Assembly: GCA_003142595.1 (NCBI GenBank)
Contig: PLMU01000012.1
Coordinates: 1 to 45,928, forward strand
DNA from: Phycisphaerales bacterium
GTDB taxonomy: Bacteria > Planctomycetota > Phycisphaerae > Sedimentisphaerales > UBA12454
Direction: 5' to 3'
DNA: 45,928 nucleotides
Part shown: positions 1 to 45,928 of the stretch, piece after piece
How the letters are laid out: each line of letters begins with the position of its first letter
Position numbering within the stretch: the stretch's first letter is position 1
Position numbers and translations under genes: made by a program
The notes under the pieces: model-generated
Told to the model about the DNA's origin: nothing
Seen by the model: only the letters and a program-made list of their open reading frames with translations
The model's database searches: none

Positions 1-103
1 GAAAGAAGTTTTGGCACAAAACCCGCCATAGAGCTTTTCTGCCTTTGAGTTTACTGCCGCCAAACCTGTTTTCGTAGAGCGACTCAACATTTAACCAGGG
101 CAT
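1..103 (-). CDS. Unidentified protein, N-terminal 34 residues only (runs off window)
   Basis: Reading leftward from an ATG at 103 the frame stays open to the window edge and begins MPWLNVESLYENRFGGSK. A GGAGG ribosome binding site lies in the last codons of the upstream epimerase gene, a few bases before this ATG, so the gene is translationally linked to the epimerase and dehydrogenase. The 34 visible residues carry no motif I recognise. Its position at the end of a nucleotide-sugar operon makes a role in surface polysaccharide or glycan synthesis plausible, but this is only inference. Confidence 0.55.
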   Translation of the reverse strand, partial: MPWLNVESLYENRFGGSKLKGRKALWRVLCQNFF

Positions 104-106
104 TTT

Positions 107-1126
107 TTAGAAACCTCCCAATTCAATCTGCTGTTTTATCCACGGGATAATCTCATCAAGCGCCTGGTCTAATGTTGTTTTGCATTTGATATTGAGGATT
201 TTCTCGCTTTTTTCAATCGAGGGAATTCTTTTCTGGACATCGTATTCAAAAGGCTTATCGCTCACATATTTGAAAGGCTTGTTGCCGTTTATTTTTTTCC
301 AGATTACCCCGGCCAGTTCCATTACAGTAGTTGAAACAGGAGTTGAAATATTAAAATCGTCATTGATTGCCTTTTTGTTTTCAATACAGATGCGAATACC
401 GGTTGCCAGGTCGCCTGCGTATGTGTAATGACGAATCTGGTTACCCTGCCCGAGGAGATGAAGAGGGTCCTGACCTTTTAATACTTTCTGCACAAGGTCG
501 GGAACAACATGACTCATCGCTAGTTTAATATTTCCGGAATATATCTCTTTTTCCACCAACGCTTTTTTTTCTCCTGTGCCTATCGCGTTAAAAGGTCTGA
601 TTATTGTGTAAGGAAGTTTATACTGTTCGAAAGCGCCCTTGGCGAAATATTCACAGGCCAATTTCTGAAAACCGTATGTTGACAATGGCGGAGGACATTT
701 TAACTGCTCTCCTTCAGGAGTCGGAAAGACATTTGTGCTCTCGAATACCATTGAGGAAGATATTATATTTATTTTTTTAAGTTTTTTGTTTTTGAATGCC
801 CATATAGCCGCGTCGAATGTCGATGCGAGAATTCTTTCGTTTTCCGCCAGAAGGTCGTATGCCAGTTCGTGAAAAAGCGTTATTCCACCGATAATCGCCG
901 CAAGTCCCACAACCTGGTCGCACTCAGCTATCAGTTCTTTCATCAGCTTGACATCTTTTGCGTCGCCTTGTACGAATTTATAGTGGGGATGATTATCATA
1001 GCTTTTTGCGACTTTGCCGTATTTTGAATAATTATCTATTCCTACGATATCGTGTCCGTGTTCGAGAAGATCCTCCACGAGATATCCGCCGATAAAACCT
1101 GCTGAGCCTGTAACGAGGATTTTCAT
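107..1126 (-). CDS. NAD-dependent epimerase/dehydratase, nucleotide-sugar type
   Basis: Extended short-chain dehydrogenase/reductase of 339 residues, usual length for nucleotide-sugar epimerases and dehydratases. The N-terminal Rossmann motif GSAGFIG is at residues 7-13, followed by an acidic ribose-binding residue in GIDNYSK near 31. The catalytic set is visible as a Ser run at 123-125 and Tyr151-x3-Lys155 (YGFQK). It should act in the cytoplasm on an NAD(H)-bound UDP-, GDP- or TDP-sugar. The exact substrate cannot be read from sequence; GDP-mannose 3,5-epimerase-like and UDP-glucuronate decarboxylase/epimerase-like enzymes are alternatives. The start is one base from the stop of the upstream sugar dehydrogenase, so the two are co-transcribed and probably sequential steps in making a surface-polysaccharide precursor. 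Confidence 0.88.
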   Translation of the reverse strand: MKILVTGSAGFIGGYLVEDLLEHGHDIVGIDNYSKYGKVAKSYDNHPHYKFVQGDAKDVKLMKELIAECDQVVGLAAIIGGITLFHELAYDLLAENERILASTFDAAIWAFKNKKLKKINIISSSMVFESTNVFPTPEGEQLKCPPPLSTYGFQKLACEYFAKGAFEQYKLPYTIIRPFNAIGTGEKKALVEKEIYSGNIKLAMSHVVPDLVQKVLKGQDPLHLLGQGNQIRHYTYAGDLATGIRICIENKKAINDDFNISTPVSTTVMELAGVIWKKINGNKPFKYVSDKPFEYDVQKRIPSIEKSEKILNIKCKTTLDQALDEIIPWIKQQIELGGF

Positions 1127-1127
1127 T

Positions 1128-2327
1128 TTAGAACATACCTCCGCGACCTAAAAAGTTCCACATATCAACTATTATCTTTGATTCATAATCGAGTTTGAGT
1201 TTTTTGTATTCCGAATGCGTTGCACCGATAATGATAATATCTGATTTTTTTATAAGTTCATCTGCCGGCACAAGTCTGGCGTCTTTTACTAATGGGTCAG
1301 AGCAGAGAACTTGTTTTGTTTCTATAGTAAGAGCTTTTTTCAATTTATAAGAAAGAGATTCACGGGGATCATCGCTGTCGCCCTTGAATGCCATTCCGAG
1401 TATGCCGACCGTCTTCGTTTTTAGGTCGGTCTTTTCTTTTAATTTCTGGATAATGAAATTGGGAAGTCCCTCATTTATCAGCATTGCCGAATGCCCGAGG
1501 AAAAAGCTGTTGTTCGCGAACGCCGCAAGCTGCATAGTATCTTTAAATAGGCACGGCCCGGCCGCGAAACCTGCCTTTGTGAAGCCTTTGGTTCGCGGAT
1601 AATTATTGGTTACTGCGTCGTATATTTTATAAAAGTCCAGATTATTCTGCGTTGCAATCTGGTAGAACTGGTTGGAAATGGCAAACTGCAGATACCTCCA
1701 TACATTTGTGTAGAGTTTCGCCAGTTCGGCTTCGATGGGCTTCAGAGGGATGGTCTGTTTTGTAAGAGATTGGAATAATTCACTTACCTGTCGGATAGAT
1801 TCATCGTCGAATGATGAAATTATCTGGGGCAGGCCGCTGAGCTCTTCCATCGCTTTGCCCTCGGCAATTCTTTCAGGGCAAAAAGAAACCCGGGTTTTTT
1901 TGCTATTTTCTCTAAGCAGTTCCTGAATTTTTTCAGTTGTGCCGGGATAAACGGTGCTTCTTATGATTATGTGCTGCTGGTCGCTGAGCAGAGAGATTAT
2001 TTCTTCGAAAAAGTTTTTAAAGAGGGTAAACTGCGGATTAAGATGTTCGTCTATCGGTGTTCCTATTGTCAGGATAACAAAATGACTCTCGGATATTACA
2101 TTTTTATCAGAACTGATAAATAAAGTTTTATTGATTGTTTCCTGAAGGGGTTTTTCCGCACCGGCTTCTAAAAAAGGCATCCTGCCCTTTGATACCGTAT
2201 CGATTGAATTCTTGTTTATATCGTATAGTATTACTTTTTTTCCTGTTTTGGCAAATGATATACCCAAAGGCAGACCGATATGCCCAAGGCCTCCGATTAT
2301 ACATATATCGTAAGTAAATTTTTCCAT
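1128..2327 (-). CDS. UDP-glucose/UDP-ManNAc dehydrogenase family protein
   Basis: Nucleotide-sugar dehydrogenase of 399 residues, of the family that oxidises the C6 hydroxyl of a UDP-sugar to a uronic acid with two NAD+. The Rossmann motif GGLGHIG is at residues 12-18. The central part holds the substrate-binding segment with the catalytic cysteine at about 259, in GPCLFKD, followed by the conserved Lys/Asp. A C-terminal UDP-binding domain contains GMAFKGDSDDPRESLS, typical of the family (GxAFKxxxxDxRxS). Whether it makes UDP-glucuronate or UDP-N-acetylmannosaminuronate is not certain; the short glycine-poor cysteine motif departs from classical Ugd. It is the first gene of the polysaccharide operon visible here, directly ahead of the epimerase. 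Confidence 0.85.
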   Translation of the reverse strand: MEKFTYDICIIGGLGHIGLPLGISFAKTGKKVILYDINKNSIDTVSKGRMPFLEAGAEKPLQETINKTLFISSDKNVISESHFVILTIGTPIDEHLNPQFTLFKNFFEEIISLLSDQQHIIIRSTVYPGTTEKIQELLRENSKKTRVSFCPERIAEGKAMEELSGLPQIISSFDDESIRQVSELFQSLTKQTIPLKPIEAELAKLYTNVWRYLQFAISNQFYQIATQNNLDFYKIYDAVTNNYPRTKGFTKAGFAAGPCLFKDTMQLAAFANNSFFLGHSAMLINEGLPNFIIQKLKEKTDLKTKTVGILGMAFKGDSDDPRESLSYKLKKALTIETKQVLCSDPLVKDARLVPADELIKKSDIIIIGATHSEYKKLKLDYESKIIVDMWNFLGRGGMF

Positions 2328-2493
2328 AGGAAGTAACTTTCTGTAAAAATTAGTTTTGTCCTTTTTAGTACTTTATTATTCTTAACAACACTTAATTAGA
2401 AGCTATTTTGGACAAAAAGTAAAGACTAAATTTACAACGGAGGGAATTAAATTAGGAGTGAATATTGCTATAACTCTTTGCTATAAAAGCAAA

Positions 2494-2577
2494 TGCGAGC
2501 GAGAGGAGTCGAACCTCCACGTCCTTTCAGACACAAGGTCCTAAGCCTTGCGCGTATGCCAGTTCCGCCACGCTCGC
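2494..2577 (-). tRNA. tRNA-Leu (UAG anticodon)
   Basis: On the minus strand this forms a class II tRNA of 84 nt. The acceptor stem is GCGAGCG/CGCTCGC. The anticodon stem CAAGG/CCTTG encloses the loop CTTAGGA with anticodon TAG. There is a long variable arm and a T-arm with GGTTCGACTCC. The discriminator base is A, as expected for tRNA-Leu. The 3' CCA is not encoded. The gene lies just downstream of xseB on the same strand and upstream of nothing obvious for about 165 bases. Confidence 0.96.
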
Positions 2578-2580
2578 ATA

Positions 2581-2802
2581 TTACTTTTCTTTTTCCTTCG
2601 AGATTTCTTCGATTTTCTTTTCTGCTTTTTGCAGGATTTCCCGACAGTGTTTTATAAGTTCCATTCCCTGTTCGTATTGACTCAAACTCTGTTCGAGCGA
2701 AATCTGGCCGTCTTCGATTTTGCTGACGATATCGGTAAGTTTTTTTATCGCCTGCTCGAATGATAACTTGCTTATATCGTTATTATTGGTTTTGTCGCTC
2801 AT
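2581..2802 (-). CDS. xseB: Exodeoxyribonuclease VII small subunit
   Basis: Protein of 73 residues, the normal size for XseB. It contains the family segment LSFEQAIKKLTDIVSKIEDG followed by SLEQSLSQYEQGMELIKHC and a lysine/glutamate-rich helical tail. XseB forms helical partners around XseA to make the single-strand-specific exonuclease that degrades DNA in both directions to oligonucleotides. The gene follows the GH28 gene by 12 bases and lies two genes downstream of xseA, so it remains in the same transcription unit although it is not next to its partner. The tRNA-Leu gene follows three bases after the stop. Confidence 0.9.
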   Translation of the reverse strand: MSDKTNNNDISKLSFEQAIKKLTDIVSKIEDGQISLEQSLSQYEQGMELIKHCREILQKAEKKIEEISKEKEK

Positions 2803-2814
2803 AAAGTTTTTCCG

Positions 2815-4218
2815 TCATTTCTTGATTTCGGATTTCGTCTCGGCAGGGTTACTGACAAGTTTGCCGTTAAGTTTCACATTTTCCAAAACGAGGTTCTTGA
2901 CATTGCTGATAATTGAAATGTTGGGGTCGCTGATATTGTCGAACGTGCAATTTTTCAGGCGAACATCAGTAATTGGTGCGTTTTCAAGACCTCGCAGGTA
3001 TAATGCGTATTTGCTTTTCTTGCTCATAACGTTTTCCATATTGATATTCCGGGCAACCGGTTTGTAAGTGCCTTTTTCGATATCCTGATAAAAGAAATCT
3101 ACCAGCAGCACAGCCCCTTTTACCTGGCCGACTGTAATGTTCCTTACATAAACATTTTCCATAAATCCGCCGCGAGCAGAGTTGGTTTTGAGTCTTATCG
3201 CATGGTCCAGGTTCGGGTCGTCCATTATGCATTTTTCCACAAAAATATTTCTTGCGCCGCTTGTTATTTCGCTGCCGATAGCAACGCCGGCGTGTCCGGC
3301 TTTCATTGTGCTGTTGCGGACAATGATATTTTCACTTGGCACGTTTACTCGCCTGGCGTCGTTATTTCTGCCAGATTTTATTGCGATACAGTCATCTCCC
3401 GTATTGAAATAGCAGCCATCGATAAGAAGGTCTTTGCACGATTCAGGGTCGCAGCCGTCATTATTGGGGCCGCTGCCGTCAACTCTTACGTTTCTAATGG
3501 TAATGTTCTGTGAAAGTACCGGATGAATATGCCAGAACGGCCCGTTTACTATTTTAATTCCTTCTATCAAGACATTTTTGCATTTATATGGTTCAATCAT
3601 ATTGGGACTTAATGTCTTGCCGCCGTATTGTCTTTCTTTGACCGGTACTCCGTCCCGTCCCTGGTCAAATAACTTTGTTCGGTCTTCACGCCGCTTGGGA
3701 AGTTTTTTCCATTTCCACCAATTCGCGCCTTGTCCATCGAGCGTTCCTTTACCTGTGATGGCAATATTCTTTTCATTAGAGGCGTAAATCAACGGCGAAT
3801 AATTCATACACTCGACACCTTCCCAGCGGGTATGCACAGCCGGAAGATACATATTCGGGTCGGTTGAAAATTTAACAATGGCACTTTCGGAAATGTAAAG
3901 GTTGACATTGCTTTTCAGATAAATCGCGCCGGTCAAAAATGTACCTGCAGGAACCACTACTCGTCCGCCGCCGGCTTTATTTGCTTCCAATATCGCTTTA
4001 TTGATAGCAGCGGTGCAATTTGTTTTTCCATCTCCGATTGCGCCGAAATTGGTAATATTGAAATCCTTGTTTGGAAACGTTGGTGCCTTAATTTTGCTCA
4101 AAATCTTATCCGCCTGCTCCCAGCCGGCCTTTGCCTGACTAACAGGCCCAATCAACAGAATAATACCAATCAATACAGACAAAACTGTTAAGTTTACTGC
4201 AATTGTGTGTTTTTTCAC
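2815..4218 (-). CDS. Exported glycoside hydrolase family 28 (polygalacturonase-like)
   Basis: Predicted secreted pectin-type hydrolase with a right-handed parallel beta-helix. A GTG start at 4218 is chosen because it follows a GAAAGGA ribosome binding site and gives a proper signal peptide (KK, a hydrophobic run, then VSQAKA), about 467 residues. An upstream ATG at 4287 would overlap the end of xseA and bury the signal. Conserved GH28 features are visible: N-terminal FGAIGDGKTN, the catalytic aspartates in NNDGCDP (about Asp254) and GDDC (about Asp275/276), the histidine of GHAGVAIGSE (about His309), and RLKTN. GH28 enzymes invert the linkage of galacturonan or related uronan chains. The substrate here could equally be rhamnogalacturonan or xylogalacturonan. 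Its placement between xseA and xseB is unusual. Confidence 0.9.
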   Translation of the reverse strand: MKKHTIAVNLTVLSVLIGIILLIGPVSQAKAGWEQADKILSKIKAPTFPNKDFNITNFGAIGDGKTNCTAAINKAILEANKAGGGRVVVPAGTFLTGAIYLKSNVNLYISESAIVKFSTDPNMYLPAVHTRWEGVECMNYSPLIYASNEKNIAITGKGTLDGQGANWWKWKKLPKRREDRTKLFDQGRDGVPVKERQYGGKTLSPNMIEPYKCKNVLIEGIKIVNGPFWHIHPVLSQNITIRNVRVDGSGPNNDGCDPESCKDLLIDGCYFNTGDDCIAIKSGRNNDARRVNVPSENIIVRNSTMKAGHAGVAIGSEITSGARNIFVEKCIMDDPNLDHAIRLKTNSARGGFMENVYVRNITVGQVKGAVLLVDFFYQDIEKGTYKPVARNINMENVMSKKSKYALYLRGLENAPITDVRLKNCTFDNISDPNISIISNVKNLVLENVKLNGKLVSNPAETKSEIKK

Positions 4219-4261
4219 TATGCTATTCCTTTCTTTGAAGTTGGTTATAATTGCGGCTATT

Positions 4262-5647
4262 CTACTTTTTTGTAACCTTGCTTTCAATTATATTTTCATT
4301 CGCAAGTTCGGTTATTATCGAATCGCCGATATTGACATCCGCAGGGCTTGTAATGACCTTTCCCGTAATCGCTTGTTTAGCGATGCTGTATCCGCGGTTT
4401 AGAATGCTTTTTGGGCTGCACGCCGATAGTTTTCCGGCCTGTGTTTCAATCTGAAGTTTAACGAAAGCTAAAAGTCCGCTTGTTTTTTGCGACAATCTGT
4501 TTTGATAATTATTTATAGCTATTTTTTTATCGGCAATAAGCCGGTGAGGCTCGATTTTCAATAGCATCTCAAAATACCTCTGCAGCACTTTGCGAATATT
4601 AGCGACAAATGATTTAGCCGATTCAGCCATGTTATTTTCAAAATCATCGAGAGATTGTCCTCTGTTTTGTATTATTACCAGGGGATTGCGGAATACTGCC
4701 GCGGCAAGAATTGTTTTCAGTCTTTGCGCAGATAATTTTATCGCCGACTCGGCATTTGCCTTTATCCTTTTGTCAGCGGAATCTATCTGCTGCAAAACTT
4801 CTTTGATATCCGGCACGGCTATCATACCCGCCTTTGTCGGCGTCGATGCCCGTGCGTCAGCGACAAAATCTGCTATTGTAAAATCTACTTCGTGTCCGAC
4901 TGCGCTTATAACCGGAATTTTGGAATTGTATATTGCCCTCGCGACGGCTTCTTCGTTAAATGCCCACAGGTCTTCCATCGACCCTCCGCCTCGCCCGACA
5001 ATTATAACGTCCAGTTTTAATGTTGTATTTCTTTTATTGACGTCTTTTATCGCCGCCGCGATTTTTCCGGCCGCTCCTTCACCCTGTACTGGCACATCAT
5101 AAAATAAAAGTTTCGCCACCGGCCAGCGATTATAAATACTGTCAACGATGTCGTGCAGTGCCGCCCCCGATTCGCTTGTGAGTATGCCTATTCTCAAGGG
5201 GTATTGCGGCAGGGGCTTTTTGTGTTCTTCGCTGAAAAGGCCTTCCGCCTCAAGGCGGTTTCGCATCTGTTCGAACGCAAGCTGAAGTGCCCCGACTCCC
5301 GCAGGCGACATTGATTCAGCGTAAAACTGGTATTTGCCCTGTGGTGGATAAACATCTATATGACCCTTTGTTAGGATTGCCAGCCCGTTTTCAGGCTTGA
5401 ATTTCACCTTTGTAAAGTCGCTGCCCCACATCACGCAGGGGATAATGGCATTTTCATCTTTAAGGTCGAAATAGCAGTGTCCGCTCGAATGTCTCTTAAA
5501 GCCGCTGATTTCGCCGGTAATTGTAACTTGTCCCGGCAGGGCGCCTTCAAGGCTTACCTTTATAAGCGATGTGATTTGGCTTACGGTATAGATTTTCGCC
5601 TTTGGTTTGCTTGGCTCTTTGGGTTCGTCAAATAAACTGTCTTTCAT
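4262..5647 (-). CDS. xseA: Exodeoxyribonuclease VII large subunit
   Basis: Protein of 461 residues, close to the family length. An N-terminal OB-fold (about residues 18-115, with TVSQITSLIK, GEISGFKRHSSGHCYFDLKD and CVMWGSD) binds single-stranded DNA. The catalytic core follows (about 120-330) with IGILTSESGAALHDI, the GRGGGS turn, and AVGHEVDFTIADFVADARASTP. The C-terminus is a long helical coiled coil that would bind XseB. The complex trims single-stranded DNA in repair. The ATG at 5647 directly precedes the conserved start region. It is the first gene of a three-gene minus-strand unit, xseA - GH28 - xseB. Confidence 0.95.
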   Translation of the reverse strand: MKDSLFDEPKEPSKPKAKIYTVSQITSLIKVSLEGALPGQVTITGEISGFKRHSSGHCYFDLKDENAIIPCVMWGSDFTKVKFKPENGLAILTKGHIDVYPPQGKYQFYAESMSPAGVGALQLAFEQMRNRLEAEGLFSEEHKKPLPQYPLRIGILTSESGAALHDIVDSIYNRWPVAKLLFYDVPVQGEGAAGKIAAAIKDVNKRNTTLKLDVIIVGRGGGSMEDLWAFNEEAVARAIYNSKIPVISAVGHEVDFTIADFVADARASTPTKAGMIAVPDIKEVLQQIDSADKRIKANAESAIKLSAQRLKTILAAAVFRNPLVIIQNRGQSLDDFENNMAESAKSFVANIRKVLQRYFEMLLKIEPHRLIADKKIAINNYQNRLSQKTSGLLAFVKLQIETQAGKLSACSPKSILNRGYSIAKQAITGKVITSPADVNIGDSIITELANENIIESKVTKK

Positions 5648-5683
5648 AGGCCGTAAGTATAAGTTTAGTTTGCCAGTTGTTCC

Positions 5684-5717
5684 ATAAAAAAAGCCGCAGG
5701 CTTCAGCCCACGGCTTT
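5684..5717 (-). terminator. Rho-independent terminator after the PEP-CTERM pair
   Basis: Read on the minus strand, AAAGCCG pairs with CGGCTTT around an inner GGC-TGAA-GCC hairpin, followed by a run of T. It lies about 24 bases after the stop of the second PEP-CTERM gene and before xseA, so it separates the two units. Confidence 0.85.
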
Positions 5718-5740
5718 GAAAATTTATATGTAAATATTAT

Positions 5741-6229
5741 TTATTTTTTGCGTCTAATCATCAATCCGCCGAGGCAAAGCAGGGCGATTGTTGCCGGCTC
5801 TGGAACAATCGTAATAGTATTACTAATCAGGTCTACATCATCAAAGTTGCCGTCAAAGCTCTGGTAAGCAGTAATTTTATCGCCTAACACTGCACCACTG
5901 TAGTTTATCATTAGCCAAACACCTGTTGGATAAATACTAGTATAGGATATCATGTTGAAAACCTCTCCGATACCACCATCATAATAAAAAGGTTCAATAG
6001 ATCCTGGCCAGGAGTCTGGCGGAGCATCAGGGCCAAGATATGATGATAAAGTACCCACACCCTGTATGCAAACAGCCATTGAAAGGTCAGACTGATTGCT
6101 GGAAGGCACAACCCAGAGGTTTAAAGTGCCCCAGCCGGTATTGCTGCTGCCGCTTAGCGTCATAGATATTGTTGCATTTGCCAATGAGGCCATAGCAAGA
6201 ACTAAAACTAAAAATAACAACTTCTTCAT
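5741..6229 (-). CDS. Small PEP-CTERM sorted protein (copy 2)
   Basis: Exported protein of 162 residues. The signal peptide begins MKKLLFLVLVLAMASLANA, followed by a beta-rich domain starting TISMTLSGSS. The C-terminus carries a complete PEP-CTERM sorting signal: VPEP at about 143, a hydrophobic stretch, and the basic tail RRKK. In other bacteria this signal is processed by an exosortase and is linked to extracellular polysaccharide; no exosortase gene is in the window. It lies 20 bases downstream of a paralogue and shares long blocks with it (ISMTLSG, SYTS-YPTGVWL, ITAYQS-DGNFDDVD), showing tandem duplication. The domain itself is not recognised. It should be anchored to or released from the outer envelope. 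Confidence 0.88.
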   Translation of the reverse strand: MKKLLFLVLVLAMASLANATISMTLSGSSNTGWGTLNLWVVPSSNQSDLSMAVCIQGVGTLSSYLGPDAPPDSWPGSIEPFYYDGGIGEVFNMISYTSIYPTGVWLMINYSGAVLGDKITAYQSFDGNFDDVDLISNTITIVPEPATIALLCLGGLMIRRKK

Positions 6230-6249
6230 CTTCCTTCTCCCTTAATAAT

Positions 6250-6774
6250 TTATTTCTTGCGTCTAAGCATCAAACCGCCGATGCAAAGCAGGGCGATTGT
6301 CGCCGGCTCTGGAATAGCCATAAGAGAGTTGCTCTGCATGTCTACATCATCAAAGTTGCCGTCAGCGCTCTGGTAAGCAGTGATAACAGCGTCTGCACCT
6401 ATACCACTGTAGGTTACTGTTAGCCAAACACCTGTTGGATAAACACTGGTATATGACATCATGCTCCAGATTTCTCCGTTTCCATAAGTTGCAACAAGTG
6501 AAGTACCCAGTGCAGCATCCATACCTGCCATATCGACACCGGCATCTTCTGAATCTGTCGGAGCAGAAGCGCCAAGAGTGCCCGCGCTCAAAGTACCCGT
6601 GCCCTTTAGACAAATAGCCATCGAAAGGTCAAGCTGGCCAGTGGCTGAAGGTACAACGTAAAGGTCTATAATGCCTGAACCGGGAGTGCTGTCGCCGCTT
6701 AGCGTCATAGATATTGTTGCGTTTGCCGATGAAACCGCTGTGAGAATAAATAGAATTGCTAATAACTTCTTCAT
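6250..6774 (-). CDS. Small PEP-CTERM sorted protein (copy 1)
   Basis: Exported protein of 174 residues, paralogous to the next gene downstream. It has a signal peptide (MKKLLAILFILTAVSSANA), a beta-rich body beginning TISMTLSGDS, and the PEP-CTERM signal IPEP near residue 154, then a hydrophobic helix and RRKK. Compared with copy 2 it has a roughly 12-residue insertion in the variable middle (an acidic, Met/Ala-rich loop around SEDAGVDMAGMDAALG). A strong AGGAGG ribosome binding site precedes the ATG and a good sigma-70-type promoter lies about 40 bases upstream, so it heads a two-gene unit. No enzymatic motif is visible; a structural or matrix role is inference. Confidence 0.88.
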   Translation of the reverse strand: MKKLLAILFILTAVSSANATISMTLSGDSTPGSGIIDLYVVPSATGQLDLSMAICLKGTGTLSAGTLGASAPTDSEDAGVDMAGMDAALGTSLVATYGNGEIWSMMSYTSVYPTGVWLTVTYSGIGADAVITAYQSADGNFDDVDMQSNSLMAIPEPATIALLCIGGLMLRRKK

Positions 6775-6814
6775 TTTTATGCCTCCTGAATATAGAAACC
6801 TTATATCTGCTCTA

Positions 6815-6844
6815 ATTATACTAACATTGTCCTGAAAAATGCAA
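6815..6844 (-). promoter_or_regulatory. Sigma-70-type promoter of the PEP-CTERM pair
   Basis: On the minus strand, TTGCAT (6844-6839) and TATAAT (6820-6815) are separated by 18 bases, followed about 40 bases later by the ATG of the first PEP-CTERM gene with AGGAGG in between. Both hexamers are close to consensus. Confidence 0.7.
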
Positions 6845-6971
6845 GTAAAAACCGCATTTTATTTTTTTTGTAAGTATTTTTAAATAATGGTGTTATAGAT
6901 GCACTTGCCATTATGTGATTTGCTCTTCAAGAAAAGCCGTAGGCGTAAAATCTGCCTCTTTTGCCCGCTGT

Positions 6972-7823
6972 TTACTCGAAATCGCTGTTGTAGTCCGGCT
7001 TGCCGTCATCGCTGTCGTAACTGATAGAATCGCTTTTTTCGTCTTTGAATTCGAATCGGCTGATTTTCTCTGCTTTTTTTGTGTTGCTGTCGATGGTTAC
7101 AATAATGCTGTTCAGCCGCAAGTCTCCTGTTGCGATTTCAAACGGGCAGGGCATTCGCGTCCGGAAATTTTTCAGAACGGACTCGATTTTTCTGCCCAGC
7201 ACCGAATGATGAGCTCCGGTCATTCCGATATCCGTAATATATGCGGTGCCTTTCGGCAGAATTTTTTCGTCAGCCGTTACAACGTGCGTATGTGTTCCGA
7301 ATACACAGCTTACTCTGCCGTCGAGATAATATCCCATCGAGACTTTTTCGCTCGTCGCTTCCGCGTGAATCTCCACGATAATAATATCGGCCTGCTGCGA
7401 TAATTTCGGCAGAATCGCATCGATGCAGTCGTAAGGGCTGTCCGCCGGCTTCATAAAAATTCTGCCGATAAGCGGAACAACAGCAATAACAGGCCCTTTT
7501 GCGGTTTTGTAAATTGCAAAACTTTTGCCCGCCGCGTGCGCCGAAAAATTCGCCGGCCTTGCTATATTGTCGTTTTTTTCCAGAACGGTGATTATATCTT
7601 TCTTTTTATAGACATGGTCGCCCAGCGTAATCATATTAACGCCGTATTTCAGGAGTTTTTCATAAATCTGGTATGTAAGTCCCGAGCCGCCTGCCGAGTT
7701 TTCCGCGTTGGCTATAACGCAGTCTATCTGGTGTTCTTTTATAATCGCGGCAAGATTATCTGCCATGATTCTTTTTCCCGGCCGGCCGACTATATCGCCT
7801 ATACACAGAATATTCAGTTTCAT
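6972..7823 (-). CDS. ymdB: YmdB-like metallophosphoesterase (cyclic-nucleotide phosphodiesterase family)
   Basis: Protein of 283 residues of the TIGR00282/YmdB family, whose characterised members hydrolyse cyclic nucleotides such as 2',3'-cAMP with a two-metal centre. Expected ligands are visible: Asp10 in CIGDIVGRPG, Glu41-Asn42 in ANAENSAGGSG, a His in IVEIHAE, and the two His of GTHTH. The usual asparagine of the GNH motif is replaced by Asp69 (TLGDH). A C-terminal acidic, Asp/Ser-rich tail of about 20 residues extends beyond the fold. It lies four bases after rny; rny-ymdB adjacency is also known in Firmicutes, pointing to a shared RNA-metabolism role. Function is well supported at family level; activity with the Asp substitution is untested. 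Confidence 0.87.
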   Translation of the reverse strand: MKLNILCIGDIVGRPGKRIMADNLAAIIKEHQIDCVIANAENSAGGSGLTYQIYEKLLKYGVNMITLGDHVYKKKDIITVLEKNDNIARPANFSAHAAGKSFAIYKTAKGPVIAVVPLIGRIFMKPADSPYDCIDAILPKLSQQADIIIVEIHAEATSEKVSMGYYLDGRVSCVFGTHTHVVTADEKILPKGTAYITDIGMTGAHHSVLGRKIESVLKNFRTRMPCPFEIATGDLRLNSIIVTIDSNTKKAEKISRFEFKDEKSDSISYDSDDGKPDYNSDFE

Positions 7824-7827
7824 TTTT

Positions 7828-9390
7828 TTATCTCGCGTATTCGATGCAGCGGACTTCCCGCAGCAGTGTAACCTTTATTTCGCCCGGATAGGTCAGTTCA
7901 TCTTCGATTTTCTTGGCTATATCGCGCGCCATTTTTGTAGCGCTGTCGTCATTGACATTGTTTGCGTTAACGATAACACGAATTTCCCTGCCCGCCTGGA
8001 TTGCGTAGCAGTTTTCAACTCCGTTGAACTGTTTTGCTATTTCTTCGAGCTTTTCAAGTCTCTTGATATATCTTTCAAGTGTCTCACGTCTTGCTCCCGG
8101 CCTTGATGCGCTTATAGCGTCTGCCGCTGCAATCAAAGGCGTGTAAGGATTATCTGCCGGTATATCGCCGTGATGAGCCTCGACCGCGTTTAGTATTATA
8201 GACGATTCGCCGTATCTCTTGAGGAAATTTGCACCGATGGCCGGATGTCCGCCTTCGACTTCGTGGTCCATCGCCTTGCCGATATCGTGCAGCAGGCCCG
8301 CTCTTCTTGCGATTGAACCGTCAAGCCCCAGCTCGTCGGCCATTACCTGTGCCAGGAATGCCACTTCAACGCTGTGCCTCAGCACGTTCTGTCCGTAGCT
8401 TGTTCTGTAGTTCAGCGTTCCGATTTCCATTAGGATTTTATTATTAAGGCCTCTCACGTCCACTTCGACCGAAGCTTCTTTGCCGACCTGCATAACTTTC
8501 ACTAGGACGTCTTTTTTAGTTTGCGCGACAAGTTCTTCGATTCTGCTTGGATGTATTCTGCCGTCCTGGATAAGTTTTTCCATTGATTGTCTGGCGACTT
8601 CTCTTCTTATCGGATTAAATCCGCTGATAACGATAACGCCCGGTGTGTCATCGACGATAACATCGACTCCGGTCGCTTTTTCGAATGCGCGGATATTTCG
8701 GCCTTCTCTTCCGATGATTCTGCCTTTCATATCGTCGCTCGGTATATCGATTGTGGAGACCGTTACTTCGCAGGTCTGGTCGGCCGCGTATCTCTGAATG
8801 GCCGAGCTTATGATTTCCCTGCTTTTTTCCTCCACGATTTCATTCGTCTCTTCCAATTTCTTCTGGATGACAGCGTTCATCTCGTGTTCGCACTCATCTT
8901 CGAGTTTTTGCAGCAGTAACTGCTTTGCCTCTTCTGCGTTCATAGCGCTGATTTTCAGAAGCTGGTTTTTCTGCTGAGCGATTACAGCGCCGATTTCCTT
9001 TTCATGTTCATCGAGCTGGTGGCTGCGGTTTTTCAGATTATTTTCCGTTTGACCCAGTGCTTTTTCACGCTGTTCGAGCAGCTCATTTTGCCTGTCGATA
9101 GCGTCTTCATGTTTGCTTAGTCTCCGTTCTGCTTCGCGGAGTTCAATTTTTGCCTGGTTGATTTCAGCGGTAAATTCCTCTTTTTTCTTTAAGGCTTCCG
9201 CTGTTGCCTCGATTCGGGCTGCTTTAATTATTTCTTCTGCATCTCTTTTTGCTTGTTCTGTCTGAAGCGCCAGTTTGTTGTTGAGATTGCTTTGTCTTAA
9301 TGAGTTGATAACCTTACCTGCTATAAAGGCCAGTATTACCCCGCCCGCAACTCCCGCGATTATCGACACAATAGTAGCTGTTGTAAACAT
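7828..9390 (-). CDS. rny: Ribonuclease Y
   Basis: Membrane-anchored endoribonuclease that starts mRNA decay. The ATG at 9390 is chosen: it gives 520 residues, the classic RNase Y length, follows an AAAGGT ribosome binding site, and places the transmembrane helix ([19 protein letters not shown]) at the N-terminus. An in-frame ATG at 9492 would add 34 residues not typical of the family. Domains in order: TM helix, long coiled coil (about 30-200), KH domain with [17 protein letters not shown] domain with [11 protein letters not shown] and LLHDIGK (His-Asp metal pair) and AVEAHHGD, and a conserved C-terminus. It is followed by ymdB. A long leader with a candidate structured RNA lies upstream. Confidence 0.96.
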
Positions 9391-9551
9391 TTTCAGTACC
9401 TTTCCGTACATTATCACGTAAAAATATCTCGATTGGATTATGACGGATAATGCGGGCCTTTGAAAATACTCAGGCCGCAGGCAGGGCAGCAAAAGCTACA
9501 AAGATTTGATAAGAGTTGAAATCCTTTTCAAAATATCAGACTTAAATTACG

Positions 9552-9600
9552 GATTGTCTCTTAGTGAGGTTTCTTTTGGGCCCTCAATGACAATCTTTTT
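9552..9600 (+). terminator. Hairpin with T-run, plus-strand orientation, in the rny leader
   Basis: GATTGTC (9552-9558) pairs with GACAATC (9589-9595), with an inner TGAGG/CCTCA pairing, and TTTTTC follows on the plus strand. In that orientation it resembles an intrinsic terminator and could stop antisense transcripts leaving rny. On the minus strand it is a stable hairpin within the rny leader without a following T-run. Confidence 0.5.
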
Positions 9601-9654
9601 CTAACAAAAAATTCAATGAAGTTAATTTTTACCATTGTCTGAAACATTTTTTTA

Positions 9655-9851
9655 AAACAGAAATTTCATTTCTCTTATTCACTGCTTTCCTGGCCGTTTC
9701 GACTTGGGGGCTTTCTAAAAAACTCCCTGGCGCCGCTTCGGCTGGCTTACAGTGCTTTTGTAACTTAATACTTTCAATCGGGCTTCAACTGCCCTTACCT
9801 TTTTGCGATTATCCGCTGCAAACTACACAGTTTGCATCTCCCAATCGCATC
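9655..9851 (-). ncRNA. Candidate structured RNA or long rny leader, family unknown
   Basis: No protein frame is convincing here, but the minus strand has ordered pairing. A 7-bp helix TGCGATT/AATCGCA (9849-9843 with 9810-9804) encloses a perfect 8-bp hairpin TGCAAACT-GTGT-AGTTTGCA (9836-9817) with purine-rich internal loops. A GGGC/GCCC hairpin follows. Then CACTG/CAGTG (9754-9750 with 9684-9680) closes a GC-rich multibranch region. An AGAAAT-GAA-ATTTCT hairpin followed by GTTTT at 9673-9655 could end it. A promoter lies immediately upstream. It does not match the conserved cores of RNase P RNA, tmRNA, SRP RNA or common riboswitches that I could check by eye. It may be an independent small RNA or the 5' leader of rny. 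Confidence 0.45.
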
Positions 9852-9857
9852 TACTAT

Positions 9858-9886
9858 ATATTACGTTATTTAGCCGATTAAATCAA
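9858..9886 (-). promoter_or_regulatory. Predicted sigma-70-type promoter for the structured RNA / rny
   Basis: On the minus strand TTGATT (9886-9881) and TAATAT (9863-9858) are spaced by 17 bases. Transcription would start near 9851, exactly where the structured region begins. Confidence 0.55.
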
Positions 9887-9987
9887 GAATGTTTATTATA
9901 GATAAAGTTGATTATTTTATCTTAAGTCATTTGCATACAACAGGTTAAGCCGATAACTTATTTTTTTAGTTTGATAATTAATTAAAC

Positions 9988-10026
9988 AAAAATCCCGCAT
10001 TTAAGGTTGTTAAATGCGGGATTTTG
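9988..10026 (-). terminator. Strong, probably bidirectional intrinsic terminator
   Basis: A perfect 15-bp stem, AAATCCCGCATTTAA with TTAAATGCGGGATTT, around the loop GGTTG (9990-10024), flanked by A/T-rich runs. It sits 15 bases after the stop of the FGE-domain gene and ends that minus-strand unit. Confidence 0.9.
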
Positions 10027-10040
10027 TTAACTTTGTAGAT

Positions 10041-10918
10041 TTATTTCGCTTCTGGTTTTTCAATCTCCATCACGACTCGGAATCCGATATGCGGCTGATT
10101 ATCTTTTGGCCAGCGGTGATTTCTGTCAGCCGACCGGCATTTATATGCATATTCATTCCACGCGCCGCCCCTGATTACTTTCGGCTTGCCTTCCTGCGGC
10201 CCTTTGGGGTCAGTCAATGGCGTTACTTTGTAGTAATCCCCGAATCGTAAATATCGCTGCACCATTCCCACACATTGCCGTGCATATCATACAATCCAAA
10301 TGCGTTTGGCGGATAAGACCCGACAGCAGTTGTATGTTTGAGGTATTTGCCGATAATTCCGTCGGCATAAGGTTCGCTCGCGTCGTAGTTGGCAAGGTCT
10401 GAATCAAGTGTTGTTCCCGTATTAAATGTCGTTTTTGTCCCGGCCCTGCATGCGTATTCCCATTCCGCTTCCGTAGGCAGCCTGAATTTCATATTTGTTT
10501 TGTCGGACAGCTTTTTCAGAAATCTCATCGCTTCATACCAGTTGACATTATCGACCGGCAGTTTGTCCCCGCCGAACTTGCTCGGATTTTCGTTCACAAT
10601 AACCCTGTATTGAATCTGGGTCACTTCGAACTTGCCGATGTAGAATGCTTTTGTCAGTTTGATATGATGCTGAGCCTCGTCGGAATCTCTCTTTGGCTCT
10701 TCCATCGGAGAGCCCATCTCGAATTCTCCTGCCGGAATAAATACAACTGCTATATTTACATCATTGCCCAGGTCGATTATCTTTTCAACTGGAAGTCCCG
10801 CCTTCTGGGCTGCTGTTTTTTGCTGGGTTGTAGCCGCCGGTATTTCTTTGACTTTTTCTACTGCTGTGACAACAGCCGCGATTGACAGAATCAAAAGTAT
10901 AGTCATAATTTTTTTCAT
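10041..10918 (-). pseudogene. Exported formylglycine-generating-enzyme/SUMF1-domain protein, frameshifted
   Basis: Two overlapping minus frames make one FGE-sulfatase (SUMF1/EgtB-type) domain. The first frame starts at 10918 with a signal peptide (MKKIMTILLILSIAAVVTA) and reads FIPAGEFEMGSP, FEVTQIQY, LPTEAEWEYACRAGT and GNVWEWCSDIYDSG before a stop. The second frame carries the family's C-terminal part DYYKVTP, RGGAWNE and IGFRVV, ending at 10041. The join lies at a GGGG run (10238-10241). One extra G would restore S-G-D-Y-Y-K, so this is either a single-base deletion or a sequencing/assembly error. Such exported FGE-domain proteins are often structural or ligand-binding rather than true sulfatase activators. 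It is followed by a strong terminator. Confidence 0.85.
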
Positions 10919-10955
10919 ATTTTACTCTCCTTAAAAAATTATCACTTATTTTGCC

Positions 10956-12056
10956 TTATTTGGCCGGAGCCGCAGGCGCAGGTGCCGCCGGAGTTGCCCC
11001 AGTTGCAGGAGCAGCTGGTTTTACTGGTGCCGCCGGTGTCGCTGGTTTTGCTGCTGCCGGAGCAGCGCCTGGTGCAGCATGATCAAACTTCAGCATAATA
11101 TCATTATCGCCGTTGCCGCCTTTATATGTTAATTTATAAAAGTAATTGTTGCCGGCCGCATTCAAAACAACCTCAGCGCCTTCCGTTGCAGGTTTTTCGT
11201 TGACCGTATCGAAAATGCCGGTGATTGGAGTACTGCCAAGATTATCAACAAGAAGGATATCTGCCTTTGGTGCTGCCCCGATTGCGCTGACTGTCAGCTT
11301 GGCCGTTGTTTCTTGGCCGCCTAAATCGATGGAAACGTCGTCCGCGACTTTAATCGGGCTTACACCGTTAGCGTCGACTTTAAATTCTAATGTGCCGGTT
11401 CCGCCTTGCTTGTTCCCGTCACCTCCGATATATAAATGTTTAACGCTGATATTAGCTCCCTTACCGACTATTGTTAATGTGCCTTCGGATGGCCCATAAA
11501 CGCCTAAACATAATATTGCGTTGCTCGTCGGCGGATAGGTAATTGTTCCGCCGCTGATTGTATAAAAGCCTGTTGCCTCATTGGGGTTGGTCTGGCTGCT
11601 GCCGTATCTTCCTATGAGGAGTTTGCCGTTTATGTTGTATGTTCCGCCAGTCTGAACTACGCAGCCGAATCCGCCTGTCGCAGCCGCTCCGCCTGCGCCG
11701 ACTCTAAATTCTAATGCGCCCAGGTTCGTGCCCTTTGCGATTTCAAGTTTCGGTGCCGTTGCCATATCAGTTCCGCCGGTTATACTCAGTCTGCAATTAT
11801 AATTTCCTATATTGCTGTCCGCTGTGCACACAGTTTTTGGTTTGGCAATTTTGATTTCCTGGTCTTGTGCACTCGGCGGTGGCGGCAGTTTGCCTGTTGG
11901 TTTCCAATATGCATCTGTCCATTTGCCTGTTCCGACAAGATTTCCGGGGTGGTTGGCATCTGCTGGTGCGCCTTGCCACGTTCCCAGAGTGGTTGAAAAT
12001 CCCGTGCTGGCAAAAACTACCGTTAGTAAAATAATTGCACTTAAACATTTCTTCAT
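10956..12056 (-). CDS. Exported beta-strand-rich protein with Pro/Ala-rich tail
   Basis: Protein of 366 residues with a signal peptide (MKKCLSAIILLTVVFASTGFS). The body is made of short Gly/Thr-rich strand-loop units (QTGGTYNINGKLLIGRYG, GFYTISGGTITY, GTLTIVGKGANISVKHLYIGG), typical of beta-solenoid or autotransporter-passenger-like folds. Near the C-terminus is a block SPIKVADDVSIDLGG ... ILLVDNLGSTPITGIFDTVN ... EGAEVVL that recurs in the protein at 31085-32638. The last 40 residues are a low-complexity Pro/Ala tail ending in Lys, perhaps a wall- or envelope-spanning linker. No PEP-CTERM or catalytic motif is seen. It precedes the FGE-like gene by 37 bases and is probably co-transcribed with it. 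Function unknown. Confidence 0.8.
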   Translation of the reverse strand: MKKCLSAIILLTVVFASTGFSTTLGTWQGAPADANHPGNLVGTGKWTDAYWKPTGKLPPPPSAQDQEIKIAKPKTVCTADSNIGNYNCRLSITGGTDMATAPKLEIAKGTNLGALEFRVGAGGAAATGGFGCVVQTGGTYNINGKLLIGRYGSSQTNPNEATGFYTISGGTITYPPTSNAILCLGVYGPSEGTLTIVGKGANISVKHLYIGGDGNKQGGTGTLEFKVDANGVSPIKVADDVSIDLGGQETTAKLTVSAIGAAPKADILLVDNLGSTPITGIFDTVNEKPATEGAEVVLNAAGNNYFYKLTYKGGNGDNDIMLKFDHAAPGAAPAAAKPATPAAPVKPAAPATGATPAAPAPAAPAK

Positions 12057-12175
12057 TTTTTCTATCTCCTAATAAATAAGTTGAAAATATTGTTTTTTAT
12101 ACAGGCCGGCTATTTTCGCAAGCCTTTGGCCAAAAAACAAGATAATTTTTCTTGCCTTTTTCACCCGTACGTACA

Positions 12176-12193
12176 GACGCACGGCCGTGCGTC
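12176..12193. repeat. Perfect 18-bp palindrome
   Basis: GACGCACGGCCGTGCGTC reads identically on both strands. It lies in noncoding decayed DNA, preceded by the self-complementary GTACGTAC, and followed by another hairpin (CCCCC-GTA-GGGGG near 12267-12279). Similar GACGC...GCGTC palindromes are dispersed in other bacterial genomes; copy number here cannot be judged from one window. Confidence 0.7.
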
Positions 12194-12310
12194 TCTTTCC
12201 CTACCATATATCCGACACGGAAATACTTGCCCCGTCGAAGCCGCAGCGTTGGAGCGTAGTGGAAACCCCCGTAGGGGGCAGACCCCGCTGCTTTCTATTC
12301 AATCCTTTGC

Positions 12311-12650
12311 TTAATAAATCGTTATGAATAGTGCGTGGGCCATTGCTTCTGCCAGTTTCTCATCGACGTTTCACTCCATAAACGCCTTTACCAGTTTATC
12401 TCTTACCTCTTTCAGGTATGTTTCGTATTTCTTCACAGCCTTTTTGACGACAATTTTGTCCTTTGGCGGGTTTATATACGTATTGTCCTTTTCTCCTTGC
12501 GTAATCCGAAAGTTGATAATTTTGGCACCTTAGCGAAAACTAAAAAAAGTCCTTCTTTGGTCTCTCAAAAAGCCTCATTATGGCCGTCCTGTAAGATTTC
12601 TTGGTAAGGTCTAATGTCTCTTGCTGTATCTTTTCACCAATCAATGGCAT
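12311..12650 (-). pseudogene. Decayed coding fragment of unknown family
   Basis: The minus strand holds pieces that read like a former protein. A 36-residue frame from 12650 begins MPLIGEKIQQETLDLTKK and ends after a seven-T run. A second frame then reads KIINFRITQGEKDNTYI ... KIVVKKAVKKYETYLKEV up to a TGA, and continues in the same frame through NVDEKLAEAMAHALFI to a TAA at 12311. The in-frame stop, the frame change at the homopolymer and the lack of a start for the second part indicate decay. I do not recognise the family. The lysine-rich helical character is the only trait visible. Confidence 0.45.
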
Positions 12651-12958
12651 TTATTACTTTGAGGGGATGATATTGTTTTTTTGATAATACAAACTCATCA
12701 TAAAATTACTATTTACTCGACATATCCAGATTTAATCTTCTTGCAAAATCTGATTTTGTTAGAATTAATTGCTTGAAAATGGCCCAATATCACTATAATA
12801 TGCCAAAGGAGCGAGGTAAGTATCTTCACTACTTCCTTATAAGCCCAAGTCCGGAACTTTTGGTAAGAAGGATCGTGTTATCAATATCAATTTCAGGATG
12901 AAATTAATGGTTGGGGTCTCCAAAAAAATGAGAAAAACTGTCATTATTAAACGAGTTT

Positions 12959-12983
12959 TGTCTATTATTCGGCATTATAGACA
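12959..12983 (+). promoter_or_regulatory. Inverted repeat beside the start of the coiled-coil gene
   Basis: TGTCTAT (12959-12965) and ATAGACA (12977-12983) are perfect inverted 7-bp arms around an 11-base loop, ending eight bases before the ATG and touching the AGGG ribosome binding site. It could be an operator or an mRNA hairpin limiting translation. Confidence 0.4.
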
Positions 12984-12991
12984 GGGAAATT

Positions 12992-15900
12992 ATGGATATG
13001 AAGCGACAGGAATCTTCGCAGAATCAATCTTCTGAAGCAGGTTCTTCAACGGACAAGAAATTTGTGCCAACCTGCAAGATATGCGGAGAAAAACATTGGC
13101 CTTCTCACCCTTTAGTATCTTGCCTAAACGTAAATAAAGCCAGGGTCAAAGCGAAAGAGGAGAAAAAAGCTATTGCAGAAGCCTTGAAAAAGGCCGAGGT
13201 TGAGGCTAAAGAAAATGCTCGTGCCGAAAAAAATGTCATCCTGGAAGCTCAAGAAAAAACAAAATATGAAGCACAATTAAGAACCAATGCTGAAAGACAG
13301 TTAGAATCTGCCGGCAAACATATCGCACAGATTGAGAAACAGCTTCTATTTGAGGTTGAGGCGAAACGGAAACTAACAGCTGAAAGTGAGGCTGAACGTA
13401 AGACCGGAATTCAAGTACAACAGGCTTTAAAAGATTCTCATAATACCATTGCAGACCTTCACCTAAAACTCAAGTTTGAATCCGAGCAAAAAGCAGAAGC
13501 CCAAAAACAATTGGAAGTTACAGCGAAACAGCTTGCTGAAAGGGAAGCAGAGGTTGCAGAAAACGCAAAGGTATTCAATGAGACCTTGGCAAAAACACAG
13601 GAAAAACTTGAGGTCGAAACACAGGCAAGGCTTGAAGCCGAAAAAAGAATTGAAGAACAAGCGGGGGAAATAATTAGACTCCGAACCCAAACTACAGAGA
13701 TGGCACAGAGTCACAAAGAGGAATTGGCTCAGTTCAAGCAGGACAAGGCAGAAGTTGATGCCCAGGCACAAAAGCAGATTAGAACTTACGCCGAACAACT
13801 TGCCAGCATAAAAACAGAAAGTGCGGAATTGATTTCACAAGTCAAATCTGAGTTGGAATCAAAAACCAGAGACTATGCCGAGTTGATAGCCAAAGCTCAA
13901 GCCGATTCTGTCAAAACTATTGCTGCACAAAAAGAGAAATACGAAGCCGAAACCGCTAAGAACAAAACTGATGCTTCAAATGAAATTGGACGGTTAAATG
14001 CACTGTTAAGAGAGAAGACGGAAGAATATCGGGTGTATCAAGAGCAATCTGAAGTTGAAGCAGAATCAACAAAGCAATCATTACATAAGACAGAACAATA
14101 TTTACAAGATACTGCGAAACAAATTGCGCGACTTGAGGAACAGTTAAAACTTGAAATCGAAATCAGGCATAATACGGAGTCGCAATTAAAAGAGCAAAGG
14201 TTGGTTTTGACTCAAGCTCAAGACCATGTTTCATCTTTAACCGAGCAAATTGCTCATATCCAGATTGAAGCCGCTGAAAAAGTTACTCAGGTAAAATCTG
14301 AACTGGAGTCAAAAGCCATGAACTATGCTGACTCCATAACTAAGGCAAAGGCTGAGGCTTTAGAAGCACTGACAAGCCAAAAAGAAAAAATGGAAACCGA
14401 AGCGAGGGACACCATTGCCCATATCAAATCTCAGGCTACAGATGAGATTGCTCAGCTGCGGTCCGTAATCGAAGAGAAAAATAAAGAATACCAGGCTCAG
14501 CTTCAGGCCGATCACAACGCAAGATTACAGGCAGAGCAGGAACTGCAAAATTACATAAAGGCATTCGCTCGTGCCGATGAAAAGGCCAATTTAATAGGGG
14601 AAGAACTTATCAAAGCTCGACAGCTTGCTCATGATGAGTCTAAAGCCCGGGTAAAGGCACAGGAACAGCTCGAATCTTTGACGCAGCAATTAAGCCAGAT
14701 CAAAATTGATACTGTCTCACAGATTGCATCTGCCAAATCTGACGCGGCGGAAGTAGTAGTAAATATCAAGTCACAGCTCGAAGAAAGATCGAAGGATTAT
14801 GCCGATTCAATAATAAAAGCAAAGGATGAAGCACAGAAAGCAATTCTGTCTGAAAGAGAAAAACAGAAAGCCGAAACTAATGATTTAGTCTCCACAATAA
14901 AATCAGAAACTGCGGTTGAAATTCAAAAACTTAAATCGCAGTTGGAAAATAATTCCACGGAGTATAGTCGCCGGATTAAAGAGACTGAAGCAATGCTGCA
15001 GGCGGAAACTCAGCGGCGAACCAAGATGGAAGAAAAAGTCAGAAACTTTGATGCGCTCCTTAGAGAAACAGAAGCCAATGTTGAGAAAAAAGCTCTTGCT
15101 CAAGCTGAGAAAAGGGCCAAGATTATAGCTAAATCCTGGGTAAGAGGCGAAACGATAGCAAGAGAGGAAGCTCAAGCCAGGGCCGAGGCCGAATTAAAAC
15201 AAAGGGCCGAGGCCGAGAAGAAACTAAAACTGATTAGCGTTCAATTGTCCAAACTTCAGGAGCAGCTCCTCATTCAGACTGAAGCCAGAAGCATCATCGA
15301 GTCACAGGCTGAAGAGTTCAAGCAGACAACGCTGCGGGCACAGCAGCAGGTTGAATCTTTGACGGAACAGTTAAATCAAATCAAAGTTGTAACTGCTGAG
15401 AGGATAGTATCTATTAAATCCGATGCTGCGGAAACGGTGGCAAAAGTAAAATCAGAACTCGAGGACAAAGCCAGGACATATGCCGAATCCATCTTAAAGA
15501 CCCAATCGCGGGTTGCTGAAATTTTAGATGCAGAAAGACAAAAATTAGAAGCTCAGACTGTCAAGACGATTGAGGAAGTTAAAGACCATGCAGCAAAGGA
15601 GCTTTTGGAAGTCAGGTCGCAATTAGAAAAGAAGAGGCAGCAATACGAAGCCCTGCTTGAAAAAGCCGATTCAGAACTGCAATCTGAACGGAATTCAAGG
15701 TTGGAATCTGAGCGGCAGTTAAAAAATTTGGGCGAGAAGATGGCCTGGCTTGAAGAACAGCTGGACATTCAGGTTAAAGCACGGGAAACAGCCGAGTCAC
15801 AAGCGGTAGAACAAATTGCACAGTTGAAATCCGAGTTTCACGAAAAAGTTCAAAGATATGAAACCCTTATTGAGGAGTCTGCAAGGAAAGAGGATTTAGA

Positions 15901-17278
15901 ACGTCTATCAAGGGGGAAATCCGAGCAATTGCTTGCAAGCGTGCGCCAGGAAGTTTTGCAGCTTCAGGGCCAGTTAAGTGCCATAGCAGAAGACAAACGC
16001 AATGAAGCATTAAAACTTCAGCAAAAAGAACAAATTATTGCCGAAGCTCAACAGCAGATTATGGTTTTAACAGAAAGAATTAACCAACTCAAAACAGGAA
16101 CGGCTGAAACTGTTGCAAAGGTCAAATCAGAACTTGAACAAAAAGCAGCTGCGTATGCGGAAGCGGCTGCAAAATCTCAGGATAAAACTGTTAAGATGAT
16201 TGCTGAACAGCAAAAATATTGGGAAGTTAAGACTACGCAGGAAATTACTAAAGTCGAAGCCAAAGCTGCTGAAGAATTAGCGGAATTGAAATCACAGCTG
16301 GACGAAAAAAACAAGGAATACAAAACTTTGTGGGAGCAATCCTCTGCCCAAAAGAACGCAGAACGTCTGGCAAAGGCTGAGTTTGAAAAACATGTTGGTG
16401 TTATAAACGAACGAATAGCCCATTTTGAAGACCAGTTAAAAATCCAGACCACCCTTAGACAAAAAGCCGAATTGCAGGTAGAAGTAGAGGCAAAGACCAA
16501 GCATGAAGCTCAACAAGAAGTCAAATCCTTAACGGAACAAATGGTTCAGCTAAAGATTAAAATCGCTGAAGTTAAAGCACAAATCAAATCTGAGCTGGAG
16601 GAAAAAGCGAGGAACTATGCTGATTCTATTTTAAAAGTTAAGAGTGAAGCTGCCCAAGCACTATCTGCGGAAAAACAAAGTTCCGAGGCTGAAACTTCGG
16701 AGTTGGCCGTAAAGGAGAAAGCGGAGGCCGAAAAGAAAATTTCAGCCCAGCATATAGAGTTCAATGAGAAAATTAAAGAGTACCAGGCTGTGCTTCAGCA
16801 GACCAAAACTGATGCCGAGCAGAAAATCCGTGAATATAAAGATAGTCTTAAACAGGCAAAGATGCAGACCGAATCTGAAGCAAGAGCAAAATTGGAAGTT
16901 GAACAAAAACTAAGGGCGGTAAGCGAAAAACTGGCGGGACTTGAACAAAAATTAATTGGCCAAATCGAGGCAAAGAACAGGGCCGAAGCTTTATTAGAGG
17001 ATGAACGGCGGGCAAAAATCGAAGCTGAACAAAAAATACAATTTGATAAGGCAAAAGAAAAAGCAGTAGCCGAAACTGCACAGAAGTCGAATGTGGCAAC
17101 AACTGCAGCAGCACAAGTCAAGCCGCAGTTAGCTGAACCGGCAAACGTTCAGACAGGGACGGGGACTTGTGAGTGTTGCGGCAAAGACAACGTTAAAAAA
17201 ACTGAGTTGCACAGAATTGATTCTGGCGAATTCTTTTGCCTCACTTGTTTCCAAGCCTTAAAAACCACAAGTGTGTGA
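12992..17278 (+). CDS. Giant coiled-coil protein with Cys-rich (putative zinc) module at each end
   Basis: A single 1428-residue frame. The N-terminus holds CKICGEKHWPSHP followed by a further Cys (about 28-48), resembling a CxxC/His zinc knuckle. The C-terminus holds CECCGKDNV and FFCLTCFQ (about 1390-1420), a four-Cys zinc-ribbon pattern (CxxC ... CxxC). Everything between is charged Glu/Lys/Ala/Gln heptad-like sequence, predicted as an almost continuous coiled coil, with no signal peptide or TM helix. A long module (xKSELExKARxYADSI, then a Lys/Glu block and E-I-x-x-L-K-S-Q-L) recurs with its KSELE-type core starting near residues 284, 434, 592, 819, 1044 and 1198, spaced about 150 or 225, i.e. 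multiples of about 75. A cytoskeletal, scaffold or SMC/tropomyosin-like role is possible but unproved. I recognise no named family. The start at 12992 follows AGGG; ATG 12998 is the alternative. Confidence 0.85.
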   Translation: MDMKRQESSQNQSSEAGSSTDKKFVPTCKICGEKHWPSHPLVSCLNVNKARVKAKEEKKAIAEALKKAEVEAKENARAEKNVILEAQEKTKYEAQLRTNAERQLESAGKHIAQIEKQLLFEVEAKRKLTAESEAERKTGIQVQQALKDSHNTIADLHLKLKFESEQKAEAQKQLEVTAKQLAEREAEVAENAKVFNETLAKTQEKLEVETQARLEAEKRIEEQAGEIIRLRTQTTEMAQSHKEELAQFKQDKAEVDAQAQKQIRTYAEQLASIKTESAELISQVKSELESKTRDYAELIAKAQADSVKTIAAQKEKYEAETAKNKTDASNEIGRLNALLREKTEEYRVYQEQSEVEAESTKQSLHKTEQYLQDTAKQIARLEEQLKLEIEIRHNTESQLKEQRLVLTQAQDHVSSLTEQIAHIQIEAAEKVTQVKSELESKAMNYADSITKAKAEALEALTSQKEKMETEARDTIAHIKSQATDEIAQLRSVIEEKNKEYQAQLQADHNARLQAEQELQNYIKAFARADEKANLIGEELIKARQLAHDESKARVKAQEQLESLTQQLSQIKIDTVSQIASAKSDAAEVVVNIKSQLEERSKDYADSIIKAKDEAQKAILSEREKQKAETNDLVSTIKSETAVEIQKLKSQLENNSTEYSRRIKETEAMLQAETQRRTKMEEKVRNFDALLRETEANVEKKALAQAEKRAKIIAKSWVRGETIAREEAQARAEAELKQRAEAEKKLKLISVQLSKLQEQLLIQTEARSIIESQAEEFKQTTLRAQQQVESLTEQLNQIKVVTAERIVSIKSDAAETVAKVKSELEDKARTYAESILKTQSRVAEILDAERQKLEAQTVKTIEEVKDHAAKELLEVRSQLEKKRQQYEALLEKADSELQSERNSRLESERQLKNLGEKMAWLEEQLDIQVKARETAESQAVEQIAQLKSEFHEKVQRYETLIEESARKEDLERLSRGKSEQLLASVRQEVLQLQGQLSAIAEDKRNEALKLQQKEQIIAEAQQQIMVLTERINQLKTGTAETVAKVKSELEQKAAAYAEAAAKSQDKTVKMIAEQQKYWEVKTTQEITKVEAKAAEELAELKSQLDEKNKEYKTLWEQSSAQKNAERLAKAEFEKHVGVINERIAHFEDQLKIQTTLRQKAELQVEVEAKTKHEAQQEVKSLTEQMVQLKIKIAEVKAQIKSELEEKARNYADSILKVKSEAAQALSAEKQSSEAETSELAVKEKAEAEKKISAQHIEFNEKIKEYQAVLQQTKTDAEQKIREYKDSLKQAKMQTESEARAKLEVEQKLRAVSEKLAGLEQKLIGQIEAKNRAEALLEDERRAKIEAEQKIQFDKAKEKAVAETAQKSNVATTAAAQVKPQLAEPANVQTGTGTCECCGKDNVKKTELHRIDSGEFFCLTCFQALKTTSV

Positions 17279-17311
17279 AATAAACTGTGTAAACGGTCAT
17301 AGAAGTGTTAA

Positions 17312-17327
17312 CCTTTTAGATAAAAGG
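17312..17327. terminator. Small hairpin between convergent genes
   Basis: CCTTTT-AGAT-AAAAGG is a perfect 6-bp stem located between the ends of the coiled-coil gene and the convergent membrane-protein gene. It is AT-rich and weak; a terminator role is only likely from its position. Confidence 0.35.
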
Positions 17328-17336
17328 AACTTAGCC

Positions 17337-17729
17337 TCAGGATTTCATTATTCTTTTATATCCGCACTTTCGACACACCGCATACAGTGGGGAACTAATC
17401 TGCTGAATGGTTCTATCTTCTCCAATGCTGGTTTCTTCTGCTAAATCCGATCTTATTTCTACCCGCAGATATGTCCCGCAATCAGGACAGGCGTATTCTT
17501 CGGGATATTTTCTGACAAGCTCATTTTCTGCCCATATATTTGCAGCTTTTTTGGAGACCCATAGCCATAATCCCAAAATTATGATTGATAAGAGAATCCA
17601 TAGCCACATTCCTAATATGTTCCAGACTACAAAAATCCACACTGCTGTTACTACCACAAGGGGCAATGTGTAAATTTTCGCATCCCATTGGCTCTTTGCC
17701 CAGCATTTAATTGTCTGTATCAGGTCCAT
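17337..17729 (-). CDS. Small membrane protein with C-terminal zinc-ribbon-like cysteines
   Basis: Protein of 130 residues. Two hydrophobic helices lie at about 22-42 and 43-62 (VVVTAVWIFVVWNILGMWLW, then ILLSIIILGLWLWV), followed by a soluble tail with CPDCGTY (about 82-88) and CRKCGYK (about 119-125), a typical four-Cys zinc ribbon. The N-terminus is cytoplasm-facing by the positive-inside rule in either topology, so the ribbon is probably cytoplasmic. It converges on the giant coiled-coil gene, which also ends in a CxxC-CxxC ribbon; a functional link is speculative. No recognised family. Its start overlaps the beginning of a spurious longer frame on the same strand. Confidence 0.7.
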   Translation of the reverse strand: MDLIQTIKCWAKSQWDAKIYTLPLVVVTAVWIFVVWNILGMWLWILLSIIILGLWLWVSKKAANIWAENELVRKYPEEYACPDCGTYLRVEIRSDLAEETSIGEDRTIQQISSPLYAVCRKCGYKRIMKS

Positions 17730-18214
17730 TTTCCTTTTTTATTACATATTAAACGCTTGGCTACACAACCAAGCCTTTCAATCCAATAATAATATAAAAA
17801 TCTTTTTCGAATCACATAACCAATTGTTAATTTTTTTTTATTCTCAAATAATTTACATAGAAATACCGCTGAATTGTGAACGAATGGGAAATTCTCAACT
17901 AACTTCTCATTTTTTTCCTTCTCCGTTAATAGCCACATCATTATAGGATATTTTCTGTTGACAATCAAGGGAAAACCCCTTTCAAAAAAGGAAAAAAACC
18001 TTCAAAAACCTGTAAAAACTCATGATTTTCTCTTACTTTTCATCAAAATCAGCGAAATCCGCGTCTAAAAATACTCACTTTTTTACCTGTTTTAAAAAAA
18101 ACATACCCCTTTTGCAAAGGAACTTGCGCTTTTTTTTAAAAAATTTTCCATAACTCCTTTATTTATTTTTCAAAATAACGACTTACATCATTTTCTCCAA
18201 CGCAAATAAAAGAC
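17730..18214. other. 485-base AT-rich intergenic region
   Basis: No credible gene is seen. Homopolymer A/T runs are frequent. Near 18040-18070 a sequence of the type ATCAAAATCAGCGAAATCCG resembles dispersed noncoding repeat text known from many environmental genomes. An 82-residue minus frame here (17720-17968) has no ribosome binding site and low-complexity composition. Confidence 0.5.
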
Positions 18215-19549
18215 TTACGACACTAATGATCCAGTGATTAAATCGTCATTTATTTTACATTTTACGATTTCATTTTTCGTATTCGTAATAGGGGCATCGC
18301 TTTTAACAGTAATTTCGTAGTATCTCTCACAACGCCCTGAGCCTGCCTGCGGTGAGCTCTGTCGAACCGTCGAAGGAGTCTGCCCTGAGCCTGTCGAAGG
18401 GTTAACTTCATCTTCTATAAGGACTTGAGCAATTTCTCCTACGAATTGTTTTCTGAATTTTTCTGCCAATTGTTTTTCCAACTCTCTTAGTTTCCCTGTC
18501 CGTTCAGTTATAACTTCTTGTTTTATATGGTCTTGCAGTTTTGCCGCTGCTGTGCCGTTTCGTTTGCTGAATGGGAAGATATGGATTTTTGAAAAGCCCG
18601 CAAGTTTTGCGACAGAAAGGCTTTGCGCAAAATCCTGAACGGTTTCGCCTGGAAAGCCGGCGATAATATCAGTTGTGATGGCAGGGCGGTCTAATTGTAA
18701 GTTTATATTTTCAATAGAGTTAAGAAAATCTTTTACGGTATATTGTCGGTTCATTTTTTTCAGGATTTTATCTGAGCCGGATTGTAGAGATAAATGTAAG
18801 TGCGGCATAATGTTATGATTATTTTTTATTACCTCAAGCAGTCTATTAGTTACATCGGCAGGTTCTAATGAGCTCAATCTAATTCTTTTAAGGTCAGGGA
18901 CTTGCGCGATTTTTTCAAGCATTTCTGCAAGTATTGGATTTTCGTTATTGGGCCAATTTTTACGTTTTACTGTATTTTGGCCGTAGGCACCGAGAAAAAT
19001 TCCGGTAAGGACTATTTCTTTATGTCCTGCTTTTACAAGGTCTTGCGCTTCATTTATAACTTTGTCAATTGGTTTGAAAGAGATATCAGGTCTGGTGGTT
19101 GGAACGATGCAGTAGGAGCAGAATCCATCGCAGCCATCCTGAACTTTCAGGAAGGCTCGTGTTTGTCCGCAGAATTTTTCTAAGCTGCTGTATTCAAAGG
19201 AGTTGCATTGCAGATTAAATTCCTGTTTTAGGAGTGAAAACAGTTCTTTAAGGTTATGCGTGAATAATAATTTTTCATTTAGGTTCTTAAACTCGGCCGG
19301 ATCAGAACTTACGAGACATCCGGAAACTATAATTTTCGCGTTAGGGTTTTGTTTTTCTGCTTTTCTGACGAGTTGTCTGCTTTTTGCTGATGCAATATGT
19401 GTTACACAGCAGGTATGAATAATAATCAGGTCAGCCGACTTGAAATCCTGTACGTATAGTAGTTTGCAGCCGGCCAGGAATTTAATAATCTGCTGGGCTT
19501 CGTACTGATTTACCTTACAACCAAGAGTATTTATAGCAAAAGTTTGCAT
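18215..19549 (-). CDS. mtaB: tRNA t6A37 methylthiotransferase MtaB
   Basis: Radical-SAM methylthiotransferase of 444 residues that adds a methylthio group to t6A37 in tRNAs decoding ANN codons. The N-terminal [4Fe-4S] cysteines are in NTLGCKVNQ, HTCCVT and VSGCLV. The radical-SAM triad CxxxCxxC is in GCDGFCSYC, followed by RPDIS. The rest of the barrel shows IRLSSLEP, LHLSLQSGS and DIIAGFPGE, all typical of MtaB/MiaB. The C-terminal TRAM domain is interrupted by about 23 residues (PSTGSGQTPSTVRQ and onward) encoded by a dispersed repeat, after which the domain resumes with CERYYEITVKS. The ATG at 19549 directly precedes the conserved start. It is divergent from the PilM-like gene. Confidence 0.92.
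   Translation of the reverse strand: MQTFAINTLGCKVNQYEAQQIIKFLAGCKLLYVQDFKSADLIIIHTCCVTHIASAKSRQLVRKAEKQNPNAKIIVSGCLVSSDPAEFKNLNEKLLFTHNLKELFSLLKQEFNLQCNSFEYSSLEKFCGQTRAFLKVQDGCDGFCSYCIVPTTRPDISFKPIDKVINEAQDLVKAGHKEIVLTGIFLGAYGQNTVKRKNWPNNENPILAEMLEKIAQVPDLKRIRLSSLEPADVTNRLLEVIKNNHNIMPHLHLSLQSGSDKILKKMNRQYTVKDFLNSIENINLQLDRPAITTDIIAGFPGETVQDFAQSLSVAKLAGFSKIHIFPFSKRNGTAAAKLQDHIKQEVITERTGKLRELEKQLAEKFRKQFVGEIAQVLIEDEVNPSTGSGQTPSTVRQSSPQAGSGRCERYYEITVKSDAPITNTKNEIVKCKINDDLITGSLVS
18334..18401. repeat. Dispersed PSTGSGQ-type repeat inserted in mtaB
   Basis: Two partly repeated arms, each of the form CCCTGAGCCTG(T)CGAAGG / TCGACAGGCTCAGGG, lie head to tail. In the mtaB frame they encode PSTGSGQ and PSTVRQSSPQAGSG. 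This sequence type is known to me as a widely dispersed palindromic-like repeat found within and between genes of many bacteria. Here it keeps the reading frame. Confidence 0.8.
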
Positions 19550-19634
19550 AATTTGTTATAATCCGTTATCTTTTAACAATACATAAGAAAGTATACAATT
19601 TTAAGCTATCCGAAGTTTCTGGAGAAGCCACAAA

Positions 19635-21830
19635 ATGGCGGCAGGTGTTCGCTCTGTATGGGCAATAGATATAGGCAATAATTCACTGAAAGCGCTTCGC
19701 CTTCAGGCGGGAAGCGACCGTGTTGAGGCAATTGGACTCGATTATATCGAGCATCCCAAAATTTTAAGTGCTGAAGGTATCAGCGAAGAAGAAAAAAATC
19801 AGATTATCCTCGCAAGCCTGGCAACGTTCGCAGGCAGAAACGAATTAGGCAAAGATGAAGTTGCTATTTCGGTTCCCGGCCAAACAAGTTTTGCAAGATT
19901 TATAAAACTTCCTCCTGTCGAACCAAAAAAAATTCCTGAAATAATAAAATTCGAAGCTGTTCAGCAAATACCATTCGACATAAACGAAGTTGAATGGGAC
20001 TGGCAGCAGATGCCAAAACCTGACAGCCCTGAAGTCGAAGTCGGAATATTCGCAATAAAGAATGAACTTATAAGCAGATACCTGGACAACTTCACGGCTG
20101 AACATCTGAGAGTTTCCATAGTCCAGATGGCCCCAATGGCTATGTATAATTACGCCCATTTCGACCGCAACGACCTCGATGAAACTGATAAAAAGGCTGT
20201 GGTACTTCTCGATATGGGTACGGACAATACGAACCTTGTAATATGCACAAAACTAACTGTATGGCAAAGATGTATTCCCCTTGGGGGAAATAATTTCACC
20301 AGGGCTGTTGCAGATGCTTTCAAACTCGATTTCGAAAAGTCCGAAAAACTCAAGCGAGGCGCTCCGGTCAGCAAATATGCCCGACAAATTTTTCACGCAA
20401 TGAAGCCGGTTTATACCGATTTCGGAGCCGAAGTACAACGCTCACTGGGATATTACAGCAGCAGCCATAAAGGAACTGCTTTCACAAAATTAGTACTGCT
20501 GGGCGGCAGTTTCAAACTGCAGGGCCTGAACAAATATATTCAGCAGACAACACAACTTCCTACTGTTAGGCCGGATTCATTTGAAAAACTTGTTCCTGCT
20601 GCAAATGTATCAAGCGCTAAACTGCACGACAATCTCTGCGATCTGGCAATTACATACGGGCTCGGCCTTCAGGGGTTAGGTCTGGGCAGAATACACAGCA
20701 ACCTTTTGCCGAGCAGAGTAGCCCGCAGAATGATGTGGGCAAGAAAAAGCAAATTTTTTATTATTGCAGCATGTATTTTGCTTGCCGCGTCATTACTGGC
20801 ATTTGCCAGAACATATATCGACCTGAAAGCCTGTGCTGACAAAAATGCCCAGATTAAAAAACAGGATACAGAGAATATTCTTCGCCAGGCGAGAGACGTT
20901 ACCAGTAAATTGAAGCAGCAGGAGGCAAGAAGCAGCGGGTATGAAGAAAAAATAAAAAAACAAATGGAAATGTTTAAATATCGGAACATAATTCCGGAAC
21001 TCAATAAGGCAATTTTAAAATGCATAAGCAATTCCACCCAGTCCGAACTTTACAAGGCTTATGATGAGGGCAATGTTGAAAAAATAACAACAACGCCGCG
21101 AAATGAGCGCAAACAGGTTTTCATTACAAGTATGACCATAAACTATTCCGATAGTTTGATAGCCGCACAACTTGGATCAAGCGGAGTCAGCAGGGGATAT
21201 ACGCCGCCGCCCACAGCGGCACAGCCGGCCGGTGCAATAAAAGATGGAAGAGGATTTGTAGTTGTCATTGAAGGTTATACGCCTTTTGAAAAAGTCGGCG
21301 AACTTTTGGACCCCGCTGGAGTTGGAAATGACAAAAGCAAATGGGGAATCGTAACATGGATGATGAATCTTAATGATGTATCCGATGGTAATAGCCCGTT
21401 TAAACTGTTTTACAAAGATAATATCGAACACTTCAGAGACGAAACAGGCATTGTTGACCTGACGGACAGTCGAATGCCGGCGGGTATCGGTATTTTGCAG
21501 GTTAAACCGAGAGTTTCAAAGGAGCAGCAATCGGAAACTTCACGTGTCAACAGCAGAGGTTCCGGCGGTGCCGATACGTCGGACCGCGTAACAAGTGAAC
21601 AGGTTTTCGTTGACCCGCTTACTAAGGAGGAAATAAGCAAAACATTTGACATCGATGAAAAAGGCAGAAAAAAATATGACTCCTTCGGCCAACCTGTATA
21701 TATAGAAAGGGATAAGTGGTTCAGAATTAAAGCTAAATTTTTATGGAAAGATGCTCCACTATTACAGGGTCTGGCAGGAGCCGTATCCGCACAAAGCGTC
21801 TCTCCACAATCTGTAGAGCATGGTGAGTAA
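19635..21830 (+). CDS. PilM-type actin-like ATPase fused to a membrane/PilN-like segment
   Basis: Protein of 731 residues. The first 350 residues are a PilM/FtsA-like domain: VWAIDIGNNSLKALRL (phosphate-1 loop, 8-23), VAISVPGQTSFARFIKLPPV, FEAVQQIPFDINEVEWDWQ, LLDMGTDNTNLVI (phosphate-2) and LLGGSFKLQGL (adenosine motif). A TM helix follows at about 372-392, then a coiled coil (about 393-455) and a mixed C-terminal domain with a Pro-rich insert near 520 and a Gly/Ser linker near 640. PilM normally sits in the cytoplasm bound to the PilN tail; here both seem joined. The start follows GGAGAAG. It heads a three-gene plus-strand block, likely the inner-membrane assembly platform of a second pilus/secretion system. 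The C-terminal function is unknown. Confidence 0.82.
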   Translation: MAAGVRSVWAIDIGNNSLKALRLQAGSDRVEAIGLDYIEHPKILSAEGISEEEKNQIILASLATFAGRNELGKDEVAISVPGQTSFARFIKLPPVEPKKIPEIIKFEAVQQIPFDINEVEWDWQQMPKPDSPEVEVGIFAIKNELISRYLDNFTAEHLRVSIVQMAPMAMYNYAHFDRNDLDETDKKAVVLLDMGTDNTNLVICTKLTVWQRCIPLGGNNFTRAVADAFKLDFEKSEKLKRGAPVSKYARQIFHAMKPVYTDFGAEVQRSLGYYSSSHKGTAFTKLVLLGGSFKLQGLNKYIQQTTQLPTVRPDSFEKLVPAANVSSAKLHDNLCDLAITYGLGLQGLGLGRIHSNLLPSRVARRMMWARKSKFFIIAACILLAASLLAFARTYIDLKACADKNAQIKKQDTENILRQARDVTSKLKQQEARSSGYEEKIKKQMEMFKYRNIIPELNKAILKCISNSTQSELYKAYDEGNVEKITTTPRNERKQVFITSMTINYSDSLIAAQLGSSGVSRGYTPPPTAAQPAGAIKDGRGFVVVIEGYTPFEKVGELLDPAGVGNDKSKWGIVTWMMNLNDVSDGNSPFKLFYKDNIEHFRDETGIVDLTDSRMPAGIGILQVKPRVSKEQQSETSRVNSRGSGGADTSDRVTSEQVFVDPLTKEEISKTFDIDEKGRKKYDSFGQPVYIERDKWFRIKAKFLWKDAPLLQGLAGAVSAQSVSPQSVEHGE

Positions 21831-21837
21831 GATATAG

Positions 21838-23133
21838 ATGACTATGAAGATAAGATTTAATATAGATATAGCCAAGATATTAAAAAAGAATACGGTAATA
21901 ATTATACCCGTAGCAATAGCATTGGCAGCTGCGCTGCTCTTTGTTCCTACGTATCTAATGCGTGGGAAAATAAAGGTCAGTCTTGAAGAGAGCGTGAAAG
22001 TCGGCAATGAAGTTGCCTCTGCTGAGCGAACTGTCGTTTCCAGCAAACAATACGAAGAAGCGAAAAAGTACGAAGATATATATCAGGCAGACGCCAACGA
22101 AATTGAAAATCTTGCACGGCAGGCGGGCCAGAGAGAATTGATAAGTTATAAAATATTCCCGGAGCCAAATGAGAAATCCGCGCAAATTTTTAATGAATTT
22201 AGAAAGTCATATGCCAGTGCCTTTGCGGGTCTGACAAAAGATATGAATGCGCTGGATGCTCCAACAGATAATGAAATTCGAAAACAAGCAGGTTCGGTCG
22301 ATATCACAACAGATGCCGCCTCACGTGGATCTCCTTCAGAAAGCAGCAATGATAAAATTGTAGAGCTTATGCGTAAACGCCGCAGCGAAGAAGTGTCGGT
22401 CTATGCCAGCCCAAAGGCCTTCAGCGGATATGCAGTCTGGGACAAATGGGAATACAGCGGCGTTGACAGTGCCGTAAAGAGCTGCTGGTATTGCCAGCTT
22501 GCCTACTGGATACATAAAGATGTCGTCGATACCATAAAATATATGAACCAGGGCTTTAGCAACACGACAAAATCATCAGTAAAAAGACTTCTTAACGTAC
22601 GATTTACCAACAGCACCGCCGATAATGGTCTTGAACTGCCTGTTTATGTGACTAAAGTGGGCAACGGCTTGTGTTTACCATGGACCGGCAGAATATGCAA
22701 CGACCAGATAGATGTCGTACACTTCAGCTTGTCGGTAATTATCAGAGCGGACGATGTACTGAAATTTATGACAGCGTTATGCAGCGAAAAGGAACATACT
22801 TTTGCCGGATACAAAGACAACCAAAAACCTGAAAAATACAAACATAATCAAATAACTATCCTTCAAAGCAGTATCGTACCGATTGACAGAGAAAATGCAG
22901 AACATAAAAGGTATTATTATGGAGAAAATGCCGTTGTTCTGCTGAACCTTGTCTGTGAGTATGATTTTATCCGAAAAGGTTACGATTCCGTAAAACCGCG
23001 ATTTATTCAGGTAACTGACATAAATGGCGTAGTACCAGGAACGCAGCCACAACCGCCACAACCGCGGCAACAACAACCAGCTCCTGCTCCTCAACCGCGA
23101 GAACAAAGGAACAGAGGCGGTGAAGGTGAATAA
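21838..23133 (+). CDS. Single-TM protein of pilus-platform block, family unknown
   Basis: Protein of 431 residues. A short basic cytoplasmic N-terminus is followed by a TM helix at about 20-40 (VIIIPVAIALAAALLFVPTYL), then a helical stretch (about 45-115) and a mixed domain with ELPVYVTKVGNGLCLPW. It ends in a Pro/Gln-rich tail with RNRGGEGE. The layout (TM, coiled coil, periplasmic domain) is like PilN/PilO-type proteins, but I see no diagnostic motif. It begins seven bases after the PilM-like gene and shares the terminal GGEGE with the next gene product, suggesting that the two tails bind the same partner or are processed alike. Its place between PilM-like and the 662-residue protein makes a role in the secretion platform likely. 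Confidence 0.68.
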   Translation: MTMKIRFNIDIAKILKKNTVIIIPVAIALAAALLFVPTYLMRGKIKVSLEESVKVGNEVASAERTVVSSKQYEEAKKYEDIYQADANEIENLARQAGQRELISYKIFPEPNEKSAQIFNEFRKSYASAFAGLTKDMNALDAPTDNEIRKQAGSVDITTDAASRGSPSESSNDKIVELMRKRRSEEVSVYASPKAFSGYAVWDKWEYSGVDSAVKSCWYCQLAYWIHKDVVDTIKYMNQGFSNTTKSSVKRLLNVRFTNSTADNGLELPVYVTKVGNGLCLPWTGRICNDQIDVVHFSLSVIIRADDVLKFMTALCSEKEHTFAGYKDNQKPEKYKHNQITILQSSIVPIDRENAEHKRYYYGENAVVLLNLVCEYDFIRKGYDSVKPRFIQVTDINGVVPGTQPQPPQPRQQQPAPAPQPREQRNRGGEGE

Positions 23134-23248
23134 CCAGTGGTGAAAGAACGATATACGAAATACAGTAAGTAAAAATATTTGTTAAAAATGGAATTAATAG
23201 TTTATTAAAAAAAGAATTATGGATATTAATAAATTTTGATTTGATGCT

Positions 23249-25237
23249 ATGAGCAGTAAAAAAGGAAATATAGTCGAGCTTTTTATTGATAAGGCAATAC
23301 TGGCCGTTGCAGGGCTTATCTCTGTGGTAATACTTTTTATCTTTGTTATAAGCACTACAAAGATTGAATATAGAAACGACTGGTACGGTCCGAAGGGAAT
23401 AGACAATGTAATCAACAAAAAGGCGCTCGAACTGCGTGATAAACTGCAAAAAGACCCAAATACAGCCAACCGGTACAAATCCCGAAAAACTCAATTCCTA
23501 TCGCAACTGGAAAATTCGATTAAACAAGTTGATACAGAGATCAAGTATCCGCTGCCGGGATATGCAAGCGGGCCTCAGGCAGATATACACAGGATTTACC
23601 ACATTCCATCAATGCCTCCGATAGAAAAGCCTACCGCGGCTGTGGCAAAAATGGCGGCATTTGTGCCCACAGAAGAGCTTTCACCCACGGTTAGTTATCA
23701 AACTGTAGAAACAAAACTTGAGGATATGGACCTTGTAACCGTCGAATCTGCTATCAACGCAAAACAGCTTTACGCTGATTTCCAGGAAGCTTTTGCAGGC
23801 AAGGGTGTTCGGGAAGCGTGGCGAAATGGACAGTATGCAAAACCTGTTTTTGCAAAAGTCGAGCTTCAAAGAAAAATTCAACAATCCGATGGAAGCTGGA
23901 GCGACTGGGCTGAAGTGCCGCGAACAAAAATATGTTATCTGAAAAAAGACCTGCAGATTTCGAAGAAAGCGGGCGAATACGAAATGGAAATATCGCTTGT
24001 TCAGTTTGCCAAAAACGAATATCGCAGCGAAATACTCCAGCCGCCCGTTTATTATAATGCAATACCTGCTGCGCCGTGGATAAGCCCGTCATTTTATAAT
24101 GAAAGGCAGAAGGAAATCACCAAGCAGCAGGATGAAGCCCGCCGTTTACAGATTGAAGCTGAAAAAGCAAAGAAACTTCAGGAAAAAGCCACTCAACCAA
24201 CACGGCAGCCAGCTACAACAAGGCAGCCGACAACAAGGCCTTCGGGCGGCGGCGATACTGGTGAAGGCGGCAGAACACCCGGGGCGAGGGAACCTGTAAC
24301 GGCAAGAACACAGAATCCGCGGCAGCCACCAGCAGCGAATCCAGCGAGAAAGCCTGTTGAAAAACCGGCCGGGGCCGTCAGACCCGAAAAGAATGTTACA
24401 ACTCCTGAGCAGGCACAATCCGCAAGCGAAGAGAGTAAATTTAACGCTATCAGGCTTATGCCAAATACAAATCCAGGTGAACTGGACAAACTTGTTTTCT
24501 GGGCTCACGATGACACTACAGTGCCCGGAGAAAAATATCAGTACCGCATTAGAATAGGAGTGTTAAATCCTATCGCAGGCAAGAAATGGTTCGCTGAAGA
24601 CCAAAATGACCTTCGGAACCAGGTTGTACTATGGAGCAAATTCGCCGAGGCAAATGATGTGGTTGAGATACCTCAAAAACTTTATTTCTTTGCCAGCGAC
24701 ATCCGTGAGATTGAAAAAGGCGGCAATGTTGACAAAACTGTGGAAGTTATGGTTGCACGGTATATGTTTGGCAACTGGTTTAACCATACATTCAACGTCA
24801 AAAGCGGAGAAGAGATCGGCAAAATAGTCGAAGCAACCGACCCTCGCCTTGAACAGGCAGGCATAAGCAGCGATACAATAAATTTTTATACCGGAGCAGT
24901 AATGGTTGATGCCCGCAAAGTAACCGAGTGGATAGGCTCAGGAACATTGCGGTCGCGGGAATATTACGAATTTCTGTACAGCCGCGACGGAAAGACTATA
25001 GAAAAAGCGGCAATCAAAGAAAGATTTTGGTCTGCCAAAGTTGCAAAAATTTACAAAGAAATATCAGATGCTCTTGCGGTTCCGCCGATAACGCTTTTGA
25101 GCTGGAGTCAGGCAATGACGAATAGCGGACAGCAGATATTACAACGAATAACTCCGCAAGAATCTGTTCCTGGTGCCGGTACTCAACCGAGACAACCGCA
25201 GGCTCCTGTCAGACAAGGAGGAGGAGAAGGTGAATAA
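23249..25237 (+). CDS. Large single-TM protein with Pro/Arg-rich linker, family unknown
   Basis: Protein of 662 residues: short N-terminus, TM helix at about 16-36 (ILAVAGLISVVILFIFVIS), a first globular region to about 285 (including WAEVPRTKICYLKKDLQI), a Lys/Glu helix, then a low-complexity linker (about 310-390) rich in Pro, Thr, Arg and Gln, a second globular region (about 410-635, with VFWAHDDTTVPGEKYQYRIRIG and FFASDIREIE), and a Gln/Pro tail ending GGGEGE. This ABC layout of two domains joined by a Pro-rich linker is what GspC/PilP-type connectors use to reach a secretin, but no homology motif is visible. A weak ribosome binding site precedes the ATG. It is the last gene of the plus block and converges with the glycosyltransferase gene. 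Confidence 0.68.
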   Translation: MSSKKGNIVELFIDKAILAVAGLISVVILFIFVISTTKIEYRNDWYGPKGIDNVINKKALELRDKLQKDPNTANRYKSRKTQFLSQLENSIKQVDTEIKYPLPGYASGPQADIHRIYHIPSMPPIEKPTAAVAKMAAFVPTEELSPTVSYQTVETKLEDMDLVTVESAINAKQLYADFQEAFAGKGVREAWRNGQYAKPVFAKVELQRKIQQSDGSWSDWAEVPRTKICYLKKDLQISKKAGEYEMEISLVQFAKNEYRSEILQPPVYYNAIPAAPWISPSFYNERQKEITKQQDEARRLQIEAEKAKKLQEKATQPTRQPATTRQPTTRPSGGGDTGEGGRTPGAREPVTARTQNPRQPPAANPARKPVEKPAGAVRPEKNVTTPEQAQSASEESKFNAIRLMPNTNPGELDKLVFWAHDDTTVPGEKYQYRIRIGVLNPIAGKKWFAEDQNDLRNQVVLWSKFAEANDVVEIPQKLYFFASDIREIEKGGNVDKTVEVMVARYMFGNWFNHTFNVKSGEEIGKIVEATDPRLEQAGISSDTINFYTGAVMVDARKVTEWIGSGTLRSREYYEFLYSRDGKTIEKAAIKERFWSAKVAKIYKEISDALAVPPITLLSWSQAMTNSGQQILQRITPQESVPGAGTQPRQPQAPVRQGGGEGE

Positions 25238-25295
25238 AATCTATAGCAGAGAGGTACGAGAGAAGGGCAATTATAATATCATTTAAGAGTTGCTG

Positions 25296-27083
25296 TCAGG
25301 CGATTGAAACGGCGGTCTTGCGGTCGGTAACTGCTTTTGCGAAGCCCTTTAAAATATAATTTTTAACAACAACATCCCAACTCATTTGCTGAGCCAGTTC
25401 GAAGCCTGAGTTTATCATACTAACAGTTTCTTCATCGTTTTTCGGCAGTCTTGCAAGTATTTCCATAGCGACTTTCTCGCTGACATAACGTTCTAATTGA
25501 TTACGGACACCGGTATCTATTTTGAGCATATCCGCAATATTGTTAAATTTCATACCGTCAAGGTCAGTGTAATCAGCAATTATTACATTGCGGGTTTCCT
25601 GAGGGTCGCAGACCTTTTTAATAAAACCGGCACAGCCGCAAACACTGCTGATGACGCATATTCCGCCGAAACTCAATGGCTCAAGCTGCGCAATTCCAAA
25701 CGGTTCATAAATACTTTGGCCGAACTCAACGTCGCTGCCTTTGCGGATATCCATAAACTCCATATCCTCCGGCATTCTCTGGCCGCAGCGTTGCCTGTCA
25801 AAACCGAACTGATTTATAAAAATCATTTTTATATTTCTATTTTTAGCGTTAAATTCCTGGACCGCGGTATAGAAAGCGGCTTCTCCGCCGCTGAGGTCCG
25901 GCAATCCTTCGTGATGTACTACCGGCCAATGATATTCGGATTCCATTCGCATAATGTCGTGAGTCCTTCGTGGGCCGACTTCGGTGCTTAACAGAATCAT
26001 TATAGCAGTTTTGTGCAGCGCCCGCAGCTCTCTTTCAATATGTTCCAAAACGCGAAGGTCCCGCCACAAGCCCTTGCTGCGAACCATTCTTGTAACATGT
26101 GTAAAGATATAGTCTGGCACATAACCCAATAAATTCTGACAATATTGCTGAAGTCTGGCTCTTGAGCATTTTTTCTCCTCAAGGCTTATATGATATGCCG
26201 GGATGCCGTTGTAGGCCAAATCTATTCTGGCGGATGCAAATTCGTGGGCAAGAAATTTCAGCTCTTCACCGACAAAGTCGCCTACCACAAAAATATTATC
26301 GCAATGCCTGGAGGCTTCGACGAGTACATGTTTGGAAAAACCGTTCTGGTCTCCGAAAATTTCCGGCAAATCAGCGTCCTGGGCCTGGGCAGCTTTCATA
26401 ACGTTATAGAACATTGTATCGTGACCGCTTTTCTCCTCGACGATACGGCGGACAGTCGCAACTTCGTGTGCATGAAAAATTGTTTTGAAATGCGAATCCT
26501 TGTCGAGTTTTGCCGCAAGAGCGGTTGGCATTCCCATAAATTCATGAGAAACGATTATTGTTTCGCCGTCATGAGGCGCAGCGCCTATCGCCTTTATTGC
26601 TGCAATCGCCGGCGGGGCGAGCCTGACCCATTCCTCAAACTCCCATAGATGCTCATAACGATGACTCTTTATGCCGAATTCATTGAATAATCGCCCTTTA
26701 AATTCGTTAATCGGATTTTTGTTTATCTGGCGAACGTCAATCAATATGACCTCCGGCATACTTTTTATCCCGGTGCGCAAATCTTCGAAGAGTCTTCTGC
26801 CGTAAACAATATCAACGTTAAAATGTTTTTCAATGTGCCTGAAAGCTTCGGCGTAACCTGTATTGACAAGACCGTCCGGGCTCGAATAAAGCACTTCTCC
26901 GCCGGGGCCGAGACGATTCTGAACAGGACCTTCGGTAGTAAAAAGAGGACTTATAAGAATTGTTCGGCCGGTGCCGTCAAGATAAGCTTTACTGGTAAGA
27001 ATGCCTTCCAGAACTGTGCCGATGCCGCCGATTTTGCCGATTGCTTCGTGTGTTACATGAACAATGTTGGTCTTATAATTCAT
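25296..27083 (-). CDS. Glycogen-synthase-like GT-B glycosyltransferase
   Basis: Protein of 595 residues. The N-terminus has the starch/glycogen synthase-type loop KIGGIGTVLEGI (about 16-27; family KxGGLGDV) for the nucleotide sugar. A helix-rich middle holds VSHEFMGMPTA and IFHAHEVATVRRI. The C-terminal half holds THVTRMVRSKGLWRDLRVL and the acidic donor-binding motif EPFGIAQLEPLSFGG (about 500), with the two glutamates spaced as in retaining GT-B enzymes. The donor (ADP- or UDP-glucose) and acceptor cannot be fixed; a GT4-like polysaccharide transferase is the alternative. It ends the minus-strand run after the secretin gene and converges on the plus block. A glycogen role unrelated to secretion is possible. 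Confidence 0.75.
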   Translation of the reverse strand: MNYKTNIVHVTHEAIGKIGGIGTVLEGILTSKAYLDGTGRTILISPLFTTEGPVQNRLGPGGEVLYSSPDGLVNTGYAEAFRHIEKHFNVDIVYGRRLFEDLRTGIKSMPEVILIDVRQINKNPINEFKGRLFNEFGIKSHRYEHLWEFEEWVRLAPPAIAAIKAIGAAPHDGETIIVSHEFMGMPTALAAKLDKDSHFKTIFHAHEVATVRRIVEEKSGHDTMFYNVMKAAQAQDADLPEIFGDQNGFSKHVLVEASRHCDNIFVVGDFVGEELKFLAHEFASARIDLAYNGIPAYHISLEEKKCSRARLQQYCQNLLGYVPDYIFTHVTRMVRSKGLWRDLRVLEHIERELRALHKTAIMILLSTEVGPRRTHDIMRMESEYHWPVVHHEGLPDLSGGEAAFYTAVQEFNAKNRNIKMIFINQFGFDRQRCGQRMPEDMEFMDIRKGSDVEFGQSIYEPFGIAQLEPLSFGGICVISSVCGCAGFIKKVCDPQETRNVIIADYTDLDGMKFNNIADMLKIDTGVRNQLERYVSEKVAMEILARLPKNDEETVSMINSGFELAQQMSWDVVVKNYILKGFAKAVTDRKTAVSIA

Positions 27084-27165
27084 TACGCTGTTTCTTTCTG
27101 CAAATATCCTGTTGTAGTTACATCGACAATCGCGCTATTAAATTATGAAAAATTTATCGCAAAAC

Positions 27166-28527
27166 TCATTCCGACTGTTTTTTTGCTAATTTTTCTTTTT
27201 TCGCCTTTTCTTTTTCCTGTGCTTTTTTATCTTCCGCTTCTTTTTTCTGCTCATCTTTCTTTCTCTCTTTGGTCTCTGGAATTGTCAGAAGAGGTCTTTG
27301 CGTAATTTCATTGAACTTTTCCATCTGAGCATCTGTAGTTTTTTCTCCGTTAATATGAGGAGAAAGAAGCACAAGCAATTCAGAACTGTTCCGAGTTGTT
27401 TCTGTTGACTTGAAGGCATAACCTATTATTGGCAAATCGCCGAGTATAGGAAGCTGACTAGTCTGTTTCTGTGTATCTTTTCGCCGCAGTCCGCCGATGA
27501 CAAGAATCTGTTCGTCATTCATCAGCAGTGAACTTTGAATTTTTCTTGTATCAACTATCGGTACGCCGCTACCGCCGGTGGTGACGACACTTGAACCTGT
27601 TTTGACGCTCTGTTCGGCGTTTACGTTCAGGAGAATTAATTTGTCGTCTGTTAGCGTTGCCACGACCTTAAGCGATATACCGACATTCTTGAATTCCGTG
27701 CTTGTCAAAGATCCGCCGCCGCTTGTATTGGACTGATTCGAATATGGTATTTCTTCAACGGACTCGATAGAAGCGGTTTGGCCGCTGACGACCATGACTC
27801 GCGGACTTGCGAGGATTTCTACATTATTTTTCGTCTGCAAAACGTGAATTACATTTCTGATATTGCCGTAGATTAGACTAAAGTCGGAACCCAAACCAGT
27901 CGTAGCCCAGGGGAGAACGGTAGCGTCTGTAGTAGTGAGGGTTGTAGTACCAGTAGTATCAGTAGAGCCTACAGTATTTGAAGTGACCCTGCCGCTGAGA
28001 CTTTGTCTGAAGGAAGTGCCGATTTCTGAAGAAGAACTTAACTTGTTATCATAATTGCTGGTAAGCATATCCCAGTTGACGCCGATTTCCGTATCGTTGT
28101 TGAGTTGTACATCGAGGAGGACGACTTCAATCATAATCTGGTCGGGCTTGCGGTCAATTTTGCGAATCTGCGCAAGGATTTTGGCCAGATTTTCATTTGT
28201 GTCGCAGATTATCAGAGTATTGCCCGTACTGTCCGGCTCTATTTTACCGTTTATGGTCAACATCGGCTCAATCGAATTTTTTAAACTTTTTGCGCTGAGG
28301 AATTTCAATGTTGCGGTCTCGACAAAGAGATCGGGTTTTTCAGCTATGGTCTTTTCGACAGGGGTGCGATTCTGACTTGACGTTAACTGCAGAAATGGAT
28401 TACTCTTGGTTATTTCATTTATGTCAATTGACTGCTCGCCGGCACCATGAACAACTATGGTAAGGCTTAAAAGGCTTAACAGTATCGCGGCGAACAATAA
28501 CTTCTTATATTTATTTATTTTTAACAT
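27166..28527 (-). CDS. Secretin (GspD/PilQ family), short form
   Basis: Protein of 453 residues forming the outer-membrane ring. Signal peptide at the N-terminus (LLFAAILLSLLSLTIVVHGAG). One N1-type domain is visible (about 52-125, TLKFLSAKSLKNSIEPML and LIICDTNENLAKILAQIRKID), then the secretin core (about 130-400) with VEILASPRVMVVSGQTA, VGISLKVVATL, and the signature LPILGDLPIIGYAFKS. It is shorter than typical GspD or PilQ, which carry N0 and several N domains. The C-terminus is a 35-residue Lys/Glu tail (KERKKDEQKKEAEDKK and onward) instead of an S domain. It overlaps the PilO-like gene by 17 bases and is the last secretion gene of the minus operon. Confidence 0.9.
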   Translation of the reverse strand: MLKINKYKKLLFAAILLSLLSLTIVVHGAGEQSIDINEITKSNPFLQLTSSQNRTPVEKTIAEKPDLFVETATLKFLSAKSLKNSIEPMLTINGKIEPDSTGNTLIICDTNENLAKILAQIRKIDRKPDQIMIEVVLLDVQLNNDTEIGVNWDMLTSNYDNKLSSSSEIGTSFRQSLSGRVTSNTVGSTDTTGTTTLTTTDATVLPWATTGLGSDFSLIYGNIRNVIHVLQTKNNVEILASPRVMVVSGQTASIESVEEIPYSNQSNTSGGGSLTSTEFKNVGISLKVVATLTDDKLILLNVNAEQSVKTGSSVVTTGGSGVPIVDTRKIQSSLLMNDEQILVIGGLRRKDTQKQTSQLPILGDLPIIGYAFKSTETTRNSSELLVLLSPHINGEKTTDAQMEKFNEITQRPLLTIPETKERKKDEQKKEAEDKKAQEKEKAKKEKLAKKQSE

Positions 28528-29107
28528 TGCTTTTATTCTCCTTAACCTTTAATGTGAATATGCTTAAAGTAATGTCACAACTAAGATAACCGTTTGTTGA
28601 TGGCTTAGTTCCTATATTTATTTCATCGACCCAGACTTTGACGGGTCTATTTTGAAGGGTATTTAAAAATTGCACTATATTTCCGTAACTTCCCAAAAAA
28701 GTCATAACAATTCGATACTGACCGATATCAATTGAGTTGTTATCTTTCACGGCAATGTTCTGCAGGGGCCTAAATTGGAGATTTGTAACCGGACAGCCGC
28801 TTTTTTCAGATTCCGATTGAAGGCCTGAAAGAAAAGTTTTTGCTTGGTCAATATCAAAAAAGACCTGTTTCTTCTGTTCAAACTCCTGGGTAAGGTTATC
28901 GAGTTTTTTCCTGCGCAGTTCCAGTTCGCTTAGTATAATTTTGCTTTGTTTTTCTGTTGAGTCCATCATTTTGCTATATTTCTGGGCAGCAGCAAGATAT
29001 TTCGTATTAGGCGAGATAAACCAGTTATACATCGCAATGATACCTATAAGCAGCATCGCTACTGCAAACGCATTTTGTTTTAACCAAACCGGATATTTCG
29101 GTGACAT
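28511..29107 (-). CDS. PilO/GspM-like inner-membrane assembly protein
   Basis: Protein of 198 residues with the PilO/GspM plan: a short cytoplasmic tail, one TM helix (about 13-30, FAVAMLLIGIIAMYNWFI), a coiled coil (about 35-85) and a ferredoxin-like C-terminal domain with IVMTFLGSYGNIVQFLNTLQNRPVKV, the part of the family that is best conserved. It partners PilN/GspL in the inner membrane. The gene starts one base after the PilMN-like gene ends and overlaps the secretin start, so tight coupling is evident. Confidence 0.8.
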   Translation of the reverse strand: MSPKYPVWLKQNAFAVAMLLIGIIAMYNWFISPNTKYLAAAQKYSKMMDSTEKQSKIILSELELRRKKLDNLTQEFEQKKQVFFDIDQAKTFLSGLQSESEKSGCPVTNLQFRPLQNIAVKDNNSIDIGQYRIVMTFLGSYGNIVQFLNTLQNRPVKVWVDEINIGTKPSTNGYLSCDITLSIFTLKVKENKSNVKNK

Positions 29108-29108
29108 A

Positions 29109-30662
29109 TCAGTTGTCCTTTATTTTTTTATTGTCAATGGAACAAATTATCGAATAGTCAGTCATGCCGTTACTATACTGTGTATTCTGTTTGGCATCTG
29201 TAAGCTGAGCGGAATTTATGATTTTACATGAGTTCAGCCGGTTGATGAAGTCATTGATGGCGTTATAATTTATAGCCAGACCATTAATCTTTACTGTTGA
29301 GGAATTGCGAGATTCAATATTCTGAATTCGCACAGTCTGAGGGGCTTTCGTGCCTATCTCAGTCAGTATAAAAGCCCAGTTGTGCCAGGTTTTATCTTTA
29401 AGAGCGGTATTGATAGTTTTAACGTTCCAGGCAATTCGTTGAGCAGCTTCGTTGACATCCGCCCGTGTCCGAATTAATTGCGGTATATTGATATTTGCCC
29501 GGTTTTGTTTGCTTTGAATAAACTCGTTTCTTGCATGTGCGGTCTCTTTTGTCAAAAAAGCAATATATATAAAAATAAGGACAAAAATCAGGGCAGCGAT
29601 ATTTATTATTGCCAATAACTGCCTGCGTGCCTTTCTGATTTCATAGATTTCATTAGGAAGCAGATTAATGCTCGTGCCGAAATCATTGACATCGAGCAGT
29701 TTCATCGCGGCGCCTGCCGCAACAGGAGAAAAATCGTCGGTCTTCACGCCTTCTGAAATAATATCAACATTGCTGACGTCGATTTCTGAAATCTCGATAT
29801 TCTGGCGTCGTATATGGTTTCTCAGTTGCCCGGCAATTTCCTTTGCCTTTGATAAATCAAAACTGCCTGCCAGATAAACAGGCCAGTTTTTCTGTTCTGA
29901 GGTTCTTTCGAGTTCATAAAACTGCACTACAGATTCTATTTGCTCGGCAATAACATCGATATGTTTCTTAGTGTCGGAAAAATCAAAATCGAATTTCTTT
30001 ATGCGGAGAAAATCGAATTTCTGTCCACTGAAGACACACAGACTCATATTCTCATCATGCAGGAGAACAAGCATTACATTTTTTTGTCCGGCATGTTTTA
30101 TCACCTTGCCGTAGCAAGCTCTGATAAGTGCAATGATGGCAGGCTCAATCGAGCGGATGTCAACGTGATTTTTATCAAACTCCTTTGCAGCCATGGTAAG
30201 CGGCTCAATCTGAGCGGCTCCTACAAGGGCGCTTTTCTGTGCCGAGCTGTCGTAACTCCTGAGAGAGCAATAATCAATCAGAACATTTTTAAGAGGCAGA
30301 ACTGCATACTGCCTTATCTCCTCCTGAATGAATTTTCTTGTTACATCCGGTGAAGGGTCGGGAGGATTTAGAATCTGGAGCAGTTCGGGTGATGAACGAA
30401 AACACAAGCCCGCATCGCAATGCCGCGGATAACTTGTGATTCCCGATTTTCTTACAGCACTGGCAATAGCTTTAAATCTCTCAATTCCATTGCCGCCGGG
30501 TGACTCTTTGTCTATTGCTACACGGCTGCAGCCGATAAGGGAAATCTTACCATAGCTTTTCTCAAGGCGAACAATGCTGACAGAATCTTTGCATACGTCT
30601 ATTCCAATGACTTTTTTTGGTGTATCCAGTCCGATAGTTTTTTTATGTTTTTTGTTTTTCAT
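29109..30662 (-). CDS. PilM-PilN fusion (GspL-like)
   Basis: Protein of 517 residues. The first 340 residues match the actin-like PilM/GspL cytoplasmic domain (VIGIDVCKDSVSIVRLEKS near 18; PVYLAGSFDLSKAKEI near 260). A TM helix at about 347-369 (LLAIINIAALIFVLIFIYI) and a periplasmic coiled coil with a small domain (TVRIQNIESRNSSTVKINGLA) correspond to PilN. The nucleotide-binding loops look degraded compared with the PilM-like protein at 19635. The fusion is the usual layout for GspL of type II secretion. The stop overlaps nothing; the PilO-like gene follows after one base, and the GspK/PilX-like gene overlaps by four at the start. Confidence 0.82.
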   Translation of the reverse strand: MKNKKHKKTIGLDTPKKVIGIDVCKDSVSIVRLEKSYGKISLIGCSRVAIDKESPGGNGIERFKAIASAVRKSGITSYPRHCDAGLCFRSSPELLQILNPPDPSPDVTRKFIQEEIRQYAVLPLKNVLIDYCSLRSYDSSAQKSALVGAAQIEPLTMAAKEFDKNHVDIRSIEPAIIALIRACYGKVIKHAGQKNVMLVLLHDENMSLCVFSGQKFDFLRIKKFDFDFSDTKKHIDVIAEQIESVVQFYELERTSEQKNWPVYLAGSFDLSKAKEIAGQLRNHIRRQNIEISEIDVSNVDIISEGVKTDDFSPVAAGAAMKLLDVNDFGTSINLLPNEIYEIRKARRQLLAIINIAALIFVLIFIYIAFLTKETAHARNEFIQSKQNRANINIPQLIRTRADVNEAAQRIAWNVKTINTALKDKTWHNWAFILTEIGTKAPQTVRIQNIESRNSSTVKINGLAINYNAINDFINRLNSCKIINSAQLTDAKQNTQYSNGMTDYSIICSIDNKKIKDN

Positions 30663-31072
30663 TGGTTAACCTTTAATTTGTTAATGCGAATTTTACAAGG
30701 ACTGGTTGAACCGACGGTAATATCGGCCTCAACCTTTGAGGTAAAATTCTGCGCCGAAGTTCCTGTTGAAATTACGGTAATAGAAGGCCGAGTTCCTGTT
30801 GCGGTAACGGTATAAGAACCGCTGCCAGGACCGTCGCCCAAATTATTACTAAAACTCGCAGGCAGGGAACAAGAGCTTCGGAGTTGACTGAAAGCATAGG
30901 CAATTCCCGCCTCGGCGATAGCTTTTGCCTGGGCTGTAAAAATTTCATTTTTCATAATCTGTATCTGTTCGGAGTTTATCTGAAGCATTCCGACGACAAA
31001 GGCCGTCAATAATACAATAGTAAAAACTACTATAAGCAAAACCGAACCTTTATTTTTTATCTTTATTTTCAT
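30659..31072 (-). CDS. PilX/GspK-like membrane protein of the pseudopilin operon
   Basis: Protein of 137 residues. A basic start (MKIKIKNKGS) precedes a hydrophobic helix with VLLIVVFTIVLLTAFVVGMLQ, then Glu-rich sequence EQIQIMKNEIFTAQAKAIAEAGIAYAFSQLRSS that is typical of PilX/GspK-type proteins (A-x-A-x-A-E-A-G), and a beta-rich end. The prepilin peptidase site would be G9^S, with Glu missing at position 5, as in GspK. It overlaps the PilM-PilN gene start by four bases and follows the exported protein gene by 12 bases. GspK acts at the pseudopilus tip; that is inference here. Confidence 0.75.
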   Translation of the reverse strand: MKIKIKNKGSVLLIVVFTIVLLTAFVVGMLQINSEQIQIMKNEIFTAQAKAIAEAGIAYAFSQLRSSCSLPASFSNNLGDGPGSGSYTVTATGTRPSITVISTGTSAQNFTSKVEADITVGSTSPCKIRINKLKVNQ

Positions 31073-31084
31073 AGCATTTCTGTT

Positions 31085-32638
31085 TTAAGGCGTTACGTCG
31101 TCTTCGCAGCAGACACTTGTGCCGGTATTGGCCGGGGCTATCGCTATTGTAAGTGTCCTCGCACTTTTCACTGCGGTGAGCGAAAAGTTCGAAGGGCCGC
31201 TGCCGCCGATAGCTGCCTGTTTGACATATCCTGCGCCACCCGAGACTACGCCGCTGGGGGCGCTGCTGCTGCTCTTGTCCATCGTAATTGCCGTATGACC
31301 GGTAAGTCCGGGGTTGCCCACCGTGATACTGTTATCATCAAATGCTCCCAGGCGAAGAATTAAACAATTATTGACTGTTGTGTTTACTGCCGGACTGGTT
31401 GGAGTACTGCTGGAATCGTTGTAAAATTGCGAGACATTAATTGGATTAGTAGCATCCTGTCCGCTAAATCGCATCATCCAGCCGTATGCCTGCTCAGAGG
31501 GCCCTGTATTGTCGGACCCATTCCATGTGAAAGTATAAGAGAGGGGCTCTGAAGAACCTGCCATCTTCTGCCACACAGCCAGTGTTACTGCGCCGCTGGA
31601 TGTGCCGCGGTCTATTAATGTCCAGCCCTGACCATCAGGTGCTGATATTAAAGCCGAGGTATCCTCGTCTGTCGCAACTGCTGCGATTAGCAGGTCGCCG
31701 CTGTTTGTAGCAGGCGTTGGGATGGTTATACTTGTTTGTGGTATCAGTGCGATATCATTATATGTCCCGTCACGTGCTGAACCAACTTTGCCGCTGCCAG
31801 AGTCATACATGTAAGTCAATGTGTAAGGATGGCTGCCCAGAACTATGGAAACGCCTTCATTTGCATCGCCGCCATTGAGATGGTCGAACTTGCCGATTAC
31901 AGCAAGAGTGCCGGTGTTCTCGACAAGGACAATAGGAACCGATGTATTAGTAGGACAGCCGCTGACAATCAGATTTGCTGTAGAACTGGCTCCGCCCAGG
32001 TCAAGCTTAGTATATAAGGTGCAATGAATTGGGCTTACACCACCGGCAGTAATATTATATTGGAGAGTGCCGTTAGCACCTCTGTCAGTAGCTACACCTC
32101 CGACATAGAAGCTTTTCATCAGAATTACAGGAGCGGTGCCTGATATGATAAGTTTTCCTGTGCCGCCGCGGTCTCCTATAATCAATTGCCCGTCACCAGT
32201 GGTGTATGTAAGGGTTCCGCCAGTCATATCATAGAGGCCGTTCGAACCTCCCTCATCTCCTATAACAAGATTAGAGGTGCTCGGACCCTCTTTAAGATTA
32301 AGGGTTCCTCCCGACTGGTTCACGGTGCCGGGGTCACCAGCACCAACACGTAACCAACCCGGGCCAGTGAGGCTTCCACCCGGTACAATGTTTAACACTC
32401 CGGAGTTATACACCCTCATCTCGTTCATCGTCGTGTATGCCCAATTCTCAACAGAGTCCAGAGTACATATTGTGCCAGCATACCTAATCTTCGTTTCACT
32501 TGCGCCGTTTGGCATCGCGTCCCAGTTAGCAGCAACGTTCCATTTACCTACGCGCTTCTTCACGAACTCTGCGGCAAATGCACCGTTAGTTATCATAAGA
32601 CTAACCAATATAACAATTAAACTTGTTTTAAATTTCAT
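31085..32638 (-). CDS. Exported beta-rich protein in the pseudopilin operon
   Basis: Protein of 517 residues with a Sec signal peptide (MKFKTSLIVILVSLMITNGAFA), not a prepilin signal. Residues 25-270 are strand-loop repeats (GGTLNLKEGPSTSNLVIGDEGG, GTGKLIISG, KSFYVGGVA) with the block GVSPIHC ... LDLGG ... IVLVENTGTLAVIGKFDHLNGG ... EGVSIVL shared with the protein at 10956-12056. A second half (about 280-510) reads ITIPTPATNSGDLLIAAVATDED, WQKMAGSSEPLSYTFTW and ends CCEDDVTP, similar to domains in secreted and cell-surface proteins. It lies in frame-tight order between the LamG-pseudopilin and the PilX-like gene, which suggests a secreted substrate or tip component of this system. Function unknown. 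Confidence 0.72.
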   Translation of the reverse strand: MKFKTSLIVILVSLMITNGAFAAEFVKKRVGKWNVAANWDAMPNGASETKIRYAGTICTLDSVENWAYTTMNEMRVYNSGVLNIVPGGSLTGPGWLRVGAGDPGTVNQSGGTLNLKEGPSTSNLVIGDEGGSNGLYDMTGGTLTYTTGDGQLIIGDRGGTGKLIISGTAPVILMKSFYVGGVATDRGANGTLQYNITAGGVSPIHCTLYTKLDLGGASSTANLIVSGCPTNTSVPIVLVENTGTLAVIGKFDHLNGGDANEGVSIVLGSHPYTLTYMYDSGSGKVGSARDGTYNDIALIPQTSITIPTPATNSGDLLIAAVATDEDTSALISAPDGQGWTLIDRGTSSGAVTLAVWQKMAGSSEPLSYTFTWNGSDNTGPSEQAYGWMMRFSGQDATNPINVSQFYNDSSSTPTSPAVNTTVNNCLILRLGAFDDNSITVGNPGLTGHTAITMDKSSSSAPSGVVSGGAGYVKQAAIGGSGPSNFSLTAVKSARTLTIAIAPANTGTSVCCEDDVTP

Positions 32639-32661
32639 TTTCTTTTTCTTTTTCTTTATTA

Positions 32662-33900
32662 TTAATGTGCTGGTACTTTGGCACTGGTAAAAACCCTGTA
32701 TCTGAGGACATTAGCCAACTGTGCGATTTCCGCCGCGGTAAGAGCGCGGTTGTAAATTCGCACATCGTCAATTGTGCCGGCGAGAGAACAGGACTCATCT
32801 CCTCCACAGTCCCAATATACCTCACAACCGATCGCTCTTACATTGGTTGTTATTGCGCCTCCGGCTTGTGCACCAGAACCTTTTCCCTGGGAATTTCCAT
32901 CTACAAACAACTCTACTGTATTACCAGTTCTTACCGCTGCCACATGGTGCCATTGTCCATTATTCACTGGCGTTTTAGATATTACACAGGCCCATTGACC
33001 ACCGCTATCTTGTCTAACCAAAATCACTGCTTTACCAGGACCACTACAACCACCACCCGCATCTCCCACTGCGAAATCTATATCAGCCCCATCGAGATCT
33101 GGGTTCCTTAAAGAGACTATCAAGCCATAATCATCTGTCGTATTAATCCATGCTGTTATTGTGAAAGGTTTCGAGTCTCCAAAATTAAGTGATGGATCAG
33201 TCCCTAAATCGACATAATTATCTGTTCCGTTAAAGCGCAGCGCACCGTTAATTTGTCCCGTGGTCCAACAGCCCGGCGGAGACATATTGACAAGTGTCCC
33301 ATCATTGCCGTTGCCTGATGAATCTTTTGCGATTGTTCCGCTGGTCTCATCCAGCTTCCAGCATCCCGCGATTCCACTTGCGTTTGCTGGCAGATAGGCA
33401 GATGTGGTAAAAGTTTTGGTTTTATTACTATTTGTAAAATCCGTCTGGATTTGTACAAATCGAATCGTATTTGCATCGGTAGTAGCGGAGTCGAAATTAT
33501 TGAGAGAATAGCTGCTTACCTGAAATCTGCTGACCGGTCCTGCGAGCGGCTCTTCACTGCCCAAGTTGCCGAAAACAACATTTCCATCGCTGACCATATA
33601 TCGTTTTTGGATGCCGGCTGTGTCCTTATAAATTATGTAACCTTTTGTGGCACTGCTGGAACTGACGCTGATAAGCTGTGCCGCTGCGGAAAGATTTCTG
33701 TTTATGTGCTCATCAAGAACCAATCCATTCTGAATGAGTGTAGATATGACTTCATTGTTTGCCCAGCTGGTTCGTATGGCTTGAAATTGCGGCACCATAG
33801 CAGTAAAGATTATGACCATCAATGTCATAGCTACTATCAGCTCAATCAGAGTAATCGCTTTCCTGCTGCGGCAGATAATGTTGTGTTTTTTTACGCGCAT
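32662..33900 (-). CDS. Minor pseudopilin (GspJ/PilW-like) fused to LamG lectin-like domain
   Basis: Protein of 412 residues. The N-terminus is a type III prepilin signal: basic leader SRKA, then ITLIELIVAMTLMVIIFTAMVP with Glu at position 5 of the mature protein. A pilin-like region reaches about 175 (WANNEVISTLIQNGLVLDEHINRNLS). From about 178 a LamG/concanavalin-A-like jelly roll starts: GCWKLDETSGTIAKDSSGNGNDGTL, then INGALRFNGTDNYVDLG, FTITAWINT, WHHVAAVRTGNTVELFVDG and TIDDVRIYNRALTAAEI. LamG domains bind glycans or proteins, so this could be an adhesive or substrate-capturing tip subunit. It follows a 260-base gap after the GspI-like gene and precedes the exported protein gene. Confidence 0.85.
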   Translation of the reverse strand: MRVKKHNIICRSRKAITLIELIVAMTLMVIIFTAMVPQFQAIRTSWANNEVISTLIQNGLVLDEHINRNLSAAAQLISVSSSSATKGYIIYKDTAGIQKRYMVSDGNVVFGNLGSEEPLAGPVSRFQVSSYSLNNFDSATTDANTIRFVQIQTDFTNSNKTKTFTTSAYLPANASGIAGCWKLDETSGTIAKDSSGNGNDGTLVNMSPPGCWTTGQINGALRFNGTDNYVDLGTDPSLNFGDSKPFTITAWINTTDDYGLIVSLRNPDLDGADIDFAVGDAGGGCSGPGKAVILVRQDSGGQWACVISKTPVNNGQWHHVAAVRTGNTVELFVDGNSQGKGSGAQAGGAITTNVRAIGCEVYWDCGGDESCSLAGTIDDVRIYNRALTAAEIAQLANVLRYRVFTSAKVPAH

Positions 33901-34159
33901 TTATACAATTTCCTTACATTAGCTCTTTAATAATATCGGATGATGTATCAGCCAGGCTAACTTGAAATCTGATGCTGCCGCTAAAAGGTAAAAATATATA
34001 AAACGTTGTTGAATAAAAGAAAAAACAGGTTTTTATAAGACTTAGATGTTTAAATAGGGATATATGCCGTTGTTTTGAAAAACAGGTCCTATAATGAGGA
34101 TTGGAAAATTGAGGGATGACATTGAAGATATGAAAATCAAAAATAGAAATTGAATTTTG

Positions 34160-34600
34160 TTATGGCAGTCTGCGGGCAATTTGAGTCTGAAGTATAACTT
34201 CTATCTCGTCGTCATCAAGTGTGGTGCTATTGGGGTTACGGTGCATGCCGACCTCGACTTTAATTGTCTTGAGGTCGCCGCTGTCGCTTACTGTCGTCCT
34301 GCCACGATATGAGCCGCTCACGCTCAAAACCTCGTCATTTGGAGTGGGAGTGATAATGCTGTTAAAGTCATGAATAGATTTTGCCTGAAGCTGATTAAGT
34401 TTTGCCTGGGCAAGACAGAGACTTTGCGTTTTTCTATCAATAATGACGGAATTCATATTTACCTGTGTTAGTGCTTTTAATATCGGGACAAGAGCGATGG
34501 ACAGCAGTAATGCGGCAACTATGACCTCCGGCAGGGTGAGGGCTTTCCTGCTCTGTCGTATGAATATTTTTGCCGGACGTTTTTTTACTGTTTTGTGCAT
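34160..34600 (-). CDS. Minor pseudopilin, GspI/PilV-like
   Basis: Protein of 146 residues with a long basic leader (MHKTVKKRPAKIFIRQSRKA) and the cleavage/helix region LTLPEVIVAALLLSIALVPILKAL, with Glu at the expected position 5 (L-T-L-P-E). The helix is followed by LAQAKLNQLQAKSIHDFNS, matching the GspI/PilV pattern, and a beta domain with RGRTTVSDSGDLKTIKVEVGMH. The start overlaps the upstream GspH-like gene by 16 bases, indicating coupling. It helps seed the pilus or pseudopilus tip with GspJ and GspK-like partners. Confidence 0.8.
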   Translation of the reverse strand: MHKTVKKRPAKIFIRQSRKALTLPEVIVAALLLSIALVPILKALTQVNMNSVIIDRKTQSLCLAQAKLNQLQAKSIHDFNSIITPTPNDEVLSVSGSYRGRTTVSDSGDLKTIKVEVGMHRNPNSTTLDDDEIEVILQTQIARRLP

Positions 34601-35028
34601 TGTACCATTCCGGTAGAAGTAATAACGGATATCACATAAGTTTTTCCGCCTCCGCTGACGGTAAGAGTGCCGGTGCCGACAGTCCTGTTCCCAAATGGCC
34701 CGAACTGAAATTTGGTGTCTCCTTTGCAGGTAACATCCGCAGGTATTGCGCCTGTTTCGTTGACATCACCTGTTCGGACATTGAATATGATATAGTTTGC
34801 ATCTATTATATCGAGCTCAAAACCCGGTTGATTATTTAACGCCTTGGAAATCGCAAGTGTCCTGCAGTGGCGAATCGCGGCGGCTATTCTTTCAGCACAT
34901 GTATTGGTTCTGCCCAGCGCAACTGTTGCCATTATCAGTCGGGGAACGGCAATAAATGCAAGAGCACCGATTATCATTACAACAATAGTCAGTTCAATAA
35001 GCGTTAAACCTTTTCTAACTGTTTTCAT
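34585..35028 (-). CDS. Minor pseudopilin, GspH/FimT-like
   Basis: Protein of 147 residues beginning MKTVRKGLTLIELTIVVMIIGALAFIAVPR, a textbook prepilin signal (G^LTLIE). The sequence after the helix (AAAIRHCRTLAISKALNNQPGF) matches the FimT/GspH pattern, followed by a beta-rich C-terminus. It lies about 100 bases downstream of the major-pilin-like gene; an intervening hairpin could reduce transcription into it. It overlaps the start of the GspI-like gene. Confidence 0.82.
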   Translation of the reverse strand: MKTVRKGLTLIELTIVVMIIGALAFIAVPRLIMATVALGRTNTCAERIAAAIRHCRTLAISKALNNQPGFELDIIDANYIIFNVRTGDVNETGAIPADVTCKGDTKFQFGPFGNRTVGTGTLTVSGGGKTYVISVITSTGMVQCTKQ

Positions 35029-35046
35029 ATATTTTTACCAAAAGCT

Positions 35047-35070
35047 AAGGGACAGCACAGGCCGTCCCTT
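35047..35070 (-). terminator. Intra-operon hairpin after the major pilin gene
   Basis: Minus-strand AAGGGAC pairs with GTCCCTT (7 bp, 10-base loop), with only a short T-rich stretch after it. Located between the major-pilin-like gene and gspH-like gene, it could act as a partial terminator or mRNA stabiliser so that the pilin is made in excess of the minor subunits. Confidence 0.45.
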
Positions 35071-35132
35071 TGATTTGTTATCCTTAACGGATCCGCTTTC
35101 TGTTTTAAAATCGTACAGACTCAGGCCGCAGA

Positions 35133-35450
35133 TTAATGATTGTGTGGGGTTACCCTGTTGTTCGCCCCGAGCTCATATGCCGTTTTAAATGGGCAGTTTG
35201 GTTCGCCAGAAGGGAAATAGGTTGTGTTGCCTGTAATGTCCGTCTTCAGATTTGTCGGATATGTGCCGTTATTATTAGCGGCAAACATCTCAATCTGCGA
35301 ATTAATCAGGTCAATGTTGGTAAGGCACGCATTCTTCTTGGCATTGTCTGCACTTTGGGTAATTCTTGGTATCGCAATAGCTGCAAGGGCACCAAGAATC
35401 AGAATTACGATAAGTAACTCTATTAATGTAAAACCTTTTCTGCGATTCAT
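35133..35450 (-). CDS. Major pilin / GspG-like pseudopilin
   Basis: Protein of 105 residues. A short basic leader MNRRKG precedes FTLIELLIVILILGALAAIAIPRI, the strongest prepilin signature in the window (G^FTLIE, Glu5). A short beta domain follows with ACLTNIDLINSQIEMFAANNNGTYP and FPSGEPNCPFKTAYELG. The two Cys (about 43 and 86) could form a disulfide. The length and NGTYP motif resemble the GspG/ComGC-like group. An AAAGGAGA ribosome binding site lies upstream of the ATG, stronger than its neighbours', in keeping with a major subunit. It follows the PilC/GspF gene in the operon. Confidence 0.88.
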   Translation of the reverse strand: MNRRKGFTLIELLIVILILGALAAIAIPRITQSADNAKKNACLTNIDLINSQIEMFAANNNGTYPTNLKTDITGNTTYFPSGEPNCPFKTAYELGANNRVTPHNH

Positions 35451-35559
35451 CGCTATCTCCTTTCGAAAAGCTGATAAACTTTTGTATTCATACTAAAACA
35501 TAACAAGTATTCGGCAGTTAAACCTGCCTACTTATGTAAAAACTGTTTTTAAAGCCGAT

Positions 35560-36759
35560 TTATTTCAAATGAGCCATATAATCGAACATTGGCAGATAGA
35601 CAGCTATTAGTATAAGTCCGATAACTATACCCATCCCCATTGTAAGAATAGGCTCCAGTTTGGACATCAGCGAGTTAATCATCCTGTCAATGTCCTTATC
35701 AAGGAAGTCGGCGCCTTTGTTGAGCATCTGACTTAGTTGGCCGGCCTGCTCACCGGAGTCGGTAAGTTGAGTTATCAACGGCGGAAAAATGTCATTATGA
35801 TGTTCGAATGATGCAGCCAAACTGAGACCTGCCTGGATAGACTTTTGAATGTCATTGCTTATGGAGGAAATTTTTTCGTTATTGGCTACAAGTCCTGATA
35901 CCTGAAGGGCCTTAATCATTGGCACTCCGGTTGATATCAGCATTGAAAAAGTCCTGATATAATTCGATACCGCTACCATCCTGTTAAGCTTGTCGAATAG
36001 AGGCATCTGAAACTTAAAATAATCCCATTTGGTTTTTATATATGAGTTTTTTTGAATGTATCTAATTAAAAAAGGCATAGAAAATACTACTATAATTAAA
36101 ACAGGCCAGAAATTTCTTAAAATGGCGCTGAGAACGACGAGTATTTGAGTAGGTCCGGGCAGGGGGACGCCAAGCTGGCGATAGATTTTTGTAAAAACCG
36201 GAACGACAAATGCCACAAGAATTGTTACTGCGACAAGGCAGCTGGATAATACAATTATCGGATATGTAAATGCGCTTTTCAAACGATTTTTAAGGTCTGC
36301 CTGTTTTTCAAGATGTCGTGCGCTTATTTCGAGGCTTTCCGCAAGCTTTCCGCTTGATTCGCCGGCCTCAATCATTCCGAGGAAAAAGTCAGAGAAAATA
36401 TCGCGGTATTTTTCAAACGCATCAGTAAGCGATGTGCCTACCTCTATACTCTTTTTTATATCAGAGATAACATACTTCAAAGACGGGCTGTCTGTTTGTT
36501 TTTCAAGGGTTTCAAGGCACTGGATAATGGAAAGGCCTGAACTGCACATACCCGCGAATCTAAATGCGAATGTCATAACTTCAGCCGGCCTGACTTTGAT
36601 TGATTTAGGATTAAATATCTTCTTCTTTTTCGCTCGCAGAAGGCTATAGCCGATTCTGATAAGTTCTCTGCGAAGGGCGGCTGTGTTGTTTATGTTGTCA
36701 TAAACGCCGTTGAAAACATGACCGGCTTCGTCACGAGCGCTGTATTCGTATGTTGCCAT
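35560..36759 (-). CDS. PilC/GspF inner-membrane platform protein
   Basis: Protein of 399 residues with the duplicated GspF domain: a first cytoplasmic repeat (about 65-190, AFRFAGMCSSGLSIIQCLETL, FSDFFLGMIEAGESSGKLAESL), a TM pair (about 165-240, IIVLSSCLVAVTILVAFVVPVF), a second repeat (about 270-375, NYIRTFSMLISTGVPMIKALQ, LTDSGEQAGQLSQML), and a final TM helix (ILTMGMGIVIGLILIAVYLPMF). It anchors the assembly ATPase and passes pilin subunits. The start codon shares its base with the stop of the ATPase gene, so both are coupled. Confidence 0.95.
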   Translation of the reverse strand: MATYEYSARDEAGHVFNGVYDNINNTAALRRELIRIGYSLLRAKKKKIFNPKSIKVRPAEVMTFAFRFAGMCSSGLSIIQCLETLEKQTDSPSLKYVISDIKKSIEVGTSLTDAFEKYRDIFSDFFLGMIEAGESSGKLAESLEISARHLEKQADLKNRLKSAFTYPIIVLSSCLVAVTILVAFVVPVFTKIYRQLGVPLPGPTQILVVLSAILRNFWPVLIIVVFSMPFLIRYIQKNSYIKTKWDYFKFQMPLFDKLNRMVAVSNYIRTFSMLISTGVPMIKALQVSGLVANNEKISSISNDIQKSIQAGLSLAASFEHHNDIFPPLITQLTDSGEQAGQLSQMLNKGADFLDKDIDRMINSLMSKLEPILTMGMGIVIGLILIAVYLPMFDYMAHLK

Positions 36760-38462
36760 TAGTCCACCTGCATATCAACGACGCGATATAATTCCTCAAG
36801 GGTTGTCGAACCGTTCAGAGCCTGCTGAAGACCGCTTCTTTTCAGCGTTCTCATGCCTTCGCTTATGGCTTGCCGTTTTATTTCTGTATCGCTTTTGCCC
36901 GCGATTATCATATTTTGAATTGTGGTTGAAATAGAAAGGATTTCATATATTGATTTTCTTCCCAGATAACCGGTCTTGGCGCAGTTATCACAGCCAGCGC
37001 TGCGATAAAGAACCATATCTTCAGGTGCATCGGCAAAAAGAAATTTCTTAACCTTCGGGTCGGGCTTATAAGATTGTTTACAGGTCACACATGAAGTTCT
37101 GACAAGCCTTTGAGCAACGGTGCCCAGCAGGGATGAAGCAAGCATAAAAGCAGGGACGCCGAGATTAATCATACGCGAAATAGCACCGGCCGAATCGTTT
37201 GTATGAAGGGTTGAGAGAACCAGGTGGCCTGTCATTGCCGCACTGATGGCGATTTCAGCCGTCTCGAAGTCTCTGATTTCGCCGATAAGAATGACATTCG
37301 GGTCCTGCCTTAAAATGCTCCTTAATGCCGAGGCAAAGGTAAGGCCGGCACGCGGATTTGTCTGGACCTGAGTAATGCCCGCCAGCCTGTATTCGACAGG
37401 GTCTTCAACGGTTACTATATTATTTCTGCCGGTATTCAGAATCTGCAGAAGAGAATAAAGCGTAGTGGTTTTACCGCTGCCGGTAGGGCCGGTAAGAAGA
37501 ATCATTCCATAAGGATTCTCGATAAGTTTTCTGATGCTCTGGTTGTCGAAAGGGTCGGGGGCGACATTATCGAGATTCCACTTGCCGCCGCTTTTGTTGA
37601 GAATTCTTATAACGATTTTTTCGCCGACAATGGAAGGCAGCGAAGAAACACGCAGGTCGTATTCTTTATCGTTGTGAATGGTAGTGATATGCCCGTCCTG
37701 CGGCAGACGTTTTTCCGCTATATCCATTTTAGCCAGAATCTTAATATGACTGAGTATTTCCGCCTGGGCCGAAGATGGTATGGTCAGTTCTTTTCGCAGC
37801 ACACCGTCGATTCTATATCTGATAACCATTTCTTTTTCCTGCGGTTCGATATGGATATCGCTTGCGCGGGAGTCTATTGCACCGCTGAAAATCGAAGCTA
37901 CAAGGCTGCTGATTGGGTCCTGGCTGTCCTGGAGCTGGTCCAGAATACTTATTGAACGCAGTTTTTCCTGTTCGGGAGTTTTCTTGAGCCTTATCGAGGC
38001 GATGGTTTGCTTGGTTGCGTTTTGGACATTAAAATGATATCGAATAGAAGATTTTATTGCGTTCGGTGCCGCCGCCTGAGGTATGACTTTGCAGCCGGTG
38101 CGCATCTCTATCTGGTCGCGAATAGCAAGGTTCATCGGCGAACTCATCGCCACGTAAAGTTTGTCGCCTTCCATTCGAATGCCGATAAGAACGTGTTCGT
38201 TCGACAGTTCATACGGAATCATATGTGCCGCGATTGGATCGACCATATCCGGCGAAAGATTTATAAACTCTATTTTTTGGCTTAAGGCGACAAGTCTGCT
38301 GAGCTGCTCATCGGTAGCGAGGTTGTTTTCTTTCAGAAACATTATGATGTTTTTGCCGCTTTTTTGGCACTGCTCGTCCAGTTCAACAAGCTTTTGTTCG
38401 TCAGCGATGCCGAGCCGGATAATTTCGTTATACAATAAATTGTCAGTTTGCAGTTTTTGCAT
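36759..38462 (-). CDS. PilB/GspE-family assembly ATPase
   Basis: Protein of 567 residues (571 if the GTG at 38474 is used; the ATG at 38462 has a better-spaced GAG signal). The N-terminal MshEN-like domain (about 1-150) is followed by DIHIEPQEKEMVIRYRIDG, Walker A GPTGSGKTT (about 330), the Asp box VEDPVEYRLAGITQVQ, Walker B ILIGEIRDFETAEIA, and the His box STLHTNDSAGAISR. A four-Cys zinc motif (CVTCKQSY ... GCDNCAKTGYLG) near the C-terminus is typical of PilB/GspE. It is the first gene of the minus-strand operon and drives pilin extrusion. A noncoding stretch of about 240 bases separates it from the divergent response-regulator gene. Confidence 0.95.
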   Translation of the reverse strand: MQKLQTDNLLYNEIIRLGIADEQKLVELDEQCQKSGKNIIMFLKENNLATDEQLSRLVALSQKIEFINLSPDMVDPIAAHMIPYELSNEHVLIGIRMEGDKLYVAMSSPMNLAIRDQIEMRTGCKVIPQAAAPNAIKSSIRYHFNVQNATKQTIASIRLKKTPEQEKLRSISILDQLQDSQDPISSLVASIFSGAIDSRASDIHIEPQEKEMVIRYRIDGVLRKELTIPSSAQAEILSHIKILAKMDIAEKRLPQDGHITTIHNDKEYDLRVSSLPSIVGEKIVIRILNKSGGKWNLDNVAPDPFDNQSIRKLIENPYGMILLTGPTGSGKTTTLYSLLQILNTGRNNIVTVEDPVEYRLAGITQVQTNPRAGLTFASALRSILRQDPNVILIGEIRDFETAEIAISAAMTGHLVLSTLHTNDSAGAISRMINLGVPAFMLASSLLGTVAQRLVRTSCVTCKQSYKPDPKVKKFLFADAPEDMVLYRSAGCDNCAKTGYLGRKSIYEILSISTTIQNMIIAGKSDTEIKRQAISEGMRTLKRSGLQQALNGSTTLEELYRVVDMQVD

Positions 38463-38708
38463 AAATAGTCTCACATAACATCAACACACTTTCAGCGTAT
38501 TACAAAAATCGTCAAGAACCCGTTGGGACTTAACGAACTATTACATAAAATGAATCGCTGCTGCTGGGCACAAGGGCCGATAATATTACCGGCCGCGGAT
38601 TTTATGCCGCTGCGAGCTTTCTTTAGCGAATAGGTGAAGTTTTTGCTTAAATTCGGCTTTTTATTGGTCGAAGAAGAACCGGCAGAAACTTTGAACTGGA
38701 AAAAAATT

Positions 38709-39107
38709 ATGCTTAATCTATTTAAAACAAAAAATAAAACAGCGACCATTCTTGTTGTGGATGATGAACCTGACCTTGTCCTTACAATTAAAAACCGCCT
38801 TGAATGGAACAAATTCAAAGTGGAAACTGCCGCCAACGGCGTTGAAGGGCTTGAAAAAGCCGAATCAGTCCGGCCCGACCTGATACTGCTCGACTGCAAT
38901 ATGCCTGTTATGCCGGGACTCGATATGCTCGAACTGCTCAGGCAGAGCAAAAAGTTGAAAAAAATTCCTGTGATAATGCTGACCGCTGTCAGTGAGACTT
39001 ATGATATTGATATCGCCTCTATCCTCGGTGTGGCAGGATACGTTACGAAACCGTTCAATTTCACAGAATTGCTTGATAAAATTTCAGAAATTATTGATAA
39101 GAAATGA
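38709..39107 (+). CDS. Single-domain response regulator
   Basis: A receiver domain alone, about 132 residues. The ATG at 38709 is chosen since it follows GGA by eight bases and directly precedes the conserved TATILVVDDEPDLVLTI; an in-frame GTG at 38634 has no ribosome binding site. Acidic pocket residues (DDE), the phospho-acceptor Asp in LILLDCNMPVMPG, the Thr in IMLTAV and the Lys in GYVTKPFN are present. It has no output domain, so it acts through partner proteins. ATGA overlap couples it to the histidine kinase, forming a compact two-gene unit. Confidence 0.9.
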   Translation: MLNLFKTKNKTATILVVDDEPDLVLTIKNRLEWNKFKVETAANGVEGLEKAESVRPDLILLDCNMPVMPGLDMLELLRQSKKLKKIPVIMLTAVSETYDIDIASILGVAGYVTKPFNFTELLDKISEIIDKK

Positions 39108-40339
39108 AACCGCAGGAACCATCCCATATCCCGTCGCTGGCCGAACTGGCCGACAGCCAAACGATTGAAAACCTCATCGAACGCAAACGCAGGAATCTCG
39201 AAGCCATCTTTGATGCGGTTCCCGTCGGCCTTCTGCTGCTCGATGAGAATTTGACTGTCGTCAGGGTCAACGATGCAATCCGAAAATTGGTTGGAAAAGA
39301 TTACCACGAAATAATCAACAGGGCCATCGGTCACGCTCTGGATTGTAAAACTATTGCAATCGAGAAAACCATCTGCGGACTCGGCCAATACTGCAAAAAA
39401 TGCCCTCTAAAACAGAATATTCGAAAGGTATTTGAAACATCGCAGCCTGTTAATGGATTGGAATTCCAGAGCCAGACGCATTTTCAGGACAGGGCCCTAA
39501 AACCCTGGTTTTCTTTAAGCGTTGAGCCGGTAACCATCGAAGGCAAAAAGCACATTGTCGTCTGCCTCAACGATATTACCGAAAAAAAGCTCGCCGAAGA
39601 AAAACTCCTCGAAACAATGGAGCTTAAATCGCAATTCATCTCGACCGTTTCCCATGAGCTTCGAACTCCGCTTACCGCCCTCAGCCAGGGCCTTGATATC
39701 GTCCTTAACGGCGAAGCGGGAAAAATAAATGAAAAGCAGAAACAATTTCTTCAGCTTTCCAAGAGAAACGTTGACCGGCTCGGCTTGCTGGTTAATGATG
39801 TGCTGGATATCCAGAAATTCGAATCAGGCAGGATGAAACTGGATTTCGCGCCCAATAATATGGCCCAGACCGCCAAAGAAGTGGTCCATACAATGGCTCT
39901 TACCGCCAAAAAAGCCGGTATTCGCCTCTCAGCCGAAATTGAAAATGTTTCCCCCTCTGTATTCGACCGCAATAAGATAATCCAGATGCTTACCAATCTA
40001 TTAAGCAATGCGATAAAATTCACGCCCGCAGGCGGAAAAGTTTCGCTGCAGGTTCAAAACCAAAATGATGAAATTGTTATTACTGTTTCCGACACAGGCT
40101 TAGGGATACCCAAAAGCGACCTGTGCAAAGTTTTCCAGAGATTTTACAGGGTTAAACGTCCCGGCAAAGAAATCTCTGGCACCGGCCTTGGCCTTTCGAT
40201 TGTCGCCCAGATAGTATCTTTCCACGGCGGGAGAATAATGGTCGATAGCGAAATCGACAAAGGAACAACTTTTACGGTATATCTTCCCCGAGCCGCGACC
40301 GTCGAAGACCTCGCCGTAGTCTTGACGAAGACGGGTTAG
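39104..40339 (+). CDS. PAS-domain sensor histidine kinase
   Basis: Cytoplasmic kinase of 411 residues without TM helices. A PAS domain (about 25-165) includes AIFDAVPVGLLLLDENLTVVRVND and a cysteine cluster C-G-L-G-Q-Y-C-K-K-C. The HisKA domain carries the phospho-acceptor His184 in STVSHELRTPLTAL. The HATPase domain shows the N box NLLSNAIKFTPAGG, G1 DTGLGIP, F box and G2 GTGLGLSIV. The start ATG overlaps the TGA of the single-domain regulator (ATGA), so the two likely form a pair. The cysteines suggest a metal or redox sensor, but this is inference. Confidence 0.92.
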   Translation: MKPQEPSHIPSLAELADSQTIENLIERKRRNLEAIFDAVPVGLLLLDENLTVVRVNDAIRKLVGKDYHEIINRAIGHALDCKTIAIEKTICGLGQYCKKCPLKQNIRKVFETSQPVNGLEFQSQTHFQDRALKPWFSLSVEPVTIEGKKHIVVCLNDITEKKLAEEKLLETMELKSQFISTVSHELRTPLTALSQGLDIVLNGEAGKINEKQKQFLQLSKRNVDRLGLLVNDVLDIQKFESGRMKLDFAPNNMAQTAKEVVHTMALTAKKAGIRLSAEIENVSPSVFDRNKIIQMLTNLLSNAIKFTPAGGKVSLQVQNQNDEIVITVSDTGLGIPKSDLCKVFQRFYRVKRPGKEISGTGLGLSIVAQIVSFHGGRIMVDSEIDKGTTFTVYLPRAATVEDLAVVLTKTG

Positions 40340-40465
40340 CGAGCGGTAAATAATCCGCGGAGTCATTTAATCGCTCACTCCGTAAATACCAAAAATAAAG
40401 AAACAGCCACTATTTATTTAGAACTCTACGGAAGAAACGAAATCCCATAAACAATTCTAATAATA

Positions 40466-40591
40466 TTATCTGCTCGGTTTTCTTCGATAATACCCATGAA
40501 CATAAGTGTCGTTTTTACGATAATACCCATTAGCATATACCGTTCCAGAGGAACTATTATTTTCTGCATCGGAGGTTTCATATTGTGTCAT
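40466..40591 (-). CDS. Small Tyr/Arg-rich protein, coupled to ferritin-like gene
   Basis: A 41-codon frame whose ATG overlaps the TAA of the ferritin-like gene (TAATG), so translation should be coupled. The peptide begins MTQYETSDAENNSSSG, followed by two copies of a GYYR unit: YANGYYRKNDTYVHGYYRRKPSR. The repeat is also visible in DNA as two copies of CGATAATACCCAT on the plus strand. Short YxxGYYR/YVxxYxR peptides occur in small proteins of unknown function in other bacteria. It may be a nucleic-acid or polyanion-binding peptide; no function is known to me. Confidence 0.6.
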   Translation of the reverse strand: MTQYETSDAENNSSSGTVYANGYYRKNDTYVHGYYRRKPSR

Positions 40592-41064
40592 TATTCCGTT
40601 TGTTTTTTATCATTTACGAACAGGTTATATTCGATTTCGAAGCTGATTTTATGTCTTGCTTCTTCTTCTGCAAGTTCCATAAGGACATCTTTAAGGGATT
40701 GGTTGGATACTGTGGGTATTAGTTCAATATATAGTTTGAAGGATGCTTTTTCTTTTTTCATTGCCAGGATTAGTAGTTCTTTATAATCCATTTGCATAAT
40801 TTTCGACATATCTACCATATAGTCGAGGGGTCTTACAAAGGCCTTATTATTGGCCGAATAGGGGGTTAGTGTTTTGCCGAGTTTCATCAGTTCCAGTTCG
40901 AGTTTTGCTTTATGTTCGAGTTCTTCGGTAGCGAATTCGCCGCACAGGTCACGGATTTGGGGATTTTGGACATATTGAGAAAGCAGATTATAGAAAACAT
41001 TGGATTCTATTTCTTTACCGATAGCGTTTTGCAGTATTTCTATGATACTTTCAGGACTTGTCAT
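40591..41064 (-). CDS. Ferritin-like (rubrerythrin-type) diiron protein
   Basis: Protein of 157 residues forming a four-helix bundle. Iron-ligand-type motifs appear in order: ESNVFYNLL, EELEHKAKLELE (ExxH), KKEKASFKLYIEL, and EEEARHKISFEIEY (ExxH). There is no C-terminal rubredoxin domain, unlike classical rubrerythrin. Such proteins reduce hydrogen peroxide or handle iron in anaerobes and microaerophiles. A strong GGGGAGG ribosome binding site precedes the ATG. The stop overlaps the next small gene's start. It lies downstream of broken response-regulator remnants on the same strand. Confidence 0.85.
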   Translation of the reverse strand: MTSPESIIEILQNAIGKEIESNVFYNLLSQYVQNPQIRDLCGEFATEELEHKAKLELELMKLGKTLTPYSANNKAFVRPLDYMVDMSKIMQMDYKELLILAMKKEKASFKLYIELIPTVSNQSLKDVLMELAEEEARHKISFEIEYNLFVNDKKQTE

Positions 41065-41100
41065 TTTTTGCCCTCCCCAAAAACAGGTATTCTGACTGTT

Positions 41101-41369
41101 TTATATGGGCAATATTTTTATAATATACATCCTTTTTAGGGGCAACTCTAAAACTGGTTGCTCTTCGATAACAAGGGGGATTATAGCAGAAACCGGTTCA
41201 TTTGCCACCACTTTTTGGATTTTAATGTGATGGCATAAAGCGGTAATTATTCGGTCTAACTTTCTGCCATCCATATGCGCAGTAATAACAATATATCCCT
41301 GGGCCACTAATCTTTTCGTGAGCATCAACAAGACATCTTTTCGTCGTCAACAAGCAATATTTTACTCAT
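41101..41369 (-). pseudogene. Frameshifted receiver-domain remnant
   Basis: From an ATG at 41369 the frame reads MSKILLVDDEKMSC and stops. With one base added in the AAAA run near 41345 it would continue EKDVLLMLTKRLVAQGYIVITAH, a normal receiver start, in the frame open to 41101. The rest (LCHHIKIQKVVANEPVSAII and onward) no longer matches a receiver. It therefore represents a decayed response regulator, C-terminally replaced or eroded. It follows another truncated receiver by three bases. Confidence 0.7.
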
Positions 41370-41560
41370 AAAGGGGCGCCTCTCAGCAGAATATCCATCA
41401 GCACCAAATCGGGAGGATTCTGTTGGACTTCCTGAACGGCAGCCTGACCTGATGCGACTGTTCCGGTAACCTCGTAACCTAAATTCTGCAGGACTTTTCG
41501 TATGTCTATAGCAACTATAGGCTCATCTTCAACTATCAGGATTCTTTTTTTGTTGTCCAT
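41366..41560 (-). pseudogene. Truncated receiver domain (N-terminal half)
   Basis: The ATG at 41560 follows GGGGG and reads KKRILIVEDEPIVAIDI, then the phospho-acceptor Asp segment LVLMDILLRG, and stops after APL at about 64 residues. A full receiver needs another 60 residues (GEMDGIE ... LKPF). The start lies inside the last codons of the hybrid kinase gene. It is closely related to the receivers at 42.7 and 43.5 kb, pointing to duplication followed by deletion. It is unlikely to fold as a working receiver. Confidence 0.75.
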
Positions 41561-42971
41561 TGTGAGCCCCCATTTTTGAAAATTTAATCTTGAATTTTGT
41601 TCCCGCAGTTCTATCCAGTTCAATTTCGCCGCCCAACTGGTCTTTAACGAAAGTATTTACAATTTGAAGTCCCAATGTTTCGGTTTTTCTAAAATCCAGC
41701 TCGGCAGGAAAGCCAAGGCCGTTATCACTGATTATCATCTCAACACAGTTTCCTTCGGCCGGCAGTACGGATACGCCGATATTGCCCTTTGCTCCCTGCG
41801 GGAAAGCGTGTTTGAGAGAATTTGATATCAGCTCGTTAATAATCATACCGCAGGAAATAGCGGTATCAATTTCCAGTGAAACATTTTCTATGTTTATATC
41901 TACTGTGATTTTACTCTGAGAAATGTCATAAGATTGAGCCAGAGTTTTTACCAGGTCTCTAACATACGTTTCGAAATCAATGTTTGATAAGTCTTTGGAA
42001 TGATAGAATTTTTCGTGGATAAGAGCCATTGCCTTGATTCTGTTCTGGCATTCTCTGAAAACCGCGATGGCCTTTTTATCATTGAGCGTTACTGCTTGCA
42101 GCCGCAACAGGCTTGAAATCACCTGCATATTGTTCTTGACCCTGTGATGAAGCTCGCGCAGAAGCATTTCCTTTTCGCTGAGCGATTCTTCGAGCTTGTT
42201 TTCGGACTTCTTTCGGTCTGTTATATCACGCAGGATTAAAACTACGCCGACTATATTATTGTTATCATCCCGTATAGGGGCGGCGCTATGATTAATAGGT
42301 ATTTTTCTTCCGTCTTTACACAGCAGTATTGTGTGATTTGACAGTTCAACGATAACATTGCCCAAGATTACCTTACCGACAGGGCTTTCTATTTCTTCCA
42401 GAGTATGCTCGTTTATAGCGGTGAAAATATATTTTAACGGTTTTCCCTCCACATTTTCCTGACCGCAGCCTGTGAGTTCCCGTGCGACAGAATTCACGAA
42501 TTTTATAAGCCCATTTTCGTCCGTGGCTATCACGCCGTCGCCTATACTTTTAAGTGTGGTAAAAAGCCATCCTTCGCTTTGCTTTAACTTAATGTCCATT
42601 TCGACCTTGTAGATAGCCATTTCCACAACAGCCTTTAACTGCCTGTCATCGAATGGTTTGACTATATAGCCGAACGGGTCTGTAATTTTTGCCCGTTCCA
42701 CAGTTTTCTGGTCGGTATGAGCAGTGAGATAAACAACGGGGACATTAAAACGGGAACGAATCTGTTTGGCGGTTTCAATACCATCCATTTCGCCTTGAAG
42801 CACAATGTCCATAAGTATTAAATCCGGCTTTTCTTTCTCAACGGCTTCAATAGCTTTCCGACCGGAAGAAACGGCGGCGGATACGTCATATCCGAGATTT
42901 TGCAGTGTATGTTGCAGGTCCTTGGCGACAAGAACTTCATCCTCAACAATTAATATTTTTGTTTTTCCCAT
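41529..42971 (-). CDS. Hybrid receiver-PAS-HisKA_2 histidine kinase
   Basis: Protein of 480 residues from the ATG at 42971 (after GAGGG); the longer in-frame start at 43076 adds 35 residues of non-receiver sequence. An N-terminal receiver (1-120: KILIVEDEVLVAKDL, LILMDIVLQGEMDGIE, VVYLTAH, GYIVKPFDD) is followed by a PAS domain (about 130-260, GDGVIATDENGLIKFVN, LILRDITDRK) and a HisKA_2/HATPase module with RELHHRVKNNMQVISSLLRLQ, the N box MIINELISNSLKHAFP and SDNGLGFP. HisKA_2 kinases act in PAS-controlled or hybrid phosphorelays. No TM helix, so cytoplasmic. It is the only intact copy among several related fragments around it. Confidence 0.9.
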   Translation of the reverse strand: MGKTKILIVEDEVLVAKDLQHTLQNLGYDVSAAVSSGRKAIEAVEKEKPDLILMDIVLQGEMDGIETAKQIRSRFNVPVVYLTAHTDQKTVERAKITDPFGYIVKPFDDRQLKAVVEMAIYKVEMDIKLKQSEGWLFTTLKSIGDGVIATDENGLIKFVNSVARELTGCGQENVEGKPLKYIFTAINEHTLEEIESPVGKVILGNVIVELSNHTILLCKDGRKIPINHSAAPIRDDNNNIVGVVLILRDITDRKKSENKLEESLSEKEMLLRELHHRVKNNMQVISSLLRLQAVTLNDKKAIAVFRECQNRIKAMALIHEKFYHSKDLSNIDFETYVRDLVKTLAQSYDISQSKITVDINIENVSLEIDTAISCGMIINELISNSLKHAFPQGAKGNIGVSVLPAEGNCVEMIISDNGLGFPAELDFRKTETLGLQIVNTFVKDQLGGEIELDRTAGTKFKIKFSKMGAHNGQQKKNPDS

Positions 42972-43077
42972 AGTTTTAACCCTCTTTATGCGCCGTCTAT
43001 TTTTGATTTCTACAACCTTTCCCTGTATTCTATGTATATTGTTTGTAGTTATCAACTGCAAATTCTCACCTTTCATT

Positions 43078-43674
43078 TTAAACAGAATGTCTCCGGCTGG
43101 TGCTTATGTTTTTTAATTCGTTTTCCACTTTCCTGCGATCAGTTATATCTCGAATTGATACCAAATATGCCGGTTTAGCTTCCCATTGTGTTTCCACTGT
43201 AAGCATTTCCCCTACACCGCCCAGGCCGCCGCTGCGAGTGATTTCCACATCCGTTACTTCTCCGACCGTAACAGGAAAACTGAATTTTTCACCTATAACC
43301 TGCTCTATTTTCAGCACGAACATGGTTTCTGCGGCGGGATTGAGAAATTTTACGATTTTATTTCTGTTTACAACAACAATACCATCAATATTCTTTCCAA
43401 CTATATTTTGGAAATTCGCTGTGCTGATTCGCAACTCTTCAGTCAATGTCTTTAATTGCCGCTCCGCTTGGGCTTTGCAAAGGCTTATTTCTATGACGGT
43501 TTTTAATTCTCGGTCTTCGAACGGCTTGAGTATATAGCCATAGGGGTGGGTTTCTTTTGCCCTGGCGAGTTTTTTATCATCCGCGTAAACGGTAAGATAT
43601 ACAACCGGAATATCAGAGCCATGACGTATTTGTTTGGCAAGTTCAATACCATCCATTTCGCCTTTTAGTGTGAT
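43078..43674 (-). pseudogene. Receiver-PAS fragment missing both ends
   Basis: Open from a stop near 43675. It reads YITLKGEMDGIELAKQIR ... YLTVYAD ... GYILKPFED, the second half of a receiver, lacking the Asp-bearing first half. A PAS domain follows (GKNIDGIVVVNRNKIVKFLN ... SIRDITDRRKVENELK), and then the frame ends with STSRRHSV instead of the HisKA_2 kinase domain. The only ATG (43656) is internal. It is closely related to the intact hybrid kinase downstream, so it is a decayed duplicate. Together with the truncated receiver at 41366-41560 it would make one receiver; rearrangement is possible. Confidence 0.75.
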
Positions 43675-43730
43675 ATATGAGGAGTTTTCATATCACCATA
43701 GTAATAATATAAATGAGGTATAAATTTTAT

Positions 43731-43758
43731 TTGACTTGTTATTTTGAAGTAATAAAAT
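43731..43758 (+). promoter_or_regulatory. Sigma-70-type promoter of the NarL/FixJ regulator
   Basis: TTGACT (43731-43736) and TAAAAT (43753-43758) are separated by 16 bases, giving a leader of about 70 bases before the ATG at 43837. Confidence 0.6.
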
Positions 43759-43836
43759 ACTCCTGACGGTAGTTGTAGACATTGTTTATGCTAAGAAATA
43801 TAAGTTACGGTTGTGGTGCCGTTAGAAGGTGAAAAA

Positions 43837-44505
43837 ATGGTTAATCATGGAGAGTTTATGGGGACAAAAATCTTAATAGCAGATGATCATGGAATCCTGC
43901 GACAGGGAATCAGTTCTTTGATTAAAGAACACTCGAATATGCAAGTGGTTGGCGAGGCCAATAATGGTCTGGCAGCGGTAGAACTGGCTCGGAAGTTAAG
44001 GCCGGATATGGTTATTATGGATGTGACTATGTCTGGCTTGAATGGCATTGAAGCAACACGCCAAATTAAGAGCGAACTGCCGGAAGTTAAAGTCCTGGCA
44101 CTGACTGTGCATGCAGAAAGAGAGGTTGTGCTGGATATGATAAGGGCGGGCGCATCGGGGTATATACTCAAAGAGTGTGCGTTTGAAGATTTAATCAATG
44201 CCATTGAAACTCTGATTGCCGGCCAATCATATTTGAGTCCTCAAGTTGCGAGCATAGTTCTAAACGGTATTGTAAAAGATGGTTTTAAAGTTGTTCAAGG
44301 CGATCGTGTAATATTTACATTAAGAGAAAGCCAGATCCTTCGGCTTCTGACAGGCGGCGAATCCGCAAAGCAAATCGCCGCAGAAGTCGGCTTGAGTGTT
44401 AAAACCATTGAGGCAATCCGCAGGCACATTATGGAAAAGGCCGCAGTTAATAACCTCGCAGACCTTACTAAATTTGCTATTCGCGAAGGGCTAACTAAGG
44501 TTTAA
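43837..44505 (+). CDS. NarL/FixJ-family response regulator
   Basis: Protein of about 222 residues. The ATG at 43837 is chosen because AGAAGG lies seven bases upstream; a GTG at 43813 and an ATG at 43858 are alternatives. The receiver domain (KILIADDHGILRQGI; phospho-acceptor Asp in MVIMDVTMSGLNGIE; LALTVHAE; GYILKECAFEDL) is joined to a LuxR-type helix-turn-helix with LRESQILRLLTGGESAKQIAAEVGLSVKTIEAIRRHI. It is a DNA-binding transcription regulator. It is divergent from the kinase fragments on the minus strand; the intact hybrid kinase nearby is a candidate partner, but no direct evidence links them. Confidence 0.92.
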   Translation: MVNHGEFMGTKILIADDHGILRQGISSLIKEHSNMQVVGEANNGLAAVELARKLRPDMVIMDVTMSGLNGIEATRQIKSELPEVKVLALTVHAEREVVLDMIRAGASGYILKECAFEDLINAIETLIAGQSYLSPQVASIVLNGIVKDGFKVVQGDRVIFTLRESQILRLLTGGESAKQIAAEVGLSVKTIEAIRRHIMEKAAVNNLADLTKFAIREGLTKV

Positions 44506-44781
44506 GCAAAAAATTTCAGGTCTGGCAGATTATCTTTTGGCGGTGCCAATTTCCCTGACGGAGCATTATTTTAACTATTGGCAGGTGCGGATAGTATCCT
44601 TTGGATATCCTGGTCATTAAGCTTTAATATGGTTTAAATCGTGAATTTCAGCAAAAACAGGCAAAACCTCTATTTGTACAAATCTGTTTCAACCACATAA
44701 AATTGTCTAATAACGGTTATCCACACAGACAGTTTTGAGTTTTTTACACTCCTAATGCTTGTATTAAAATAGCTAAAAGCC

Positions 44782-45054
44782 TTGCAGAAACGTCTTTATA
44801 CACTGGGGACAGTTGAACTGCCTGGCACTCCTGTTGAGGAATTTATGGGCGGTTACGGCAGCGGCGGCCTGTCAGGGAATACTGACCAAGACTATACCGT
44901 TACCGTTCCGGAGCCGGCAGTAATTTTCCTGCTGGGACAGGGATTATTGATTTTTTCAATTTTTGGGAGGCACTGTAAAGTGAAAATATGTTTCGCCGGA
45001 AGGAAACAATTCAAGGTAAAGAGTGTTGATATGATGCCCCCGCTATTTTGTTAA
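44782..45054 (+). pseudogene. PEP-CTERM protein remnant
   Basis: An open frame without a signal peptide. It includes GGYGSGGLSGNTDQDYTV followed by VPEPAVIFLLGQGLLIFSIFGR, a PEP-CTERM-like tail with Pro-Glu-Pro, a hydrophobic helix and Arg. It then runs on for about 30 residues of unrelated sequence. An in-frame TAG precedes it within 12 bases and its first codon would be TTG. It is best seen as the decayed 3' end of a sorted protein. Its Gly-rich lead resembles the stretch before the PEP motif in many such proteins. Confidence 0.55.
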
Positions 45055-45192
45055 CCTTATTAAAAAATAGTAATATTTCCACAACACCTTATTTTGTAAA
45101 ATTATGTTTTTAAACGCGAGAGGCCAACACTCTATTTGTGTTTTGCTGTAACTAATTTATTTAAAATGAGCTAGGAAGTGACGTAAAAAAAA

Positions 45193-45283
45193 CGGAGAGG
45201 GCGGGATTCGAACCCGCGCAGCGGGTTTATACCCACTGGACGGTTTAGCAAACCGTTGCCTTCAGCCGCTCGGCCACCTCTCC
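45193..45283 (-). tRNA. tRNA-Ser (GCU anticodon)
   Basis: A 91-nt class II tRNA on the minus strand. The acceptor stem is GGAGAGG/CCTCTCC with discriminator G. The anticodon stem ACGGT/ACCGT encloses the loop TTGCTAA with anticodon GCT. A long variable arm and T-loop GGTTCGAATCC are present. CCA is not encoded. Confidence 0.96.
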
Positions 45284-45875
45284 AGTAATTCTACGCCAAG
45301 TTACACTTTACAGTTTATGTGCCCGTTTTGCAAGCGGAAGTTCCTATAATAATTCCCGCGGATATTTTCCATTTTTTTAAAGGTTAATACTCGCTCAGAA
45401 TCATTAAAAAAGGATTATCCTGTAAATTTGGTTTCAATTCTGCCGATTATAGGGCGTAACTTAAAATAATTGGATAATAAGGTTTACTTTTTTGCAAAAA
45501 ATCGAGAAAAATAACCACCAAGCCACCAAGACACAAAGACACGAAAAATTAACCACAAATGAATACGAATCAACACGAATTTTTTTAGACACGGAACTGC
45601 ACGGATTTACACGGCAGAATTGCTTTAAGGCTGTCCGATGAATCGGGTTTGTAAATTCAAAACTCGTGTCTTACTTACAAGTAAACTTGACGTCGGCACA
45701 TCGCTTTGAATTTTTCACCCCAAAGAGGTTTTGCCTTAAAGCTACTACGATTTTAACTTCCTCCGTAAGGAGTCCCAAGGACAACATCTAACAATCTTTG
45801 ACCTTCCCCCCAAAAGCTGTGCCATTCCAAATGAGAGTAAATTTTTTATAATCTTATTTTGGAAAGGATTCGGAA
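45284..45875. other. 592-base gap with dispersed repeat-like text
   Basis: No gene is seen between tRNA-Ser and the IS element. From about 45510 to 45615 it has phrases such as ACCAAGACACAAAGACACG, ACGAATCAACACGAAT and ACGGATTTACACGG, which belong to a class of dispersed noncoding repeats found in many environmental bacterial genomes. Between 45665 and 45785 there are short inverted repeats (TTACTT/AAGTAA, CTCC/GGAG, GTCC/GGAC). Confidence 0.5.
45510..45615. repeat. Dispersed ACACGAA/ACACGGA-type repeat text
   Basis: Direct short repetition of ACACAAAG/ACACGAA/ACACGGA units over about 100 bases in noncoding DNA next to an insertion sequence. It matches by eye a class of intergenic repeats I know from other genomes; copy number must be counted genome-wide. 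Confidence 0.5.
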
Positions 45876-45928
45876 ATGAAAAAGACCAGATTTACCCAGG
45901 AACAGATTGCCTATGCGTTAAGGCAGGT
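45818..45928 (+). mobile_element. IS3-family insertion sequence, left end only
   Basis: The start of an IS3-type orfA at 45876 marks this as the left part of an insertion sequence that continues beyond the window. The outer end is guessed at TGTGCCATTCC (45818), as IS3 ends start with TG; the matching right end is not visible, so this boundary is tentative. Confidence 0.55.
45876..45928 (+). CDS. IS3-family transposase OrfA, N-terminal fragment (runs off window)
   Basis: The frame begins MKKTRFTQEQIAYALRQ, the helix-turn-helix start of IS3-family OrfA (InsE/transposase_8 type), which recognises the element ends. GGAAAGGATTCGGAA provides the ribosome binding site. Only 17 complete codons are in the window; whether the element is intact is unknown. 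Confidence 0.85.
   Translation, partial: MKKTRFTQEQIAYALRQ

Follow-up and report, generated by a model that had tools for sequence, protein, structure and literature searches.

A giant coiled-coil protein with putative zinc-binding ends and a rod of variable length in an order of the Phycisphaerae

The window analysed in this study is a 45,928-nucleotide stretch of contig PLMU01000012.1, from a bacterium of the Phycisphaerae. An open reading frame with an ATG start on its forward strand (12992..17278) encodes a protein of 1428 amino acids, dominated by E, A, K, Q and L, in which prolines occur only at residues 26, 37, 40, 1378 and 1383 and the longest proline-free stretch is 1337 residues. 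Homologues were found, and the overall dN/dS relative to a congener (G003) was 0.42. Residues ~47–1375 (13130..17116, +), proline-free between 40 and 1378, are predicted to form a helical coiled-coil rod. Fourier analysis gave a peak of hydrophobic periodicity at 3.59 (normalised power 17.9), with values of 3.51–3.53 in most relatives; the protein thus has the extended helix with heptad-type hydrophobic periodicity expected of a generic coiled-coil-rich protein (CCRP). AlphaFold pLDDT for the first 52 helix residues of the rod was mostly ~90–95, and about 79 at the very end. An earlier, sequence-only reading of this DNA had described a nearly all-helical protein of 1428 residues, and the reading frame, composition, five prolines and helical periodicity bear this out. 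The protein has no transmembrane stretch (19-residue Kyte–Doolittle maximum, 0.63) and is probably cytosolic.

The gene lies within a unit conserved with the congener (12745..17805), both flanks of which map to other contigs in that organism. Directly upstream of the start codon is a 25-bp imperfect palindrome, TGTCTATTAT-TCGGC-ATTATAGACA (12959..12983), that is conserved in the congener and unique in the genome, and is possibly an operator or a leader hairpin. A regulon-wide operator of this exact sequence was rejected, as it does not recur in the genome at up to three mismatches, and an Rfam search across the locus returned nothing. Downstream, on the reverse strand, a convergent gene (17337..17729) encodes the membrane protein recognised earlier, of 130 amino acids with two CxxC pairs. 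Its counterpart in the congener is 82% identical and also adjacent to the coil gene, which it accompanies in that genome only; the rest of the order yielded a single weak match, apart from which the protein is confined to the two genomes. Neighbours are shared at the genus level only and the family as a whole has no conserved partner gene; inference from operons or partners was set aside. The surroundings had been described as decayed DNA, which is only partly right: the flanks at 12057–12744 and 17806–18214 contain dispersed multi-copy repeats.

Cys clusters had been noted at both termini, and both are kept in relatives. The N-terminal cluster is a CCHC-type knuckle at residues 28–44 (13073..13123, +), whose putative ligands, C28, C31, H35 and C44, are invariant across 13 representatives and at least 90% conserved across 33, unlike H39, which varies. 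AlphaFold modelled the knuckle and the start of the helix with a mean pLDDT of 88, and a Foldseek search with this model gave no meaningful match. The conserved C-x2-C-...-H-...-C pattern is spaced C-x2-C-x3-H-x8-C, with x6 instead of x8 in one branch (the CBS branch, below). A retroviral knuckle, spaced C-x2-C-x4-H-x4-C, was rejected on these grounds. The sole Pfam match, weak and below cutoff (E 0.015), was to the zinc-binding region of eIF3g, a knuckle that shares the CxxC-x3-HW...C spacing but has a shorter loop before the last Cys.

At the other end, residues 1393–1419 (17168..17248, +) contain a four-Cys module (C1393, C1396, C1416 and C1419). The four Cys and an SG are invariant in 27 sequences, whereas C1395 is not. 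The module was modelled with a pLDDT of ~94 as a single-zinc, treble-clef-like finger, the predicted order of elements fitting a knuckle, a β-hairpin and then a helix with the second ligand pair. Treble-clef matches were weak and non-specific (Z below 5; best Foldseek E, 0.12). The conserved ligand positions at both ends and the confident model of the C-terminal cap are consistent with the earlier description of the protein as zinc-capped, and the two caps are unrelated to each other.

Relatives carrying the knuckle were identified in 33 of 161 genomes of the order, with one gene per genome, and none was found outside the order in any genome sampled. All members with an intact, readable C-terminus are capped: 18 complete relatives of 744–2860 residues carry both zinc ends, and in five a CBS pair replaces the C-terminal zinc module. 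Residues next to the ligands vary, whereas the ligands themselves are invariant or almost invariant. No family matching the whole protein was found in Pfam, NCBIfam, PHROGs, PADLOC or the PDB, and PDB sequence searches gave nothing significant, whether the query was the full-length protein, its N-terminus or a profile of the C-terminal module. Nor was a paper found that joins a zinc ribbon and a coiled coil in Phycisphaerae. As far as these searches reach, the family is previously undescribed.

Two of the identities named at the outset as alternatives, an SMC protein and a phage tape-measure protein, gave no match, and none was found to phage, defence or SMC families generally. SMC/Rad50 was rejected because Pfam and NCBIfam showed no match to ABC ATPase heads and the ends carry zinc modules instead; a tape measure was rejected because PHROGs gave no match, the neighbours are chromosomal and a search of viral contigs for relatives found nothing.

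The rod is repetitive. In a self-comparison, 613 comparison windows scored at least 45; among 200 heptad-preserving shuffles, none had more than 11 such windows, so the internal similarity suspected earlier is far above chance. All six copies of the core motif were recovered within one residue of the positions first given: KSELESKTRDYAELI at residues 285/295 (13844..13891), KSELESKAMNYADSI at 435/445 (14294..14341), SQLEERSKDYADSI at ~592/603 (14768..14815), KSELEDKARTYAESI at 820/830 (15449..15496), KSELEQKAAAYAEAA at 1045/1055 (16124..16171) and KSELEEKARNYADSI at 1199/1209 (16586..16633), all on the forward strand. The spacings between copies, 150, 158, 227, 225 and 154, lie near two or three times 75 in this one protein, and had suggested a molecular ruler built on a unit of ~75 residues. 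This quasi-period did not hold. The real self-similarity lags are 150–158 and 225–227, and none of the top lags is near 75; lags of 65–85 gave 40 comparison windows, no better than a control range of 100–120 (42), while lags of 140–165 gave 242.

Comparison with the congener is informative here. Over the two long alignment blocks the proteins are 77–83% identical, falling to about 70% in the shorter C-terminal blocks, and the rods differ by blocks of ~122, ~232 and ~39 amino acids. The ~122-residue block, near residue 516, was gained or lost between these sister species and is not a multiple of 75; a 75-residue basic unit was rejected on the lag scores above. A ~230-residue block (residues ~942–1171; 15815..16504, +) is absent from the congener, where the motif spacings are 150, 280, 227 and 147. 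Repeats far above chance and this gain and loss of blocks support the earlier proposal that the rod grew by internal duplication. Repeat lengths by lineage are 150/227, 154, 106, 85, 130, 134, 176, 100 and 216; they span 64–227 across lineages (64–216 in lineages other than that of the window), and protein lengths vary 3.8-fold. Because each lineage has its own repeat length, the ends are conserved and the rod length is not. This argues against a ruler, which we consider very unlikely, and for a spacer or scaffold of variable length.

The reading that we favour, with a probability of about 0.4, is that of a two-ended tether or scaffold in the cytosol. At least two chains would assemble into the coiled-coil rod, and its docking heads, each for a different partner, would be the knuckle at the N-terminus and the treble-clef-like module at the C-terminus. 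The rod itself would be a flexible spacer with no need for a precise length. The failure to find a conserved partner gene and the non-specific treble-clef matches count against it. The same anatomy would also fit a filament-forming protein that has a head and a tail domain.

Such a protein, resembling intermediate filaments (IFs), would have rods packed laterally and end to end, with the zinc caps as assembly domains. Crescentin, FilP and Scy are cytosolic rods of long coiled coil with short ends (PMC10873595, PMC6599971); crescentin and FilP, which form filaments, share the long heptad rod and non-helical ends, and internal repeats of 150–227 residues could allow staggered lateral contacts. 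The window protein differs from them: its rod is far longer, its repeat length varies and both ends carry zinc modules. Crescentin has 457 residues and bacterial IF-like candidates 280–650, and the portions of this literature that were available describe no zinc caps. The defined, conserved rod length and domain plan of IF-like proteins is not seen here (744–2860 residues, lineage-specific repeats), and rod and repeat lengths differ even between congeners. A filament is a somewhat less likely alternative to the tether; if the protein does polymerise, it would represent a new cytoskeletal class.

The CCHC-like knuckle, with its weak eIF3g match and Lys/Arg-rich helix flanks, could also indicate a scaffold associated with nucleic acids or ribosomes, its two fingers binding RNA or DNA while the rod connects them or holds them apart. 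Among the fold neighbours of the C-terminal module are GATA and ribosomal zinc proteins. The module also occurs on short 'WWWKVKLPGE' proteins whose N-terminus may resemble the arm-type domain of tyrosine integrases. However, proteins and lipids are equally common ligands of zinc knuckles and treble clefs, and across the family the gene is not associated with genes for translation or nucleoid functions; a scaffold of this kind is unlikely. The presence of the C-terminal module on these short proteins, and on CHAD-domain proteins too, is what would be expected of a portable docking module, as in the tether reading. Of 22 copies, 14 matched DUF7685 weakly (best E, 1.9e–5), two matched zf-C4_ClpX and two DUF4428; the window copy scored 17.1 bits, under the curated cutoff of 27. 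Compared with those fingers, the module has a conserved DSG signature and sits at the C-terminus of a giant rod.

The absence of a named family, as first claimed, stands for the whole protein, but an analogous arrangement does exist. The best structural neighbours of the C-terminal cap include FYVE/Rab-effector fingers at coiled-coil ends, such as that of EEA1 (weak; Z 3–4.8). EEA1, at ~1.4 thousand residues, in agreement with the PDB numbering of 1joc, is similar in size to the window protein. Its N-terminal zinc finger, long coiled coil and C-terminal zinc domain (FYVE) (PMC12162657) make it the closest architectural analogue, by analogy only. The EEA1 finger is C2H2 whereas the knuckle is CCHC, and FYVE has two zincs and eight ligands as opposed to four invariant Cys. 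Solved EEA1 chains showed no sequence match to the window protein, and the Pfam FYVE family matched neither it nor the copies of its C-terminal module. The caps are non-homologous, and the likeness is at most one of convergent architecture. It is tentatively suggested that this family evolved the EEA1 plan independently. On this view the giant rod would be a dimer whose two ends bear distinct zinc-based docking heads, the caps could be exchanged (zinc module or CBS pair) and repeat recombination would lengthen or shorten the rod, the whole tethering two structures in planctomycete cells. Planctomycetes are known for internal membranes (PMC4452313). Should the two caps prove to bind different structures, bacteria would have a tether similar to one that is a hallmark of eukaryotic traffic.

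Long coiled coils have been regarded as rare in bacteria; in a survey of 22 proteomes, ten bacteria had no predicted coil of more than 400 residues (PMC1322226). Here, a conserved family has rods of ~650 to 2700 residues between fixed, putatively zinc-binding ends, a clear example of two short termini preserved by selection while the length of the rod is unconstrained. Many relatives also have the Ala-, Lys- and Glu-rich helical rod of TolA-like stalks, which a short relative matches weakly, but the family has neither a membrane anchor nor TolA domain III and carries the putative zinc caps instead.

The coil gene occupies positions 12992–17278 (+) of the window, in a planctomycete genome of 2.28 Mb, and encodes a protein of 1428 aa from an ATG start. 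Cysteine is found only at residues 28, 31, 44, 1393, 1395, 1396, 1416 and 1419, and proline only at 26, 37, 40, 1378 and 1383. The hydrophobic periodicity is 3.59 residues (normalised power 17.9), and no transmembrane stretch was found. Comparison of the whole protein with Pfam, NCBIfam, PHROGs, PADLOC and PDB sequences gave no family match.

Relatives were sought with a sequence profile built on the knuckle at the N-terminus (FVPTCxICGxKHWPxHPLxPC). A single matching gene was present in each of 33 of the 161 genomes of the order, representing 18 genera and three families; outside the order there was no match in samples of 397 genomes from the class and 392 from the phylum. Named records of the relatives are from uncultured Planctomycetota, Phycisphaerae, Phycisphaerales or Sedimentisphaerales. 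Many relatives derive from metagenome bins with truncated contigs. Nine of the 33 genes run off a contig end, and masked bases make the end of another (locus L087) unreadable. Both ends lie within one uninterrupted ORF (744–2860 aa) in 18, and in five a CBS pair stands at the C-terminus in place of the zinc module. A cap is thus present on all members in which the C-terminus is intact and readable. The CBS branch (L107, L108, L110, L111 and L112) has an Ala/Lys/Glu-rich rod and a knuckle variant with Asp for the second His and a loop of reduced length; two copies of this knuckle are present in L108, L110 and L112. Different coiled-coil proteins, lacking zinc ends and with C-terminal tails that resemble each other, were seen in two family members without a knuckle protein (L029, 6304–10662, 1452 aa; L030, 31–1683, 550 aa, at a contig end).

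At the C-terminus, all of 27 module sequences share C1393, C1396, the S and G of a DSG motif, C1416 and C1419; C1395 is not invariant. The module is modelled as short strands followed by a helix bearing the second Cys pair (AlphaFold, pLDDT ~94). Structure searches matched it to treble-clef fingers (FYVE/Rab effectors, EEA1 among them, as well as GATA and RING), in every case weakly (Z <5, Foldseek E >0.1); among named families, DUF7685 was matched weakly by 14 of 22 copies and the ClpX zinc finger by two of 22. The module also ends two proteins with a CHAD domain, a polyphosphate-associated family (L116, 4718–6289; L117, 5041–6576), and short proteins of 181–316 aa (L025–L027), in which it follows a WWWKVKLPGE N-terminal domain and a short coil, and for which no Pfam name was found. 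Because it caps these proteins too, it behaves like a portable module. The window genome contains a second, small copy at another place. The knuckle has ligand positions C28, C31, H35 and C44, with H39 replaced by S or D in some relatives, and continues straight into unbroken helix (AlphaFold, mean pLDDT 88). Its sole named match, to eIF3g, is weak (E 0.015).

When the coil protein was compared with itself, 613 windows of 21 residues scored highly, and none of 200 heptad-preserving shuffles gave more than 11; the main lags were 227, 225, 764, 154, 158, 150 and 379. The sequence-only reading had proposed a ruler- or filament-like protein built on a quasi-period of about 75 residues. Its six core-motif copies lie at the positions it gave; the unit itself is rejected as numerology from five spacings, since lags of 65–85 (40 windows) are no richer than an arbitrary control range of 100–120 (42) and far below 140–165 (242). 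Internal repeats exceed shuffles in all complete family members tested, and their lengths are lineage-specific: 150/227 in the window genus, then 154, 64/78, 106, 85, 130, 134, 176, 100 and 216. In another genus, the proteins of congeners span 1164 to 2037 aa. The ends are thus conserved and rod length is free, which is hard to reconcile with a ruler and fits a spacer naturally.

The closest relative is a 1279-aa protein in the congener genome G003, with identity of 77–83% over two long aligned blocks and ~70% over two shorter ones. It carries an extra ~122-aa block near residue 516 and lacks blocks of ~232 aa (window residues ~942–1171) and ~39 aa, direct evidence of recent gain and loss of rod units. 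The dN/dS ratio of the pair (Nei–Gojobori), 0.42 overall and 0.27 in the C-terminal module, shows the reading frame to be under purifying selection, moderate in the rod.

The analysis shows a long helical rod, free to vary in length, with a different conserved ligand pattern at each end. From this anatomy and evolution, the coil protein is tentatively read as a two-ended cytosolic tether or scaffold (probability about 0.4), in which both caps would bind metal, the rods would dimerise and the caps would dock to partners. In architecture it most resembles EEA1, an endosome-tethering homodimer with an N-terminal zinc finger, a long coil and a C-terminal FYVE finger (PMC12162657). Homology to EEA1 is unsupported, the FYVE finger having eight ligands against four in the C-terminal module described here. 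The main rival, an IF-like filament, is somewhat less likely. Bacterial IF-like examples, as described in the literature excerpts available, are far shorter, and a survey of 22 proteomes, albeit old and including no planctomycete, predicted no bacterial coil above 400 residues (PMC1322226).

As regards neighbours of the putative tether or scaffold, none conserved across the whole family was found. The unit conserved between the window and G003 (12745–17805) comprises the coil gene, 247 bp upstream and a convergent gene for a 130-aa membrane protein (82% identity). That protein is absent elsewhere in the order except for one weak match, so it may be a partner locally but not family-wide. Just 5′ of the coil gene start codon is a 25-bp imperfect palindrome, conserved in G003 and unique in the genome. 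The left flank of the unit corresponds to G003 contig C13 and the right to C29. At these synteny breakpoints the flanks (12057–12744 and 17806–18214) carry multi-copy intergenic repeats that are dispersed through the genome, where they have as many as 17 matches. The repeats may explain the rearrangement; they may also account for the look of the flanks, previously described as decayed DNA.

Elsewhere in the window, an FGE-sulfatase-domain gene (10041–10918, −) is split, through either a frameshift or an assembly error: its first 231 aa contain the bulk of the domain, and the RGGAWNEYAYKCRSADR part at the C-terminus follows in another frame. A PilM-like protein of the Amuc_1101 family and two unannotated companion genes (19635–25237) are separate from a PilM/pseudopilin-like cluster at 28511–38474. 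Two adjacent, similar, short secreted-looking proteins of 162 and 174 aa (5741–6774, −) are apparently a tandem duplicate.
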